64,000 bases of DNA. It comes from Protonemura montana (taxonomy: Eukaryota > Arthropoda > Insecta > Plecoptera > Nemouridae). Location of the stretch: NCBI GenBank assembly GCA_947568835.1, contig OX387604.1, positions 20,923,076 through 20,987,075 on the forward strand. Direction: 5' to 3'. A program made the translations under genes and the position numbers. This document shows, in pieces, positions 1 to 64,000 of this stretch. The notes under the pieces are model-generated. The model was not told the origin of the DNA and made no database searches. It saw nothing but the letters and a program-made list of their open reading frames with translations. Within the stretch, counting starts at the first letter, position 1. The number at the start of each line of letters is the position of its first letter.

Positions 1-1809
1 TAAACGAGCATAAAAAAAAGGAAATGGAAAAGAAAATGAATTAATAAAAAAAGAAAGGTCCTTCTCGAGTAGTGTATACTTTATCTCTAAAAACAAAAAC
101 CTTCCTGGACAGATCCTTTTCCAGATTTCCATCCTTGAATTGGTTTCAAGATTTCCTGTCAAGTGCTTAAGAAAAAAACAAGAATATAGTAAATTGAAAT
201 GACAAGGACTGTATGCATTGGCTGGAGGAGAGAAGGCCTTGTGAGCAGAGAGATATAATTTTGCCCCTCGCCCTCCAGGAGTGTGACCATGTGCGCTTTT
301 ATCTTATTTTTCAATTGATAATGATGATAGAACAAAACTTTGTATGCACGTGCCTGTGCCAGCCAACAGCGTACTTCTCAATGATCTCATAAGCGTGAGG
401 GTTAAGGTATGATTGCGCCACGTGCCATGTGTCGCACTCAATCCAATTACAATACTCTTCGAAAAAGCAATCCAAAATTTTGCTAGATTTACCACTTTTA
501 TTGATGAGTGTTTATCTAAGCCATAGTCCATCAGTTCCAGTTACAATTTTTCTGTGCATAAAAATGAACTTAAATGAACTGCTCAGACCTTTTATTTAAC
601 CTTTTTATCTTTGATCTCTGGTAATTTTTCAGACAGCACTGAAACATGTCCATACAATTCAGTCTGTTGAAAGCAAAACTGTTTATAAATTGAATATGTT
701 CATTTTTATATGTTAATTCACAAAATAGCCTTCCAGAAAACCCTAGTCAGATATACCAACGGAATTATTCCCATGGCAATCATTTAGATATTTTTTTAGT
801 TTATCATTTTTGTTTTGTGAATTTGGCCTCTGACCATGACTGATGTGATTTCTTCAGGTTATCAATGTGCACTATACCTTGAACTGTAAATAAAATATTT
901 GCAACAAATTCCAACATTCTCTTTAAATAAGCTTTTTGAGACAATTTATTACATTTATTATATTTTTGAGAGTATTTATATGATCAGACTGGGCAATTCA
1001 TTTATATTAAAATGAGAAAGCAGTTTTAATTATTTTATTGAAATAATTTAGCTTGTTTAGTGTAGGTAAGTGAAGTGTTAAATAAAAACTGCCAATGCTT
1101 ATAAACAACAGCAGCAATAGGGTTCTGATATGGTTGCAAGAAAAAAAAAATACATCAAGTGCTACTTGCAATTCCATTGCTTTGTTCAACAAAAAAATGG
1201 CAACTTAAGCAATTAAAAGTGTGGGTCCCGTAAAATACAGCATAGTTTTGGCTTGTCACGATACTATTTGTGTTGAAAATATATTTTGTGTGCTGTATTC
1301 ATATCATATCATGAAAAAGGTATCTAACTGTTGTTTGAATTGCATTTTTGATTTTTATTTCTCTGCAAGTTATTTTTATCTTATTTTTTTGAGCTTAAAT
1401 GTGGCACATTTTTAGAGTACCTGCATTATACAAATATATTTTTTCTATGACTTCAAATCTGTCAGAGCTCATTGAAGAATTCATGAGACTATAAGTAAGG
1501 CAAGTTCCATTCCTACATTTCATAGTGCATTCAATTTAAATTGTTAGTATCATACTATTAAATAAGTGCAAAAAAAATGTATTCCCTTATTGCCATCACT
1601 AGCTTCGCTGCGTAATTGTAATAGACTGAAAACAAATATTGAACTTTCGCGGTTTTTGCAGTTTTGTACCACCAGGTTGCCTAAGCAGCGGCAGCGCTTG
1701 GCGAGCTCAATGGCAAAATTGCTGTGCAGTGAGTGAACGACCTAACCTTCCATGTGCGGTTAGCGTTTCTTAAGTTGTTTGTAGCCCAATTACCAAGCCG
1801 CTGGTCGAA
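1..1809. other. Intergenic stretch upstream of msl-2
   Basis: No coding exon is supported here. An AATAAA hexamer at 889-894 on the + strand could end the 3' UTR of a gene lying to the left of the window. The last 200 bases before 1810 are less AT-rich than the rest and probably hold the msl-2 promoter and 5' UTR, but no core promoter element is obvious. Confidence 0.4.
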
Positions 1810-4800
1810 ATGATGAACGCTACAAGTCTATACGTTTCAACGTGTAGACTAGTTGTTCAAGCTGATATAGAAGATTTATCATCATGGACCGACTTATATC
1901 GTTTAGTGCCATATTTACGCCAGTCGCTTTCATGCACTGTCTGTGGAAATTTATTAATTGAACCTCACACACCGACAGAAACGAACTGTCAACATCATGT
2001 GTGTTTAAAATGTAAAGGTGGAAGAAAGAAGTTGAAACCGTCTTGTAGTTGGTGCAAAGACTACGAATCATATGTCGAAAATGTGCAGCTTCGAATATTA
2101 CTTCAGTGCTACAAAAAATTATGCAAATATATTACTAGTACTGCAATTTATAGAAATCTCATGGCTGCTGCGAACCCTATTACGGGTAATGGAATTTTGG
2201 GAACGTCAAGCTTAATGGAGTTCATTCAGGAAGGAGCTGGATTCAAAGATGATTACAAAAGCACCGCAGGACTTTCCAAATCTGCATACAGTATTTTACC
2301 GTGTGTTTACACCAGCACATCAACACAAACTCAAACAGCATTAGCGTCATCAGTTGCTGATACCAATAATATTCGCGACCCTCAAGCTATCAGAACAGTT
2401 TCAAAGGGCTCGTCTTTATATTCAGTCATGTACGCTGGTAATGGCACAAATAAACTTACGATCAAACGGAAAAACTATGAGCTTGATGCTGAGTCGGGGG
2501 AAGGCAGTAGCTGCAGTGGCGACTCAACTGTTGTTACGGTAATAACCGGTTCATTGTACAATCATGCTTTTAAGTTTATTTTAATTGTAAAAGTAGGTTG
2601 GATGACCGACACCACAGGGAGACCTAGGTACTAAGCACATGGCATGCCATGTGCTTTTGTGGGCCTGCCTAGACAAACCAGTTTCCCTATCAGTGGGGTC
2701 TTGCCTTAACATATTCATCAGTTACACATTGAACATAATAACTTTCAAATAAGCATGTCATGATTTTGTCTCAAAAGCAGGAAATCTTCGATGTCCTTGT
2801 GATACCAGGGTAGAAGTTGTGGCAATCAAAATGTATCATTCTGAGTCAATAGTTGTTCTGGATCGAAATATTTGCTTCAATAATTAATAAATCTCATTCT
2901 TGTTTTCTCCAACAACTATCTTGAGTAAGAGATACCAGAATCAATTGATAGAAAGAAAATAACGGGTTATGAAAAGTAACTTTTTCCCTAATGCTAACAA
3001 CATTTTTTAGTTATTCTTGTACCTCTAGATCTTCTGTGTCGAGAAAGAAACCAATTAAAAAACAGTACCGGTCCTAATTTGACAGAAATTAGGCCTCCTG
3101 TCAGAAAACTGGTTTATCAAAAGTGTATTAGGCCCACTTAAGCACATACATGCCCATGTGCTGTAACCAATCCAAAATCTTCAACCCTTAAACACTTCTC
3201 AAGTGGACTGTTTAACGAGTCCAAAGTGTACTTACAGTATTTATGTGCTAGTTCAGTTAATTTTTAGGTAGACACTTTTAAAATTAAATTAAAATAGATA
3301 AGTTGGTTTTGCCTAGTTAAGTTAATGTGTTCATTTTTTATGGCAGCAATTGAATTTCTCGATATTTTCATAAGTCACTGAAGAAATTAAACTTAATGTG
3401 AACTTTCAGAGCACTGTAGAATCTATCTAAAGTTTACTAATTTGATAAAATTGTACTCTCTGAGTGATAAATATAAATGTAAAATGCAATCTTTTTTTTT
3501 AGCTTACCCCAGGAAACTTTAAAAAACCTCCGGTTCAGAAATCAGCTCCGAAGAACAACGCATTTGGTAATTTAAGCAAGCGCAAAGGTTGTCGTTGTGG
3601 AAATGCAACGGCTACTCCGGGTAAGCTAACTTGTTGCGGTCAGAGATGTCCGTGTTACGTGGAGAGTAAGGCTTGTGTAGACTGCCGCTGCAGAGGCTGC
3701 CGAAATCCGCATCGTCCAGGAGGCCGAAAGGTAATTTAAACTTTAAAACTATTTCTATTTATTTATGATAATGTTATTGAGATCCAATGCTGAAGTTTAT
3801 AATGTGCAATTGTTTGCTTTGAAGGTCTACTATAAATGTATTCACATATCTCTGCTTTACTTTTTTTCTTTTAAGTGTTGAATGGGCAACTAAGGCCTAA
3901 TACAAATTTGTTTGCATCTTATTTAGTTTTCTTTACAACCACCAACTTTTACACATACTTGTACATCACTTGCACATCAAGGTATTACTGTGACAATCTG
4001 TAATTTCTTTCCATTGCAATCCAGTCCATGCATTCATTACGGATTATTTACTTATCTTGCAAGCTTTGCAAATTTTTACTTTGACTATTTACTAGGCATT
4101 AGGGGCTTATTCCTTTCTTTTGCCATACAACATATTTTTGTATACACCCAAAAAGCAGATAGTTTGTAAAAGAACAATCATGAAATCCACATTAATTTTG
4201 TAACAGGTGCGCCCGTTAATACCTGAGTTAGAAAACTTCCAACTGCAATTGGGTGGCGAACAAATGTGCTCCGAAGATCAAACAAGTCATCACCTCGACG
4301 AAGGTTCCTCTCAGAGCTACTCACAGCCAACGCTTTCGATGTCAACGGACTCAATTGGCAACAGCATTCAGGTGACTGAGATTTGGAGTTGACCATTGAC
4401 TTGCAAGGCCTGGGTTCTTTCATGGAAGGCCTCTTATATTTCCAATGCTTGTCATAGTATTAGAACAACAGAAAGCACAGATGAGACTCTTACCCAATAA
4501 CAACCAGACTGCAGAAATGAGAGGGGACAGACTGAAGTTTGAAAGAGCAACACGTCATGTACATGACAAGGGCTTCGCAAACACATGTATTGGAGTGTGT
4601 TTCAAGTGCAAAGAGTAATTCACTGTGAAATGTCTGGTATGGCAACTCTAACATAAGAATTTCATTCAAAATGATTAGAAAAATTTGAATAAAAACTAAA
4701 AAGAGAGTGAGATGAGTAATATTTTAACATTAGCACCGAGACCGTGACTTATTGGAAACCTAATGGTTTAACATCAACACTAAGACTCTGTCTTCCTCTA

Positions 4801-4934
4801 AACCCCATGGTTTTTCGTAGGTGCTGGGAGTATACACCACGCAGTTGCAACATATTCCCTCGGATCTACCTGCAGCGATTCTGGTCGGTGAAAGCTCAGG
4901 CGACGAGAACAGTGACGTTGACGTGGACATCTGA
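1810..4934 (+). CDS. msl-2: MSL2-type E3 ubiquitin ligase (RING + CXC domains), four exons
   Basis: Coding exons are 1810-2538, 3503-3730, 4207-4371 and 4821-4934, all in phase 0, giving about 411 aa. The start ATG ATG AAC GCT opens an N-terminus (MMNATSLYVS) like that of MSL2 proteins. The RING finger ligands are C42, C45, C60, H62, C65, C68, C79 and C82, with the family's KPSCSWCKDYE segment. Exon 2 encodes the cysteine-rich CXC domain (about residues 273-309, nine spaced cysteines) that binds DNA in MSL2. The last exon ends in a short acidic tail (GESSGDENSDVDVDI). In animals MSL2 is part of the MSL histone H4K16 acetylation complex, ubiquitylates histone H2B, and in Drosophila males targets the X chromosome. 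The protein is shorter than the human (577 aa) and fly (773 aa) ones, mainly between RING and CXC. The exon 3 donor (CAG/gtgact) is weak; without it the protein would end six codons later, at 4392. Confidence 0.9.
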
Positions 4935-5814
4935 CGCCTATACTCGTTTTACACTGGCGGGGCTTCTAGTTTTCCTAGTTCTATTCTAGCTTACAATTGA
5001 GCAAGCACGTGTAAAGAAATTCCAGTGTATAGTTTGTGTTTGCACGTGACCTCTCCGTAAGTACTTTAAATTTTCAGTCAGCTCTATGGGATTTGTGCAA
5101 AGCGCGATACTTTATGATACAAGTATATTTTTATAATAACTAGGTAACTGCTAAAGACTAATGAATGACTACGTTTAGTGGACATTTTTTATCAATAGGT
5201 AAATCACCAAGGTGTTTTTTTTTTTTTTAATTCTTTCATTTCTTGATTTCTTGTAAAGGAATTTTATGAAAGATATGGGCATTTCAAAATGTATGTTTGA
5301 ATCCTGTGGAAAATTGAGGACATCACTTTTAAATACCCAAACCCAGGGTTTCACATCACAACCTGGATATTGCTGGACACAAAATATTTGTTTAGTTCCT
5401 GGTTTGTAGGATATACAAGACAAAGGTCGTGTCTGGAGACGTCTTAATGAACCATCTTTTAGCTATTTGTACAATCTAAAAGTATAACAAATTGAGAAAT
5501 TGAAAAACGCGCTCTCTTTCAAATTAAACATACCCTTGAGCTAAGTGGCTAGTTAAAAGAAAGTTCAGGAGAATTGCCTATTGCATCTTTTTTTGGATGT
5601 TGTGTGACATTTTGAAACTTTTCAGGAAACCTATACATTTGAAGTCAGATTGACATCCCTTAGAATTCCTTAGTTTAACTGTTTTAAATATCTCTCATCA
5701 AAAATCGATGTGCGTTTCCTGGTGATCATAATTAAGGTCTGATATCGCCAAGCAATTTGTTTTGTAATTTGGATTAGATTGGTATTGACTGAACCTATTA
5801 ATTATGGGGAAGGG

Positions 5815-6030
5815 AAGCCTGATGGTAAGGTAAGGGGGATTTTTTATCTGTAAACACCGGAAAAACGCCTTGAACAGACTCTTTTACAACGCGTGTGACT
5901 ATTAGACAAAATACTTCTTTTAATTTTGAAAAGCATCAATCTGCTGCCAATAGTGTGATGAGTTGCCTAGTTTTTTATTTGTGGCGATCGGACAAGTGGT
6001 GTGGCCGATCAATTGTATCCAGTAAACCTA
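5815..6030 (+). repeat. Dispersed repeat, copy 1
   Basis: This segment is clearly related to 35671-35870 in the same orientation. Shared landmarks are AACGCCTTGAACA / AGCGCCTTGGACA, TTTTACAACGCGTGTGACTAT / its near copy, GCCAATAGTGTGATGAGT (identical) and GTATCCAGTAA (identical). Divergence is high, so the two are old copies of an interspersed family of unknown type. No coding capacity is seen. Confidence 0.6.
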
Positions 6031-6840
6031 GATCCCACTCCTATAGCCTTAATTGATTATAATCATTTACAATCTTAATTTTTTTGAAATTGTTCTGAAA
6101 TATGATACATTTGCAACATTTGGCTTATTATTGCATATACTCCCTTTTTTGACTGTTAGTCTTCTGAGAAATGGACTTTCAGGCTTGATTCATTACTATT
6201 TTGATTATATACAAGCAATTTGGAGTGAAGGTTACCTGTAATCCCACCAAATCCAAAGATATTATTGTGCTGTGGTGGGGGAAATGCTTGGAGTGAGGAG
6301 CCTGAAATTTTATGAGAAACATACTGAGGGATATCTTTTTAGATTTTTACGCTTTAATTGCCGCCATCTTCAGGGTTAGGTGGTAAATTTACCTCCCAAT
6401 GCGAGCTGATGAAGTTCAAATGTGACTCCATTCTTCATAATTTCTTGTAACCTGTTGTGGTGTTTACTGGTTTTCGACCACATACTAACAGTACCAGAGG
6501 ATCGTGATTTTGGCTTGAGTATTATTATATGCATGGAATAATTAGTAAGAAAACATAATTTTTTGCATCATTATAATATGCATGAAGTTAGTAAGAAAAC
6601 GTAATTTTTATGCAAACGGCATCCATTTGGGTATACCTGAAGTCTTAGTAAGTAAATAAACTACTAAGTACTTGTGTTTATTTTTATAAAAAATTATGCA
6701 ATCTATGTAAGCAAATCATCTTGTGTATTTGGTAGGTAGTTTATGTGTTGACTTTTGTCATGAAATTATTTGGGAGATATTATATAAGGTCAGTGTGCAT
6801 AATTTATGTATAATTATAAATATCTCGCAATGTATCGTTT

Positions 6841-7061
6841 TATTGATTGAGGTGAACAAAGAAAGAGAGGGAGTGCAACTTACCGGAAGTGAATATTGGC
6901 TTCCCTTCGTGCACTTGTCAAGACATTTCTACGAAGGCAATACGCCGTAACGTCTAAATTCCTGAAATTCTAGAAATCTCTCCACAAGTGCACCACATAG
7001 CGCCAATTTTCTTCTCCGGTAAGTTGCTCTCCCTCTCTTTCTTTCTTCACCACAATCAATA
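6841..7061. mobile_element. MITE-like element with about 60-bp inverted arms
   Basis: The left arm (6841-6900, starting TATTGATTGAGGTGAAC and running through AAAGAAAGAGAGGGAG and CAACTTACCGG) is the near-exact reverse complement of 7005-7061. The roughly 100 bases between them have no ORF. A short non-coding element of about 220 bp with long terminal inverted repeats is the usual form of a miniature inverted-repeat transposable element. I see no clear target-site duplication. It lies between msl-2 and the 3' end of the SDR gene. Confidence 0.6.
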
Positions 7062-7461
7062 TCCAGCCTCTTGGCACCCTTTTTGCATTGTATCGTTTTG
7101 CCTTATTTTCCAAATACATTCACATCCTTTGTGAATCATTTTACATTTATATCCAACCTACGGCTGTTGGCTAGTAATGACAATTTTTAATAGACATTTA
7201 ATATTTATTCCATATCAATAAATTTGTGAACAAATTTTTTTGCTTCTTTGATTTTTTTCAGATACCATATGATCATACAGTCGATAAGTCTTGTGATTCA
7301 GTTCCCTGTTTAGTGACATTGCTTTAATTAATTCACTTTGAGAACCTGTAGTTATAGAGTGATGAAATTATGGGCCACCCTACCAATAAATAACTCTTTG
7401 CAATCGTGATAAACAGGATGTTGAGTTTTGAATTATCAGCCCCAAGTGGTTTCGAAAAAGG

Positions 7462-10400
7462 TCATCCTACGTATCTGCGAAGGGCACGTCTTCGGATGTT
7501 TTCCATAGTTTGAGTGATGACCCAGACAGAGAACTTGGGTGTAATACACTCCATGAATTTGATGACAGTAACCTGGGGAAGTAAAACAAGGTAAAATGTA
7601 TTCAGTGATTGGATATGTTAAAAATGGTTCTACTAGCTGGAATCGGGGACGCACCATCATGGTGTGTGGAATATAGCCGGTGGTAACTCTCTGGATGCCG
7701 ATGCTGTCGATTGCCCCCCTTACATATGTCTCGGGCGATGGGGCCATCCACGACGACTGCTTGATCTTGCTCATTTTGGTTGCCACGTAGCCAGGCATTA
7801 GGCACTGCACTATCACACCTCGCTTCTCGTATTCGTTCGCTATGTCCATCGAAAATTTGCGAATGTACGCCTAGAAAATTCGAAATATACAAATTCCATG
7901 ATATAACAATTTTAATTTTTTGTGATGTTCAATATAAAAATTACCAAGTTAATTAGCATGCAGTCAGTATTTATTTAGTCATGTTTTGTTTAGTTTCTTT
8001 TGAAGGATCGATTCAAAGTCTGGCTGTTTTGTAGATGAGATGGTTATTGCTCCAAAAGATATTTCGAGGACCTAAAGGGACTCTAGACGATTTCTAATCT
8101 CTCTAAAATCTAATGGCAATGAAAATGGAGACTAAAGGGAATATTGCTAGACCCCATTACTTAAGTTACAGCAATAAAACCCAAGCAAGCTTTCAAATTA
8201 CCTTCGTTGCTCCGTAAACCGACAGCAGGGGGCTAGGAATGATCGCAGTTGTGGATGAAATGTTTACGACGACACCCCTTCCGCGTTCGACCATTTGCGG
8301 CAGTAACATCTTCGTCATGTTCGTGACAGATATAATATTGCATTTGATTATATTTGCATAAATCTTGTCTTTTTCAGGTAGCTCAAGAAAATACTCCGGA
8401 TGTGGGTTACTGGCTCCGATATTGTTTATGAGTACACCAACCTCCAACCCAAACATTTGTTTTTCGATCTCATGATAGGCTTCTGTCGAATCATCGTTGA
8501 AGTCAGCCTGCACCACTTTAGTACGCACGCGGTATTCTGCTTCTGTAGACACATATTTTCAACAAATAAGAAACATAAAAGCATCTACATACGTGTAATT
8601 TTCCCAAGCTAGAACTGAATGATAAAAATGATACTAATAAAAAAACTCGTATAAATTCACTCGTTTATGAAAGTAAATAATGGGTGCAAAAATATTGCAA
8701 GCCAAGATCCATCGAAGTTCAAACGGGTTCATATTATGTAGTCTTGATAAAATACTCTATCCAGTAACAAGATCACCAGTCATTTTGCAATATGCTCTAT
8801 CTAAGTAGGACATTCTTGCTATGAATTGTGGAAGATAATAAAAAGTTGATTGAATGTGGCATGTTTGCTGAAAGGAATTTGAGGAAAACGTTCATACCAA
8901 TCTCAGCGGCGACTGATTGGAGTTTTTCCAGCGATCGACTCACTAAAACGATGTCAAGCCCCTTTTTAGCCAGCTGCAGAATTAAAGATAACATACACTT
9001 AATCAACGCTATTTTCGAACAGTCTACATAACTGAAAATGAAAACATAAGGGCACATTTCCTTACCGCTTGAGCATATGCTTTCCCCAGACCATCAGTAG
9101 CACCAGTTATAACTGCAATAAAATAACATTTTATTTTCTATGGAATGTTCATTTAGAACCTGGTCAAAAATATAATCTGGTTTACCTCCCGACCAGGAAA
9201 AATCACAATTTGAAGTAAAAATGGCTATAAATGCATAGTTGGGCTTCTAAAATATCATGAAAAATATGCCCCAAACCACTTCTTACATCTTTTTCTAATC
9301 TTCATTATTACATATTCCGTAGTCAACGCCCCCCTCCTCCCCCCTCCAATCAAAATTGTACACCCGCCTGCTTCAGAGACTCAGAAACAGAAATGTTAGG
9401 CGAGGAAATCCGATTGTGTAGTTGTAGCAACGCCTTTTTTATTTCAACCATAATATTATCATTTCCTGCAAGGTTCAGAGGTCGTATTTACGCTACTGTA
9501 ATCCCTATTAGTACAAAGATCGCATATAAATAAAATGTTCCACGACGTTTTTTTAGCAGACAGTGACTAAAACACGTAGGTCAGTTCTTGGAGATGTATG
9601 GATGCTCTTCACCCGCGTTATGACCCGAGTTCTCGCTAGGCTCATGGCGCTAGGCTGTTCAATCAACGACAACAACGCAAAGCATGCCAATTCTGCACGT
9701 GTGAACGATGTGACAACCGGAAGTAACAAATAGCAAAACACAAAACACATTCAACGTTTCACATGCCAATTTTTTTTTTGACAGACCACGGTAATCGTGT
9801 GTCTGATAATGGATTTAATTCGGGCCAAACAGTGCCCTTTATGAATTATATCCACTTGCAGATTTTTTCCGGCTTGTCTGAAAATGTGGAGTTTTTTCTG
9901 ATTTTTTTGGAAAAAAAAAAACGAGATGTAAAAAGGCAGATCTAGGCAGAAGGCGAGATCTAGGCAAGAAGCCCCATGCATGAAATAACTTGACTGGACC
10001 TCAAATATGGTGCCCCTAATGTCCATACCCCCACTGACTACGTGAATTGTGTTTAAAAAACACGAATTAATTCTTGCGAAACGAACAATTCTATCAATTG
10101 CAATTTCAAATCAATCAAATCTGATCTGAGAAATAAAGCGAACGAACAAAAAATATTGTCGCAAATGGAGTGTTTTAATACGAATCAGATGCGATGCAGG
10201 GACAAAGTTAAATTGATGTACGAGGGTTGGAATTAGATCTTTTTGGCAAATTTGATTGCATAATATGTCATTTTTCCAATTCAAAAATTTTCCATCAAGC
10301 CTTCCTCCGCCAGAAGCTTCCAAGATGAGGTGAGTATTATAAGGAGAATAATTGCAGTTACCTGAAGATGTACCGAGCTGGGGACAAATCTTTAACAAAT

Positions 10401-11490
10401 AACATAATTGAAGAAAGCACAATTATTTAAACATGAGCATAATTATCTTGAGAAAGACCGGTAAGACTAGGTGTTCGTCTGAGCGGTGCCCCACTTGGGT
10501 AATCTCTCTCCACTCTGCTTCATTGGTATAATCACTTTACTTGGAACGACAATGGATTTTAGAATTGTATACTCCATCGCTCGGAAATCAAACTTGTTGT
10601 CTCACTCCACCTCATTTCATCTTGCGGCGTAGGATGAGAAAACACTTGTTATTCTTGAACAAAACTGTCGACCCCGATTTGAAAAGTACATATCATGCAG
10701 ACCATAGAACGCTATGAGAAACGAATCTAAAATTCGAACGCGCATTCAGTGGTGACAGGATGGGTGAAGAATAATAGAAACATCAAATGAAAGAAAAATA
10801 CCGAGCAAATACTCGGTCATTAGGCGGACGATTTGTGTCATTTTTGGCGGAAACAATGATTCAAAGATAAATATGCCTAATATGCTGATGCCGTACCAGA
10901 ATATAGTTTTGTGTAGCAGCACCGCTTACTTAGGCAGACAAACTGAATTTCACGCGCGTGCAGCAGATGCAATTTGCTGGTAAAATCCCGCGAGAGCGCT
11001 GCGTCTTCGTTCAAATTTGACAGAAAACAATTGACGCGAAACTGATTTCAACCTCCGCGAACATTTTAATTAGAGTCATTAGTTAGTGACAATGTATATA
11101 AAAAGCCAATAGTGATTAAATGTCGATGCCTTTCCTAAACCGGAATTAAAATGAACACCTTTCAATACGATTGAAATCCAACTTCTACATGATTTTAATA
11201 AAGTTCCATTGTTGTGCGCCATCTTTGAACTAGGGAGCCAATTCATGATTTGACAAGTCATTTATAACTTGTTTTCCCTAGTTTTAGCAAATATTTAATC
11301 ATATGAACATCTTCAGATTGTTGCAAATGAAATCGTCCTTACCTGCCCATCGACCCATTGCTGATAAATCCACGTTCATGCATTTTGGCCCGATCACCGT
11401 GTGGTACAAAATCTTAGCAAGCCCACGAACAAACTGAAAGCCCACCACAGAAATGCACACCAAACCCAGCTTCTCAAGCGTCGTAAACAT
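7462..11490 (-). CDS. Very-long-chain 3-oxoacyl-CoA reductase / 17-beta-HSD type 12-like SDR, six exons
   Basis: Coding exons on the minus strand are 11490-11343, 9112-9066, 8973-8898, 8542-8202, 7870-7655 and 7572-7462. All junctions are GT-AG and phase-compatible, summing to 939 bases, that is 312 aa plus TGA, the same length as vertebrate HSD17B12. The hydrophobic N-terminus (residues 5-25) fits an ER membrane anchor. Classical SDR signatures are TGATDGLG at 52-59 for the dinucleotide, NNIG at 130-133, N159, S187 in NISS, and the catalytic Y200-x3-K204. The family reduces 3-ketoacyl-CoA with NADPH during fatty-acid elongation in the ER, and some members oxidise or reduce steroids; which applies here cannot be read from sequence. 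The C-terminus (RRALRRYVG) lacks the dilysine ER-retrieval signal of the human enzyme. ATG 11490 is the first in-frame methionine of exon 1. The first intron is 2.2 kb. Confidence 0.88.
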
Positions 11491-11520
11491 TCTTAACTCC
11501 GATTTTCTTCTCAGATGCAA

Positions 11521-12523
11521 TTCCCGGTTAGAATCGCAAATCTGTCTGTCCTCTCCGGCGAATAAATATGATTAATAAACTACGCTCCGAACACTTCGAT
11601 CTTCAGCTGGTGTCCAACTTACTGATGAGAAAGGTGTGCTAGACGCATGCGCAAAATTTGAAATTTCTTCGAAACTTTCTTCTGTCAAAGTGCCCGCACT
11701 CTGTGCCCCCGATTGCAATCCTTAGAGTATGGAGTTCAGTGTCAAGGTTGCCGCAGGAGCCTATGGCAGTGGGACTCACCAGCAACCTCATGGTAACGGC
11801 GCTTGTTGTATCAAGCACATGGCTTTCTCCCGGCAATTTCTCCTCCATTCGCGACAGAAAAGACTGCAAAGCATGTGTATTGATCATTGTTGCTCATTTT
11901 ATTGGGAGATGAACAGTTATTAATTGCTTTCTGTGCTAGATGTTTTTTTTATCTTCTATGTTCATGTTACTGCTATTATTGACTTACTTCTGCGGCATGC
12001 GGTGGATCCTCACTCATGGTAGCTCAAGTCATTCATATTCTATCGGTACCATTCAATTGTAATTGACCATCGCTTTAATTCAGTCAATCACGATCACGTG
12101 TGACGGTTGCTTTAAAAAAATTACCAATTCGAATATTCCAGAGTCTTTCAAGACAGTATTTTTCGTCCCTGGTCTCCGTGATATGATTGTTGCTCTCTTC
12201 TTTTCACAATTAAAGACGACACTTGGGGTTTTAACTTGGGCTAGCACACACCGATCAATCATCGCTAAAATTCTTCGCCACGGCCGTCAACAAAGCACGC
12301 CTACAACACCTACTACAAAGCACCTACAACAGCTCACAAATACAATTATGCATTTACATGTGCATTATTAAGAAGAAACAAAATACCATAAATCTATGCT
12401 TATGCTAAAAAAGTACGTTTTTAGATACATCCACATAATATGGGTTACCATTTTATTTTCATTAGATTTGTATTAAATTGTTTTAATATTGTTTTTTATT
12501 GAATTTTTATTATACCAGCTAAG
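11521..12523. other. Intergenic stretch, no gene seen
   Basis: Short overlapping ORFs on both strands near 11.6-11.9 kb have no recognisable motif, no convincing splice sites and no repeat relationship within the window. I see nothing else supportable. Confidence 0.4.
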
Positions 12524-12740
12524 AAAGTAGACAAGGAAAGATTACTAAGAAAAATGTTAAGCTTGGATTATGAGAGAAGAGGACGACTAAGAGAAGGATG
12601 GATAGAAAAAGTACAAGCTGATGTGGAGGAAAGAGGAGGAAAATGGAAATACATATAAGAGAGAGAAAGTTGGTTGGATAAAGAACAATTGAAGAAGTGG
12701 TGTGAGGGATGGAATACGAAGAATAAAATAATGAGAGATA
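12524..12740 (+). mobile_element. Possible 3' coding remnant of a non-LTR retrotransposon
   Basis: In one frame the sequence reads KMLSLDYERRGRLREGWIEK, then a stop at 12656-12658, then continues in the same frame with WLDKEQLKKWCEGW. The RRGRxREGWIxxV pattern followed by a spaced Trp/Cys stretch resembles the tail downstream of the reverse transcriptase in many LINE polyproteins. Only about 70 codons remain and no RT motif is present, so the assignment is tentative. Confidence 0.35.
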
Positions 12741-13638
12741 ATCAAGTCGTATGCCTTAAATGGAGGCATTTACCATTTTTCTACCCGTTTTATTTCAAGG
12801 ATGTAAAAATAGATTGATATTAAAAAACAAGATTGTTGAACAAATACATTTAATAGCGATATTCCAATACAAATACATCTTATATAAGAAAGAAATTCTA
12901 ATTATATTCTGTTAACTATATACCTATGTCATGTTAAAATGATTCGGACAAGAAAAGCGTGCATTTTCTCATAATCAACAGTATTGAGACCAATATCACG
13001 ACCATGGGGATACAGTTTCAAAGAACTTATATAATCCAAGGTTTTATGTTAACAGTTCGATCTTGCCAGTCACAAGACTGCAAGTCCGAATCAAGTGAGG
13101 TGCCAATCACTTTATTGACTTGCAGATTAATCCACGAATTGTATCTGCTTAGAGAGCCCTTGTAAGATGTAAATACTAACCTTCAGCGAATATAAATATT
13201 TGAACACTTGGTTCGCCATTGATTTTGAATAATTCTTGGCCACCAAACAGATAAATTCTAATTCTAAAGTGAAACAGAACTTTGAAATAGTGGGTACAGA
13301 AACAAATGCAGAAGAAACAGTAAGTGATGCAGTGGATGATCAATGGTCCATCTAATATTCATTTTATAAGTCTGACCGTATCCCACTTCTACAGCCCAGA
13401 GGAAAGCCAGAGAACTCGTATGCTTAACCAATTTAACTAGATCTGTTGATGAAACCCCTACAAGGAAATTATAGTACCCTGAGAAAAAAAAAAAACTATT
13501 CAGTCAGCAACCTGGAATTGTTGTAAATGTTACGAAAATAACCGCAAGCCCATCTATTTTATCAGTAACACACCACTAAGTAACTGGGTCTGTCTAGTGC
13601 TTTGCTATGATGGCTTAGTTGACAACACCTCCTTATTT

Positions 13639-16600
13639 TCAGTTGATTGTTTCCTCAACGAAAGAATGCGAAACAAGTCGATTTTCTTCTCTAAGTTTTT
13701 TCATTTCTTGAATTTTCGATGTAAAACGATCAAATTCCTCAGAAGAATCTTTAATCCATGTTTGAAGATTGCTGTCAAATAAACATAATTTTCAGTGAAA
13801 CCTACAACAAGAAGCAGATATATATTGCATTTATGTAATTGATAAAGCTTCGTACTGAAGATGAGCCCTCAGGCTTGTTACCCCAGTATAAAACAATCAA
13901 CAAAGCTAGTCATTCCCAGTGTCGGCATGCCCGTTAATCCACCCTTTGATAAGCAAATCCCTGATGTGAGGATATCAAATACATATACAGATATTTCATT
14001 TTGGGTTGGTTTTAGTTTAAAAGAGATTTTCTTGGTACGCGGTTCAATTGTCAGACAACATTTTTTTTGCATAAATTAAACCCCCTAATGGTAAGTATTA
14101 TCATCATTTATTTATTTTTATTTTTTAATTATCGATACGATAGTTATTGTGTCAGCATTACACTGCCCGTGGACGCTAATTAAATATCAACCCGTTTCAT
14201 TTCGTTTTAATTGCTTCCATTCAAGAGCACTTAGATGATTGCATTTTTTTTCAGGTATGGTTGAACCTGCAAACGTCGGTAATAGTGATCAAAAGCCAGC
14301 TCCCATGGGAACAACGAAAACAAACAAGACTCACTAAATGCTCGCGAGTGGCACATTTCTAGGTGATGTTTTGCGTTATCAAAAAGGACCGGACCCGCAA
14401 TTCTACCCCCCCCCCATCCCCCTCAACCGGGCTGCCATAGTTTACTTCGACACTTCAAATTTTGTTAATGCCTTTAAATTAGCCATCTATCATTCTGCTC
14501 TCTCACCCCGTCGTTCATCATCAGCCCGTCATTCATCATCAGCCCGTCGAGTGTGGTATTTTGTACACTCACCCGCGTATTTCGTCGAGAAGTTGTGGGA
14601 AATCCCTCAACATCGTGAAACGGCTCAGGGGTGTGAAGGAAGGACTCATGTCAGTCACCACTGAGTCGTCAAATCTGGAACAACGCGGGGCTAAGTCAAG
14701 TAGATTTTAACTCCGAGTTAACAAAATCCAAGGAGGCATTATAGGAGATACGGTCTGGATGGGGAGGGGGGGAGGGGAACTATCTGGCAAATTTTAAAAT
14801 ACGTTTTGTACGAAGCGTGTTGAAAATGAATAGTATTTTTTCACGGTAAGTTCCCGCGAAAAAAAAAATAGGTGTCTTGTTGTGAAAACGACAGGTCTGA
14901 CGCTTCCTATCCCCAAAGCTTCGATGGCGCATTTGATTCTATCGTCCGGAATCCGGACCTTCTGGACATTCTAACCTATAAGTCTGTTAGTAACCTATCA
15001 GTGCTAACGGTGAGTTATATTTTTGTGGGGTCGCAAGATCGAACACAGGAAATTTTTGCAACGTTCCAGTTTCTATGTCTTTTTTTATCATTAAGATCGA
15101 CCCACCCTGACTCAGTGTCTCCTTATCAACGTGATTACGAAATATTTTAATTAAAAGCAATTCAGTTATTTATTCCTCCCCTATATCATAGCATCATAAG
15201 TACCGCTAAGGATTAACTTTTTCCTTGAGTGATCATTTCTATCTTCCCTGTGAAAATGCATGTGCAAGTTTTCATTGTGATTCTATTGAAGTGCAATTGC
15301 AAGCTCCACTGGTTAGGCAACCTGCAGTGCACGGATCGTTGATATAAAATCCTGGAGCTTGCAGAGAAGATTAATTTCAATGCTATTCTACCGGCCTGGT
15401 CCTTGACCACAAAACTCACCTGTGATTACCTTGTCAACATTGTTTTCAGTGACCTCTAGTTAAAAACATGCTCTGTAAGCATGTGGATGCTGTTTTCATC
15501 AGTCGTTATTCCCGTCCTCCCATCATCGAGCTGGGACCCTAGCAACGACCCTAGTTACGTTCAAGGAACACTGACAAGACTTCCACCAAAGCTTCCGAAA
15601 ATATCGAATGGTCTTGAAATTGTATGGCTTAGTCAGGCTCTTGAGGCACTGCTGACACTTCAGGCAGATTAATAGGGTAGTTACATAATAAGGATTGCGA
15701 AATAGAGTGGCCCTCTCCGGCCTCCCGATTTACTGAATAAGGGATGGGGGAGGGGGAGGGGGGGATGCAAGGGCTGCTTTGCTTGAAATTATCATCTTAC
15801 TGCACAGAGAAGATTCTTCGGTAATTGTTGATTAGCATCGAGTTGTGTTGCATATGGTTCAATGCGCTGACAAACAAGGAATCCAAGCAATGTGGATGAA
15901 GCGAGATGACTGTCTTCTGGGCCAAAAGTGCCTTCTGTCGGAAAATCGCTCCTTCTGACAAGACGAACACGATCTTGACATCGGGATCTTCTAGGAGAGA
16001 AGACAACCAAGATTCCTTGTTCCTTGAGATTTCATTTTGTAGGGTGTCATCGAATGGATCGTACACCTAGAAAATGGAACAGTTTTATTTGATTTTCTGT
16101 TGTATTTATTTATCTTTATTTGTTGTTATTGAAGTCTCTAAAAAAAAGATGTAAGATACGTATATAAACCACAGGAAGAGCCGAAACACTGCGTTTGGAT
16201 TTTTCGGTATTTTGATAAACTGCAAGATATATAAAAAAAAGGTGATCTATTATTTTAATTTTTTATTATCTATGCAGTAATAATGTAAGCTATCATTTAA
16301 AATGATGGTGTTTTGATAATGAATAAATGCAAACGATTGCTTTTTCTACCATTTTCTATCATTTTATACAAAACGTAATTAAATGCGACCACTAGGTGTA
16401 TGAGTATAATATGAAATGCCTTGAGCACCTTTCAGTAACTTGGAGAGTCACATCTATGGATTTTATTATCCTCGGCCTCAATTTCCTTACCTTTGTTATA
16501 TATTTCTCCAAGATAGCTTTGAATGCCTTCACTGATGTGCAGAATTGAGGGGAATCTCTGGAGTAGAGTAAAAATACCTGGGAAGAACGCTTCATCAGAC

Positions 16601-19600
16601 CCTCGTGCAGAACTACGTCAGCGTGAGAATCATTTCCTCTAGATATATTGCCAGCTGAAATAAGACGCGATGCAATTGAAAAGAAACAAATAACCTTTAT
16701 ACTGCATAGATAATAAAGGTTAAATTAGGTCCTTTTCAGGACCACAAGTCAGTTACAACAGAGCAAGTCCGTCACTCACCACGACATTCACCCACGGCTT
16801 TGAACCACTTCACCAAACCAAATAAAAATAAGTTGTTTGGAGACGTTAATATTATATTTGATTGAGTTTTGATCTTAAAGAAACACATAAATACCCAGTT
16901 TTTTAAATGAAATCTGAAAGTCAACAACATTTGGAGAAAAGGAATTCTCAAAAAAAAAAAAAAAATCAAATTGAGATCAACGTAGTTTAACGTGGTATTT
17001 AGAAGTGTAAGAAAGTTTCGGAAAGTTTCGGCCCTTTTCTTGAAGTTATGGCAAAAGATAGGAAAACCAATTTTGTACACAATATAGTCAACACCTTTCA
17101 CTAGGTAGTGTAGTCAAAAGCAAGTCATTCTGAGCTAAGGGCTGTTTCCTGGAATCATTTCCGTCGTCCTCTGCATTTTTTGTGGTGGCCTAGGATCGAG
17201 ATAGAAAAGAATTTAATACCACTAAAAAAGTGGAATGTTGTGATTGATTTGTGATCCTAATTTTTAATTGCCTGGTGATAGTGTTTTATGTCAATTAATT
17301 GGCATTTTTATTTATCCCACATATCCAATACCAATGCCTGCACGTAACTCGAACCTAGTTGAAAAATCTCTGTCTTCAAGTCGAGATTTGTTGTATAAAT
17401 GAATGTATATGACTGTGGTGACAGCGAAATAAGCTCGGCCGGCTGAGCGGTTTGTTGACAACCTTGGCGAACTTTGATCGTCTCTGTACGGTTTATTTTC
17501 CATCCCTCAGTTTAAAACGAACACAGAGGTTTTTTGTGTAACGAGACCAATCGATTGCCTTCATAAAAAATATCGGAATTCCTAAAACTACACATTTTAT
17601 TCTTGGTTGGGGATAAGATCTTTGGGAAACCCTCTAATCTAGCTGGACGTGCATACCCTGCTGAAAATTCTTAGCAAGATCTTGCAAGATCTTGCAAGAT
17701 CTTGGCAAGATCTTGGTAAGATGCAAGATCTTGCCAATTTCTTGGCAATTTCTTGAAAACATCTAAGATTTTTCCCTTCAGACAAGATTTGTTCAAGATC
17801 TTGGTAAGAAATTGACAAGATCTTGACACGGTCCCGTGGGATCTTACATGGCTGCAAGATTTTTGGAATCTTGGCAAGGAAACGATATCTTGGCAAGTTC
17901 TTAGCAAGTTCTTGAAATAATTTTTTTGTGTTGCGATTCTTGAAAGATCTTGCACGCAGAATTCTGCGTTTCCGACTTTAAAGTCTTCTAAAATAATAAT
18001 TGATAACTGCAAGATCTTGCTCGGTGCGAAAACGCACTCGTGAATGGAGAGCACACAAATGAGATTAATTTTTGTCTTGTTGAATGCTCTGGTTCTGGAT
18101 CTGATCCCTCTGATTCTGAGTTTCTGGACAACTGGACCATGATCCAGTTGTAACTTTTTCTGCGGAAAGGTTTACAACGTCATTATACTTAGGGGTCGTT
18201 GTGACAACAATACTTCGTAAAACTGTGAAATTTAACGACGCATTGTTTCTATAACCTCTCTCCGGTACAGAACTGTGTGTGATGGTCACTCATATAATAC
18301 CCAGCGCGTGTTGCTTGACTTCGGTGTTCTCACGAGGACCGGTGTTTCCAACATGCCAAATCGTTCGGTGATAAGCTGAATGTCGGTTTAATGTGAATAT
18401 ATGATGCGATTCTCCATTCGGGCTCTATAGTATTGCAATATATATATTTTTCATTCTAAATGATAAATACTCATGCTAAGTTTTGTTTAGTAGGTATGTG
18501 GCAATTGTTGGACTGGGACCGAATTTTGGCCTTTCAACTGATATTTAATATTTCTACTAATAAATTTACATTTTATTATTTTCTCACAGAGTCGTACATT
18601 TTGTACCACAAGATGCACATTATTGTAAATGTTTAATTATATTTATTTCAATCCGAGGTTTGTACGGAATTATTTGAAACTCCACAGGAATTTTGCATTG
18701 CATTCAGCAATGCACGACCTTTTCAATCCTAAGTTACAATAAACACCATCATCATCCACTGATTTACCGACGTCTTTAGGCCGCTGACAACGATGGCTGT
18801 TAGCAAAATAGTGCGTCGTTGAACACGTTGATCAATCAACTGTGTTATTATGCAACTATAGCAAATTTCACGGAAGGTATTGTTCTCAAAAATGCCTCGT
18901 GTGCTTTTCTCTACGTGGATGAGAGCTTTATCAAACATTGGTGCTGGGCCCTATGTGATTTCCGAAGAATTAAACTCCCAAATTCGAAGAATTGGCTTGA
19001 TGTACAAGCGTACTTTCTTCTGTGTTTTCGACCAACGAAGACTTTCGAATTCACAAGTAAGTACGAAACAAACTTATAGTCAATACGGTACATACATTTA
19101 CTTTGTAGAATTTGCACTCAAGATTTTCTTTTGGCGAACCTATACAATATTGGTTATTTTGTGTATACGTTTCGCTGTTATGCAAGTTGTTATTTTGGTA
19201 AGAACAAATACCCTCGATTATCTCTGAAAACGCTCTTATAATCACAGTGAATTTACTGTGTTTTTTCATTCCCAGTGAATCTCAGGTATAAACAAAACAA
19301 ATGACTGGATTCCAATTTAACGCTCGGCTATAATAATTGTCATTTTATAATCATAACATGGTCATTGGTGATAGGTGATAGGTGACATGTGTGTGAAACA
19401 TTCGGCTGACAAAGAGTGGCGCGATGGACCAATACCTTGTTATAGTTCTTTCATTTATCTCAACAGCAATTCTTTACTTTTCTGTCAAGAGAAAAAATGT
19501 GCTAATGCTGAAATGTAGTGCGTCTACTCAAGTTGAACTCATACTCGAGTTGCTGTTGCAGATAAGAAAACTAGACTCCAACGACTCATTCTTTATTAGC

Positions 19601-22600
19601 CGGGCTATATATGCATTTTAGCAGACTTGCAAAATGATACTCGTAGCGAGCAGCGTTCCTCAGTATGAACTAGATTTCGACTGGTGGGGATGTGTCGCGT
19701 CGCGTCGCGTTGCTTTGTTTAGTCTCTAATTGCACATTTATTTGTCTTTTTCGGCAATGTGATTGTTAGAAATAGGAAGTCATTTTTACCGTCTGCATTG
19801 TGGCATTTTTTGTCGTCGGGGTTTGAAGTTAATAGGGGAGACCTTTCAATTGATTTGTTTCGTGTAATTTGAAGGTACCTACGCATCACTGTTACATTCA
19901 AACGCATCACTTCTTGAATATCGGTTGTCTAGAAGCAAATTGGAAACATCACCTTATCAACATGCTTCCTACTTTTTCAGTCTTGGAGCTCAAAACGTTG
20001 CTGCGTTCATGAGTACTGAATTGGAAGACAGATGCTCCACTTTATTCCCTGACAAGCTGCCCTTGTCCACAGTAGAAGCAGCTATATCGCTTGAAGATAG
20101 CGTTGCGATGTCAACGGACAATTTCACAACTCTTGGTAAGTTGCTAGGATGCAACTACAATAATCAATTAATTTTCAGAAACCTATGGTGGCATTTATTG
20201 ATCAGGAGGTGCTAGTACAAATGATGCTTGTTTCCATGTGTTTAAAACCGCACATTTTTTATTGCAGTGCTGTGAATCTCTCCTGGCTGGTGGCAACAAT
20301 CTCTGAGATTCCATGCCCATGGTGTGATGTTCCAACTTATTTCTGCCCTCCATTCCAAGCTCCATTGGAAGAAAAATGATTTTGGTAAGTTAATTTGAAT
20401 TTTCCTCCAAAATCTATGTTCGTACTATCTATTTAAATAGCATTTGTTAACATATGCGATTTCTTAGACGCAAATTTTTTTAAAGTCTTTTAATGCAGTC
20501 TCATTGATTGATATTCCTCACGTAATATACAAGTACTCCAAAAAAACTACTTGGTGGGCCCCTTTAACTGCTTTACCAACATTTTGTAACCTTTGCTAGT
20601 TGCTTTCTCAAGGTAAAGTGTTTGATGGATTTGACAGCATAAACAAAATATCAAGAAGAAATTATATATTTGCCAAGGATTCCTAGAATCAAAATAGTTC
20701 TATAATTAATCCAACTAAATGAGGCTTTTTGAAGAAAAAATCCCAAAACCACAAAAAATGGCATATCTAAATCCATTTACTTACCACCTCTGTTATTATT
20801 CTGTGATAGTACAACAAAAACAAATTTGTTTACTCTGTAAAATCAGTGATTCATTGAAAAAAAAGTATATCACAGATTTAAAAAATTTAGAAAACAGATG
20901 CTCTTATTTATTTGTTTTGGCTGTTATTTTTCTGGCGACAAAGCTTTTACACATTTACTTTTTTTTTTACAGATACAGTAAGACATCCTAATTGACAGAG
21001 GGTGCACTGCACTTCCTGGCCGGCTGTTCCTCTCTTCTCTTCATGTTCATTAAGTACCTTGTTTGAATTTTGTGCTGATTTAGGTTATTATTTTTGCATA
21101 CTTATTATATTTCTCAATCAGAGTTTCTTACAGGGTTCTTTTTTACCATTTTTATCTTAATATTGTTTAAAATATTTATTGTTGTATGAGGCATTCATGA
21201 TTTTTATTTGCCAGGTTTTAAAGTATATTATTTTTATTTTTGGGAACACCTATATAGGTATACTGAATTGCATTCATAAAATTCTTATACTATATTTTTC
21301 AATTAATAGAGCTTTGATTCTATTTGACAATTTTTTTCTTAATTTTATATTATGTTTACATCCTACAAAAGATAGGGCATTGATAGTTTGTATTTGCTGA
21401 TTTTCAATTCTTATTTGATTTTTGTTTGTTTTGTTTTGAAGCTGTTTTGAAGTTGTTGGAAAGAAGAAAGTATATCTAAACTGCAATTTCTGTTATTTGT
21501 TATACAGTGCATACAGTTTTGCAATTTTAAAATAAATTTGGTAGCATCTCTAATATGCATTCATTTTTTTGTAAACCTACTTTGCCTTTCCGTGCCATTT
21601 TACAGTGAATCTTAGGAAATCGTGCAAGATCTTCAAACAAGATCTTATCAGATCGTAGTAAGATTTCATGAGATCGTGGCAAGATCTTATAAGAACTTGG
21701 TAAGATCCTAAACAATCGTGGCAAGTTCTTGGCAAGATCTTACAAGATCTTATAAGAACTTGGCAAGATCTTAAACAATTGTGGCAAGTTCTTGGCAAGA
21801 TCTTGACTCAAGATCTTGCAAGATCTTATAAGATCTTGCAAGTTTTTCTTGACAAGATCTTGGTAAGATCTTACAAGATCTTACGTAAGATTTTTCAGCA
21901 GGGTACTTCAAACCAAAGCAATCCGCAACCTGTACATTTGTGTTACACTGGTAGACAGAGGGAAATCAGTAAATTACAGGAGGGTCTTATGTCCCCTTAT
22001 ACATTGCATCCCCTTATACATTGCATCTTGTATTGCATACAATTAATTCCAATTCCATTTCTATTCCAAATTCAAGAGGTACTCATTTTATATTTCTTAT
22101 TTCTTTACCGATGAGTCTAAAAAATATTGAAGCAAAATTATCTTTTATAGAGAAATAATTCCTGCTATGAAGCTGAATTAGAAATAGATTCCAGGTAAAT
22201 GTGGAATAATTTGAAAACGTCTCACGTTTCGACGTTTCGACGAGGCACGGCTCGTCATCTTCAGGAGAATGATGTTGTTTATGTTTTGTTATGAACATTC
22301 CAGGGCCCCCTCTCAGTCCGCCCTGGCGATAGTTTTGCAATACATCGCCTCTGCTTGATAGGTAGCTCTTAGCTAATAGCTTATTCGCCTCTTATTATTT
22401 CTATGACCGCAAACCTCTTCAACACAGAGTAAAATCGAAAAACGTATCAAAATATCAAACCATGGCTCTGAAAACAACCACAACAACCACCAATTTGAAA
22501 ACGGTTTAACTGAATAAAGGGGAGGGGGGAGGTCTTCTAAGACTCTGGACGTCGGGGGATATGTGCTAAGATCTCACGGTAATGAAAACTAAGCACAAAG

Positions 22601-25600
22601 AAAGTGTTTTGTGGGTCTGAGGCCTGAAATTGGTTCTGATAAACAAATGTTTTTCACATTTATTAACGCATCCCTCTCAAAAATGTCCTCTCAGTCAGGA
22701 GTCAGGACTCACTCGCAATGTATCTATTTTACAAGGCTGACGGGCTGTGGATGCTCACAGTTCCTCTGATTCCAGTTTCCTGCCAATTGCGATAGTTTTG
22801 TATTGGCTTACTTCATCCATACAACTTGCAATGCTCCTGTGCTGCATTTCACGTAAGAGTCACCCAACCAAGAAGGTCTCCCAAAATTGTTGCTTAACCT
22901 TGAATACCTAGCGAGCTTCATAGCGACCAGTCAATAGAAATCTTACACCCTTCTTGATAAAAGTTTTTTTGTTTACTCAGATAGGGGTCAAAAATATTTC
23001 TTAGAGTAATTCTTTCGGAGTCGTTTTTTATCTAAGCACCTAAGCCGAAAAAATGTGCACTTTAATCATTTTTGCCCAGGGTTATAGCGATATAGGAATT
23101 TTCTAATATCGGGCTTTGCTAAAATTTTGAACTAAAAGTTGGACCTCTAACTCTCAGAAACATCCGAATTTCCCTGCATGTAATTGGAAGTCGTCATGGC
23201 AATAGTTTCAACTAACACTTCAACTGGGAGGCGAGATTTTGGTAAAATCGGGTCTAAGTGGTCTTTATTTACAACTATGACTAAATAGATGGTTGTTAAA
23301 ACTAATTTTTAAAAGGTAACGGCCCCAAAACCGTTCTTACATGTCTAAACACTGGAACATGATTGAACTTGATCCTACAATAACCAAAGTGTCAATTAAT
23401 TTTGCGTGTACGGTCACACCCTTACCTTTCAGAGCCCAAAAGATCACGACGACGACGACGGCGACAACGACGACGACGCTAACAGAGAGGACGACGATAG
23501 CGGTAACCACCAAGGACGTGACTACCTCGACCGGATTGGCCGTATGGTTGGTGGGGTCTGTGAAAACTTAGATGAAAAAATTCCTGAAAACCAATATTAT
23601 AACAATAGAATAATAAACATATCTATCATGTGGGTTGAGTAGCCCACGTTGAAGTTCTAGAATTTTTCTTATATATGATATGAATATGATATGATATGAC
23701 ATGATATAATATAAACTCTAAGGCGTGTGCTCGACCTCATATTATCAATGGAAAACGGTAAAACAGAATTCCAATCTGACCAAAAAATTCAATACTGTTC
23801 GAAGAATGTCTATAAATTTGCGGCGAATTGTGCATTTGTTAGTCAGGTTTAATATCCGTAAATATCAAATGTACATTCCTGCAACTTATTTTTAATCTTA
23901 TTTCTATATCAGTATTTCTTACTTACCGTAGCGATATGTTACTTACTGAATAGTTAGTTATTAATATTTATAAAAATACAATAATCCCTGCGATGTTTTT
24001 TCTTTTTTTTTAATAGAAAAAGTCTAGCAATATAGCTAGAAGATATAGCTAGATTATTAACTTTTTAGAGGAGCTCTATATAGAGCTCCTCAAGTTAACA
24101 AATTACCTTTCATTTCCTTAGTTTCAGTGTAAATTACGCATCCCTCTTCCGAGAGAAGGCTTATCTGCAATGAAAACCAATCGATTGATTTGATATTTGA
24201 ATCCTGAAGAAATATGAACTGACATATTGACATATTGAACGCACCCTCAAGCAATGGAAACCGACCGGAATCGACAATGTCCAAGAGTCAGTCATCTGTG
24301 AATCAAGTGGTTAGGTGAATAATTCAAGCATTCAATCTTTTTGTACTGGTACTAGGTTAACAAACGCACAAGAAAATATAATAAAGCACCTTAAAACATA
24401 CTAAATAAAACATTAATTGGTCAATGTCTGCTTCTTTATTACGTTAAGTTGTTAACCAGATTATATTTTGTATTGGAATTTGCAAACTATCTTGTGGAGA
24501 AGATATGACGGCAGATAGGGGCAATCTAAGGGGCAATCTGAGGGGCCATCTGATAATATCAATATCTTTGGACTAAAAAAAACTGTTGTGCAGACAGCGA
24601 ACGATGAATGCACCTTAATTTAATTTCCTTACCCCCATTACGTGTGAGGTGTTGTTTATCAGACAGCTCGCTACGTTGATACGACAGCTGAAGAGACAGT
24701 TCCCACTCCAAAGATCAGCCACCACTTTTATCAACGCAAGTTCCTCCATGTATCCCATCATGAATTTCATGTTTTGCCTAAAAATTCAAGTGAATTTCTT
24801 CTAACATACTTCAATTTGTGCATTTTATGTTAGAAGTGGGATGAAAAGTAACAGAAGGTCACGTTTTCACGCCAAACGCTTTCCCCGAGCAAGCGTTGAA
24901 AAATGTTCAAAGAGCAATTGATTTCTTACGTGTTCTGCCGTATTTCAAATGTGTGTTTTGCCTCTTTGAATTGTTCACAATCTGGAAACCGAAAACAAAA
25001 CAGAGCTATAAATGTTTAAGTGGCACAAGGAAACGTAGGAGCTCCAAAGTTAAACTCTGGCCCTTGCAATGAATGAAGACCAGGTGTGCTTACAACAGTA
25101 ACTGGCGTTGAAAATGGTTGGTTCCCATTCAGCCAAGTTTTTCTCTAAGCCGCTCAGGGTAATATACGTGTTTTCTTCTCTTCTTTCAACTAGCCTACCG
25201 GCCAGAGCTTGCATATTCCAACATTTTCGAGTATTGTGGGTCTTGTGTTTCAGCATTAAAATTATTTTGTCTGCAACGAAATAAAAAGCGTAAGCATTCT
25301 TTTGGAGCCAACAAGCTGCTCATTGTTTTATATTTCAATGGTCAATTATTCCAGTTTGCGATGTTTTTTGGAAAATAAATTTGAAATGCGTTCAATATGC
25401 CAATGAGCCCCTGTAGTTTTCCCCCGTGGTTTCCCCCGTGGTTCCCCCCGTGGTTCCCCCCGTGGTTCCCCCCGTGGTTCCCCCCGTGGTTTCCCCCGTG
25501 GTTCCCCCCGTGGTTTCCCCCGTGGTTTCCCCGTGGTTTCCCCCGTGGTTCCCCCCGTGGTTCCCCCCGTGGTTTCCCCCGTGGTTCCCCCCGTGGTTCC

Positions 25601-28600
25601 CCCCCGTGGTTCCCCCCGTGGTTTCCCCCCGTGGTTCCCCCGTGGTTTCCCCGTGGTTCCCCCCGTGGTTCCCCCCGTGGTTCCCCCCGTGGTTTCCCCC
25701 GTGGTTCTCCCCGTGGTTCTCCCCGTGGTTCCCCCCGTGGTTCCCCCCGTGGTTTCCCCCGTGGTTTCCCCCCGTGGTTCCCCCCGTGGTTCCCCCCGTG
25801 GTTCCCCCCGTGGTTCCCCCCGTGGTTCCCCCCGTGGTTTCCCCCGTGGTTTCCCCGTGGTTTCCCCCGTGGTTCCCCCCGTGGTTCCCCCCGTGGTTTC
25901 CCCCGTGGTTCCCCCCGTGGTTTCCCCCCGTGGTTCCCCCCGTGGTTCCCCCCGTGGTTCCCCCCGTGGTTTCCCCCGTGGTTCCCCCCGTGGTTTCCCC
26001 CGTGGTTTCCCCGTGGTTTCCCCCGTGGTTCCCCCCGTGGTTCCCCCCGTGGTTTCCCCCGTGGTTCCCCCCGTGGTTTCCCCCCGTGGTTCCCCCCGTG
26101 GTTCCCCCCCGTGGTTCCCCCCGTGGTTCCCCCCGTGGTTTCCCCCCGTGGTTCCCCCGTGGTTTCCCCGTGGTTCCCCCCGTGGTTCCCCCCGTGGTTC
26201 CCCCCGTGGTTTCCCCCGTGGTTCTCCCCGTGGTTCTCCCCGTGGTTCCCCCCGTGGTTCCCCCCGTGGTTTCCCCCGTGGTTTCCCCCCGTGGTTCCCC
26301 CCGTGGTTCCCCCCGTGGTTCCCCCCGTGGTTCCCCCCGTGGTTCCCCCCGTGGTTTCCCCCGTGGTTTCCCCGTGGTTTCCCCCGTGGTTCCCTCCGTG
26401 GTTCCCCCCGTGGTTTCCCCCGTGGTTCCCCCCGTGGTTTCCCCCCGTGGTTCCCCCCGTGGTTCCCCCCCGTGGTTCCCCCCGTGGTTTCCCCCCGTGG
26501 TTCCCCCGTGGTTTCCCCGTGGTTCCCCCCGTGGTTCCCCCCGTGGTTCCCCCCGTGGTTTCCCCCGTGGTTCTCCCCGTGGTTCTCCCCGTGGTTCCCC
26601 CCGTGGTTCCCCCCGTGGTTTCCCCCGTGGTTTCCCCCCGTGGTTCCCCCCGTGGTTCCCCCCGTGGTTCCCCCCGTGGTTCCCCCCGTGGTTCCCCCCG
26701 TGGTTTCCCCCGTGGTTCCACCCGTGCTTTCAGCAGCTCGGCGTTCTTAAATGTTTGTTTCTCGGAGTGAACTCGCATGTGTGTCGCAGTGTGCAAGCAA
26801 GCATTATAAGGCTTCAAAAAAGAGAAGTGATATTCTCAAATAACGGGAAACATTTTGTTGATGGAGTTTTAATATTTAATAAGAAAATAGTACGGTGCTA
26901 AAAGCTATAAAAGCTATAATTATACATGTTAAAAACCCAACGAGAATGTGTAGTAAAGGAAAGAACGAAAGAAAGAAAAAAATCAAAATGAACGACATTT
27001 TAGTTTAAAAATGTTTTGAAAAAACCGATAATTTTTGCACGTTCCATTCCAAGGTCAGAAAAATGGATGAAACTAGTTAGTATTACAAAAGGAATTTTAT
27101 TTGTAAGTTAAATCATTGGTTGATAAAAATAATTTCAACCGAAAGCTCGCATTTTCGTGGATGAAGGAACCCTCAAAGGAAAGAAAGATAGCAATAGCTC
27201 AACGAAGACGCGTGTGACCTAGAGCAACGCCTTGAGATGTAGCCCACACACCCGTCCACCCACCCACCCACCCACCATCACGCTACAACACTCATCCACT
27301 CACTCATCGGGCTCCTCTGCAACGCACGATTCTACCCAAGCATCATTTTCCGATTGCCTTGCCTTGCCTTGCCTTGCCTTGCCTTGCCTTGCCTTGCCTT
27401 GCCTTGCCTTGCCTTGCCTTGCCTTGCCTTGCCTTGCTTTGCCTTCCTTGCCTTGCCTTATTTCGAGGTCACGTCTTGTAGCCCCTCTGAGTCCTTTTAC
27501 TTTCTGTATCCTTTTCTCTCACACTTGGTTTTTTTTAATTTTTGAGAACTGATACATCATATTACTTTTGATTTTGTTTTCGTAAGTCACCGTATATTTG
27601 ACTGATGAATTAATTTTTAACAGAAATTCTTAATGCTCAATTATACCTGCCTAATTCGAAAATCAATAGCTGACATCTCTGCTAGCTTTTCCTGAAATAT
27701 ATGAAGGAAATCTGCCGAGAATCGGCGGAACCGCTTTGTGAAAGTCAACTTCAAAGCATTGCCTCCCTTTCTACCCTCCGAAATGCTAATTATAATTATA
27801 CACGAACGAAGAAGAATTTTCATACCGAACGGTTTGGCTTGTTGGAAACACCGGTTCTCGTGAGATCACCGAAGTTAAGCAACACTGCGGTATTGGATGG
27901 GTGACCATCATGCACATGACCGGTTCTGTTAGGGAGAGAAGTTGGAGGGATGAAAGTTAGTACAGCAACTACATTCACCTTGCTTATCAACCTCTCGACA
28001 GCATGGAATTGTGGAGGAATTGTGTTGTTCGGCCTGTACCGTCCTTCGGAAGGGACGTTAAGCCGGTGGTCCTCTTGGTGTTCTTCGACAGGAGTAGGCT
28101 ACGTACCGGCACCGGATTTCCCCTCCTACCTTCTAGGCTAGGTTAGGTTCATCGTCATCCTCATAAACTAATCATTCACTGACGCCATTAGACCAGTGCC
28201 GCATTTCCAGATGTCAAAACAGTGCGTCGTTAAAAACCACAAATCAATCAAGAATGTTCATCACATGCCTGAGTGAGTTTTGCTTAGATATAAAAAATAT
28301 TACATTCAGTCACTATATTAAGGTAGATCGGTTGACGGTGAATTAAACTTTTCAAGTCGTCACTTGCACTGTCCTCTACAACAAACTCCCTAGTAATATA
28401 AAAAACTCCCCAACCACGTCCTCATCAAACCACACCCTAAAATCCTACCTTGTAGATAACCCATTCTACACCTAACGTGAATACCTCGAATCCTAACCCA
28501 CTCCTCTCCTCTCCCTCCCCTCCCCTTTCACAAACCATGATGTAAATAATGTAAAAAATGTGATCTTTGTAAATACTGTATATATATTTATAGATATATA

Positions 28601-31600
28601 GCTGACGATGCCTACACAATTATAATGTAAATGTCTATAGGAAAATAAAAAACAAACAAACTGAATCCTGTGGCACCATACGCTTTCAGTTTTAATTTGT
28701 AACGTAAAACTTACTATCCAGTTGCTGAGAAGAAAATTTTAGAGACATTTCCCAAGAGCTCTCATTGAAATAAGCACCTCCAGTGGCCGTACTGGGGATC
28801 GCATTTTCTTCCTGAAACTCCGCCAGAGGTTGATGGTTCTCCAAATTTTCACAACACTCTAAGCGAGAAAATCAAACGGTAATTAGAGGCCAGAAACTTT
28901 TAATATCTTCCGAATTTTACAAAAAATGTTAAATTCAGAAAATCAATTAAAAAGAGACTACTGAAAAACGGCTATGAGCCTGCGATGAATTTGTCAATGC
29001 ACGTGGGTGTACGCAGTCAATCCTGTGTTTATTAACCTTCCTCCCCCCCTCCCCAACGTTCCAAAACTCAGAGGAACAACAGGGAACATGTTTATAAAAT
29101 TAAAATACTACTCTATGCACATTGATTCTGGGGACCGAAATAAGGCTATATTCCCACAAGCGATGATATAATATCAATAAAAAACTGATATAAAAGAGTA
29201 TACTTTGGTATAAGTTTACTTCAAATTTAAAATCTGTACACGATTTCGCTAAAAACGGATAAAATTTTAAGTTTGAGGTTTGTTTAATTTGACAGTGAGT
29301 TTATTGTTGATTGTGAGTGAAAACTACGTGATTACTTTCCCAGACAAAATGGGTGGATAGTGGGTGAATAGTGGGTGCATTGTGGGTGCATAGTGGGTGG
29401 ATAGTGGGTGCTGAGTGGGTGGATAGTGGGTGGATAGTGGGTGGATAGTGGGTGGATAGTGGGTGGATAGTGGGTGGATAGTGGGTGGATAGTGGTTGGA
29501 TAGTGGGTGGATAGTGGGTGCATAGTGGGTGCATAGTGGGTGCATAGTGGGTGCATAGTGGGTGGATAGTGGGTGGATAGTGGGTGGATAGTGGGTAGAT
29601 AGTGGGTGGATAGTGGGTGGATAGTGGGTGCATAGTGGGTGCATAGTGGGTGGATAGTGGGTGGATAGTGGGTGGATAGTGGGTGGATAGTGGGTGGATA
29701 GTGGGTGCATAGTGGGTGGATAGTGGGTGGATAGTGGGTGGATAGTGGGTGGATAGTGGGTGGATAGTGGGTGCATAGTGGGTGCATAGTGGGTGGATAG
29801 TGGGTGGATAGTGGGTGGATAGTGGGTGGATAGTGGGTGGATAGTGGGTGGATAGTGGGTAGATAGTGGGTGCATAGTGGGTGGATAGTGGGTGGATAGT
29901 GGGTGGATAGTGGGTGGATAGTGGGTGGATAGTGAATGCATAGTGGGTGCATAGTGGGTGGATAGTGGGTGAATAGTGGGTGAATAGTGGGTGCATAGTG
30001 GGTGGATAGTGGGTGGATAGTGGGTAGATAGTGGGTGGATAGTGGGTGGATAGTGGGTGCATAGTGGGTGGATAGTGGGTGGATGGGGGTGCATAGTGGG
30101 TGCATAGTGGGTGCGTAGTGGGTGGATAGTGGGTGCATAGTGGGTGGATAGTGGGTGGATAAGTGGGTGGATAAGTGGGCGCATATTGGGTTAATTCTGT
30201 CAGTTGCAAGCCCGTTAGACCTGGGAAGCAGTAATACACACGACGGAGTGAGAGAATGAAGATGCAGTCCGTCGTGTGAACTGGCTCAAATATATTTGAT
30301 TTGCCGAGTGAAATTCAGTACACACTGAAAGTTGTTAAATGGCATCCGCTGAAGATAAGAGGTTGTGTATTTGAGAGGAAGTTACAGCGAGGTATCAGCT
30401 TCTCACGAAAAAATACTTAAATACAGAGACCAGTCAATTAATTTTTGTCAAGATTAAAATAGAAGTTTCTTATTTCTTATTCTTTATTTAGGGGATATTT
30501 GTTCATTAAAAGTATTTTTTGTTTTTCCATATATTTGTTCATCTTTGACTGATCAAAATTTTCTCGGCTTTTAAAAGTTGTTTTTATTTTTCCGTCCTCT
30601 TAATGTTGTGGAAAGTGCACCGTAGCACTAAAAATGTCTAAAGTTCGGACAGCTACTGCGTATCAACGGTGCGATTTTAAATGTTAAATAATCGGTTTTA
30701 TTCTGTCCTAGGCTTACTTCATTCATGTACTCACAGTTTTTATGAATGAAATTTGGTCCGGTAACTTTTTATTTTCTTTGTGTTGATTTGATATGGAATG
30801 ACCCAAAGACAATCAGGTCGTATACAAAGCCCTAACACGTTCAAAGCTAAAGTCCAACCGCAAAACAAAACTAAAAATGTACCAAAGAAACTTGTTTCAA
30901 TTACAAATGTTGAGAGAACATTTCAATTAGACATTATAATCAATAATCAGCACAGCTTCACTGACTTCATTGACTTCATTTCACTTCATTTCACTTCTTT
31001 TCACATCTTTTTGCTTATACATACTTGTACATACTTGTACATACTTGTACAGACTTGTACAGACGTGTACAGACTTGTACTTCACTAAGATAATAAATAC
31101 AATGTGTTCACCTGCAGCCTCCTGGAATTTGTAACACGACTCCATCCTAGAGTCAAACTGAAAGAGACAAAGTTGTTAAATTTTTCTATTTGAATATCGT
31201 TGAATCTTTGACGATATTAGTAGACAAAGTTGACCTAACCAGTTTATTTTACGAGTTTAGTAGAGCTCATCTGAACCTATCATATTTGTTCACCAAGCTG
31301 TATTTAAAACGTTTTGATTGATACACTTTTTACACTCATGTATTTATTTATTTATCGAAATCAAACTTTGTGATATTTGAGCTGTGTAGCCTCCGTTATC
31401 ATCACTTAAATCAATATTTAAGTTTCGTTGCAGCAATGAAAGCGATGGATACTGGGAAATGAAATAGATGATTATACTTTTTTCTACGCATCTTTTTATC
31501 TTGTATTTGCCTATCTAAACATTAATGAAAGGTATAAACCTCCACCCTCTGCCCTTTTCCTTCCGTCTCTTCGCCACACAAATAACTCTCCACAGCCACC

Positions 31601-32611
31601 TCCACCGCAAACTACGAGCATTTAGCCAAATTCTGGTTCGCGGACAGCGAGAAAAGCGGGAAAAGTGAGAAAAGTGGGAAAAGTAGGAAAAGCTACATAT
31701 ATTTTCGTCATGAACATACGTGTCGGTATTTAAAATCAAGTAAACGTTCTTAAGTACCACATTTGCTTATTGCTGTGAAAATATGAATGTACAGCTTTCC
31801 AAAGTGCGATCACCAAACACCCATATTGTTTCCGTCTGATTATTTACCTTATATTAAACCAAAAATCTCGATGACGTAATTTTCATGTTACGGACTGGTG
31901 TGGCGTTGTCGGTATGTTTCATTTAGCACTTGGAAATCTATACTTCTTATAGAAATTGCGAAAATTGCTTGAAAACTGCTAGAAATAGTTTTAATTTGTA
32001 CATAATTTTTTAGATTTATACACGGCTATTTGATGGGGTTTAAATAGAGAATTGTATATAAAACTGGGTGGCAAGAAAAGATTTTCACAGATTTTTTTAA
32101 ACGAGATCACACAATTAAATGAGAGTTCACAAGTTTCCAATGCAGTGAGCCCCCGTGATAAAGGCGCCAAATTTCAAAAGCAGAAGTTATTAAAATGTAT
32201 AGCGTAACCGGCGACCCTGTCAAGGTGCGAAGTATCGGACGACTACCAGTTAGTGTTTTAACATCCAAAAATGTTCAGCAGCAAGTAACATGGAAAATAT
32301 GTAGACCTATTTCAGTATATATCGATATACTTTTTGAGAAACGATGGATGACAATTTTGAAAGTATTGTCTATTGAGCAACTGTATACCTTATCGTCGTA
32401 AACTATTCAAATCACATGCATTTATGCAAAACTCTTTTCTTAAGATTATATTTATGCTAAGAAAATGCCAAATATTTCTTACCTTCACAGAACAGTTCGG
32501 CCGATTGGGATATATATCCACACCAATTCCCTGAACTGCGGTTAAACTTAAACCATTCAACTGATCAATCACTATCATCACGATGAGCACGCTGACGGCT
32601 GTGGTTGTCAT
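13639..32611 (-). CDS. Single-pass receptor with cytoplasmic SEFIR domain (IL-17-receptor-like), 11 exons
   Basis: Proposed exons on the minus strand: 32611-32483 (signal peptide MTTTAVSVLIVMIVI and start of ectodomain), 31157-31112, 28858-28715, 25270-25094, 24777-24633, 24164-24107, 23557-23426 (transmembrane segment, about 25 hydrophobic residues of SLVVTAIVVLSVSVVVVVAV type), 17170-17102, 16654-16491, 16066-15801 and 13771-13639. The ectodomain has paired cysteines and N-glycosylation sites (NAS, NNTS, NHT). The SEFIR domain begins at VFLLYSRDSPQF and continues with VYDPFDD, WLSSLL and VKIVFVLSEGAI, the conserved blocks of IL-17 receptors and their adaptors. The proposed last exon encodes a charged coiled-coil tail ending FVEETIN. 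Splice phases match at every junction except 25094/24777, where a weaker donor 13 bases downstream would repair it. Total about 490 aa. SEFIR domains pair with SEFIR adaptors such as CIKS/Act1 in innate immune signalling. Alternatively the protein could stop right after exon 10 (TAA overlapping the donor). Confidence 0.62.
17672..18020. repeat. Left subterminal palindrome array of copy 1
   Basis: About nine copies of the 9-10-bp palindrome (C)AAGATCTTG, several directly abutting at 10-bp spacing (17676, 17686, 17696), mixed with degenerate halves such as GGCAAGTTCTTAGCAAG. This array is the left half of a pair flanking the element interior; such subterminal repeats commonly bind transposase. 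Confidence 0.8.
18229..18370 (-). mobile_element. Internally deleted 5S-headed SINE inside copy 1
   Basis: Read on the minus strand it begins CGAACGATTTGGC, contains the 5S-like block ACCGAAGTCAAGCAACACG, then GAGTGACCATC, and ends in ATGCGTCGTTAAA, the same head and tail as the full SINE at 27824-28249. The middle of the SINE is missing. The same fragment is in copy 2 (59327-59475), so it was there before the element multiplied. In copy 2 a short CACACAGTT unit is repeated in place of part of the 5S-like block. Confidence 0.7.
18735..18838 (+). mobile_element. SINE 3' tail fragment inside copy 1
   Basis: The run CATCATCCACTGATTTACCG through TAGTGCGTCGTTGAACACG and ATCAATCAAC matches the 3' end of the SINE at 28150-28249 (CATCCTCATAAACTAATC ... 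CAGTGCGTCGTTAAAAACC ... AATCAATCAA). It lies in the opposite orientation to the neighbouring head-containing fragment. The equivalent piece in copy 2 is at about 58858-58955. Confidence 0.6.
18892..20201 (+). CDS. Exon-like ORFs of unknown product inside the element
   Basis: Candidate exons are 18892-19056 (starts MPRVLFSTWMRAL, ends at the good donor CAA/gtaagt), 19933-20135 (acceptor ctag, contains ETSPYQHASYFFSLGAQN, donor G/gtaagt) and 20179-20201 (acceptor ttttcag, ending TLETYGGIY and TGA). The phases of exons 2 and 3 fit, while exons 1 and 2 do not, so an exon is missing or exon 1 is wrong. Translations in copy 2 are identical or nearly so over these exons. I recognise no domain, no DDE/D pattern and no zinc finger. 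It could be a degenerate element gene, captured host exons, or chance ORFs. Confidence 0.3.
21620..21897. repeat. Right subterminal palindrome array of copy 1
   Basis: About a dozen AAGATCTT-centred palindromes (CAAGATCTTG, TAAGATCTTA and mixtures), with larger internal duplications containing GGCAAGTTCTTGGCAAGATC, end in TTACGTAAGATTTTTCAGCAGGG. The array is richer in TAAGATCTTA than the left one, so the two ends are distinguishable. Confidence 0.8.
24068..24091. repeat. Perfect 24-bp palindrome
   Basis: GAGGAGCTCTAT is followed directly by its exact reverse complement ATAGAGCTCCTC. It lies about 15 bases beyond the 3' edge of the 58-bp ectodomain exon 24164-24107 of the SEFIR receptor gene, inside the intron close to its donor site. 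Confidence 0.9.
25420..26727. repeat. 1.3-kb minisatellite, 12-bp unit CCCCCGTGGTTC
   Basis: More than one hundred 11-13-bp units of the type CCCCCGTGGTTC run without interruption. Length variants (loss or gain of a C or T) shift the frame but create no stops, so long ORFs on both strands are artefacts of composition. The minus strand, which is the sense strand of the surrounding receptor gene, carries runs of five G every 11-13 bases. The array lies in the intron between receptor exons 28858-28715 and 25270-25094. Confidence 0.95.
27236..27460 (+). repeat. (CCTTG)n microsatellite with CCCA-rich flank
   Basis: About 20 tandem GCCTT pentamers run from 27355 to 27459 with a few substitutions near the right end. 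A short CCCACCCACCCA tract precedes them at 27258-27275. No coding role is likely. Confidence 0.9.
27824..28249 (+). mobile_element. 5S rRNA-headed SINE, full-length, with target-site duplications
   Basis: The 5' part resembles metazoan 5S rRNA: ACCGGTTCTCGTGAGATCAC, then GAAGTTAAGCAACA, then GGATGGGTGACC, which covers the internal RNA polymerase III promoter region. A body of about 300 bases follows, including a stem at 28040-28057, and the tail ends AATCAATC. It is flanked by 12-bp direct repeats with one mismatch, AAGAATTTTCAT (27812-27823) and AAGAATGTTCAT (28250-28261), the mark of LINE-driven retroposition. SINEs with 5S heads are classed as SINE3. Related copies in the window are at 33046-33443 and inside both CCCTGCTG elements. 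Confidence 0.85.
28371..28662 (+). mobile_element. 3' end of a non-LTR retrotransposon
   Basis: An open stretch reading LYNKLPSNIKN through TLKSYLVDNPFYT and a stop (28473-28475) is the usual C-terminal end of CR1/L2/jockey-like RT proteins (the LPxxIK...FK.L motif). It is followed by a C-rich then AT-rich 3' UTR and an A-rich end (AATAAAAAACAAACAAAC) at about 28645-28662. The 5' part is absent, as expected for a truncated LINE copy. It may come from the same family as the RT fragments at 47.7-49.0 and 63.1-63.8 kb. Confidence 0.6.
29346..30178. repeat. 0.83-kb minisatellite, 11-bp unit TAGTGGGTGGA
   Basis: About 75 tandem units of TAGTGGGTGGA with GCA/GAA/AGA variants in the last three bases. 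Because 11 is not a multiple of three and the units lack stops in the minus direction, three minus-strand reading frames stay open; these are not genes. It lies in the intron between receptor exons 31157-31112 and 28858-28715. Confidence 0.95.
31018..31080. repeat. Short minisatellite ACTTGTACAT x6
   Basis: Six 10-bp units (ACTTGTACAT, later ACTTGTACAG). It follows a run of degenerate CTTCATTTCA repeats at 30960-31005. It ends about 30 bases from the 46-bp receptor exon at 31112-31157. Confidence 0.85.
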
Positions 32612-33045
32612 GACCAGTGCCACTGCGATTCGAACGGAGTCAAATATCCACCTACCCGCGCGGCTGCCGGGGTTCGTCTGTAAAAAACGCCGCTACGACG
32701 CTGGCAGTATTGTCCAAAACATAGTGCGCAGGACGCTCTACGCTCTACGCACGACGCATGACGCATGACGCACACGGGAGTGTCGTTTACTTCTCTTTTA
32801 TTTGTCGTCTTCCGCATCTTGAATGAAAAAAATAAAAATAAAACAAGTACCCTGTGCTTGACCAACACGTTTGGCGTCATGCAGTGATCGATTACTTGGC
32901 TGTTGAGCAAGAAACGTTTATAAATTATGAAAACAGTGAAAATTTTTGTCTTCATTAAAATTTCAAATACAAATTGGTGATTGGTCGCTCTGTAAAACGT
33001 AGAGGATCCAACTGAAATATTTCATCAAGTTAATTCGAATGCTTT

Positions 33046-33443
33046 GGCTGGAAACACCTCTTTTCACACTGCGCTGGCTCAGATATTGAATGGGTGACCA
33101 CTGACCACCATACACATGACCAATTCTGTAAGTTTGAGAGGTTGATGGGAAGTTAGTATACAACAATTCGTCATTCGCCTTGCTTATAAACCTCTTGACA
33201 GCATGGATTTGTAGAGGAATCCTGTCGTTCGCGTTGTACCGTTCTTCGCAAAGAACGTTATGCTGGTGGTCCCCTTCGTGCTCTTTGACGTGCTCTTCGT
33301 AGGCTACGTGCCGGCACCGGGTTTCCCCTCCTTCCTTCTAGCCTAGGTTAAGTTATTCATTATCATCCACCCACTTTCCGACGCCATTAGACCAGTGCCA
33401 CTTAAGGCCCATCATTCCCGCGGGTAAAATCGTTAAAAATAGG
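33046..33443 (+). mobile_element. Second 5S-headed SINE copy, degraded head
   Basis: It aligns along its length with 27840-28249. Matching landmarks are GGAAACACC, GAATGGGTGACCA, CTTGCTTATAAACCTCTTGACAGC-type body, the stem at 33240-33257, GCCGGCACCGGGTTTCCCCT and GACGCCATTAGACCAGTGCC. The 5S-like promoter region is eroded, so it is probably not transcribed. The tail differs (ATCGTTAAAAATAGG). It lies upstream of the first receptor exon. Confidence 0.75.
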
Positions 33444-33449
33444 TCTCAG

Positions 33450-35670
33450 ATGGTTATATAGTGTTTGTATTATGTTAACAACAAGGAAAAACAAGTTCAA
33501 ATCCGTGGCGCAAATCAGCACTGCAAAAAAAAGTGTTAAAGAGTCCGCGATTTTTCCCGAAATGCCTCAACATGGTCTTCTTAGACAAACAATTTTGGTT
33601 GTCACAGCTATAAAATTAATTGAGATATCAATTTTCAAAAACTCTTCATTTAATCTAAAAAAGTTTCTGGTTTTAAACCGATCGTCAGTTGCCCGAAAAA
33701 TGATCCATTAAACTAATAAAAAGGAATGTCATCAAGCCTGAAGCATGCAGATTTCAAATATGTGTGTTTTATCACGATCGGACGAACGATGTAGGTACTG
33801 GTTTGAGCCAGGTAAACGCTTGCGAGGCGCAACTTTTCGGACAAGTCGAAGTCGTAAAAAATGCATATTGCATACATTCAGGCTGATGCTAGTGCCTGCT
33901 AGCTAGTTGTACCCATGGTATCAGGATAGGGTGACTAGCCAACTATCCTTATACCATGAGTTGTACCAGCTACTTCGAGCGCGACCTTGCAGTCTTTCAT
34001 GAGGCAGGAGAGTCTGCATGTGGTCTTATCTCTGTAATCCTCGACTGGCATTTTTTTAATTCCCTAATGAATGAGCTGAGATTTATAAACATAGCGCGAG
34101 ATTTCAGAATCTGTAGCAAGAATGATTTGCCTGCCAGACTTCAATTCCACATTATTATTTTGCGAAGGAGCGGGCCGAGCAATTAGACATGTATTTCATT
34201 CGGGTTCTCCAATAGTCGCGATTGACTTATTGGCGCTACATATTATTGTAGCTGTACATTATTTATTCACAGATGCCAACATGGTACGCAAACGCCATTC
34301 GAGGATATCAAATCTTTAAACCGTGTTCTGTTTGACGAAAAATTAGACAATTACCAGAACCAATCAGGAATCTGATAGTTCACATTGCAACCATCGATAC
34401 ACAATTTATTTCTGATCTGAGTGAAGCACACGTGGGAAAATAATTAGAAGTGGAATTTGAAGTGCTCAGCGTAATAATTCTACAAAGAAATGCAAGAGCA
34501 GCACTGTGTCTTGGCTAACCAGTGGTGGGCCACCTATGAGAGTCCTCGTCAGTTTGTGCCAACTTTTCGTTCATTGAACACATGATAGTTGTACTGTATC
34601 TTTGGTAAGATTCTGGACATTTAAAAAATGCATCCACCAGCGGCATCTCACAAGGTTTTTTTTATTCCTCGGTCAAAATTGACTCTGAAGTTCGTTCAAA
34701 AAACGATCATCAGTTACGAGTCGATGCAGTTACGATAGTAATCATCAAAGAATTGAAATCAAGAAATCAATCGATTTTAAATGTATTAATTTTTATCTCC
34801 TCTATGCATTTTGCTGAGTATTTTATTGCCTCGCTTCAAGCGCAGAGCAATGAAAACATGAGTCCTGCGATAAGAAGGCTTAGCGAATAGCGATGACTTA
34901 TTTGCAAGGATACGAGAAATCATTATTTTACAGCGAGCGGACACACATGGAGATCCACATTTCTTGTGCTAGAAAATCGATTGCAATTGATTTGAAATCT
35001 GCATGTTATCACGAACTCAATGATATCAAGAAAATAATGAAACTCCCGATTTAGTAGGTTTTTTTGTTGTTGTTGCAATGGTTGGGGAATTACTTGATAA
35101 ATAATAATCCTTCGAGTGCGATAAGCCTGGTAGTGTTTACAACATGATAGAATTTGCTCCATGGCTAGACTGAATTCTAGCAGTGGAATGAGAGGCAAGA
35201 TACAAGTGGGCAGAATAGTTCGACTTCGCGACTGGATAAAACCAGGAGCTTGGCAAATGAACGTCCTCTCGCTTCGAGAGCTGAAACTCGACTAAAATTA
35301 GTATGGCAACAGCCTGGAGTAGATTCTCGTCCTACATATGGCAACAGCGGAGTGGGGATTGGCATGATACCCGTTAAAGGTGGTTGTAGCGGCTTCATAT
35401 TGTTTTGCCTGGGGGATCCAGGAAGGACAAGACACTTTTATTTTATTATTTGGGGTTGGTGTGTTGGTGTGGGGGGTTGGGGTTGGTGTGTAATAGGAAA
35501 ATTATCTTTGAGTGAAATTTTTCGGAAAATATTTAGAAATTGTCCAACACAACTAAAAAGGGAGGTTTTTCAAGAGGGTTGGCTCGTGTATTTTTTTATA
35601 TGTACTTTGGAAGTTATAAAAATTTGAAGAAATTTGGGATCCACAGCTGCCACACGAACTTGGAATATTT
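33450..35670. other. Intergenic stretch with a small hairpin, no gene seen
   Basis: No exon is supported. Between about 33904 and 33965, GTACCCATGGTATCAGGATAG faces an inverted partner CTATCCTTATACCATGAGTTGTAC-like arm around a short loop, forming a roughly 24-bp imperfect stem. A GT/GGG-rich run is at 35450-35500. Confidence 0.4.
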
Positions 35671-35870
35671 TTTTTGGAAAACAATGGAAAAGCGCCTTGG
35701 ACACGCTACTTTTACAATGCGTGTAACTATAAAACGAAATAATATTTTCGATTTTTAAACCTTCCATTTGTTGCCAATAGTGTGATGAGTAACCACATTT
35801 TTGTTTCGTCGTGACCGGACAAGTGTATGTGGCCAGTGTATCCAGTAAGTTGTAATTTCCGCGCAAGAAA
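35671..35870 (+). repeat. Dispersed repeat, copy 2
   Basis: Partner of 5815-6030, sharing GCCAATAGTGTGATGAGT, GGACAAGTG and GTATCCAGTAA in the same order and spacing. No coding potential. The repeated unit may extend further left, but similarity there is too weak to judge by eye. Confidence 0.6.
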
Positions 35871-36351
35871 TGTTTCATTACCGCCCCGATGTTTTGGACT
35901 TGAACAATAAATTGCGTACCTACATTCAGGCGTTACTCAGCGCTGATTTCGGCCGACCGATGTAACCAAATACACTAGGAGGGTAACCTTAAAGCTGCTT
36001 GGCAAGTATGGTTCGAGCGAGGTAATCCCCTCAACTATTTTATAAACCGCTTAAACCTTTAAGTGTGCAGGTCACACTCAACGCTTATACTGTCGAGTAT
36101 TAACAACTAAATAGAGCTCGACGCTTTTTCTGACGCCAGTGTGTGGGGAGCTGTCGCGAGGGTCAGTGCGAACGGCGCCAGCATTCAAGTGATGGTGAGC
36201 ACTATCTTGCACTATCTTTCCCAATTTTGCCCTATCACATCAAAGCCTCCAAACTAAACTAGCCATTTGTGGACTGAACACCCCTTCATTACCTCACTTA
36301 GCAGTGTTAAGCATTCGGAATTCCTTCCTTTTGTGCCCCGAAGCTGAGAAT

Positions 36352-36560
36352 ATGGTTATCGAGGTCGACGCCGAGGCCGAAGCTGGTAACATTATCGACG
36401 CCAGCGACGCCGACAGGGACGGTGACGACGAGCTCTCAATGCGCGAGGATCAATTGCTGTTCAACGCGACGGCGTGGACGTGAAAATCCGCACTTTGCGG
36501 CAAATGGACACCGACCGCAACGCCAAACTTTCGCCGGAGGAGATTGAAGTCGACGCATAA
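36352..36560 (+). pseudogene. Frame-shifted EF-hand protein fragment
   Basis: The first frame gives DADRDGDDELSMRE, a good calcium-binding EF-hand loop, and ends at a TGA (36481-36483). A second frame overlapping that point continues with MDTDRNAKLSPEEI, another EF-hand loop, and ends DA plus TAA at 36558-36560. One indel near 36465-36475 separates them. The stretch is GC-rich and rich in GAC/GCC codons, unlike the surrounding AT-rich DNA. No intron boundaries or upstream exons are evident. It could be a processed pseudogene or an exon remnant of a multi-EF-hand protein. Confidence 0.5.
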
Positions 36561-37598
36561 CAACGCTTGACGTCGTCTTCGTCGCTCTTGAAGCGTACTT
36601 ACTTAGGTCCACCTTATGAAACACTCGACTAAATGCAAACTTGGTTTTTATTCACCTACATGATCACGACATAAGTATATCCTCAAGGCAAAAATATTCA
36701 CATTTTGTTAAGAAATATAATTTGACGGTGTTTCCTTACAAATAACCAAGTTGGACTGAATAACTGTCACATTTATATGGGAGAATTTACACCACACAAG
36801 AAGTTTCTTACTGCAAAAAAATGCATTAGCGGGCAGTGACATTGTCCTCAACTTTAATAACATGTAAGTTAAAGTAGTGAAGACTATCTGCTTATGTACA
36901 GCGGAGAGCGCCCTTAGCTCCATTATCTGACAAAAGGATTGCTGCACCGTCTTCTCAGGTGTCCGAGACTGCCTTCGACGTCCGCAATGCCGGCTGCGTT
37001 ACAAAGGTACAATACAAAGATATGTGTGAAGATGCAGAGCTTTAAAATAACTAAATTAAAGTATCATCTGTAATAAATCAATCCTGACCGTGAATTACCT
37101 CTGTTCTCGAATTATGGTTTATTTCACTTGTAATAAGTAGATTTTAAACGAATTGGTTAGATTCTGTGTCTTTGCTTCAAAATTGTGATGTTCACTTGTC
37201 GACAGAATTTCAAAAGCTGTTTGCCAACGTTGGTCCCTATTTTTCACTATTCCAGCAAACCAGTGTCTTCGTTTCCAGGTATTACAAGATTAAGCGATAT
37301 CTTAACTTCGTAGTTGAAAATAGAAACATACTAATAGTTGATCTAGCTTGCCTGTAGGTTTTATGAAATTTAAAAACATAAATTATACCACACAATATGT
37401 ACCTCGTTTTATTGCATGTTGTATCGTTCCAGCAGGTTTGTTTTCTGCAACACTTAAGACTGCATGGCGGCAGATATACTAAATATTGTTTGAATTTTTG
37501 TTTGGATCAATAAACCGCAAATTTTATAATTTAGAATTGTAAAAACATGAGTTTAACATAACAAAGAAAAACATACATACATTTTAAGACGACAGAGG

Positions 37599-39233
37599 TT
37601 AAAAAAAATCATTAAATACGGTCAAGAGAATTCGCAGATTGTCCATCTGCTGGATGAACATTTCCTGGTCCTCTTCGGGAAAATTTTCTTTTAGCTCTTG
37701 GCAATAATCTAGCGATACAGCACGCTCCTCGTCAACTTTCTGTTCTAGCATGATCATAAGTTCGGGATCATCAGGACTTGCTACACTTTTAGATGGCACG
37801 TCTTCTGCTTCTTCTTCAGACCCAAAATCTATGATGGTACGCATTAAATCTGCACGGGAAGAATGCCTGGGATATTTTTTTTCATTTTGATGATCTTCTG
37901 TGCCAGCCATCGAATTTTGGCTCTCTTCTATATTTTCGTTGCGTATTTTATCAGTTGTCAAACTCGAGTTCTCACAATGACCAGGAGAACTATTGCTCAG
38001 AGTCTTAAAATCTTTGTAGATCTCCAAAATCATGGAATCGGTTGGAAAGTCTTCTGAAAATTCAAAAGGTGGTTGACCATCAGCCCGACACATATCATTT
38101 AGATGTTCTACATACTCTGTTAGGTATGACTCGAAAGCAGGATCGTCAAGTGAGATATTAAAATCATCTTCATTTTCTTCTTCCTCGAAAACCGGATTGT
38201 CCCCCGTGACTGGGCTATCGGGAGATTCTAGGGATGAATCACTCTCTATTTCCTCTTCTATAGGATGTTCTTTTTCGTAGGTTAATTCATAAGCAAAATT
38301 GTGGGACGAGCCTGCCTTGTCCCCAGAAAATGTGGTATTGTAGACGGGGGTTTCTTCATTACTTGAGCCAGCGGACGAACTTCGGTAAGATCGTATTTTG
38401 TCATCAGAATTGTCTTTTTTGAGGAGGCACTTGTTGGTTCGAATAGATTCTATAAATTCTATGCCATCAGCACACACGTTACATATATCTTGAATAGTTT
38501 TAAAATCGTCTTCTACCTTGTCAGAATTTGCTTTAAGCACATCTTTGACATCATTCCCTTCCACGGCGCAGTCTGCTTTTAATGAAGATTCATCTGGTGG
38601 AACGTCGGAATCGTCACAGGTCATGTCGGTGTCTATTTTTAACAAAGACTCGTTCAATGAATTGTCGGATGACTCATATAACCATCCACAATCTTCTAGG
38701 TACCACGATTCATCTGGTGGATCGTCGAAATCTTCAACTGCCCTGTCAAAGTCTGCTTTTAGCGTAGATTCGTCCGATGAACCTTCGGACGAGCATTGGT
38801 ATTCTTCTGGGCAGTCGTTTGTAAGCTTACTAGACCCAGATGAACTTGACGAGTCAGTCTCGTGGGCACTATATTTTCCTTTGTCATTTGATTCTAAGAA
38901 GTGTCTTTGTAACCACGCGGTGGTATATACTTTCGAGCATTTTGCAAACTCTTCGTTTAACTTCACTAGCTGAAAAATAGGTTTACAGGCTAAACAAGCA
39001 AACACTTTGCTAGCTGAATTTCGATCAAGTGTGGAGTAATCGACCAGGTCATTCCACCTTGAACACAATTCCTCGAGAAGAGGAACTACGCAGCTCTTGA
39101 GTCTGTATCTAACATTTTCGCCGGCGGACAGCCCTCGACGAGGCCTGGAGTTTCCATTGAAGATCTTGATGAGATTTCGACGGCGGAAAGCCCTCGTGAA
39201 TAGCCCAACAGGATACGATGGTCTCTTTTCCAT
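37599..39233 (-). CDS. Hypothetical acidic 544-aa protein, single coding exon
   Basis: An uninterrupted ORF with start context AACAAAATGG. A plausible splice acceptor (acttgcag) 24 bases upstream at about 39257 suggests a 5' UTR intron. The first 110 residues are basic and folded-looking, with RPRRGLSAGENVRYR and a cysteine pair CLAC. The middle is strongly acidic, Ser/Asp/Glu-rich and apparently disordered, with degenerate units of the type DDPPDESSLKAD repeated at least three times. The C-terminal 60 residues (from about DDPELMIMLEQK) are predicted helical. I recognise no domain. Its size and uniform codon use argue against chance. It could be a fast-evolving nuclear protein or an element-encoded gene, and there are no diagnostic neighbours. 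Confidence 0.65.
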   Translation of the reverse strand: MEKRPSYPVGLFTRAFRRRNLIKIFNGNSRPRRGLSAGENVRYRLKSCVVPLLEELCSRWNDLVDYSTLDRNSASKVFACLACKPIFQLVKLNEEFAKCSKVYTTAWLQRHFLESNDKGKYSAHETDSSSSSGSSKLTNDCPEEYQCSSEGSSDESTLKADFDRAVEDFDDPPDESWYLEDCGWLYESSDNSLNESLLKIDTDMTCDDSDVPPDESSLKADCAVEGNDVKDVLKANSDKVEDDFKTIQDICNVCADGIEFIESIRTNKCLLKKDNSDDKIRSYRSSSAGSSNEETPVYNTTFSGDKAGSSHNFAYELTYEKEHPIEEEIESDSSLESPDSPVTGDNPVFEEEENEDDFNISLDDPAFESYLTEYVEHLNDMCRADGQPPFEFSEDFPTDSMILEIYKDFKTLSNSSPGHCENSSLTTDKIRNENIEESQNSMAGTEDHQNEKKYPRHSSRADLMRTIIDFGSEEEAEDVPSKSVASPDDPELMIMLEQKVDEERAVSLDYCQELKENFPEEDQEMFIQQMDNLRILLTVFNDFF

Positions 39234-39257
39234 TTTGTTCTATGTCTCTTCTTTTTC

Positions 39258-42200
39258 CTGCAAGTAATGTGATCAACAAATGTATTATAATTATTATCAG
39301 TTTATTTACTATCTGCCATCTATAACTGTTTCTACTTTTACCTACTATTTTTTAGGCTCACATAACCTTGTATAATGTCAAAAGCAAATAAATAAATACA
39401 CAGTTATGCTTTACCTTAATTTGGGTGGAAAATACTCCCGAGTCCATGGGGAACATGTAAGGAGTAGATTTGTTATAAAAAAAAGCGTGTACCAAGTAAA
39501 TTTTAAGATAAAATAAATGTTTCTCCAAAACACCTTACATTGCGAAGCAATCGCTCGAAAAACAAAATTCAGAGAGAGCACAGTATCACTGCCTTATAGA
39601 TTCGATTCGCCATCTGCCTTCTCATTTGCTGAACGCTCTGACGTCATAGCATACACTAAATGGCGCGGAGAATTGAATTCTGCAGTTTTACACGATAACT
39701 TTGTGGCAAGATAATATTAAAATTACCGGTTTCTGCTGGTTTGCTACAAGGTAAAACATTTCTTTATGTCACTATGCTACAATAAGTTCATAAATCCATC
39801 CGCATAGGAAAAAAGTCAAATTGTACCTATAGTGAAACAGTTACAGAAATAAAACAAACTTCCTTGTTTAATGTTGAAGTGGTACCCAATTGCAATTGAA
39901 AGTGTTATTTTATATTACTAGAATTAGTGCTGGTATCAAAAATCTGTATAAATGCATACATATTCATAATATTATTACCAACTTTATTATGAGAATGATT
40001 ACAACCCTAAAAATTTCAAATATTTAAGACAAATCAGCACACATCTGAAACCTATGAAATGTTTGAATATAATCATAAGGATACTACAAAAATCGCATAA
40101 CATGATTGCATAGCAAATCTTTATTGGTCACAACTTGGAAATTTAGAGATATCAATCAAATCTAACACAGACTGACGGTAAATCGCAATACTTTTTAATG
40201 TATTTCACTGTTTTAGCCTGTGTGGCAAAATAAATAATCTTGCACATGCTAGGTAACGTTATAGTACAATGATTTTCGATACAATCCAATGATCAATCCA
40301 ACCTTAGCTTAGAATATACCTCCAGCTTAATATACTTTATTGTATAAGAAAAGGTTTCATTTCTGCCTCGGTCCTGACAAAGACCAGACCATTCCTCATC
40401 TGTATGAACTGGAACTTCAGTGAGCCTCCCATTTCTAGCCAATTCCTAAAAGCAAATCAAAGCAGATAGCTAACATGCTAATATGCTTGCAGCAGGAAGT
40501 GAGCACTGTAGATATTGGTATTATTTATTTATTACTATAGCATCTGCAGCCGAGTTATTTTTGTGCTTTGGAAGATCCCAAAGGTCCCTGAGGAGATTGT
40601 TTTTGCCAGTCTGCCCTCTTGACCTAAGGGAGCAGAGATTAGCAATGGTTGCAGTCTTCAGCGCTGTGCTGAGCACTCCATGCTGCTGAATCCCTCCGAA
40701 CAAGTTTTCTTTGGCGACATGCTTTAAATTCTGCATGTTTATATATTGGAAACCCTAACCATCTTCCAAGTACTTCCACAACTGGGCACATATGGTAACC
40801 AAGATGCCTTTGATGGTTGGTGGCATTGTATTCAACTTCTGCACACTAAAAGAATAATGTTTCATTAGTTTAATCATAGAAGATACTTTTGGTAGGCAGG
40901 TACTTGATATGATTTTTATCGTAATTTTAGTCTGTCTAGTTTAGTTTAGTTTAGTGTAGTCACTAGTTTAGTTTAGTGTGTGTAGTTTTAGTGTTTTTTA
41001 TTACCTTGCCAGTAATTTGATCGCAAAGCAAAGACCTATTCCGCAGGTGCCGCCAGAACAGGAGATGCGGCCAGTTTCCATGATGAGGACACCGTTATTT
41101 TCCCCAGGTCTGAGTTCAGTGTTGATACATTGAAGCTGTCAAACATTTAGTCCAAAGTTCCCACTAACTCTTTAGTGTCAAGTGCTTCTTTTGAAAACTT
41201 CGTCCCATTTCCATATGCGGCTATATGGTCTATATGGCAGCAGCGATAGTAAGGATTATAATTTGAGCTGCTAAGCTAACAAGCATCTTGCACGAATCTT
41301 CTGGGTTTAAATGGTATCTGTCAGCTTAAGGGCCATTCCACACCTTGCTGGTTCAGCTCATAAAACATTTGCAGATGCTTCCACTTTGCAGTTTTAGAAA
41401 TAAATGTTCATCCACCCATGAAATGTTGTAATTGTAAAACAAGCTGTGAATACATTATAGAAGGCAGAAACCCTTTGCTGACAGCACTACTGGTGTTGTC
41501 ATGGGTTTGGAGGGACCTATTGGTAGATTTTTTCTTAATCTCCTTCATTACTCTTACTTTAAAGTTATGTGATGTAGAATAGGTACATATTTCATTATCT
41601 CGATATTTGGTACCTTACCAGGTGTGGCTACGCCTGGAGCCATTGCCCATTTGCTGCCCGCATTACTTGAGTTGTCATTTGCTCCAAAGAGAACTGCAAA
41701 ATAAAATGGCATAAATATAAAAACTGGAACATCCTCTTTGTTCCTGCTCTGACCATCCTCTTCTTAACTGATATGAATAGCTATATAGATATTTGAATAG
41801 ATATTTCAATATAAGCACCTCTTTAATGGGCACGGCAGGCTTTTTCTTGCATTAGTGCACCTGTTTGCACTCACAAACATACCTGTGATGCAAGTTTGCA
41901 GTGCTAAATCGATTTGTCTCCATATTTCTGTACTTTTGCAGCCATATATTTGGTCTTTTTTGGTCTGTTGTAAACCTAAAGTAAGAATTTTCTGGATTCA
42001 TTACAGTTCTGCTTTAACACAAATAGTAACTACTCATTTTGAAACCCATTATTCACAAACAGGTTGCAAACAACTGAAAACTGCGATAACAGATTCCAAA
42101 AATGGTTTTCTAGGCTGTCGAGGGATATATTCGGATTTGAATTATTTCGCATGCAGCGCCTATACCAGCTAGAGGCAAACAAGTTAAGTAAAGGAACCGT

Positions 42201-42277
42201 GGTCCCTATTTTGCTTGCCCCCCCCCCCCCCCCCCTCACCACTCAATCCTTCTGTTTAGCCCTTATAGAATGGGCTT
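39258..42277. other. Intergenic stretch, possible transposon debris
   Basis: Short ORFs only. A TTTAG-repeat tract lies at about 40930-40990. Fragments with coding flavour on the minus strand near 40380-40740 (for example ELARNGRLTEVPVHTDEEWS) are interrupted and match nothing I recognise. A 17-C homopolymer is at about 42218-42234. Confidence 0.35.
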
Positions 42278-43105
42278 TCATGCTGCTATTATTGAAAATA
42301 CTTTGATCATGTGTTGAACTAGGTCAGCTCTTGGATTCTCTGCACAAATCGTTTGCCCATACAAAGAAAACCAGCCTATTTGGTTTTGGTACAGTTCAGC
42401 TGGATTGATACCTAAACATAATATTTTAAAACTAGCCCTAGTTACATCAGGCAGACTATCAAGTCGCAAGGCAGTTGCAACTGAGGGTTGAAACCCACGA
42501 TAATACGAAGGAAGAACCAAAAAGCTACCTAGCCAAAAACATCAAAAACCATCACCCAGCATACACCAACATACATACATGTACCTACCATCCGACTTTA
42601 TCTTGAAACTTGTGCAGTCCAATACAACCACATAGGAAATTGGGCCAGATCATAAAACCCTTGTTTTAATTCTTGTATTTCTTCAAGCGTTTCTGGGAAT
42701 CAGATCAAATCTGGGCTTGAACTGGCAATTGCATTTAAAACTTAATGCACAATCACACCACCTGCAGACTTCTTAGTGCCAGCAAAGTCTCCTGCGGCAG
42801 TCAGCAATGAACCTGAAGCGCAAAATCACAATTTTAGCAGAAAATTGCCAGTTCTAGCACGATTTATTGCTGGCACTTCACCATTGGAATTAATCGACGA
42901 TGACATTTTTCCTTCTGGCCTTGCAAATAGTTCCAGCACCGTTGGTTTCATAAGCCAGAATTGGATGAAGAACTCTTCATCACTAAAAATGTCAAAATAA
43001 TTAGGATTACGAATGCCTTTGGCAGTCTGCTGCAATATTGACCATCATTTCATTGTCCTCGTCCGATTCTTCTTCCGCAAGGACAAGCATGTTGAGGTTC
43101 ATCAT
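42278..43105 (-). pseudogene. Decayed PIF/Harbinger transposase
   Basis: Several frames of the minus strand line up in order with Harbinger transposases. They are an acidic N-terminus (MNLNMLVLAEEESDEDNE), then FSDEEFFIQFWLMKPTVLEL, then CASGSLLTAAGDFAGTKKSA, then FPETLEEIQELKQGFYDLAQ, and finally QIGWFSLYGQTICAENP, which corresponds to the KGYFSxNxQxxCD block holding a catalytic region. There are at least three stops and two frame changes, so it is dead. Residual sequence may continue to about 42050. No terminal repeats were identified. Confidence 0.6.
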
Positions 43106-43409
43106 TTCTGTACAGAAACAAATAGAAATCAAGCATTGGACAGGCATAACCTAGAAAATTATGGTCAGCGGTTTGCAACCAGAACCCAGCTCAACTGTTT
43201 AAACTGTCATAAAATAACGAGGGAGATAAAATTGGCTAATGCAATTTATACCTTCCTTCCGTATTACAGCTCCCAATTTTCACTGGCATTTGAATAAGTT
43301 TGAAATAACACTTTTAAGTCTTGCGCTAAAGCACACGACATGTGACTATCTAATACCAACGCTAATACCTAAGAGAAATTGAAGAGGGGATAGTCCATTA
43401 AATTTTCAC

Positions 43410-43490
43410 AGATGATAGAGTATGTGACGGGCTTTCAATCCGTGACTATAGTCTTAATTTTTGGCCCAGCCCTGGACAAAAAAAGGCTAA
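43410..43490 (+). repeat. 80-bp inverted repeat, left member
   Basis: About 80 bases beginning CAGATGATAGAGTATGTGAC and ending GGACAAAAAAAGGC are the near-exact reverse complement of 47147-47225. The pair brackets segment A (43635-46770). Confidence 0.85.
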
Positions 43491-43634
43491 CAGATAGATA
43501 ACAGATAGATAGGTAAAAAATATGTACAAGAATAAGAATATACAGAGGTACCTTAAGGCAAAAAGAAAATTTGGAGATGGAAGTTACAGGAATTTCAGTT
43601 TTACAAGCACCGCAAACTCGTAAAATTCCTTTCC

Positions 43635-46600
43635 ATACGGGGATCCCAATCAAATGGCTATAGGGTAGTAAATTTTTATATCACAACACAATATATAGAA
43701 TGACATTAATATCGCTATCAAATAAAATTCAAATGCTTTAACAATATCTGAGTTACTATTTACGTGTTGTGTTTACGTAAATCAGCCGACTGCGAGAGTG
43801 ATTCATTTGATGTTGACAAGCGTTTGTGTCGTGAGGTCAGTGGTCATGGCCGATTATAATCTGTAATTTGTGAAGATTATAATTAATCTCCCAGCATTTG
43901 TTTAACTTTGACGCGCGAAAACCATGAAAAACGAACATCGGGGCAGGCCCCACGGGTGCAAACAGGAACATTACGCAGGCGGGCAATAAAGTCCTATGGC
44001 TTGTAAATGTAGTCACATGAATCTCCATGCATTTAAGGAAACCCTACTCTCCCTTATAACTATATCTGTTAAGATTTTACGTTGTTTTTATTAACCACGA
44101 TATAACATGTTCTAGGCATAAGGCAAGCTAAGAAAAAAACGCAACATGAGAGAAGACAAAAAATTGGACATGAAAACTAGAACAACAAATCAACCTAATT
44201 CTGGCGACCCTCAACGATGGGCAAAGCGATAAAGAAACAACCATTCTAAACCTAACCAACCTACCGAACCAATCAAAACCTAACCAACCTACCCAACCAA
44301 TCTAAACTGGAGAACGAAACAACCTCTAGAAAGAACCTTTAACGACCAAAACTTGGACAGGAAGCCTAACAAAAATGGAACTGTCCCCAAATTTTTCTTG
44401 ACTTCTCTCATGTCACACAAATTAATTAAGAATTATTAATATTTTCAGACGCAAACAGCCTCTGAACTGACGTGACGTTAAGCCCCGCAAAGCAAGCAAT
44501 GAAAGATGTTACCTAACAAACTAAAGTTCTCCATGTTTCCTCAGACACCTGCTAAAACTCTCACAGCGCGTCCTCGCTACAATTTCCAGGGCTTGAAGCA
44601 AGGTCTCCGAGTCTTGTGCCGAGTTTTCGTCGGAGTTCTCGTCGATTCGAACGAGAGGAAGCCAAGACACATCGGCTTCAAGCAGCAGCTCGTGGAGTAC
44701 ACCTGAAAACAGAATAAAGTCTCATTAGACTCGTTGCCAGGTAGATGACGGCCCTTGCACACATTAACACATGCTCTAAATAGCTACGCCTACTCAGGAA
44801 AAAGTGCAAAACCAGTTCTTGAACGAAGGAAAACATTAGCTTTGTTTGCTGGCCATGAACCTGTGATTGGGTTTAGTTCTATTAACGGTTTTCTAGTGTT
44901 TACGTTGGGTCGAAAGTCTATGCAAAATGCAAACACACTGTTGTGGAGATTGACAAGTAGTTTTTGCTAACATTGGACTGCTTCATTAACAGTGGAAAAT
45001 GTGTGGAAAAGTGCAGAACTGGCAAACAGAACTATTTTCTCATGAACTTGAGAACCTTGAATAAATAACTTGGATAAATCTTACGCAGATGTTCCGTTGT
45101 TTAGGGGGGGGGGGGGGAGGATTAACATAATATATTTGTGCCAGCAGTGTTCTGTCAATGGAGTGCGTTTACCAATGCAGTTAGTGTATCAGTCATATAT
45201 CAGATATATGTGAAGGCTCGTACCGACTTACATCTATCGACGCTGCGGTAGCGACGTCTCGATGATGCAGGTATGAGATCGGATTCTGTCCTACCGCGAC
45301 CAGGAATAGGATCACGGACAGCGTTCTATCCAAACCAAGGCTGAGTGGAAACCTGCACGAAAAGAAAGGCTGCAGATTAGTCAATACATTCAATTAGTTC
45401 CCGCTAGACGGTCGCTAGCAACAACATTTTTGAGGTGAAGTCCATGTATGTGCCATGCAAGTTAGAGACTGGGGGTCGATTCCAAAAATGGGAACAAATT
45501 CTCGGAAGGGTAGTTGTGCACGCTATCAGTTGATTCCCACTTATCAGCATTTTGAATTAAAATGTCAGCCTTCAGTGAAAGTTTTGGTTTGGAGCAGGGA
45601 GCTTGACATCCATGCAGTACTAAAGTAAGGTGGTAAGAAGCGTCTCTGTAGTTTTGTTGTCTGGTATATTCCATCGTAAGTCTCTTGTCTTGAGGGAAGT
45701 CGTATTGCTCTGGTTCCTCGAGGTCTTCACAATCACTTTTCTTGATCGTGACCAAAAACTGCAGACTGTGGACAAAACAAAAAACACGTTAGTCACGATT
45801 GCCAGCAGTTTTCAACGCCACTGGGGCGGGCAGATGCAAAATTAAAATGAGCAAACAACAGTGGACAGACTCGTTTAGCTCAAGAAAAGTTGGAAGTAAC
45901 AATTCCTGCAGCAGATTTGTTGTGGAAAATACTCATAGATTCGTGGCTTACCATTGGTTAGTCGAGCAGCGTGTCAATCTTTATTCTTCACCAGTGTCTT
46001 GAGCGCCGAAGTGTTATGGGCACCTATCCTGTAGCCTCGCGGTCTGCTGGGAATCAAAGGACAAAAATAAACAAACGTTAGGCGGACAAATCTCACTGGG
46101 TAGAGACGCACAGAGTTTCAAAATGATCCCGAAGCAATCAGAACGGTTTATGTTAATCGATTAACGAGCGTTTCATCGGTCTCGACTTAACTTGTTAAAT
46201 AATTTGAAATATTTATCTGTTGGCTCATCTTTGTTGCCGGGGCGACTGGCAAGGTTGGTACTGGGAGACGAACCAGGACCCTCTTGTCAACTCCGTTCCA
46301 TCTGTGTTGCCGAGGTAATGATCCAGCTGGTAGCCATGGGGCCGACGCATCAATCTGCCAGTCGAGTTGGTAGCAGTGTTCACGTTGCAACTTGAATCCT
46401 ACCGCTGTCAGACTCCAAACTTTACATTTGCAACAATGAAATAAAAAAAAAATGTTTTTGTTATTGCCTGGCATTTGATTATCCGGCACTGAAAGATAAA
46501 GGCTCCGTCATTAGTTCCTGCGACATGGATTAAAAGAAAACAAGTCAGTGAAAGAGACAAGCAAGTAAAAATTACATCAAAAGCAATTAGTACAGTTAGG

Positions 46601-46770
46601 TACAAAATCAAAATCATAGTCACAAACAGATACATTTACAAACATTGACACAAACATTAACACAAACATTAACACAAACAGAAACATTTAAAGGAACAAC
46701 AGTCCCCACATTCACACACTTGACAAGCACACTAGTTCCTGATTCCATACTCTCGTTCGCTCCACGTTTC
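43635..46770. repeat. Duplicated segment A (uninterrupted copy)
   Basis: This segment is the reverse complement, with moderate divergence and several indels, of 54106-60965 once the 4.24-kb element there is removed. Long matching blocks are 43640-44400 with 60190-60960, 44400-44990 with 55240-55790, and 45640-46770 with 54106-55230. The block at about 45010-45630 is largely absent from segment B. Exon-like ORFs occur (for example minus-strand DLEEPEQYDFPQDKR at about 45680-45730), but the counterpart frame is broken in B and no product is recognised. The function of the segment is unknown. Confidence 0.85.
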
Positions 46771-47146
46771 TTCCAGTTCGGATTGTGTCCGCTACAAGAA
46801 AAATGTGAGCCTCTCCAGAGAGAGGTATGCCAATATTTCAAAAGTGATTGAAAACGGACAAAGTTATTTAAAGCTTAATTCGTCTTTTGATCGTGTATCA
46901 GCAGTTTACAGGATTTTAGCTCGTCGACAGATAAAACAAAGAGCCAAACAAAATATGTAAACTGTATAATTTCATGTAACGGGGGTTGTCGGTATGTTGG
47001 TATATCCATTAGTGGCCTGGCTCTTCCGCGGGATTCACTTGGAAAACGATACCCTCAATAGGGATTGCGAAAATTGGTCGAAAACAACTGAAAATCTTCA
47101 TTTTTTCGCAAATAAATAAAAAGCAAATTTTGGTAAAAGTTCGCCT

Positions 47147-47225
47147 TTTTTTGTCCAGGGCTGGGCCAAAAATTAAGACTATCACGGATCGAAAGCCCGT
47201 CACGTACTCTATCATCTGCCAAAAA
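47147..47225 (-). repeat. 80-bp inverted repeat, right member
   Basis: Reverse complement partner of 43410-43490. Immediately to its left, 46975-47110 also resembles 31880-32000 (shared TTGTCGGTATGTT, ATTGCGAAAATTG and GAAAACAACTGAAAAT-like blocks), indicating a wider dispersed family. Confidence 0.8.
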
Positions 47226-47694
47226 TGCAATGATGTTTCTTTTTGCTTTCATGCGGTATTAAGGGTGGATTTGTATACACTATTTTTACTGCGGTTTGTT
47301 CACATAGTCTCCGAAGCAATTCCGAGCAATTCCGAGCCATTAGAGGCGAAGGCTGAGGCTAACTTCCCACGAACACATTATAGTACCCTTAAGGAGGCTA
47401 CAATCAAGAATTCTTTGCACATACTAAACAGCTTTTTAAATCAACTGTACCTATCTACCGAAATAAAATCGTGTCAAATTGAAAAATCTTGTAAAATGAT
47501 AAAAACAAAAAGAGGTACATTGAGGTAGAAGGAAATTTTGAGCCCGAATTTCCTAAATGGGTTTAAAAGCATCCAATACTCAACAACGACACGATTTCTT
47601 GCTACCTTGAGTTAAAAATAAATCCAAGACCTCTTGGAACATAATTGACTCTTGCTCCAAACCTAAACGCCCCCCAGAACAACCTAAACTTCTA

Positions 47695-48985
47695 ATGAAC
47701 AACCTAAAAATCACAGACCCCAACATCCTAGCAAACGAATTCAATAACTTTTTTATCAGGGCTGGAAACGTTGCAGCACCCATTCCCACTCCCCCACTGC
47801 CACTATCACCAAACCCTATCAAATCCCTCTACACAGCCCCTCAATCGCCCGCACCATCTTCCTATTTGCAACTACGCCCGGAGAAATTGCTGCTGCGGCC
47901 CGCTCCCTCCAGTACAAGCATTCCAGCGGGCTAGATGAACTCCCCGGATCACTCCTCGCCAGCAACATAGATTACCTTACCGAGCCCCTCACACTCATCA
48001 TTAACAGCTCATTCACAACAGGCGTTTTCCCCTCCAAACTCAAGCAAGCCGTTATCATTCCAATACACAAAAAGGGTGACAAATGTAGCGTGGACAACTA
48101 CAGGCCCATATCTCTTCTATCCTCCCTTTCCAAACTCATAGAAAAAATCATGATGTCCCGCCTCCTATCGTTCCTAAACTCCCACAAAATCCTCGCTGAC
48201 TGTCAGCATGGATTCCAGAAGAACAAGTCCACCCTCACAGCTGTTTTCCAATTTCTCTCTTCCCTATACACTGCCCTGGACAACGGAGACCACGCCTTAG
48301 GACTCTTTTACGACCTAAGCAAAGCCTTTGACACCATTAACCACAACCTGCTCCTATCTAAACTCCACTCCCTAGGTATCCGAGGCACCGCCAATAAGTG
48401 GATTGCCTCATTCCTTTCCAATCGCACCCAAGTCGTCCGAATAAACTCCTCAGCCCCTGGCCGCCCCCCCACTCTATCTTCCCCTGTCGCAATAAAGCAA
48501 GGAGTACCCCAAGGCTCCGTCCTCTCTCCGCTCCTATTCCTCCTATATGTCAACGACCTCCCCCAACATTTAACACAAGGCGCACTCTTTCAGTTCGCTG
48601 ACGACACGAGCCACCTACTCACTAGCCCTAAATCACAGCCCATCAATACCATTACGCAAACCGCCAACTTCCAGGCTACCATCATCTCAACGTTCTGCCT
48701 AAACAACCGACTTGCGCTACAGCCTTCCAAATCCACCTACATAAACTTCCACACAAAAACCAAACTCCCTAACTCCACGCCACTCATACGGGTCAACAAT
48801 AAGATAATCCCCAGCGCCACATCAACTAAATTTCTGGGGATCTACATAACCCCAGACCTAGACTGGTCCATTCACACCCAAAAAACCCTGTCCAAAATAA
48901 AAAGTACCTGTTTCCTCCTCCGCAGACTGAAACGCATAGTTAACTCCTTAAATGCATGCTTCTTTGCGGATGGCCGACAAGCGAA
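47695..48985 (+). pseudogene. Non-LTR retrotransposon reverse transcriptase fragment
   Basis: The RT core is clear: NYRPISLLSSLSKLIEKIM, HGFQKNKST, DLSKAFDTINH, QGVPQGSVLSPLLFLLYVND, the catalytic FADDT, and KFLGIYITPDLDW, all typical of the CR1/L2/jockey group. Upstream sequence (NNLKITDPNILANEFNNFF, then AAARSLQYKHSSGLDELPGS) belongs to the same protein but in another frame, so a frameshift lies near 47870. Similarity ends abruptly after LRRLKRIVNSL at about 48950. No endonuclease domain is present. It is a truncated, inactive copy. Confidence 0.85.
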
Positions 48986-51715
48986 TTGCATTTATTTAAA
49001 ACACATTTATTTCAGAAAATTGAATTCAAGCTGTTCATATTCATGGGCAATAATCGTGGATGTCAAAGTACTGTATAGGTTATTATTCAACGATTTGATT
49101 GAGTATGACAAATGCTGATTGCCTTGAATTCGCTGGATGGTTTTAAAGTACTACGGCTAATTACCTGTAGTAGGGGCGGCAGTCCCTATCCCTCATCAGC
49201 GCATCATGCAGAAGTCACAGTAGGTCAGTTGGCCGAACTTTGGCGAGCATTGTAGACGTATAGGGTCGTGGTCTACGAAACAGCCTGGATTTGGCCAGTA
49301 CTGATCGGCAGTGAATTAGCAAAGAAAAAGCTCAAGAAGATTACTGAAGGCGAATTAAACCGTGAGTATGAAACATATTACTAACTCTATGAAGGAAGCA
49401 GATCTTGGAGAGACATGTCGCGAGTTCAACGACTTGCTACCCGAATTACTATACGCATTTATGCAAATTGAACTGTATTTTTCAGCGTCAACTAACCATG
49501 TTTTCATGATAAAGTGTTGCAATTTGATTCAATATTTTGATACTAGACCAACAATGCCAAGGTTTTATACCTTTAGTTTAGTTAGTTTTAGTGCCTTTGA
49601 ACGTTACTATCACATTCCTAGGGTTGGAATGTCATCGAGCCAAGGTGCAGACCTGATGACCTGCAGCGACAAATCGTGCGAAATTACATTTTCAAGTGAA
49701 ATAAAAATAGGCAAAGTATATTTGAATCGCATGCAAGCTTCGTGCAGAATCTGTTAGTGAGATATTACACATTATGGCCACGCTTAAAGTTTGCGACGCG
49801 ATTTGTGAGTAGAGGGCGGTCGGTCAAGCTAGACTCGTACGGAACGTGTCGGCCCAGAAATTGACGGGCATCTCCTTTCCACCGCGCCGATGCAATTCCG
49901 TAAGTCTTTTACCCATCTAGTTCTGTTTGGTACTCAACCCATCTCAAGTTTCGCCCACACATCTGTGTTGCGATCTGAACATCATTAAAACCCGCCGATA
50001 TTTTTGTCGCGAAAATGTTTGACCATGACTTTGACTTTTGCATGTGACTTTTGACTTGTGTGAGGACACATGCCAACTTCCTTCTCTGTTTCACGGCAAA
50101 GGAGGTGAACGCGCTCGAAATACCTATGATCGAAATCGAAAAAATGTGTGTAATATTTCCTCAAATCGAGATCAGCGCCATCCAAATTTTCCGCCGGCTC
50201 GGTCTGTTTGAAGGCCAGGCCAGAATTCGAAGGTCGAATTATTACCCTAACTGATAAGTTATTTAAAAACTTCTAGCGGGTGGTACATAGGAAAATTGAA
50301 GATAACGTTTATTTTCGATAATGATCTCCGCCTCTCTCATCATTTTTTTCATCGGCCTTTCATTTTATCCAATTTATTGATAATTTTCACTTCTCAAATA
50401 AATCCCCGAAGTCGGTCGCCAACGGTCGACATTGTTCTACCATGGGTTAAACGGCATGCGTCGTCTGTGGCCTTCATTAGGCCGGGTACGCAGAAATATG
50501 ACCGATCTCCGCCATATTGTGCCGGGAAACCGTCCGGTGGATACCTGCTTGACCCGGCAGCAGGGTGATTCGAAAACTTGATTTATTGAGCTATGACTTC
50601 ATATTCTGACAAAATCAACTTTATGTACGTGACATAAAACTCTCTGCTATAGTATTAGTAACGAGGTACAGACCAATGTACTATTATTTAATCGAATGCT
50701 TTGCAGGCAAGGTTTCAGCATTGCACAACAATACTCGCTGAGAGTTTTGAAATAGCGATTGGTGTGATTGTGATTTCATTGCAATGCATATGAAAACAAA
50801 TATTTGTAAGCTCAATTTCTGTTTTGTTTTGTAATTACGCACGTTTCAACTGTCCCATCTTGTCTTGCTGATACTGCAGATGGATCCACTAGATGGCATG
50901 AATACCATCAGCTGTTTTACTTTCCAAAACTCTCTAGGATATTTCCCATATCTTTACTATGTTTTGTGCGCTATTTATAAGATTGATATGGACCTGGAAC
51001 AAACCAGCATGTATGTCAATGAATGTCTTGCAATTATACATCAAAGGCCAAAGCATGTCAATCCTGCATTTGTTCCTGATTTCCCGATCATTGCAGGAGA
51101 GATCGCATGCCAAGTGTTGAAAAGAATGCCCAAGATGGATAGCAGCATCATCATCCACTCGCTGCAACCCAGCCCGATGCATCCCGATGCATGCATGCAT
51201 CCCGACCGAGTCAGGCGATTACAACGGTTCTCCAAGAAAGGAAAGTAAACCTATCGTGGAAACTACCATTACATCGCTGAGGTCAAGTTAAGTAAAGGGC
51301 AGGTCGAGGGATTAGCGCTACAGGGAAACACACTTTCTTTCAGCTTGACAAAGTGTTTTTGTTTGTATTTTCTTGTATTTTGTCTCGCCGTGTCCCGTTA
51401 CAGCAAGCGTGAAGAGGTCAGGCAGGATCCCATGTTTAGCTGACGACATTGAGAGTCTGTATACTCTACTGTCTGACATACAAGTTGCCCGCTGGTGGCA
51501 CTCAGGACGCATTTTAGCTCAAACACAGAGTTGAAGAACTCTTGCAAATGACTGATAAATTCACCGCCAGTAGGCGTATTGGCCCTTGGGGTTTCAATGC
51601 TTCTCTGCACGCTGGGGTGTCTCTTGGCTTTCCAGTTTATCTAGCATCAGTTCCGTGGTCTGGAAGAGACGTCTTCGACAACCCCAACCCCGTAGTAAGG
51701 CCCACTCTTAGATAT
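48986..51715. other. Stretch without a recognisable gene
   Basis: The longest ORFs (49362-49757, 50865-51248 on +, 51398-51610 on -) lack known motifs. The ORF at 50865-51248 follows a fair acceptor (ctgatactgcag), so a real exon there cannot be excluded. No repeats shared with the rest of the window were seen. Confidence 0.3.
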
Positions 51716-52162
51716 TGTAATAGGTTCTAGGATTCCTATCAATGAAAACAAACACGGCTCACGTTATGAACGCTCTTTAATCTTCACACGATCGATCATA
51801 ATCAGCACACAATCTTTTTACCTTCCGCTCGCTCCCAACACACTCTTCGCACTGTCCTCCCTACGACTCCCGTCGACCGCCAGGCTAACGGTACCTGTAC
51901 GGTCGCGCACACAAATATATTACCCCTAAACAGGTACAGTCTAACTCTTAACACAAGAAGAATATACCCTAAGCCGGCTGAAGGCCTGTACTAAGATAAA
52001 GACTAATTTACACTAAGCTGGCTGAAGGCCTGTACTAAGACTAATTTACACTAAGCTGGCTGAAGGCCTGTACTAAGACTAATTTACACTAAGCTGGCTG
52101 AAGGCCTGTACTAAGATTAAGACTACTAAGATTAAGACTAAGTTAGGCTGAGGGCCTAACAA
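51716..52162 (-). mobile_element. Possible solo LTR containing 38-bp tandem repeats
   Basis: On the minus strand the segment starts TGTTAGGCCCTCAG and ends CTATTACA, the TG...CA pattern of an LTR. It contains about four 38-bp tandem units (51985-52130) with the core GCTGGCTGAAGGCCTGTACT. No flanking target duplication, primer-binding site or internal coding region is visible, so an LTR is only a suggestion; the tandem repeat itself is certain. Confidence 0.3.
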
Positions 52163-53135
52163 TTGATAACTTCGATCACTCTAATCAAGCCCCGCTAATC
52201 ACCGCCCTGCCATCTCATTCCCGCCTCTTTATAATATATCGGTACTTGTTGATATGCCCACACCCTGAATGAACAACTGGAGCTAGGAGACATTGCTTAA
52301 CATTAACACAAGAAGGCAAGCGAGACAGGAGTTTAAACGATCTTCGTCTGCGCAGGATTTGTAATGAAGGCCAGTTTACGTTAATATAGGTTTATTTTTA
52401 GCCCACAATTATCAGTTTGTAACCATCTCTTGCGCATTGTTATCATTTTTCAGTCATGACAAGTTTCAAAAAGTTTCAAGATACCATCCCAGGAAAAGAT
52501 GTTTGCGTCCCAGCGATATTTGACAGTTTCAATTGTGCTTCTAAATAAGCTAAGACACTTGCTGAATGATTTTCATCTTTTATTATTTCGCAACATATTC
52601 GCGTCTCGGTGCAGGTTCCCTAGCCGTGTAAGTTCCAGAGCGCCCAATCAAGCGCCAACGCAGAACTTCTAGAGCTTCCAGCTTCGTGAATTGAAAGCGT
52701 TCTGCACTGCCCGTGCTTTACGGGTTCGGCCATTTTGGGGGAAAACACACACGTGTAGCGCTACTCCCATGACCGTCCTAGAAGTATGCCATGCAAGTAG
52801 ACTCATCGCTTCACGTGGGTTGACCTTGCCTTTCAAGGGGTGACCAACCCCTGGGACAGTTTGAGTAAACGCTCCTGTCTTACGAAGAGCACGTGCTCGA
52901 TGGTATCGCATAGCGGTCACAGGAAGGCGGTGATTCCTGCTCGTGTGCTTCAAGTTAGTGCTTCAAGATCTCGAAGAACCAAACAAAGAAGTGACCTTTA
53001 GAAGATTATTCGACTCGTAAGCATTTAGCTTAGTTTTTTTTTTATAAATTAACATGCTTTTCTGACTTCCTCTTTTTATGACATCGGGTTTTTTTCTGTT
53101 TTTTTTTCATTTTCGAGCCCGGAGTTGAGCTTAGC

Positions 53136-54105
53136 TAAACAAGGTCCACGCTGCGGTCCCTGCCGGGCCACGCTGTCCGCTGAACGAGGTCCACACTGCG
53201 GTCCCTGCCAGGCCACGCTGTCTGCTGAACGAGGTCCACACTGCGGTCCCTGCCGGGCCATGCTGTCCGCTGAACGAGGTCCACACTGCGGTCCCTGCCA
53301 GGCCACGCTGTCTGCTGAACGAGGTCCACATCGCGGTCCCTGTCAGACCACGCTGTCTGCTGAACGAGGTCCACATCGCGGTCCCTGCCAGGCCACGCTG
53401 TCCGCTGAACGAGGTCCACACTGCGGTCCCTGCCAGGCCACGCTGTCTGCTGAACGAGGTCCACATCGCGGTCCCTGTCAGGCCACGCTGTCTGCTGAAC
53501 GAGGTCCACATCGCGGTCCCTGCCAGGCCACGCTGTCTACTGAACGAGGTCCACACTGCGGTCCCTGCCAGACCACGTTGTCTGCTGAACGAGATCCACA
53601 TCGCGGTCCCTGTCAGGCCACGCTGTCTGCTGAACGAGGTCCACATCGCGGTCCCTGCTACGCCACGCTGTCTGCTGAACGAGGTCCACATCGCGGTCCC
53701 TGCCAGACCACGCTGTCTGCTGAACGAGGTCCACATCGCGGTCCCTGCCAGGTCACGCTGTCCGCTGAACGAGGTCCACATCGCGGTCCCTGCCAGGCCA
53801 CGCTGTCTGCTGAACGAGGTCCACATCGCGGTCCCTGCCAGACCACGCTGTCTGCTGAACGAGGTCCACACCGCGGTCTCTGCCAGGCCACGCTGTCTGC
53901 TGAACGAGGTCCACATCGCGGTCCCTGTCAGGCCACGCTGTCTGCTGAACGAGGTCCACATTGCGGTCCCTGCCAGACCACGCTGTCTGCTGAACGAGGT
54001 CCACATCGCGGTCCCTGCCAGGCCACGCTGTCTGCTGAACGAGGTCCACACTGCGGTGCCTGCCAGGCCACGCTGTCCGCTGAACGAGGTCTTCATCGCG
54101 GTGGA
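53136..54105. repeat. 0.97-kb minisatellite, 45-bp unit
   Basis: About 21 tandem units of 45 bp (core GTCCACATCGCGGTCCCTGC followed by CAGGCCACGCTGTCTGCTGA). A multiple-of-three unit without stops leaves a 327-aa frame on + (15-residue repeat of GPHRGPCQATLSAER type) and a 341-aa frame on -, plus shorter ones. Open frames on both strands point to a repeat property, not a gene. The last units merge into segment B at 54106. GC content is far above that of the surroundings. Confidence 0.9.
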
Positions 54106-55801
54106 TGAAAGTGGATCGAACATGTGTATGGAATCAGGAACTGTTGTGCTTGTCAAGTTTTATAGTGTTAGAACTGTTGTCCCTGTAAATGTTTCTGTTT
54201 GAGTCGATGTTTGTGTCAATGTTTGTAAATGCTTGTGTAAATGTAAATGTTTGTGTTAGTGACCATGTTAGTGTTTTTGTACTGAACTGTACTTATTGCG
54301 TTTGATCACAGGTTTGATGTTATTTTTACTTGCGTTTCTGTTTCACTGATTTGTGTTTTTTTAATCCATGTCGCAGGAACCTATTGACGAAGTCCTTATC
54401 TTTCAGCGCCTGATAATCAAATGCCAGGCCTTAACACAAGCTTTTTTCATTTCATTGTTGCGAACATATCGAGCGGAGTCTGACAGCGACAGGATTCACG
54501 TCGCAACGTGAACACTGCTACCAATTCGACTGGTCGATTATATCGTCGGCCCCATGGCTACCAGCTGGATCATTACCTTGGCAACACAGATGGAACAGGG
54601 TTCAGAAGAGGGTTTCTGTTTTGTCTCTCAGTACCTGTCCAGTCACACCGGCTACAAAGGTGAGCCAACAGATAAATATTCCAAATTATTTAACAAGTTG
54701 AGTCGAGACCGACAAAACACTCGTGACTAGATTAACATAATAACCGTTCTGATTGCTTCGGGAACATTGTGAAACTCGGTGCATCTCTGCCCAGTGAAAT
54801 TTGTCCGCCTAACATTTATTTTATTTTCGTCCTTTGATTCCCAGCTGACCACGAGGCTCCAGAATAGGCGCCCGTAATACTTCGGCGCTCGAGACCATAG
54901 TGAAGAATGAAGATTGACACGCTGCTCGACTGACAAATGGTAAGCCACGATTCGATCGGCATTTTCCGCAATAAATCCGCTACGGGAATCGATTCTTCCT
55001 ACTTTCCTTGCACTAAACGAGTCTGTCCATTGTAATTTGTCGTTTAAAATTACGAACTCCTGGCAATCGTGACTAATGTGTTGTTTGTTTTGTCTGCAGT
55101 CTGCAGTTTTCGGTCACGATCAAGGAATGTGATGGTGAAGACCTCGAGGAACCAGAGCAATACGACTTCCCTCCGACAAGAGACATACGATGGAATATAC
55201 CAGACAACAAAGCTACGGGTACGCTTTTTACCACCTTACTTTAAAACTGCTTAAGTTTGTTTGCATTTTGTACCGATTTTCGACCACGTGAACACTAAAA
55301 AACAGTTGAAAAAACTAAACCCAATCATCTGGTTCATGACCACCAAACAAAGCTAGTGTTTTCTTTCGTTCAAGAACTGGTTCTATACTTTTTCCCAAGT
55401 AAACGTAGCTGTCCGGAGCATGTGTTACTGTGTGCAAGAGTTTCATGTACCTGGCAACGAGTCTAATTTGACTTTATTCTGTTTTCTTCAGGTGCACTCC
55501 ACGAGCCGCTGCTTGAAGCCGATGCGTCTAGGCTTCCTCTCGTTCGAATCAACGACAACTCCGACGAAAACTCGGCACAACGACTCCCAAGACCTTGCTT
55601 CAAGCCCTGGAAATTGTAGCAAGGACGCTCTGTGAGAGTTTTATCAGGTGTCTGAGGAAACATGGGTAACTTTCGTTTGTTAGATAACATATTTCATTGC
55701 TTGCTTTGCGGGGCGTAACGTCACGTTAGTTCAGAGGCTGTTTGCGTCTCGAGTTCGGGAAATATTAATAACTCTCAGTTAATTTGTGTGATATAAGAGA
55801 A

Positions 55802-58800
55802 CCCTGCTGAAAAATCTTACGTAAGATCTTGTAAGATCTTACCAAGATCTTGCCAAGAACTTGCCACGATTGTTTAAGATCTTGCCAAGTTCTTATAAGA
55901 TCTTGTAAGATCTTGCCAAGAACTTGCCACGATTGTTTAAGATCTTGCCAAGTTCTTATAAGATCTTGCCAAGAACTTGCCACGATTGTTTAGGATCTTA
56001 CCAAGTTCTTATAAGATCTTGCCACGATCTCATGAAATCTTACTACGATCTGATAAGATCTTGTTTGAATATCTTGCAAGATTTCCTAAGATTCACTGTA
56101 AAATGGCACGGAAAGGCAAAGTAGGTTTACAAAAAAATGAATGCATATTAGAGATGCTACCAAATTTATTTTAAAATTGCAAAACTGTATGCACTGTATA
56201 ACAAATAACAGAAATTGCAGTTTAGATATACTTTCTTCTTTCCAACAACTTCAAAACAGCTTCAAAACAAAACAAACAAAAATCAAATAAGAATTGAAAA
56301 TCGGCAAATACAAACTATCAATGCCCTATCTTTTGTAGGATGTAAACATGAAACAAAATTAAGAAAAAAATTGTCAAATAGAATCAAAGCTCTATTAATT
56401 GAAAAATATAGTATAAGAATTTTATGAATGCAATTCAGTATACCTATATAGGTGTTCCCAAAAATAAAAATAAAATACTTTAAAACTTGGCAAATAAAAG
56501 TCATGAATGCCTCATATAACAATAAATATTTTAAACAATATTAAGATAAAAATGGTAAAAAAGAACCCTGTAAGAAACTCTGATTGAGAAATATAATAAG
56601 TATGCAAAAATAATAACCTAAATCAGCACAAAATTCAAACAAGGTACTTAATGAACATGAAGAGAAGAGAGGAACAGCCGGCCAGGAAGTGCAGTGCACC
56701 CTCTGTCAATTAGGATGTCTTACTGTATCTGTAAAAAAAAAAGTAAATGTGTAAAAGCTTTGTTGCCAGACAAATAACAGCCAAAACAAATAAATAAGAG
56801 CATCTGTTTTCTAAATTTTTTAAATCTGTGATATACTTTTTTTTCAATGAATCACTGATTTTACAGAGTAAACAAATTTGTTTTTGTTGTACTATCACAG
56901 AATAATAACAGAGGTGGTAAGTAAATGGATTTAGATATGCCATTGTTTGTGGTTTTGGGATTTTTTCTTCAAAAAGCCTCATTTAGTTGGATTAATTATA
57001 GAACTATTTTGATTCTAGGAATCCTTGGCAAATATATAATTTCTTCTTGATATTTTGTTTATGCTGTCAAATCCATCAAACACTTTACCTTGAGAAAGCA
57101 ACTAGCAAAGGTTACAAAATGTTGGTAAAGCAGTTAAAGGGGCCCACCAAGTAGTTTTTTTGGAGTACTTGTATATTACGTGAGGAATATCAATCAATGA
57201 GACTGCATTAAAAGACTTTAAAAAAATTTGCGTCTAAGAAATCGCATATGTTAACAAATGCTATTTAAATAGATAGTACGAACATAGATTTTGGAGGAAA
57301 ATTCAAATTAACTTACCAAAATCATTTTTCTTCCAATGGAGCTTGGAATGGAGGGCAGAAATAAGTTGGAACATCACACCATGGGCATGGAATCTCAGAG
57401 ATTGTTGCCACCAGCCAGGAGAGATTCACAGCACTGCAATAAAAAATGTGCGGTTTTAAACACATGGAAACAAGCATCATTTGTACTAGCACCTCCTGAT
57501 CAATAAATGCCACCATAGGTTTCTGAAAATTAATTGATTATTGTAGTTGCATCCTAGCAACTTACCAAGAGTTGTGAAATTGTCCGTTGACATCGCAACG
57601 CTATCTTCAAGCGATATAGCTGCTTCTACTGTGGACAAGGGCAGCTTGTCAGGGAATAAAGTGGAGCATCTGTCTTCCAATTCAGTACTCATGAACGCAG
57701 CAACGTTTTGAGCTCCAAGACTGAAAAAGTAGGAAGCATGTTGATAAGGTGATGTTTCCAATTTGCTTCTAGACAACCGATATTCAAGAAGTGATGCGTT
57801 TGAATGTAACAGTGATGCGTAGGTACCTTCAAATTACACGAAACAAATCAATTGAAAGGTCTCCCCTATTAACTTCAAACCCCGACGACAAAAAATGCCA
57901 CAATGCAGACGGTAAAAATGACTTCCTATTTCTAACAATCACATTGCCGAAAAAGACAAATAAATGTGCAATTAGAGACTAAACAAAGCAACGCGACGCG
58001 ACGCGACACATCCCCACCAGTCGAAATCTAGTTCATACTGAGGAACGCTGCTCGCTACGAGTATCATTTTGCAAGTCTGCTAAAATGCATATATAGCCCG
58101 GATAATAAAGAATGAGTCGTTGGAGTCTAGTTTTCTTATCTGCAACAGCAACTCGAGTATGAGTTCAACTTGAGTAGACGCACTACATTTCAGCATCAGC
58201 ACATTTTTTCTCTTGACAGAAAAGTAAAGAATTGCTGTTGAGATAAATGAAAGAACTATAACAAGGTATTAGTCCATCGCGCCACTCTTTGTCAGCCGAA
58301 TGTTTCACACACATGTCACCTATCACCAATGACCATATTATGATTATAAAATGACAATTATTATAGCAGAGCGTTAAATTGGAATCCAGTCATTTGTTTT
58401 GTTTATACCTGAGATTCACTGTGAATGAAAAAACACAGTAAATTCACTGTGATTATAAGAGCGTGTTCAGAGATAATCGAGGGTATTTGTTCTTACCAAA
58501 ATAACAACTTGCATAACAGCGAAACGTATACACAAAATAACCAATATTGTATAGGTTCGCCAAAAGAAAATCTTGAGTGCAAATTCTACTAAGTAAATGT
58601 AGGTACCGTATTGACTATAAGTTTGTTTCGTACTTACTTGTGAATTCGAAAGTCTTCGTTGGTCGAAAACACAGAAGAAAGTACGCTTGTACATCAAGCC
58701 AATTCTTCGAATTTGGGAGTTTAATTCTTCGGAAATCACATAGGGCCCAGCACCAATGTTTGATAAAGCTCTCATCCACGTAGAGAAAAGCACACGAGGC

Positions 58801-60045
58801 ATTTTTTAGAACAATACCTTCCGTGATATTTGCTATAGTTGCATAATAACACAGTTGATTGATCAACGTGTTCAACGACGCACTATTTTGCTAACAGCCA
58901 TCGTTGTCAGCGGCCTAAAGACGTCGGTAAATCAGTGGATGATGATTGTGTTTATTGTAACTTAGGATTGAGAAGGTCGTGCATTGCTGAATGCAATGCA
59001 AAATTCCTGTGGAGTTTCAAATAATTCCGTACAATCCTCGGATTGAAATAAATATAATTAAACATTTACAATAATGTGCATCTTGTGGTACAAAATGTAC
59101 GACTCTGTGAGAAAATAATAAAATGTAAATTTATTAGTAGAAATATTAAATATCAGTTGAAAGGCCAAAATTCGGTCCCAGTCCAACAATTGCCACATAC
59201 CTACTAAACAAAACTTAGCATGAGTATTTATCATTTAGAATGAAAAATATATATATTGCAATACTATAGAGCCCGAATGGAGAATCGCATCATATATTCA
59301 CATTAAACCGACATTCAGCTTATCACCGAACGATTTGGCGTGTTGGAAACACCGGTCCTCGTGAGAACACCGAAGTCAAGCAATACGCGCTTTTACACAC
59401 ACAGTTCACACACAGTTCACACACAGTTCTGTACCGGAGAGAGGTTATAGAAACAATGCGTCATTAAATTTCACAGTTTTACGAAGTATTGTTGTCACAA
59501 CGACCCCTAAGTATAATGACGTTGTAAACCTTTCCGCAGAAAAAGTTACAACTGGATCATGGTCCAGTTGTCCAGAAACTCAGAATCAGAGGGATCAGAT
59601 CCAGAACCAGAGCATTCAACAAGACAAACATTAATCTCATTTGTGTGCTCTCCAGTCTCCATTCACGAGTGCGTTTTCGCACCGAGCAAGATTATCATCA
59701 ATTATTATTTTAGAAGACTTTAAAGTCGGAAACGCAGAATTCTGCGTGCAAGATCTTTCAAGAATCGCAACACAAAAAAATTATTTCAAGAACTTGCTAA
59801 GAACTTGCCAAGATATCGTTTCCTTGCCAAGATTCCAAAAATCTTGCAGCCATGTAAGATCCCACGGGACCGTGTCAAGATCTTGTCAATTTCTTACCAA
59901 GATCTTGAAAAAATCTTGTCTGAAGGGAAAAATCTTAAATGTTTTCAAGAAATTGCCAAGAAATTGGCAAGAACTTGCATCTTACCAAGATCTTGCCAAG
60001 ATCTTGCAAGATCTTGCAAGATCTTGCTAAGAATTTTCAGCAGGG
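55802..60045 (-). mobile_element. CCCTGCTG DNA element, copy 2 (4244 bp)
   Basis: Same element as 17656-21903 in opposite orientation, differing by scattered substitutions and small indels. AA flanks both sides (55800-55801, 60046-60047). The corresponding uninterrupted sequence in segment A (reverse complement around 44400, GAGAGAAGTCAAG) has a single AA, which proves insertion with a 2-bp duplication. Palindrome arrays are at 55812-56090 and 59750-60030, and the exon-like ORFs match those of copy 1. Confidence 0.88.
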
Positions 60046-60080
60046 AAGTCAAGAAAAATGTTGGGACAATTCCATTGTTG

Positions 60081-60183
60081 CAGTGTTTTTTGGTTTTTCT
60101 GGCATTTCCACTAGGGAGCTTAAACCAGCAAGTGGATGATGGAAAGGAAGCTAGCATTTCCAGTCTAGCTTCCTTTCTAATTT
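60081..60183. mobile_element. 103-bp insertion with internal hairpin
   Basis: Segment A lacks this sequence. It is bounded by direct repeats CATTGTTG at 60073-60080 and 60184-60191, an 8-bp target duplication. It contains a perfect 13-bp inverted repeat, GAAAGGAAGCTAG facing CTAGCTTCCTTTC. An 8-bp duplication would suit hAT-type MITEs, but matching terminal repeats are not evident. Confidence 0.6.
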
Positions 60184-60965
60184 CATTGTTGTTAGACTTC
60201 CTGTCCAAGTTTTGGTCGTTGTAGGTTCTTACTACAGGTTGTTTCGTTCTTCAGCTTAGATTGGTTAGGTTTTGATTGGTGTAGAATTGTCGTTTCTTTG
60301 TCGCTTTGTCCATCGTTGAGGGTCGCCAGAATTAGGTTGATTTGTTGTTTTAGTTTTCATGACCAATTTGTTGTCTTCTCTTATGTTGCGTTTTTTTCTT
60401 AGCTTGCCTCATGCCTATAGACCATGTAATATCGTAAATATGTAACAACGTAAAATCTTAACAGATATAGTCATAAGGGAGAGTAGGGTTTCCTTAAATG
60501 CATTGAGATTCATGTAACTACATTTACAAGCTATAGGACTTTATTGCCCGCCTGCGTAATGTTCCTGTTTGCACCCGTGGGGCCCGCCCTGACGTTCGTT
60601 TTTCATGGTTTTCGCGCGTCAAAGTTAAGCAAATGCTGGGCGATTGATTATAATCTTCACAAATTACAGATTATAATTGGCCATGACCACTGACCTCACG
60701 GCACAAACGGCCAACAATCTCATTAAACAGAGCAAACACCGTGAAGCACATCTCTACATCAAATGAATCACTCTCCGCAGTCAGCTGATTTACGTAAACA
60801 CAACACGTAAATAGTAACTCAGATATTGTTAAAGCATTTGATTATTGTATTTGATAATATAAAAATTTACCAATCTAAAGCTGTTTAATTGGAATCATGT
60901 TGTACGATAAAAATTAACAATTCGAAGCTATTTGACTGGGATACCTGGTTGAAAAGCTGTTTGCT

Positions 60966-63118
60966 GCGTTTTTGGTACTTGTAAAACTGAAGACTTCTGT
61001 ATCTTCCACTCCCCATTCCCGGTATTTTGTATTAGCTAGAAGTACTTATCATATTTATTGAAATGAGCTCTGGCTTGTTCAGATTCGAAAGAGGGTGAAA
61101 ATCCTAGCGCACTGTACCTCCTTTCCCTTCCGAGTGACGTTGTGCTGGATGTCGCGGACAAACCCGACTAATTTCCTGACAATTACCTTACCTGATATTT
61201 TTTTTGTAGTCTATCTGAAGTAGCTGATCGAAACGGTCCATGACGTATGTGTAAACAAGCTAATTGAGTTGTCATTAGTTGGCATGGAGAGTGCCAGAAA
61301 ACTGGAATGTCAGGATAAGGGGAAAATCAAATCGTGTGATCATTGAATCGAGGATAATTCCATTTGATATTTCAGATTATCTTGTTTGACAGTTTAATTT
61401 AATATCTCTTACAATTGTACAATTAAGAAACGGTGGTAAGGTTAGACACCTGGGCAAATTCTATTTTTGAAATAAAACGGGTAAAGATTAGAATTGAACG
61501 AAGAAAAGTGCAATGGAAGGGACTGAAAATATTGTTGAAATTTTTAGAAGAAAGATGTTAGAATTAGTAATAGAAGATAGTTTAGGTAAAAAGTTTCAGT
61601 ATTTTTTCTGCCACCTGCATTTAACATGCAAATTGCAGTTATTTCTTGGGAAAAAATGATTAAATAAATAAAATAAAATGACAATATAATGGTAATAATA
61701 ATAGGATGATAATAAAAGTTGTTTAAAGTTGAATAGGAAAAGCCGGGCCAAATTTTCCTTTTGCCCTTAGGTACCTCTAAATGTTCTTATCATTTCACAA
61801 GATTTTTGAGTTGGACCGGGTTTTCGTTTGGTAGTTACAGCCGGTTTAGTAACTCACGCTTCTCTGTTAAGTTTCTTACTTTAGTCGTAATTGTAACATT
61901 TTTTATTCTTTTAGTGCAATCTCAGTATATAAGTAATTGCTCTATGTTTGGTAGTGATCAGTTTAATTTTTGCCTGGTTTTTTTTTTATTTATTTTATTT
62001 TTTAAGTTCTTACAAAATTCTTCATTTATTTTTGTTTGAATTTGAGCCTAAGGGCTTATATCACATGGTGCATTGATGGGTTCTTGATTGGCTTAGCTGG
62101 CATGATTGTCCTAAGGGGTACTTATGTCCGCCATGTTCAATCTGAATGTGCCACTGGTTGGGCCCGGTCCGTCTAATGACAGTTTGAGCATTGAAGGTTG
62201 TCATATGTTATATCGTTGAGTGTGCCAACTTAATAAGGGGTGATGATTTCAAGACAGAATATTTGAATTTCATATCTCTGTCCAGTCTCATCCAATGTGG
62301 CCGCATGTTTAACAAATAATGATTTGCTCAATTTTGTTTTGCCCAACTCAGGATTAATTTCCTGCTAAAAGCAGGGGTTAAGACAACCCAGAACTGAAAA
62401 TGGATGTAATACGCGAAAATATTACCTTACCCTATTTCAAACCCATGCCACAAGCTGTTGTAATACCGGTCAAGTAATTTTCGCGAAATCAGTAGAGCTA
62501 CTACTTTCGAAGATACTTTTCGCTCAAAGCGAAACGGCTTGTTTCACAAGCTCTGTGTTCAAGGGCATTGCAGACAAGCGCCATACATAAGAATGTGCAC
62601 AAAATTATCAAGTTGTTTTGTTATCTAAAAGTTAGAACTAACTGGCCACGTGCACCATGTCTCACATCACCACTCTAGGAGTTAGCAGTCTAGCCAACGA
62701 GCTAAGTTTCTCATGAATCTCTCATGAACTAAGAAAATGCAGTAACTAAAGCCTCTTCTTTATTTTATTGCTACGGCCACTGTCCACCGGCCACCAGTGC
62801 CTTAAATCGTCCTTGTATTCATTGAATCGGCTGTCACTAGATTTCTAGACCAACCAGTCCAGGAGATTTAGACAAATTTTATTGTTTATCGTTTATTTAT
62901 TTGGCTACTGACAAGTTACATTGTTATTGTATGGTCTTATATAATAAGTTAAAATATGGAGCTGTAAACAGTGATATAAAATATAATAATAATAATGGTA
63001 ATTCAGACTACGATCAGTAGAGTACCTCATAATGAAGTAATGGTTGGACCTACTCTGTGGTAGGGTTACTTAGTACGTACCTATCTAATTTAGTAGTGGC
63101 AGTTTAATAAAAAAAAAG
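60966..63118. other. Stretch without a recognisable gene
   Basis: AT-rich sequence with only short ORFs, such as a hydrophobic one at 61761-62039 that has no supporting signal. No repeats shared with other parts of the window were noticed. Confidence 0.4.
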
Positions 63119-63760
63119 TTAATGATAATATTCTATATTAATAATAATAAGAAATATTTTATTCAGGGGGAAGAGTTCAGGGTGGGATCGTACGAGTGTG
63201 CTAGCTATTTGAATGATGGTGCAGGTGAGGGTAAGGATTTTGTGGGTTGTGGAGCAGCCAGCGATGATGCGGACTGCCTGTTTTTGCATTTTAAATATTC
63301 TTGGTGCATGGGTTATTGTGCCCCAGAAGAGGAGGCCATAGGAGAGGTGGGAGTGTAGATGAGCATGGCACACAAGTTTTAGAGAGTGTGTGTTAGTAAT
63401 TGATTTAATCTACGGTGGAGGAAGCATTTGCTTTTGATTTTATTAAGGGTCGTGTGAATACGGTGGGACGAGTCTAGGTTGGGGGGTAATATGAATTCCA
63501 AGGAATTTGATGGAGGTTGTGCTGGGAACTATCTTGTTGTTCATTCGAATGAGTGGTGAGGAGTCGGGGGTGTTGTTTTCAGAGTGGAAATGGATGTTAT
63601 AGGATTCAAACGGTTGAATGGCTAGCCTGTTGAGAAGGCAGTAGGAGGATATGATGGATGTTTGCGCGTTGGCCGTTTGGGTAAGGGAGGAAATTGATTG
63701 GGATTTGGGGCAAGTGAGGAGGTGGGTGGTATTGTCTAGGTAAGGTAAGACAAAAATAGT
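63119..63760 (-). pseudogene. Second reverse transcriptase fragment of the same LINE family
   Basis: On the minus strand it reads LDNTTHLLTCPKSQ, SYCLLNRLAIQP, PLIRMNNKIVPSTTSIKFLG and then, after a frameshift near 63490, HLSYGLLFWGTITHAPRIFK followed by MQKQAVRIIAGCS. The first part parallels 48600-48850 of the other copy (DDTSHLLTSPKSQ, FCLNNRLALQP, PLIRVNNKIIPSATSTKFLG), so both belong to one family. The second part supplies the C-terminal region missing from the other copy. Inactive. Confidence 0.8.
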
Positions 63761-64000
63761 AACAAGTTGAATTTTGCGGATGATCAGGACACCTTCCTGA
63801 ACATTAGCCGAAAATGTTATAAAAATTAACCCAGGGCATCAGTGTCTTTATTCTCGTTTTAATAAAAGCACTGTTAATGGCGAAGCTAAGGGTTGGAAAA
63901 ACAAAATGTAGACGATAATCACAGATTCGATAATGTTGTAGTTCTCTAGATTGCCAACCCAACAAAATAATTTAAAAAAAAACAGAGTGACCAAGATTGC

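What the first reader, a model, noticed from the sequence alone, without database searches (positions are those of the whole stretch)
17656..21903. A 4.25-kb DNA element with CCCTGCTGAAAA ends and palindromic subterminal arrays
Seen directly: inverted CCCTGCTGAAAA termini, arrays of CAAGATCTTG/TAAGATCTTA at both ends, and two near-identical copies 34 kb apart in inverted orientation. No familiar transposase is visible. The combination of a 2-bp duplication (TA here, AA in the second copy), C-rich ends and a BglII-like palindrome array does not match a superfamily I can name, so this may be an undescribed family or the non-autonomous partner of one.
Basis: partly seen in the sequence, partly recalled or inferred. 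Interest (0 to 1): 0.78.

Follow-up and report, generated by a model that had tools for sequence, protein, structure and literature searches.

The report
Non-autonomous CACTA transposon with palindrome arrays
This is a recently active DNA transposon without its own transposase, of the known animal CACTA (EnSpm) type, present in dozens of nearly identical copies in its host genome: a newly described family here, but of an ordinary kind.

Summary
The element spans 17656-21903, with a second, inverted copy at 55802-60045. Both have perfect CCCTGCTGAAAA ends and dense CAAGATCTTG-type arrays. The host is an unnamed 258-Mb genome, probably animal. Of 29 copies with both ends, 27 are flanked by a 2-bp duplication of varied sequence (10% in unpaired flanks), and empty sites confirm this for two insertions. 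Interiors differ from their consensus by 0.4-2.2%, so the family moved recently. No transposase was found in it.

The same genome holds TNP2 (Transposase_21) genes. At 5 of 5 near-identical 785-aa loci the gene is flanked by related CCCTAGCAAAAA ends with subterminal short-repeat arrays; three of these are complete 14.9-kb intervals. Three 3.8-4.0-kb intervals share the same ends. The window family is best read as a parallel non-autonomous family.

Its own intact partner was not found. The best candidate is decayed: an 88%-similar 5' end lies 5.3 kb from a TNP2 remnant on the same strand, and that link is unproven. Novelty: new member of a known kind.

The parts
17656..21903 (+). 4,248-bp non-autonomous DNA transposon, CACTA/EnSpm (TRC) type, copy 1
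   Evidence: both 12-bp ends exact, TA duplication, other copies in the genome with the same ends
17654..17655 (.). target-site duplication TA, left
21904..21905 (.). target-site duplication TA, right
17656..17667 (+). left terminal inverted repeat CCCTGCTGAAAA
21892..21903 (-). right terminal inverted repeat
17668..18019 (.). left subterminal array: 9 AAGATCTT sites, 8 within exact CAAGATCTTG
   Evidence: inferred binding region of an accessory DNA-binding protein
21619..21891 (.). right subterminal array: 13 AAGATCTT sites; its length varies among copies
18253..18321 (-). decayed fragment of a 5S-rRNA-headed SINE-like repeat carried inside the element and seen inside many other family copies
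   Evidence: alignment of this stretch to the repeat; Rfam 5S hit on another copy of the repeat at window 27824-27930
18020..21618 (+). interior without recognised protein domain; short ORFs and splice-like sites whose joined frames hit stops
55802..60045 (-). copy 2, 4,244 bp, inverted; AA duplication on the + strand
44370..44544 (.). related repeat copy without the insertion: empty site for copy 2
   Evidence: 86% identity over 183 columns, one TT at the junction

Best explanation
It is a non-autonomous (transposase-less) cut-and-paste DNA transposon of the animal CACTA/EnSpm superfamily, TRC type. SHOWN: precise CCCTGCTGAAAA ends, a 2-bp duplication at most insertions, subterminal arrays of a 10-bp palindrome in both arms, dozens of copies with low divergence, several unrelated interiors on the same ends, and intact TNP2 reading frames in the same genome inside elements with ends of the same form. 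INFERRED: a TNP2 transposase supplied in trans cuts at the CCC ends and makes a 2-bp staggered insertion, while a protein encoded by the autonomous element binds the CAAGATCTTG arrays, as TNPA does for the maize En/Spm subterminal repeats (PMC2613891, passages). The matching autonomous element is old, decayed, lost or not in the assembly.
For: 2-bp duplication at 27 of 29 copies with both ends, against 84 of 812 unpaired flank pairs. The dinucleotide varies: TT 5, TA 5, AA 4, CA 4, AG 2, TG 2, AT 2, CT, CG and AC 1 each. Empty sites with the dinucleotide once: copy 2, and L042 in a 5S-headed repeat. CCC start plus 2-bp duplication is the reported signature of animal TRC elements. Transposase_21 is present in the genome: 5 matches over the cut-off; the 785-aa frame scores 33.6 bits against a cut-off of 28.6. 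The pattern CCCTAGCAAAAATNTCAA (up to 1 mismatch) has 19 matches (reversed-pattern control 1), and 9 of the 19 flank the 5 TNP2 loci: C5, C8 and C10 as 14.9-kb intervals, C16 as a 16.1-kb interval with one end mismatched, C30 with one end, the contig starting close on the other side. At C5, C8, C10 and C30 the end lies exactly 2,427 bp past the reading frame (arithmetic). Both ends of that element carry repeated 7-mers. Two of 3 short intervals with those ends show a 2-bp duplication. A 5' end 87.9% like the window family's lies 5.3 kb from a TNP2 remnant on the same strand.
Against: No intact TNP2 element with CCCTGCTGAAAA ends was found. Apart from C16:27.31 Mb, no TNP2 place has a 5'-type end (up to 1 mismatch) or exact 3'-type end within 10 kb. 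At C16:27.31 Mb retroelement pieces interrupt the region, the 3.9 kb between end and gene was not read, and no 3' end was seen; the second copy of that gene, C16:28030606, has no listed end near it. The window ends match CCCTAGCAAAAA at only 8 of 12 positions. Perfect palindromes are not enriched in the TNP2 element's ends (8-mers: 3 and 1 against shuffle means 2.0 and 1.8). The 14.9-kb C5 interval and one of the 3 short intervals lack a 2-bp duplication. One window-family copy (L009) has no duplication and one (L024) matches over 3 bp.
Confidence: 0.9

Rival explanations
1. An undescribed superfamily with its own, unrelated transposase, of which only non-autonomous copies survive.
For: No intact transposase gene with these exact ends was found; near-perfect 10-bp palindrome arrays are not seen in the TNP2 element's ends.
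Against: CCC ends and 2-bp duplication match the published animal CACTA marks; TNP2 loci of this genome are flanked by ends of the form CCCTnnnnAAAA; the C16:27.31-Mb association.
Confidence: 0.05
2. It belongs to another lineage near CACTA (Mirage, Chapaev, Plavaka, ESTA).
For: That wider group makes 2-5 bp duplications; PlavakaA makes 2 bp (PMC12730594, passages).
Against: PlavakaA ends are TGT..ACA, PlavakaB ends CATCA..TGATG, and ESTA duplicates TA, whereas here the ends are CCC and the duplication varies. The transposases found here match Transposase_21. Families PF18758 and PF18759 were not searched successfully, so other lineages in this genome are not excluded.
Confidence: 0.04
3. The copies spread by segmental duplication or assembly error rather than transposition.
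For: Three of 3 examined copies of the short 1-kb type share their flanks and are duplications of one insertion; L009 and L010 are neighbours.
Against: The copies of the 4.2-kb type listed have different flanks, own dinucleotide duplications and empty sites.
Confidence: 0.01

Closest known systems
SmTRC1 and insect TRC elements (CACTA superfamily; PMC1636069)
   Same: ends begin CCC (Tribolium CCCTAGTAG..., Aedes CCCAGTCAAC); 2-bp duplication; TNP2/Transposase_21 in the autonomous elements
   Different: this element encodes no transposase; the perfect terminal repeat is 12 bp against 54, 27 and 10 bp; CAAGATCTTG arrays instead of the AAAGGGGAAATAAAG motif
Spongebob_HMa / EnSpm-4N1_HM of Hydra (PMC4298943)
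   Same: classified as CACTA/TRC on the same two marks, CCC ends and a 2-bp duplication; no intact transposase; 5.8 kb
   Different: different terminal sequence (CCCAGCCAACATTGAC); no palindrome array is mentioned in the passages seen
Maize En/Spm and soybean CACTA elements (PMC2613891)
   Same: short terminal repeat plus subterminal motif arrays in both arms; non-autonomous copies moved in trans by TNPD and TNPA
   Different: CACTA ends and a 3-bp duplication in the soybean element; subterminal motifs differ, although a TCTTA stretch is noted for En-1
The 14.9-kb TNP2 elements with CCCTAGCAAAAA ends in the same genome
   Same: CCCTnnnnAAAA ends, subterminal short-repeat arrays, long elements accompanied by about 4-kb intervals with the same ends
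   Different: encode a 785-aa Transposase_21 protein; ends differ at 4 of 12 positions; motif CAATTG/AAATGT instead of AAGATCTT; perfect palindromes not enriched

Membership tests
Animal CACTA/EnSpm (TRC type), as a non-autonomous member | terminal inverted repeats beginning CCC | tested here: met
   CCCTGCTGAAAA at both ends; 56 exact 3'-type 18-mers and 55 5'-type 20-mers with up to 1 mismatch in the genome, reversed-pattern controls 0
Animal CACTA/EnSpm (TRC type), as a non-autonomous member | 2-bp target-site duplication | tested here: met
   27 of 29 copies with both ends; empty sites
Animal CACTA/EnSpm (TRC type), as a non-autonomous member | subterminal short-motif arrays (typical of CACTA elements) | tested here: met
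Animal CACTA/EnSpm (TRC type), as a non-autonomous member | same ends on an element encoding a TNP2 (Transposase_21) protein | tested here: inconclusive
   one decayed candidate, C16:27308502-27314855, linkage not read through; ends of the same form but differing at 4 of 12 positions on intact TNP2 frames
Animal CACTA/EnSpm (TRC type), as a non-autonomous member | Repbase rule for non-autonomous elements: same duplication length and positions 1-11 alike with at most 1 mismatch (PMC4455052) | tested here: inconclusive
   4 mismatches to the TNP2 element; 0 mismatches to the C16:27314855 end, whose transposase link is unproven; Repbase itself not available
Autonomous CACTA element | encodes a TNP2 transposase | tested here: not met
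   no Pfam hit above cut-off in the eight stretches scanned; no tblastn hit of two TNP2 proteins inside the element, E up to 10
Tc1/mariner | TA duplication only | tested here: not met
   TA at 5 of the 27 copies with a 2-bp duplication
PIF/Harbinger (3-bp duplication, recalled) | 3-bp duplication | tested here: not met
   3-bp match at 1 of 29
Plavaka / ESTA | TGT..ACA or CATCA..TGATG ends; TA duplication for ESTA (PMC12730594) | tested here: not met
   CCC..GGG ends and varied dinucleotides

The most novel reading that the evidence does not exclude
The ends work as an exchangeable cassette. The same 12-bp repeat and AAGATCTT arrays cap several unrelated interiors (4.2-kb type, 1-kb type, mixed pieces), and the 3' array expands and contracts quickly in copies whose interiors are about 99% alike (10-27 sites). 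The array of perfect palindromes, read by a symmetric DNA-binding protein distinct from known TNPA proteins, would then be the selected part of the element, and end swapping rather than internal deletion would make new non-autonomous types.
Probability: 0.15. Interest if true: 0.4.

Novelty: new member of a known kind. Interest (0 to 1): 0.2.

Why it matters
It gives a young, well-delimited animal CACTA family in a genome that still holds intact TNP2 reading frames, which is useful material for defining ends, duplications and subterminal motifs of animal CACTA elements; these are far less studied than the plant ones. It changes no general picture.

Tried and rejected
Reading longer copies as autonomous elements was rejected. 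The extra length in L019, L030, L032, L033, L037, L039, L041 and L044 is other DNA placed at a different point of the element in most of them, taken as nested insertions; these inserts were not identified.

A coding interior was considered. Splice-like donors and acceptors exist (19057, 19981, 20136, 20268, 20385, 20973), but joined frames hit stops. Two long ORFs have no match among solved structures at E up to 1 and no Pfam hit above cut-off. Codon-position counts of variable sites are 5, 5, 12 for the 121-aa ORF and 11, 12, 11 for the 115-aa ORF: the first leans towards coding, weakly, so a small gene is not excluded. No similarity of the interior to the TNP2 elements was found by blastn or tblastx.

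The 785-aa TNP2 element was first set aside because its ends were missed; a closer look and one search showed its true ends. One search was meant to list only variant ends but the pattern was mis-specified, mostly re-listed known ends and was cut at 100 rows. Rfam matches in L059 at E 0.004-0.07 are far below the gathering scores and were taken as chance. The literature search for the terminal 12-mer gave 2 papers unrelated by title, only the listing seen. A search for EnSpm, CACTA, 2-bp, CCCTG and subterminal repeats gave one maize Ac/Ds paper. Repbase and Dfam were not available, so a named entry for this family may exist. The host species was not identified.
Full report
WHAT IS THERE. The window holds two copies of one element. 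Copy 1 is 17656-21903 (4,248 bp); copy 2 is 55802-60045 (4,244 bp), inverted, 33.9 kb away. Each begins and ends with CCCTGCTGAAAA. Next to the ends lie arrays built on AAGATCTT: 22 sites in copy 1, 2 in the 55,508 bases outside both copies. In the first 450 bp exact CAAGATCTTG occurs 8 times, shuffle mean 0.005; in the last 320 bp it occurs 14 times with up to 1 mismatch, shuffle mean 0.03.

THE FAMILY. The 5' end gave 119 candidates of which the 40 best were scored, with 80 matches, many of them between array units. The 3' end gave 103 candidates (40 scored). The interior 18800-20400 gave 65 candidates (40 scored) and 40 matches at 94-100% identity; three loci are split into two matches, so these are 37 loci. 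All these counts are lower bounds. The exact terminal 12-mer has 130 matches against 24 for the reversed pattern; the more specific 3'-type 18-mer has 56 and the 5'-type 20-mer (up to 1 mismatch) 55, controls 0.

DUPLICATION. I fetched 40 stretches around copies. With the two window copies, 29 copies show both ends, 4 of them with one mismatch in one end. A 2-bp duplication is present at 27 of 29; unpaired flanks agree in 84 of 812 pairs. L009 has none; L024 matches over 3 bp. The dinucleotides vary. Copies of the target without the insertion were found for copy 2 (window 44370-44544, 86% over 183 columns) and for L042 (L059, L045 and window 27872-27959); in each the dinucleotide stands once, except that the last reads CG for CA. 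A possible third, for copy 1 against L047, is ambiguous at the junction; most of the other junction-spanning alignments are to the decayed SINE-like piece inside family copies, with a gap at the junction, or to a copy's own flanking repeats.

AGE AND VARIATION. Over the interior (positions 450-3850) 25 copies differ from their consensus by 0.42-2.24%; the closest pair differs at 1 position and the two window copies at 43. The 3' arm is 300-491 bp with 10-27 AAGATCTT sites in the 19 of 23 copies where the anchor was found; the 5' arm has 6-9 sites in all 23; two copies that lost the 3' end were left out. Array length thus varies much more than the interior.

CODING. Five ORFs gave no Pfam hit above cut-off, three further stretches none, two ORFs no match among solved structures at E up to 1, and two TNP2 proteins found nothing in the element with tblastn at E up to 10, their only two hits in the window lying outside both copies. 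Splice-like sites exist but joined frames hit stops. Variable sites by codon position are 5, 5, 12 in the 121-aa ORF and 11, 12, 11 in the 115-aa ORF, so a remnant of a gene remains possible. The element also carries a decayed piece of a 5S-headed SINE-like repeat.

WHICH SUPERFAMILY. DeMarco and colleagues (PMC1636069; passages, section 6) report that animal CACTA-related (TRC) elements of Schistosoma, Tribolium and Aedes begin with CCC and make 2-bp duplications (7 of 14 Schistosoma copies). Passages of PMC4298943 show the same two marks used to class the Hydra element Spongebob. The window family has both marks plus the subterminal arrays typical of CACTA elements (PMC2613891, passages).

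TNP2 IN THE SAME GENOME. Transposase_21 (PF02992) gives 5 matches over the cut-off and none in the 14 control genomes. The 785-aa frame at C16:23790422-23792776 scores 33.6 bits (cut-off 28.6). By eye it has the C(2)C, H(3)H and E motifs described for this group in PMC12730594 (passages); the motif reading is mine. A protein search gave 30 matches, several families. Its element ends were first missed. They are CCCTAGCAAAAATTTCAAATGTCGAACAATT on the left of the C16 locus and CCCTAGCAAAAATGTCAATTGTCGAACAATT on the right of the C5 locus. Genome-wide, CCCTAGCAAAAATNTCAA with up to 1 mismatch has 19 matches (control 1). Nine flank the five TNP2 loci: C5, C8 and C10 as pairs 14.9 kb apart, C16 as a pair 16.1 kb apart with one end mismatched, C30 with one end, the contig starting close on the other side. 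Six form three pairs 3.8-4.0 kb apart on C2, C13 and C15; the other four are single 1-mismatch sites. The reading frame is uninterrupted in C5, C16 and C30, carries one stop in C8 and is broken in C10. Of the three short pairs two show a 2-bp duplication (CT, CA), C13 does not, and the 14.9-kb C5 pair does not. Both ends carry repeated 7-mers (CAATTGC 8 times, ACATTTG 6, AAATGTT 7), but perfect 8-bp palindromes are not enriched, unlike in the window element (12 and 20 against shuffle means of 1.5 and 1.4).

THE MISSING PARTNER. No intact TNP2 element with CCCTGCTGAAAA ends was found. One end of the 5' type, C16:27314855 (minus strand), is 87.9% like the window element's first 441 bp and then differs. 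A TNP2 remnant lies 5.3 kb inside it on the same strand (27308502-27309581). As rough arithmetic, 55 such ends and 30 TNP2 places in 258 Mb would give such a pair by chance about once in 50 genomes, more often if transposons cluster. LINE-like sequence precedes the gene and LTR-retroelement-like sequence follows it (my reading), 3.9 kb between was not read, and the 98% copy at C16:28030606 has no listed end near it. So this is a lead, not proof.

MECHANISM. Shown: ends, duplication, arrays, copies, and TNP2 frames in elements with ends of the same form. Inferred: TNP2 in trans cuts and joins; an accessory protein binds the arrays. The same ends cap other interiors: the 1-kb type (10 end pairs, 3 read) and mixed types, which suggests that the ends are what the machinery needs.

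VERDICT. A non-autonomous animal CACTA/EnSpm (TRC) family: new here, ordinary in kind.

Noticed in passing
window 27824-27930 (repeat copy to about 27959): Rfam 5S rRNA hit (48.2 bits, E 5.9e-07) at the head of a SINE-like repeat; other copies of the repeat serve as the empty site of the L042 insertion, and a decayed piece lies inside the transposon at 18253-18321.
   Followed up: partly
L059, L060, L061 and seven more end pairs (C11 three, C12 one, C13, C14, C15): A second element type of 981-1,266 bp with the same ends and arrays but an interior of roughly 148-bp repeats (spacing seen in self-alignment). 3 of 10 end pairs were read; those 3 share flanks, so they are duplications of one insertion, and several of the ten lie near contig ends.
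   Followed up: partly
L014 313-967; L011 292-586: Copies with a partial repeat of their own end: L014 has a second complete 5' end 654 bp inside the first.
   Followed up: no
C16:29605776-29615717 (coordinates only; 3' part in L071): An older relative of about 9.9 kb near the contig end, with about 2 kb of array-like matches at one end and an 88% similar 3' part.
   Followed up: no
C2:27025647, C16:21476267, C11:2183864 (L064, L070, L066): A third, mixed type in which pieces of the 4.2-kb interior (about 82% alike) lie next to a 3'-type end; L066 also carries a piece of the 1-kb type.
   Followed up: no
window 25421-26726, 29350-30191, 53134-54102: Long tandem arrays of 12-, 11- and 45-bp units (about 109, 77 and 22 copies) that give long open frames in several reading frames.
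   Followed up: no
window 1774-2634: RING finger of MSL2 (PF16685, E 4.9e-34), which suggests an animal host; a short-chain dehydrogenase is split over 7436-8558.
   Followed up: partly
genome: Several further TNP2 families besides the 785-aa one, e.g. a 719-aa open frame at four places with the same score (C1:7516166, C1:26001178, C2:8201001, C3:14343423).
   Followed up: no
27 insertion sites with a 2-bp duplication: The target site looks biased and loosely palindromic (G at -3 in 16, C at -1 in 15, T at +6 in 18, A at +7 in 16 of 27); no background control was run.
   Followed up: no
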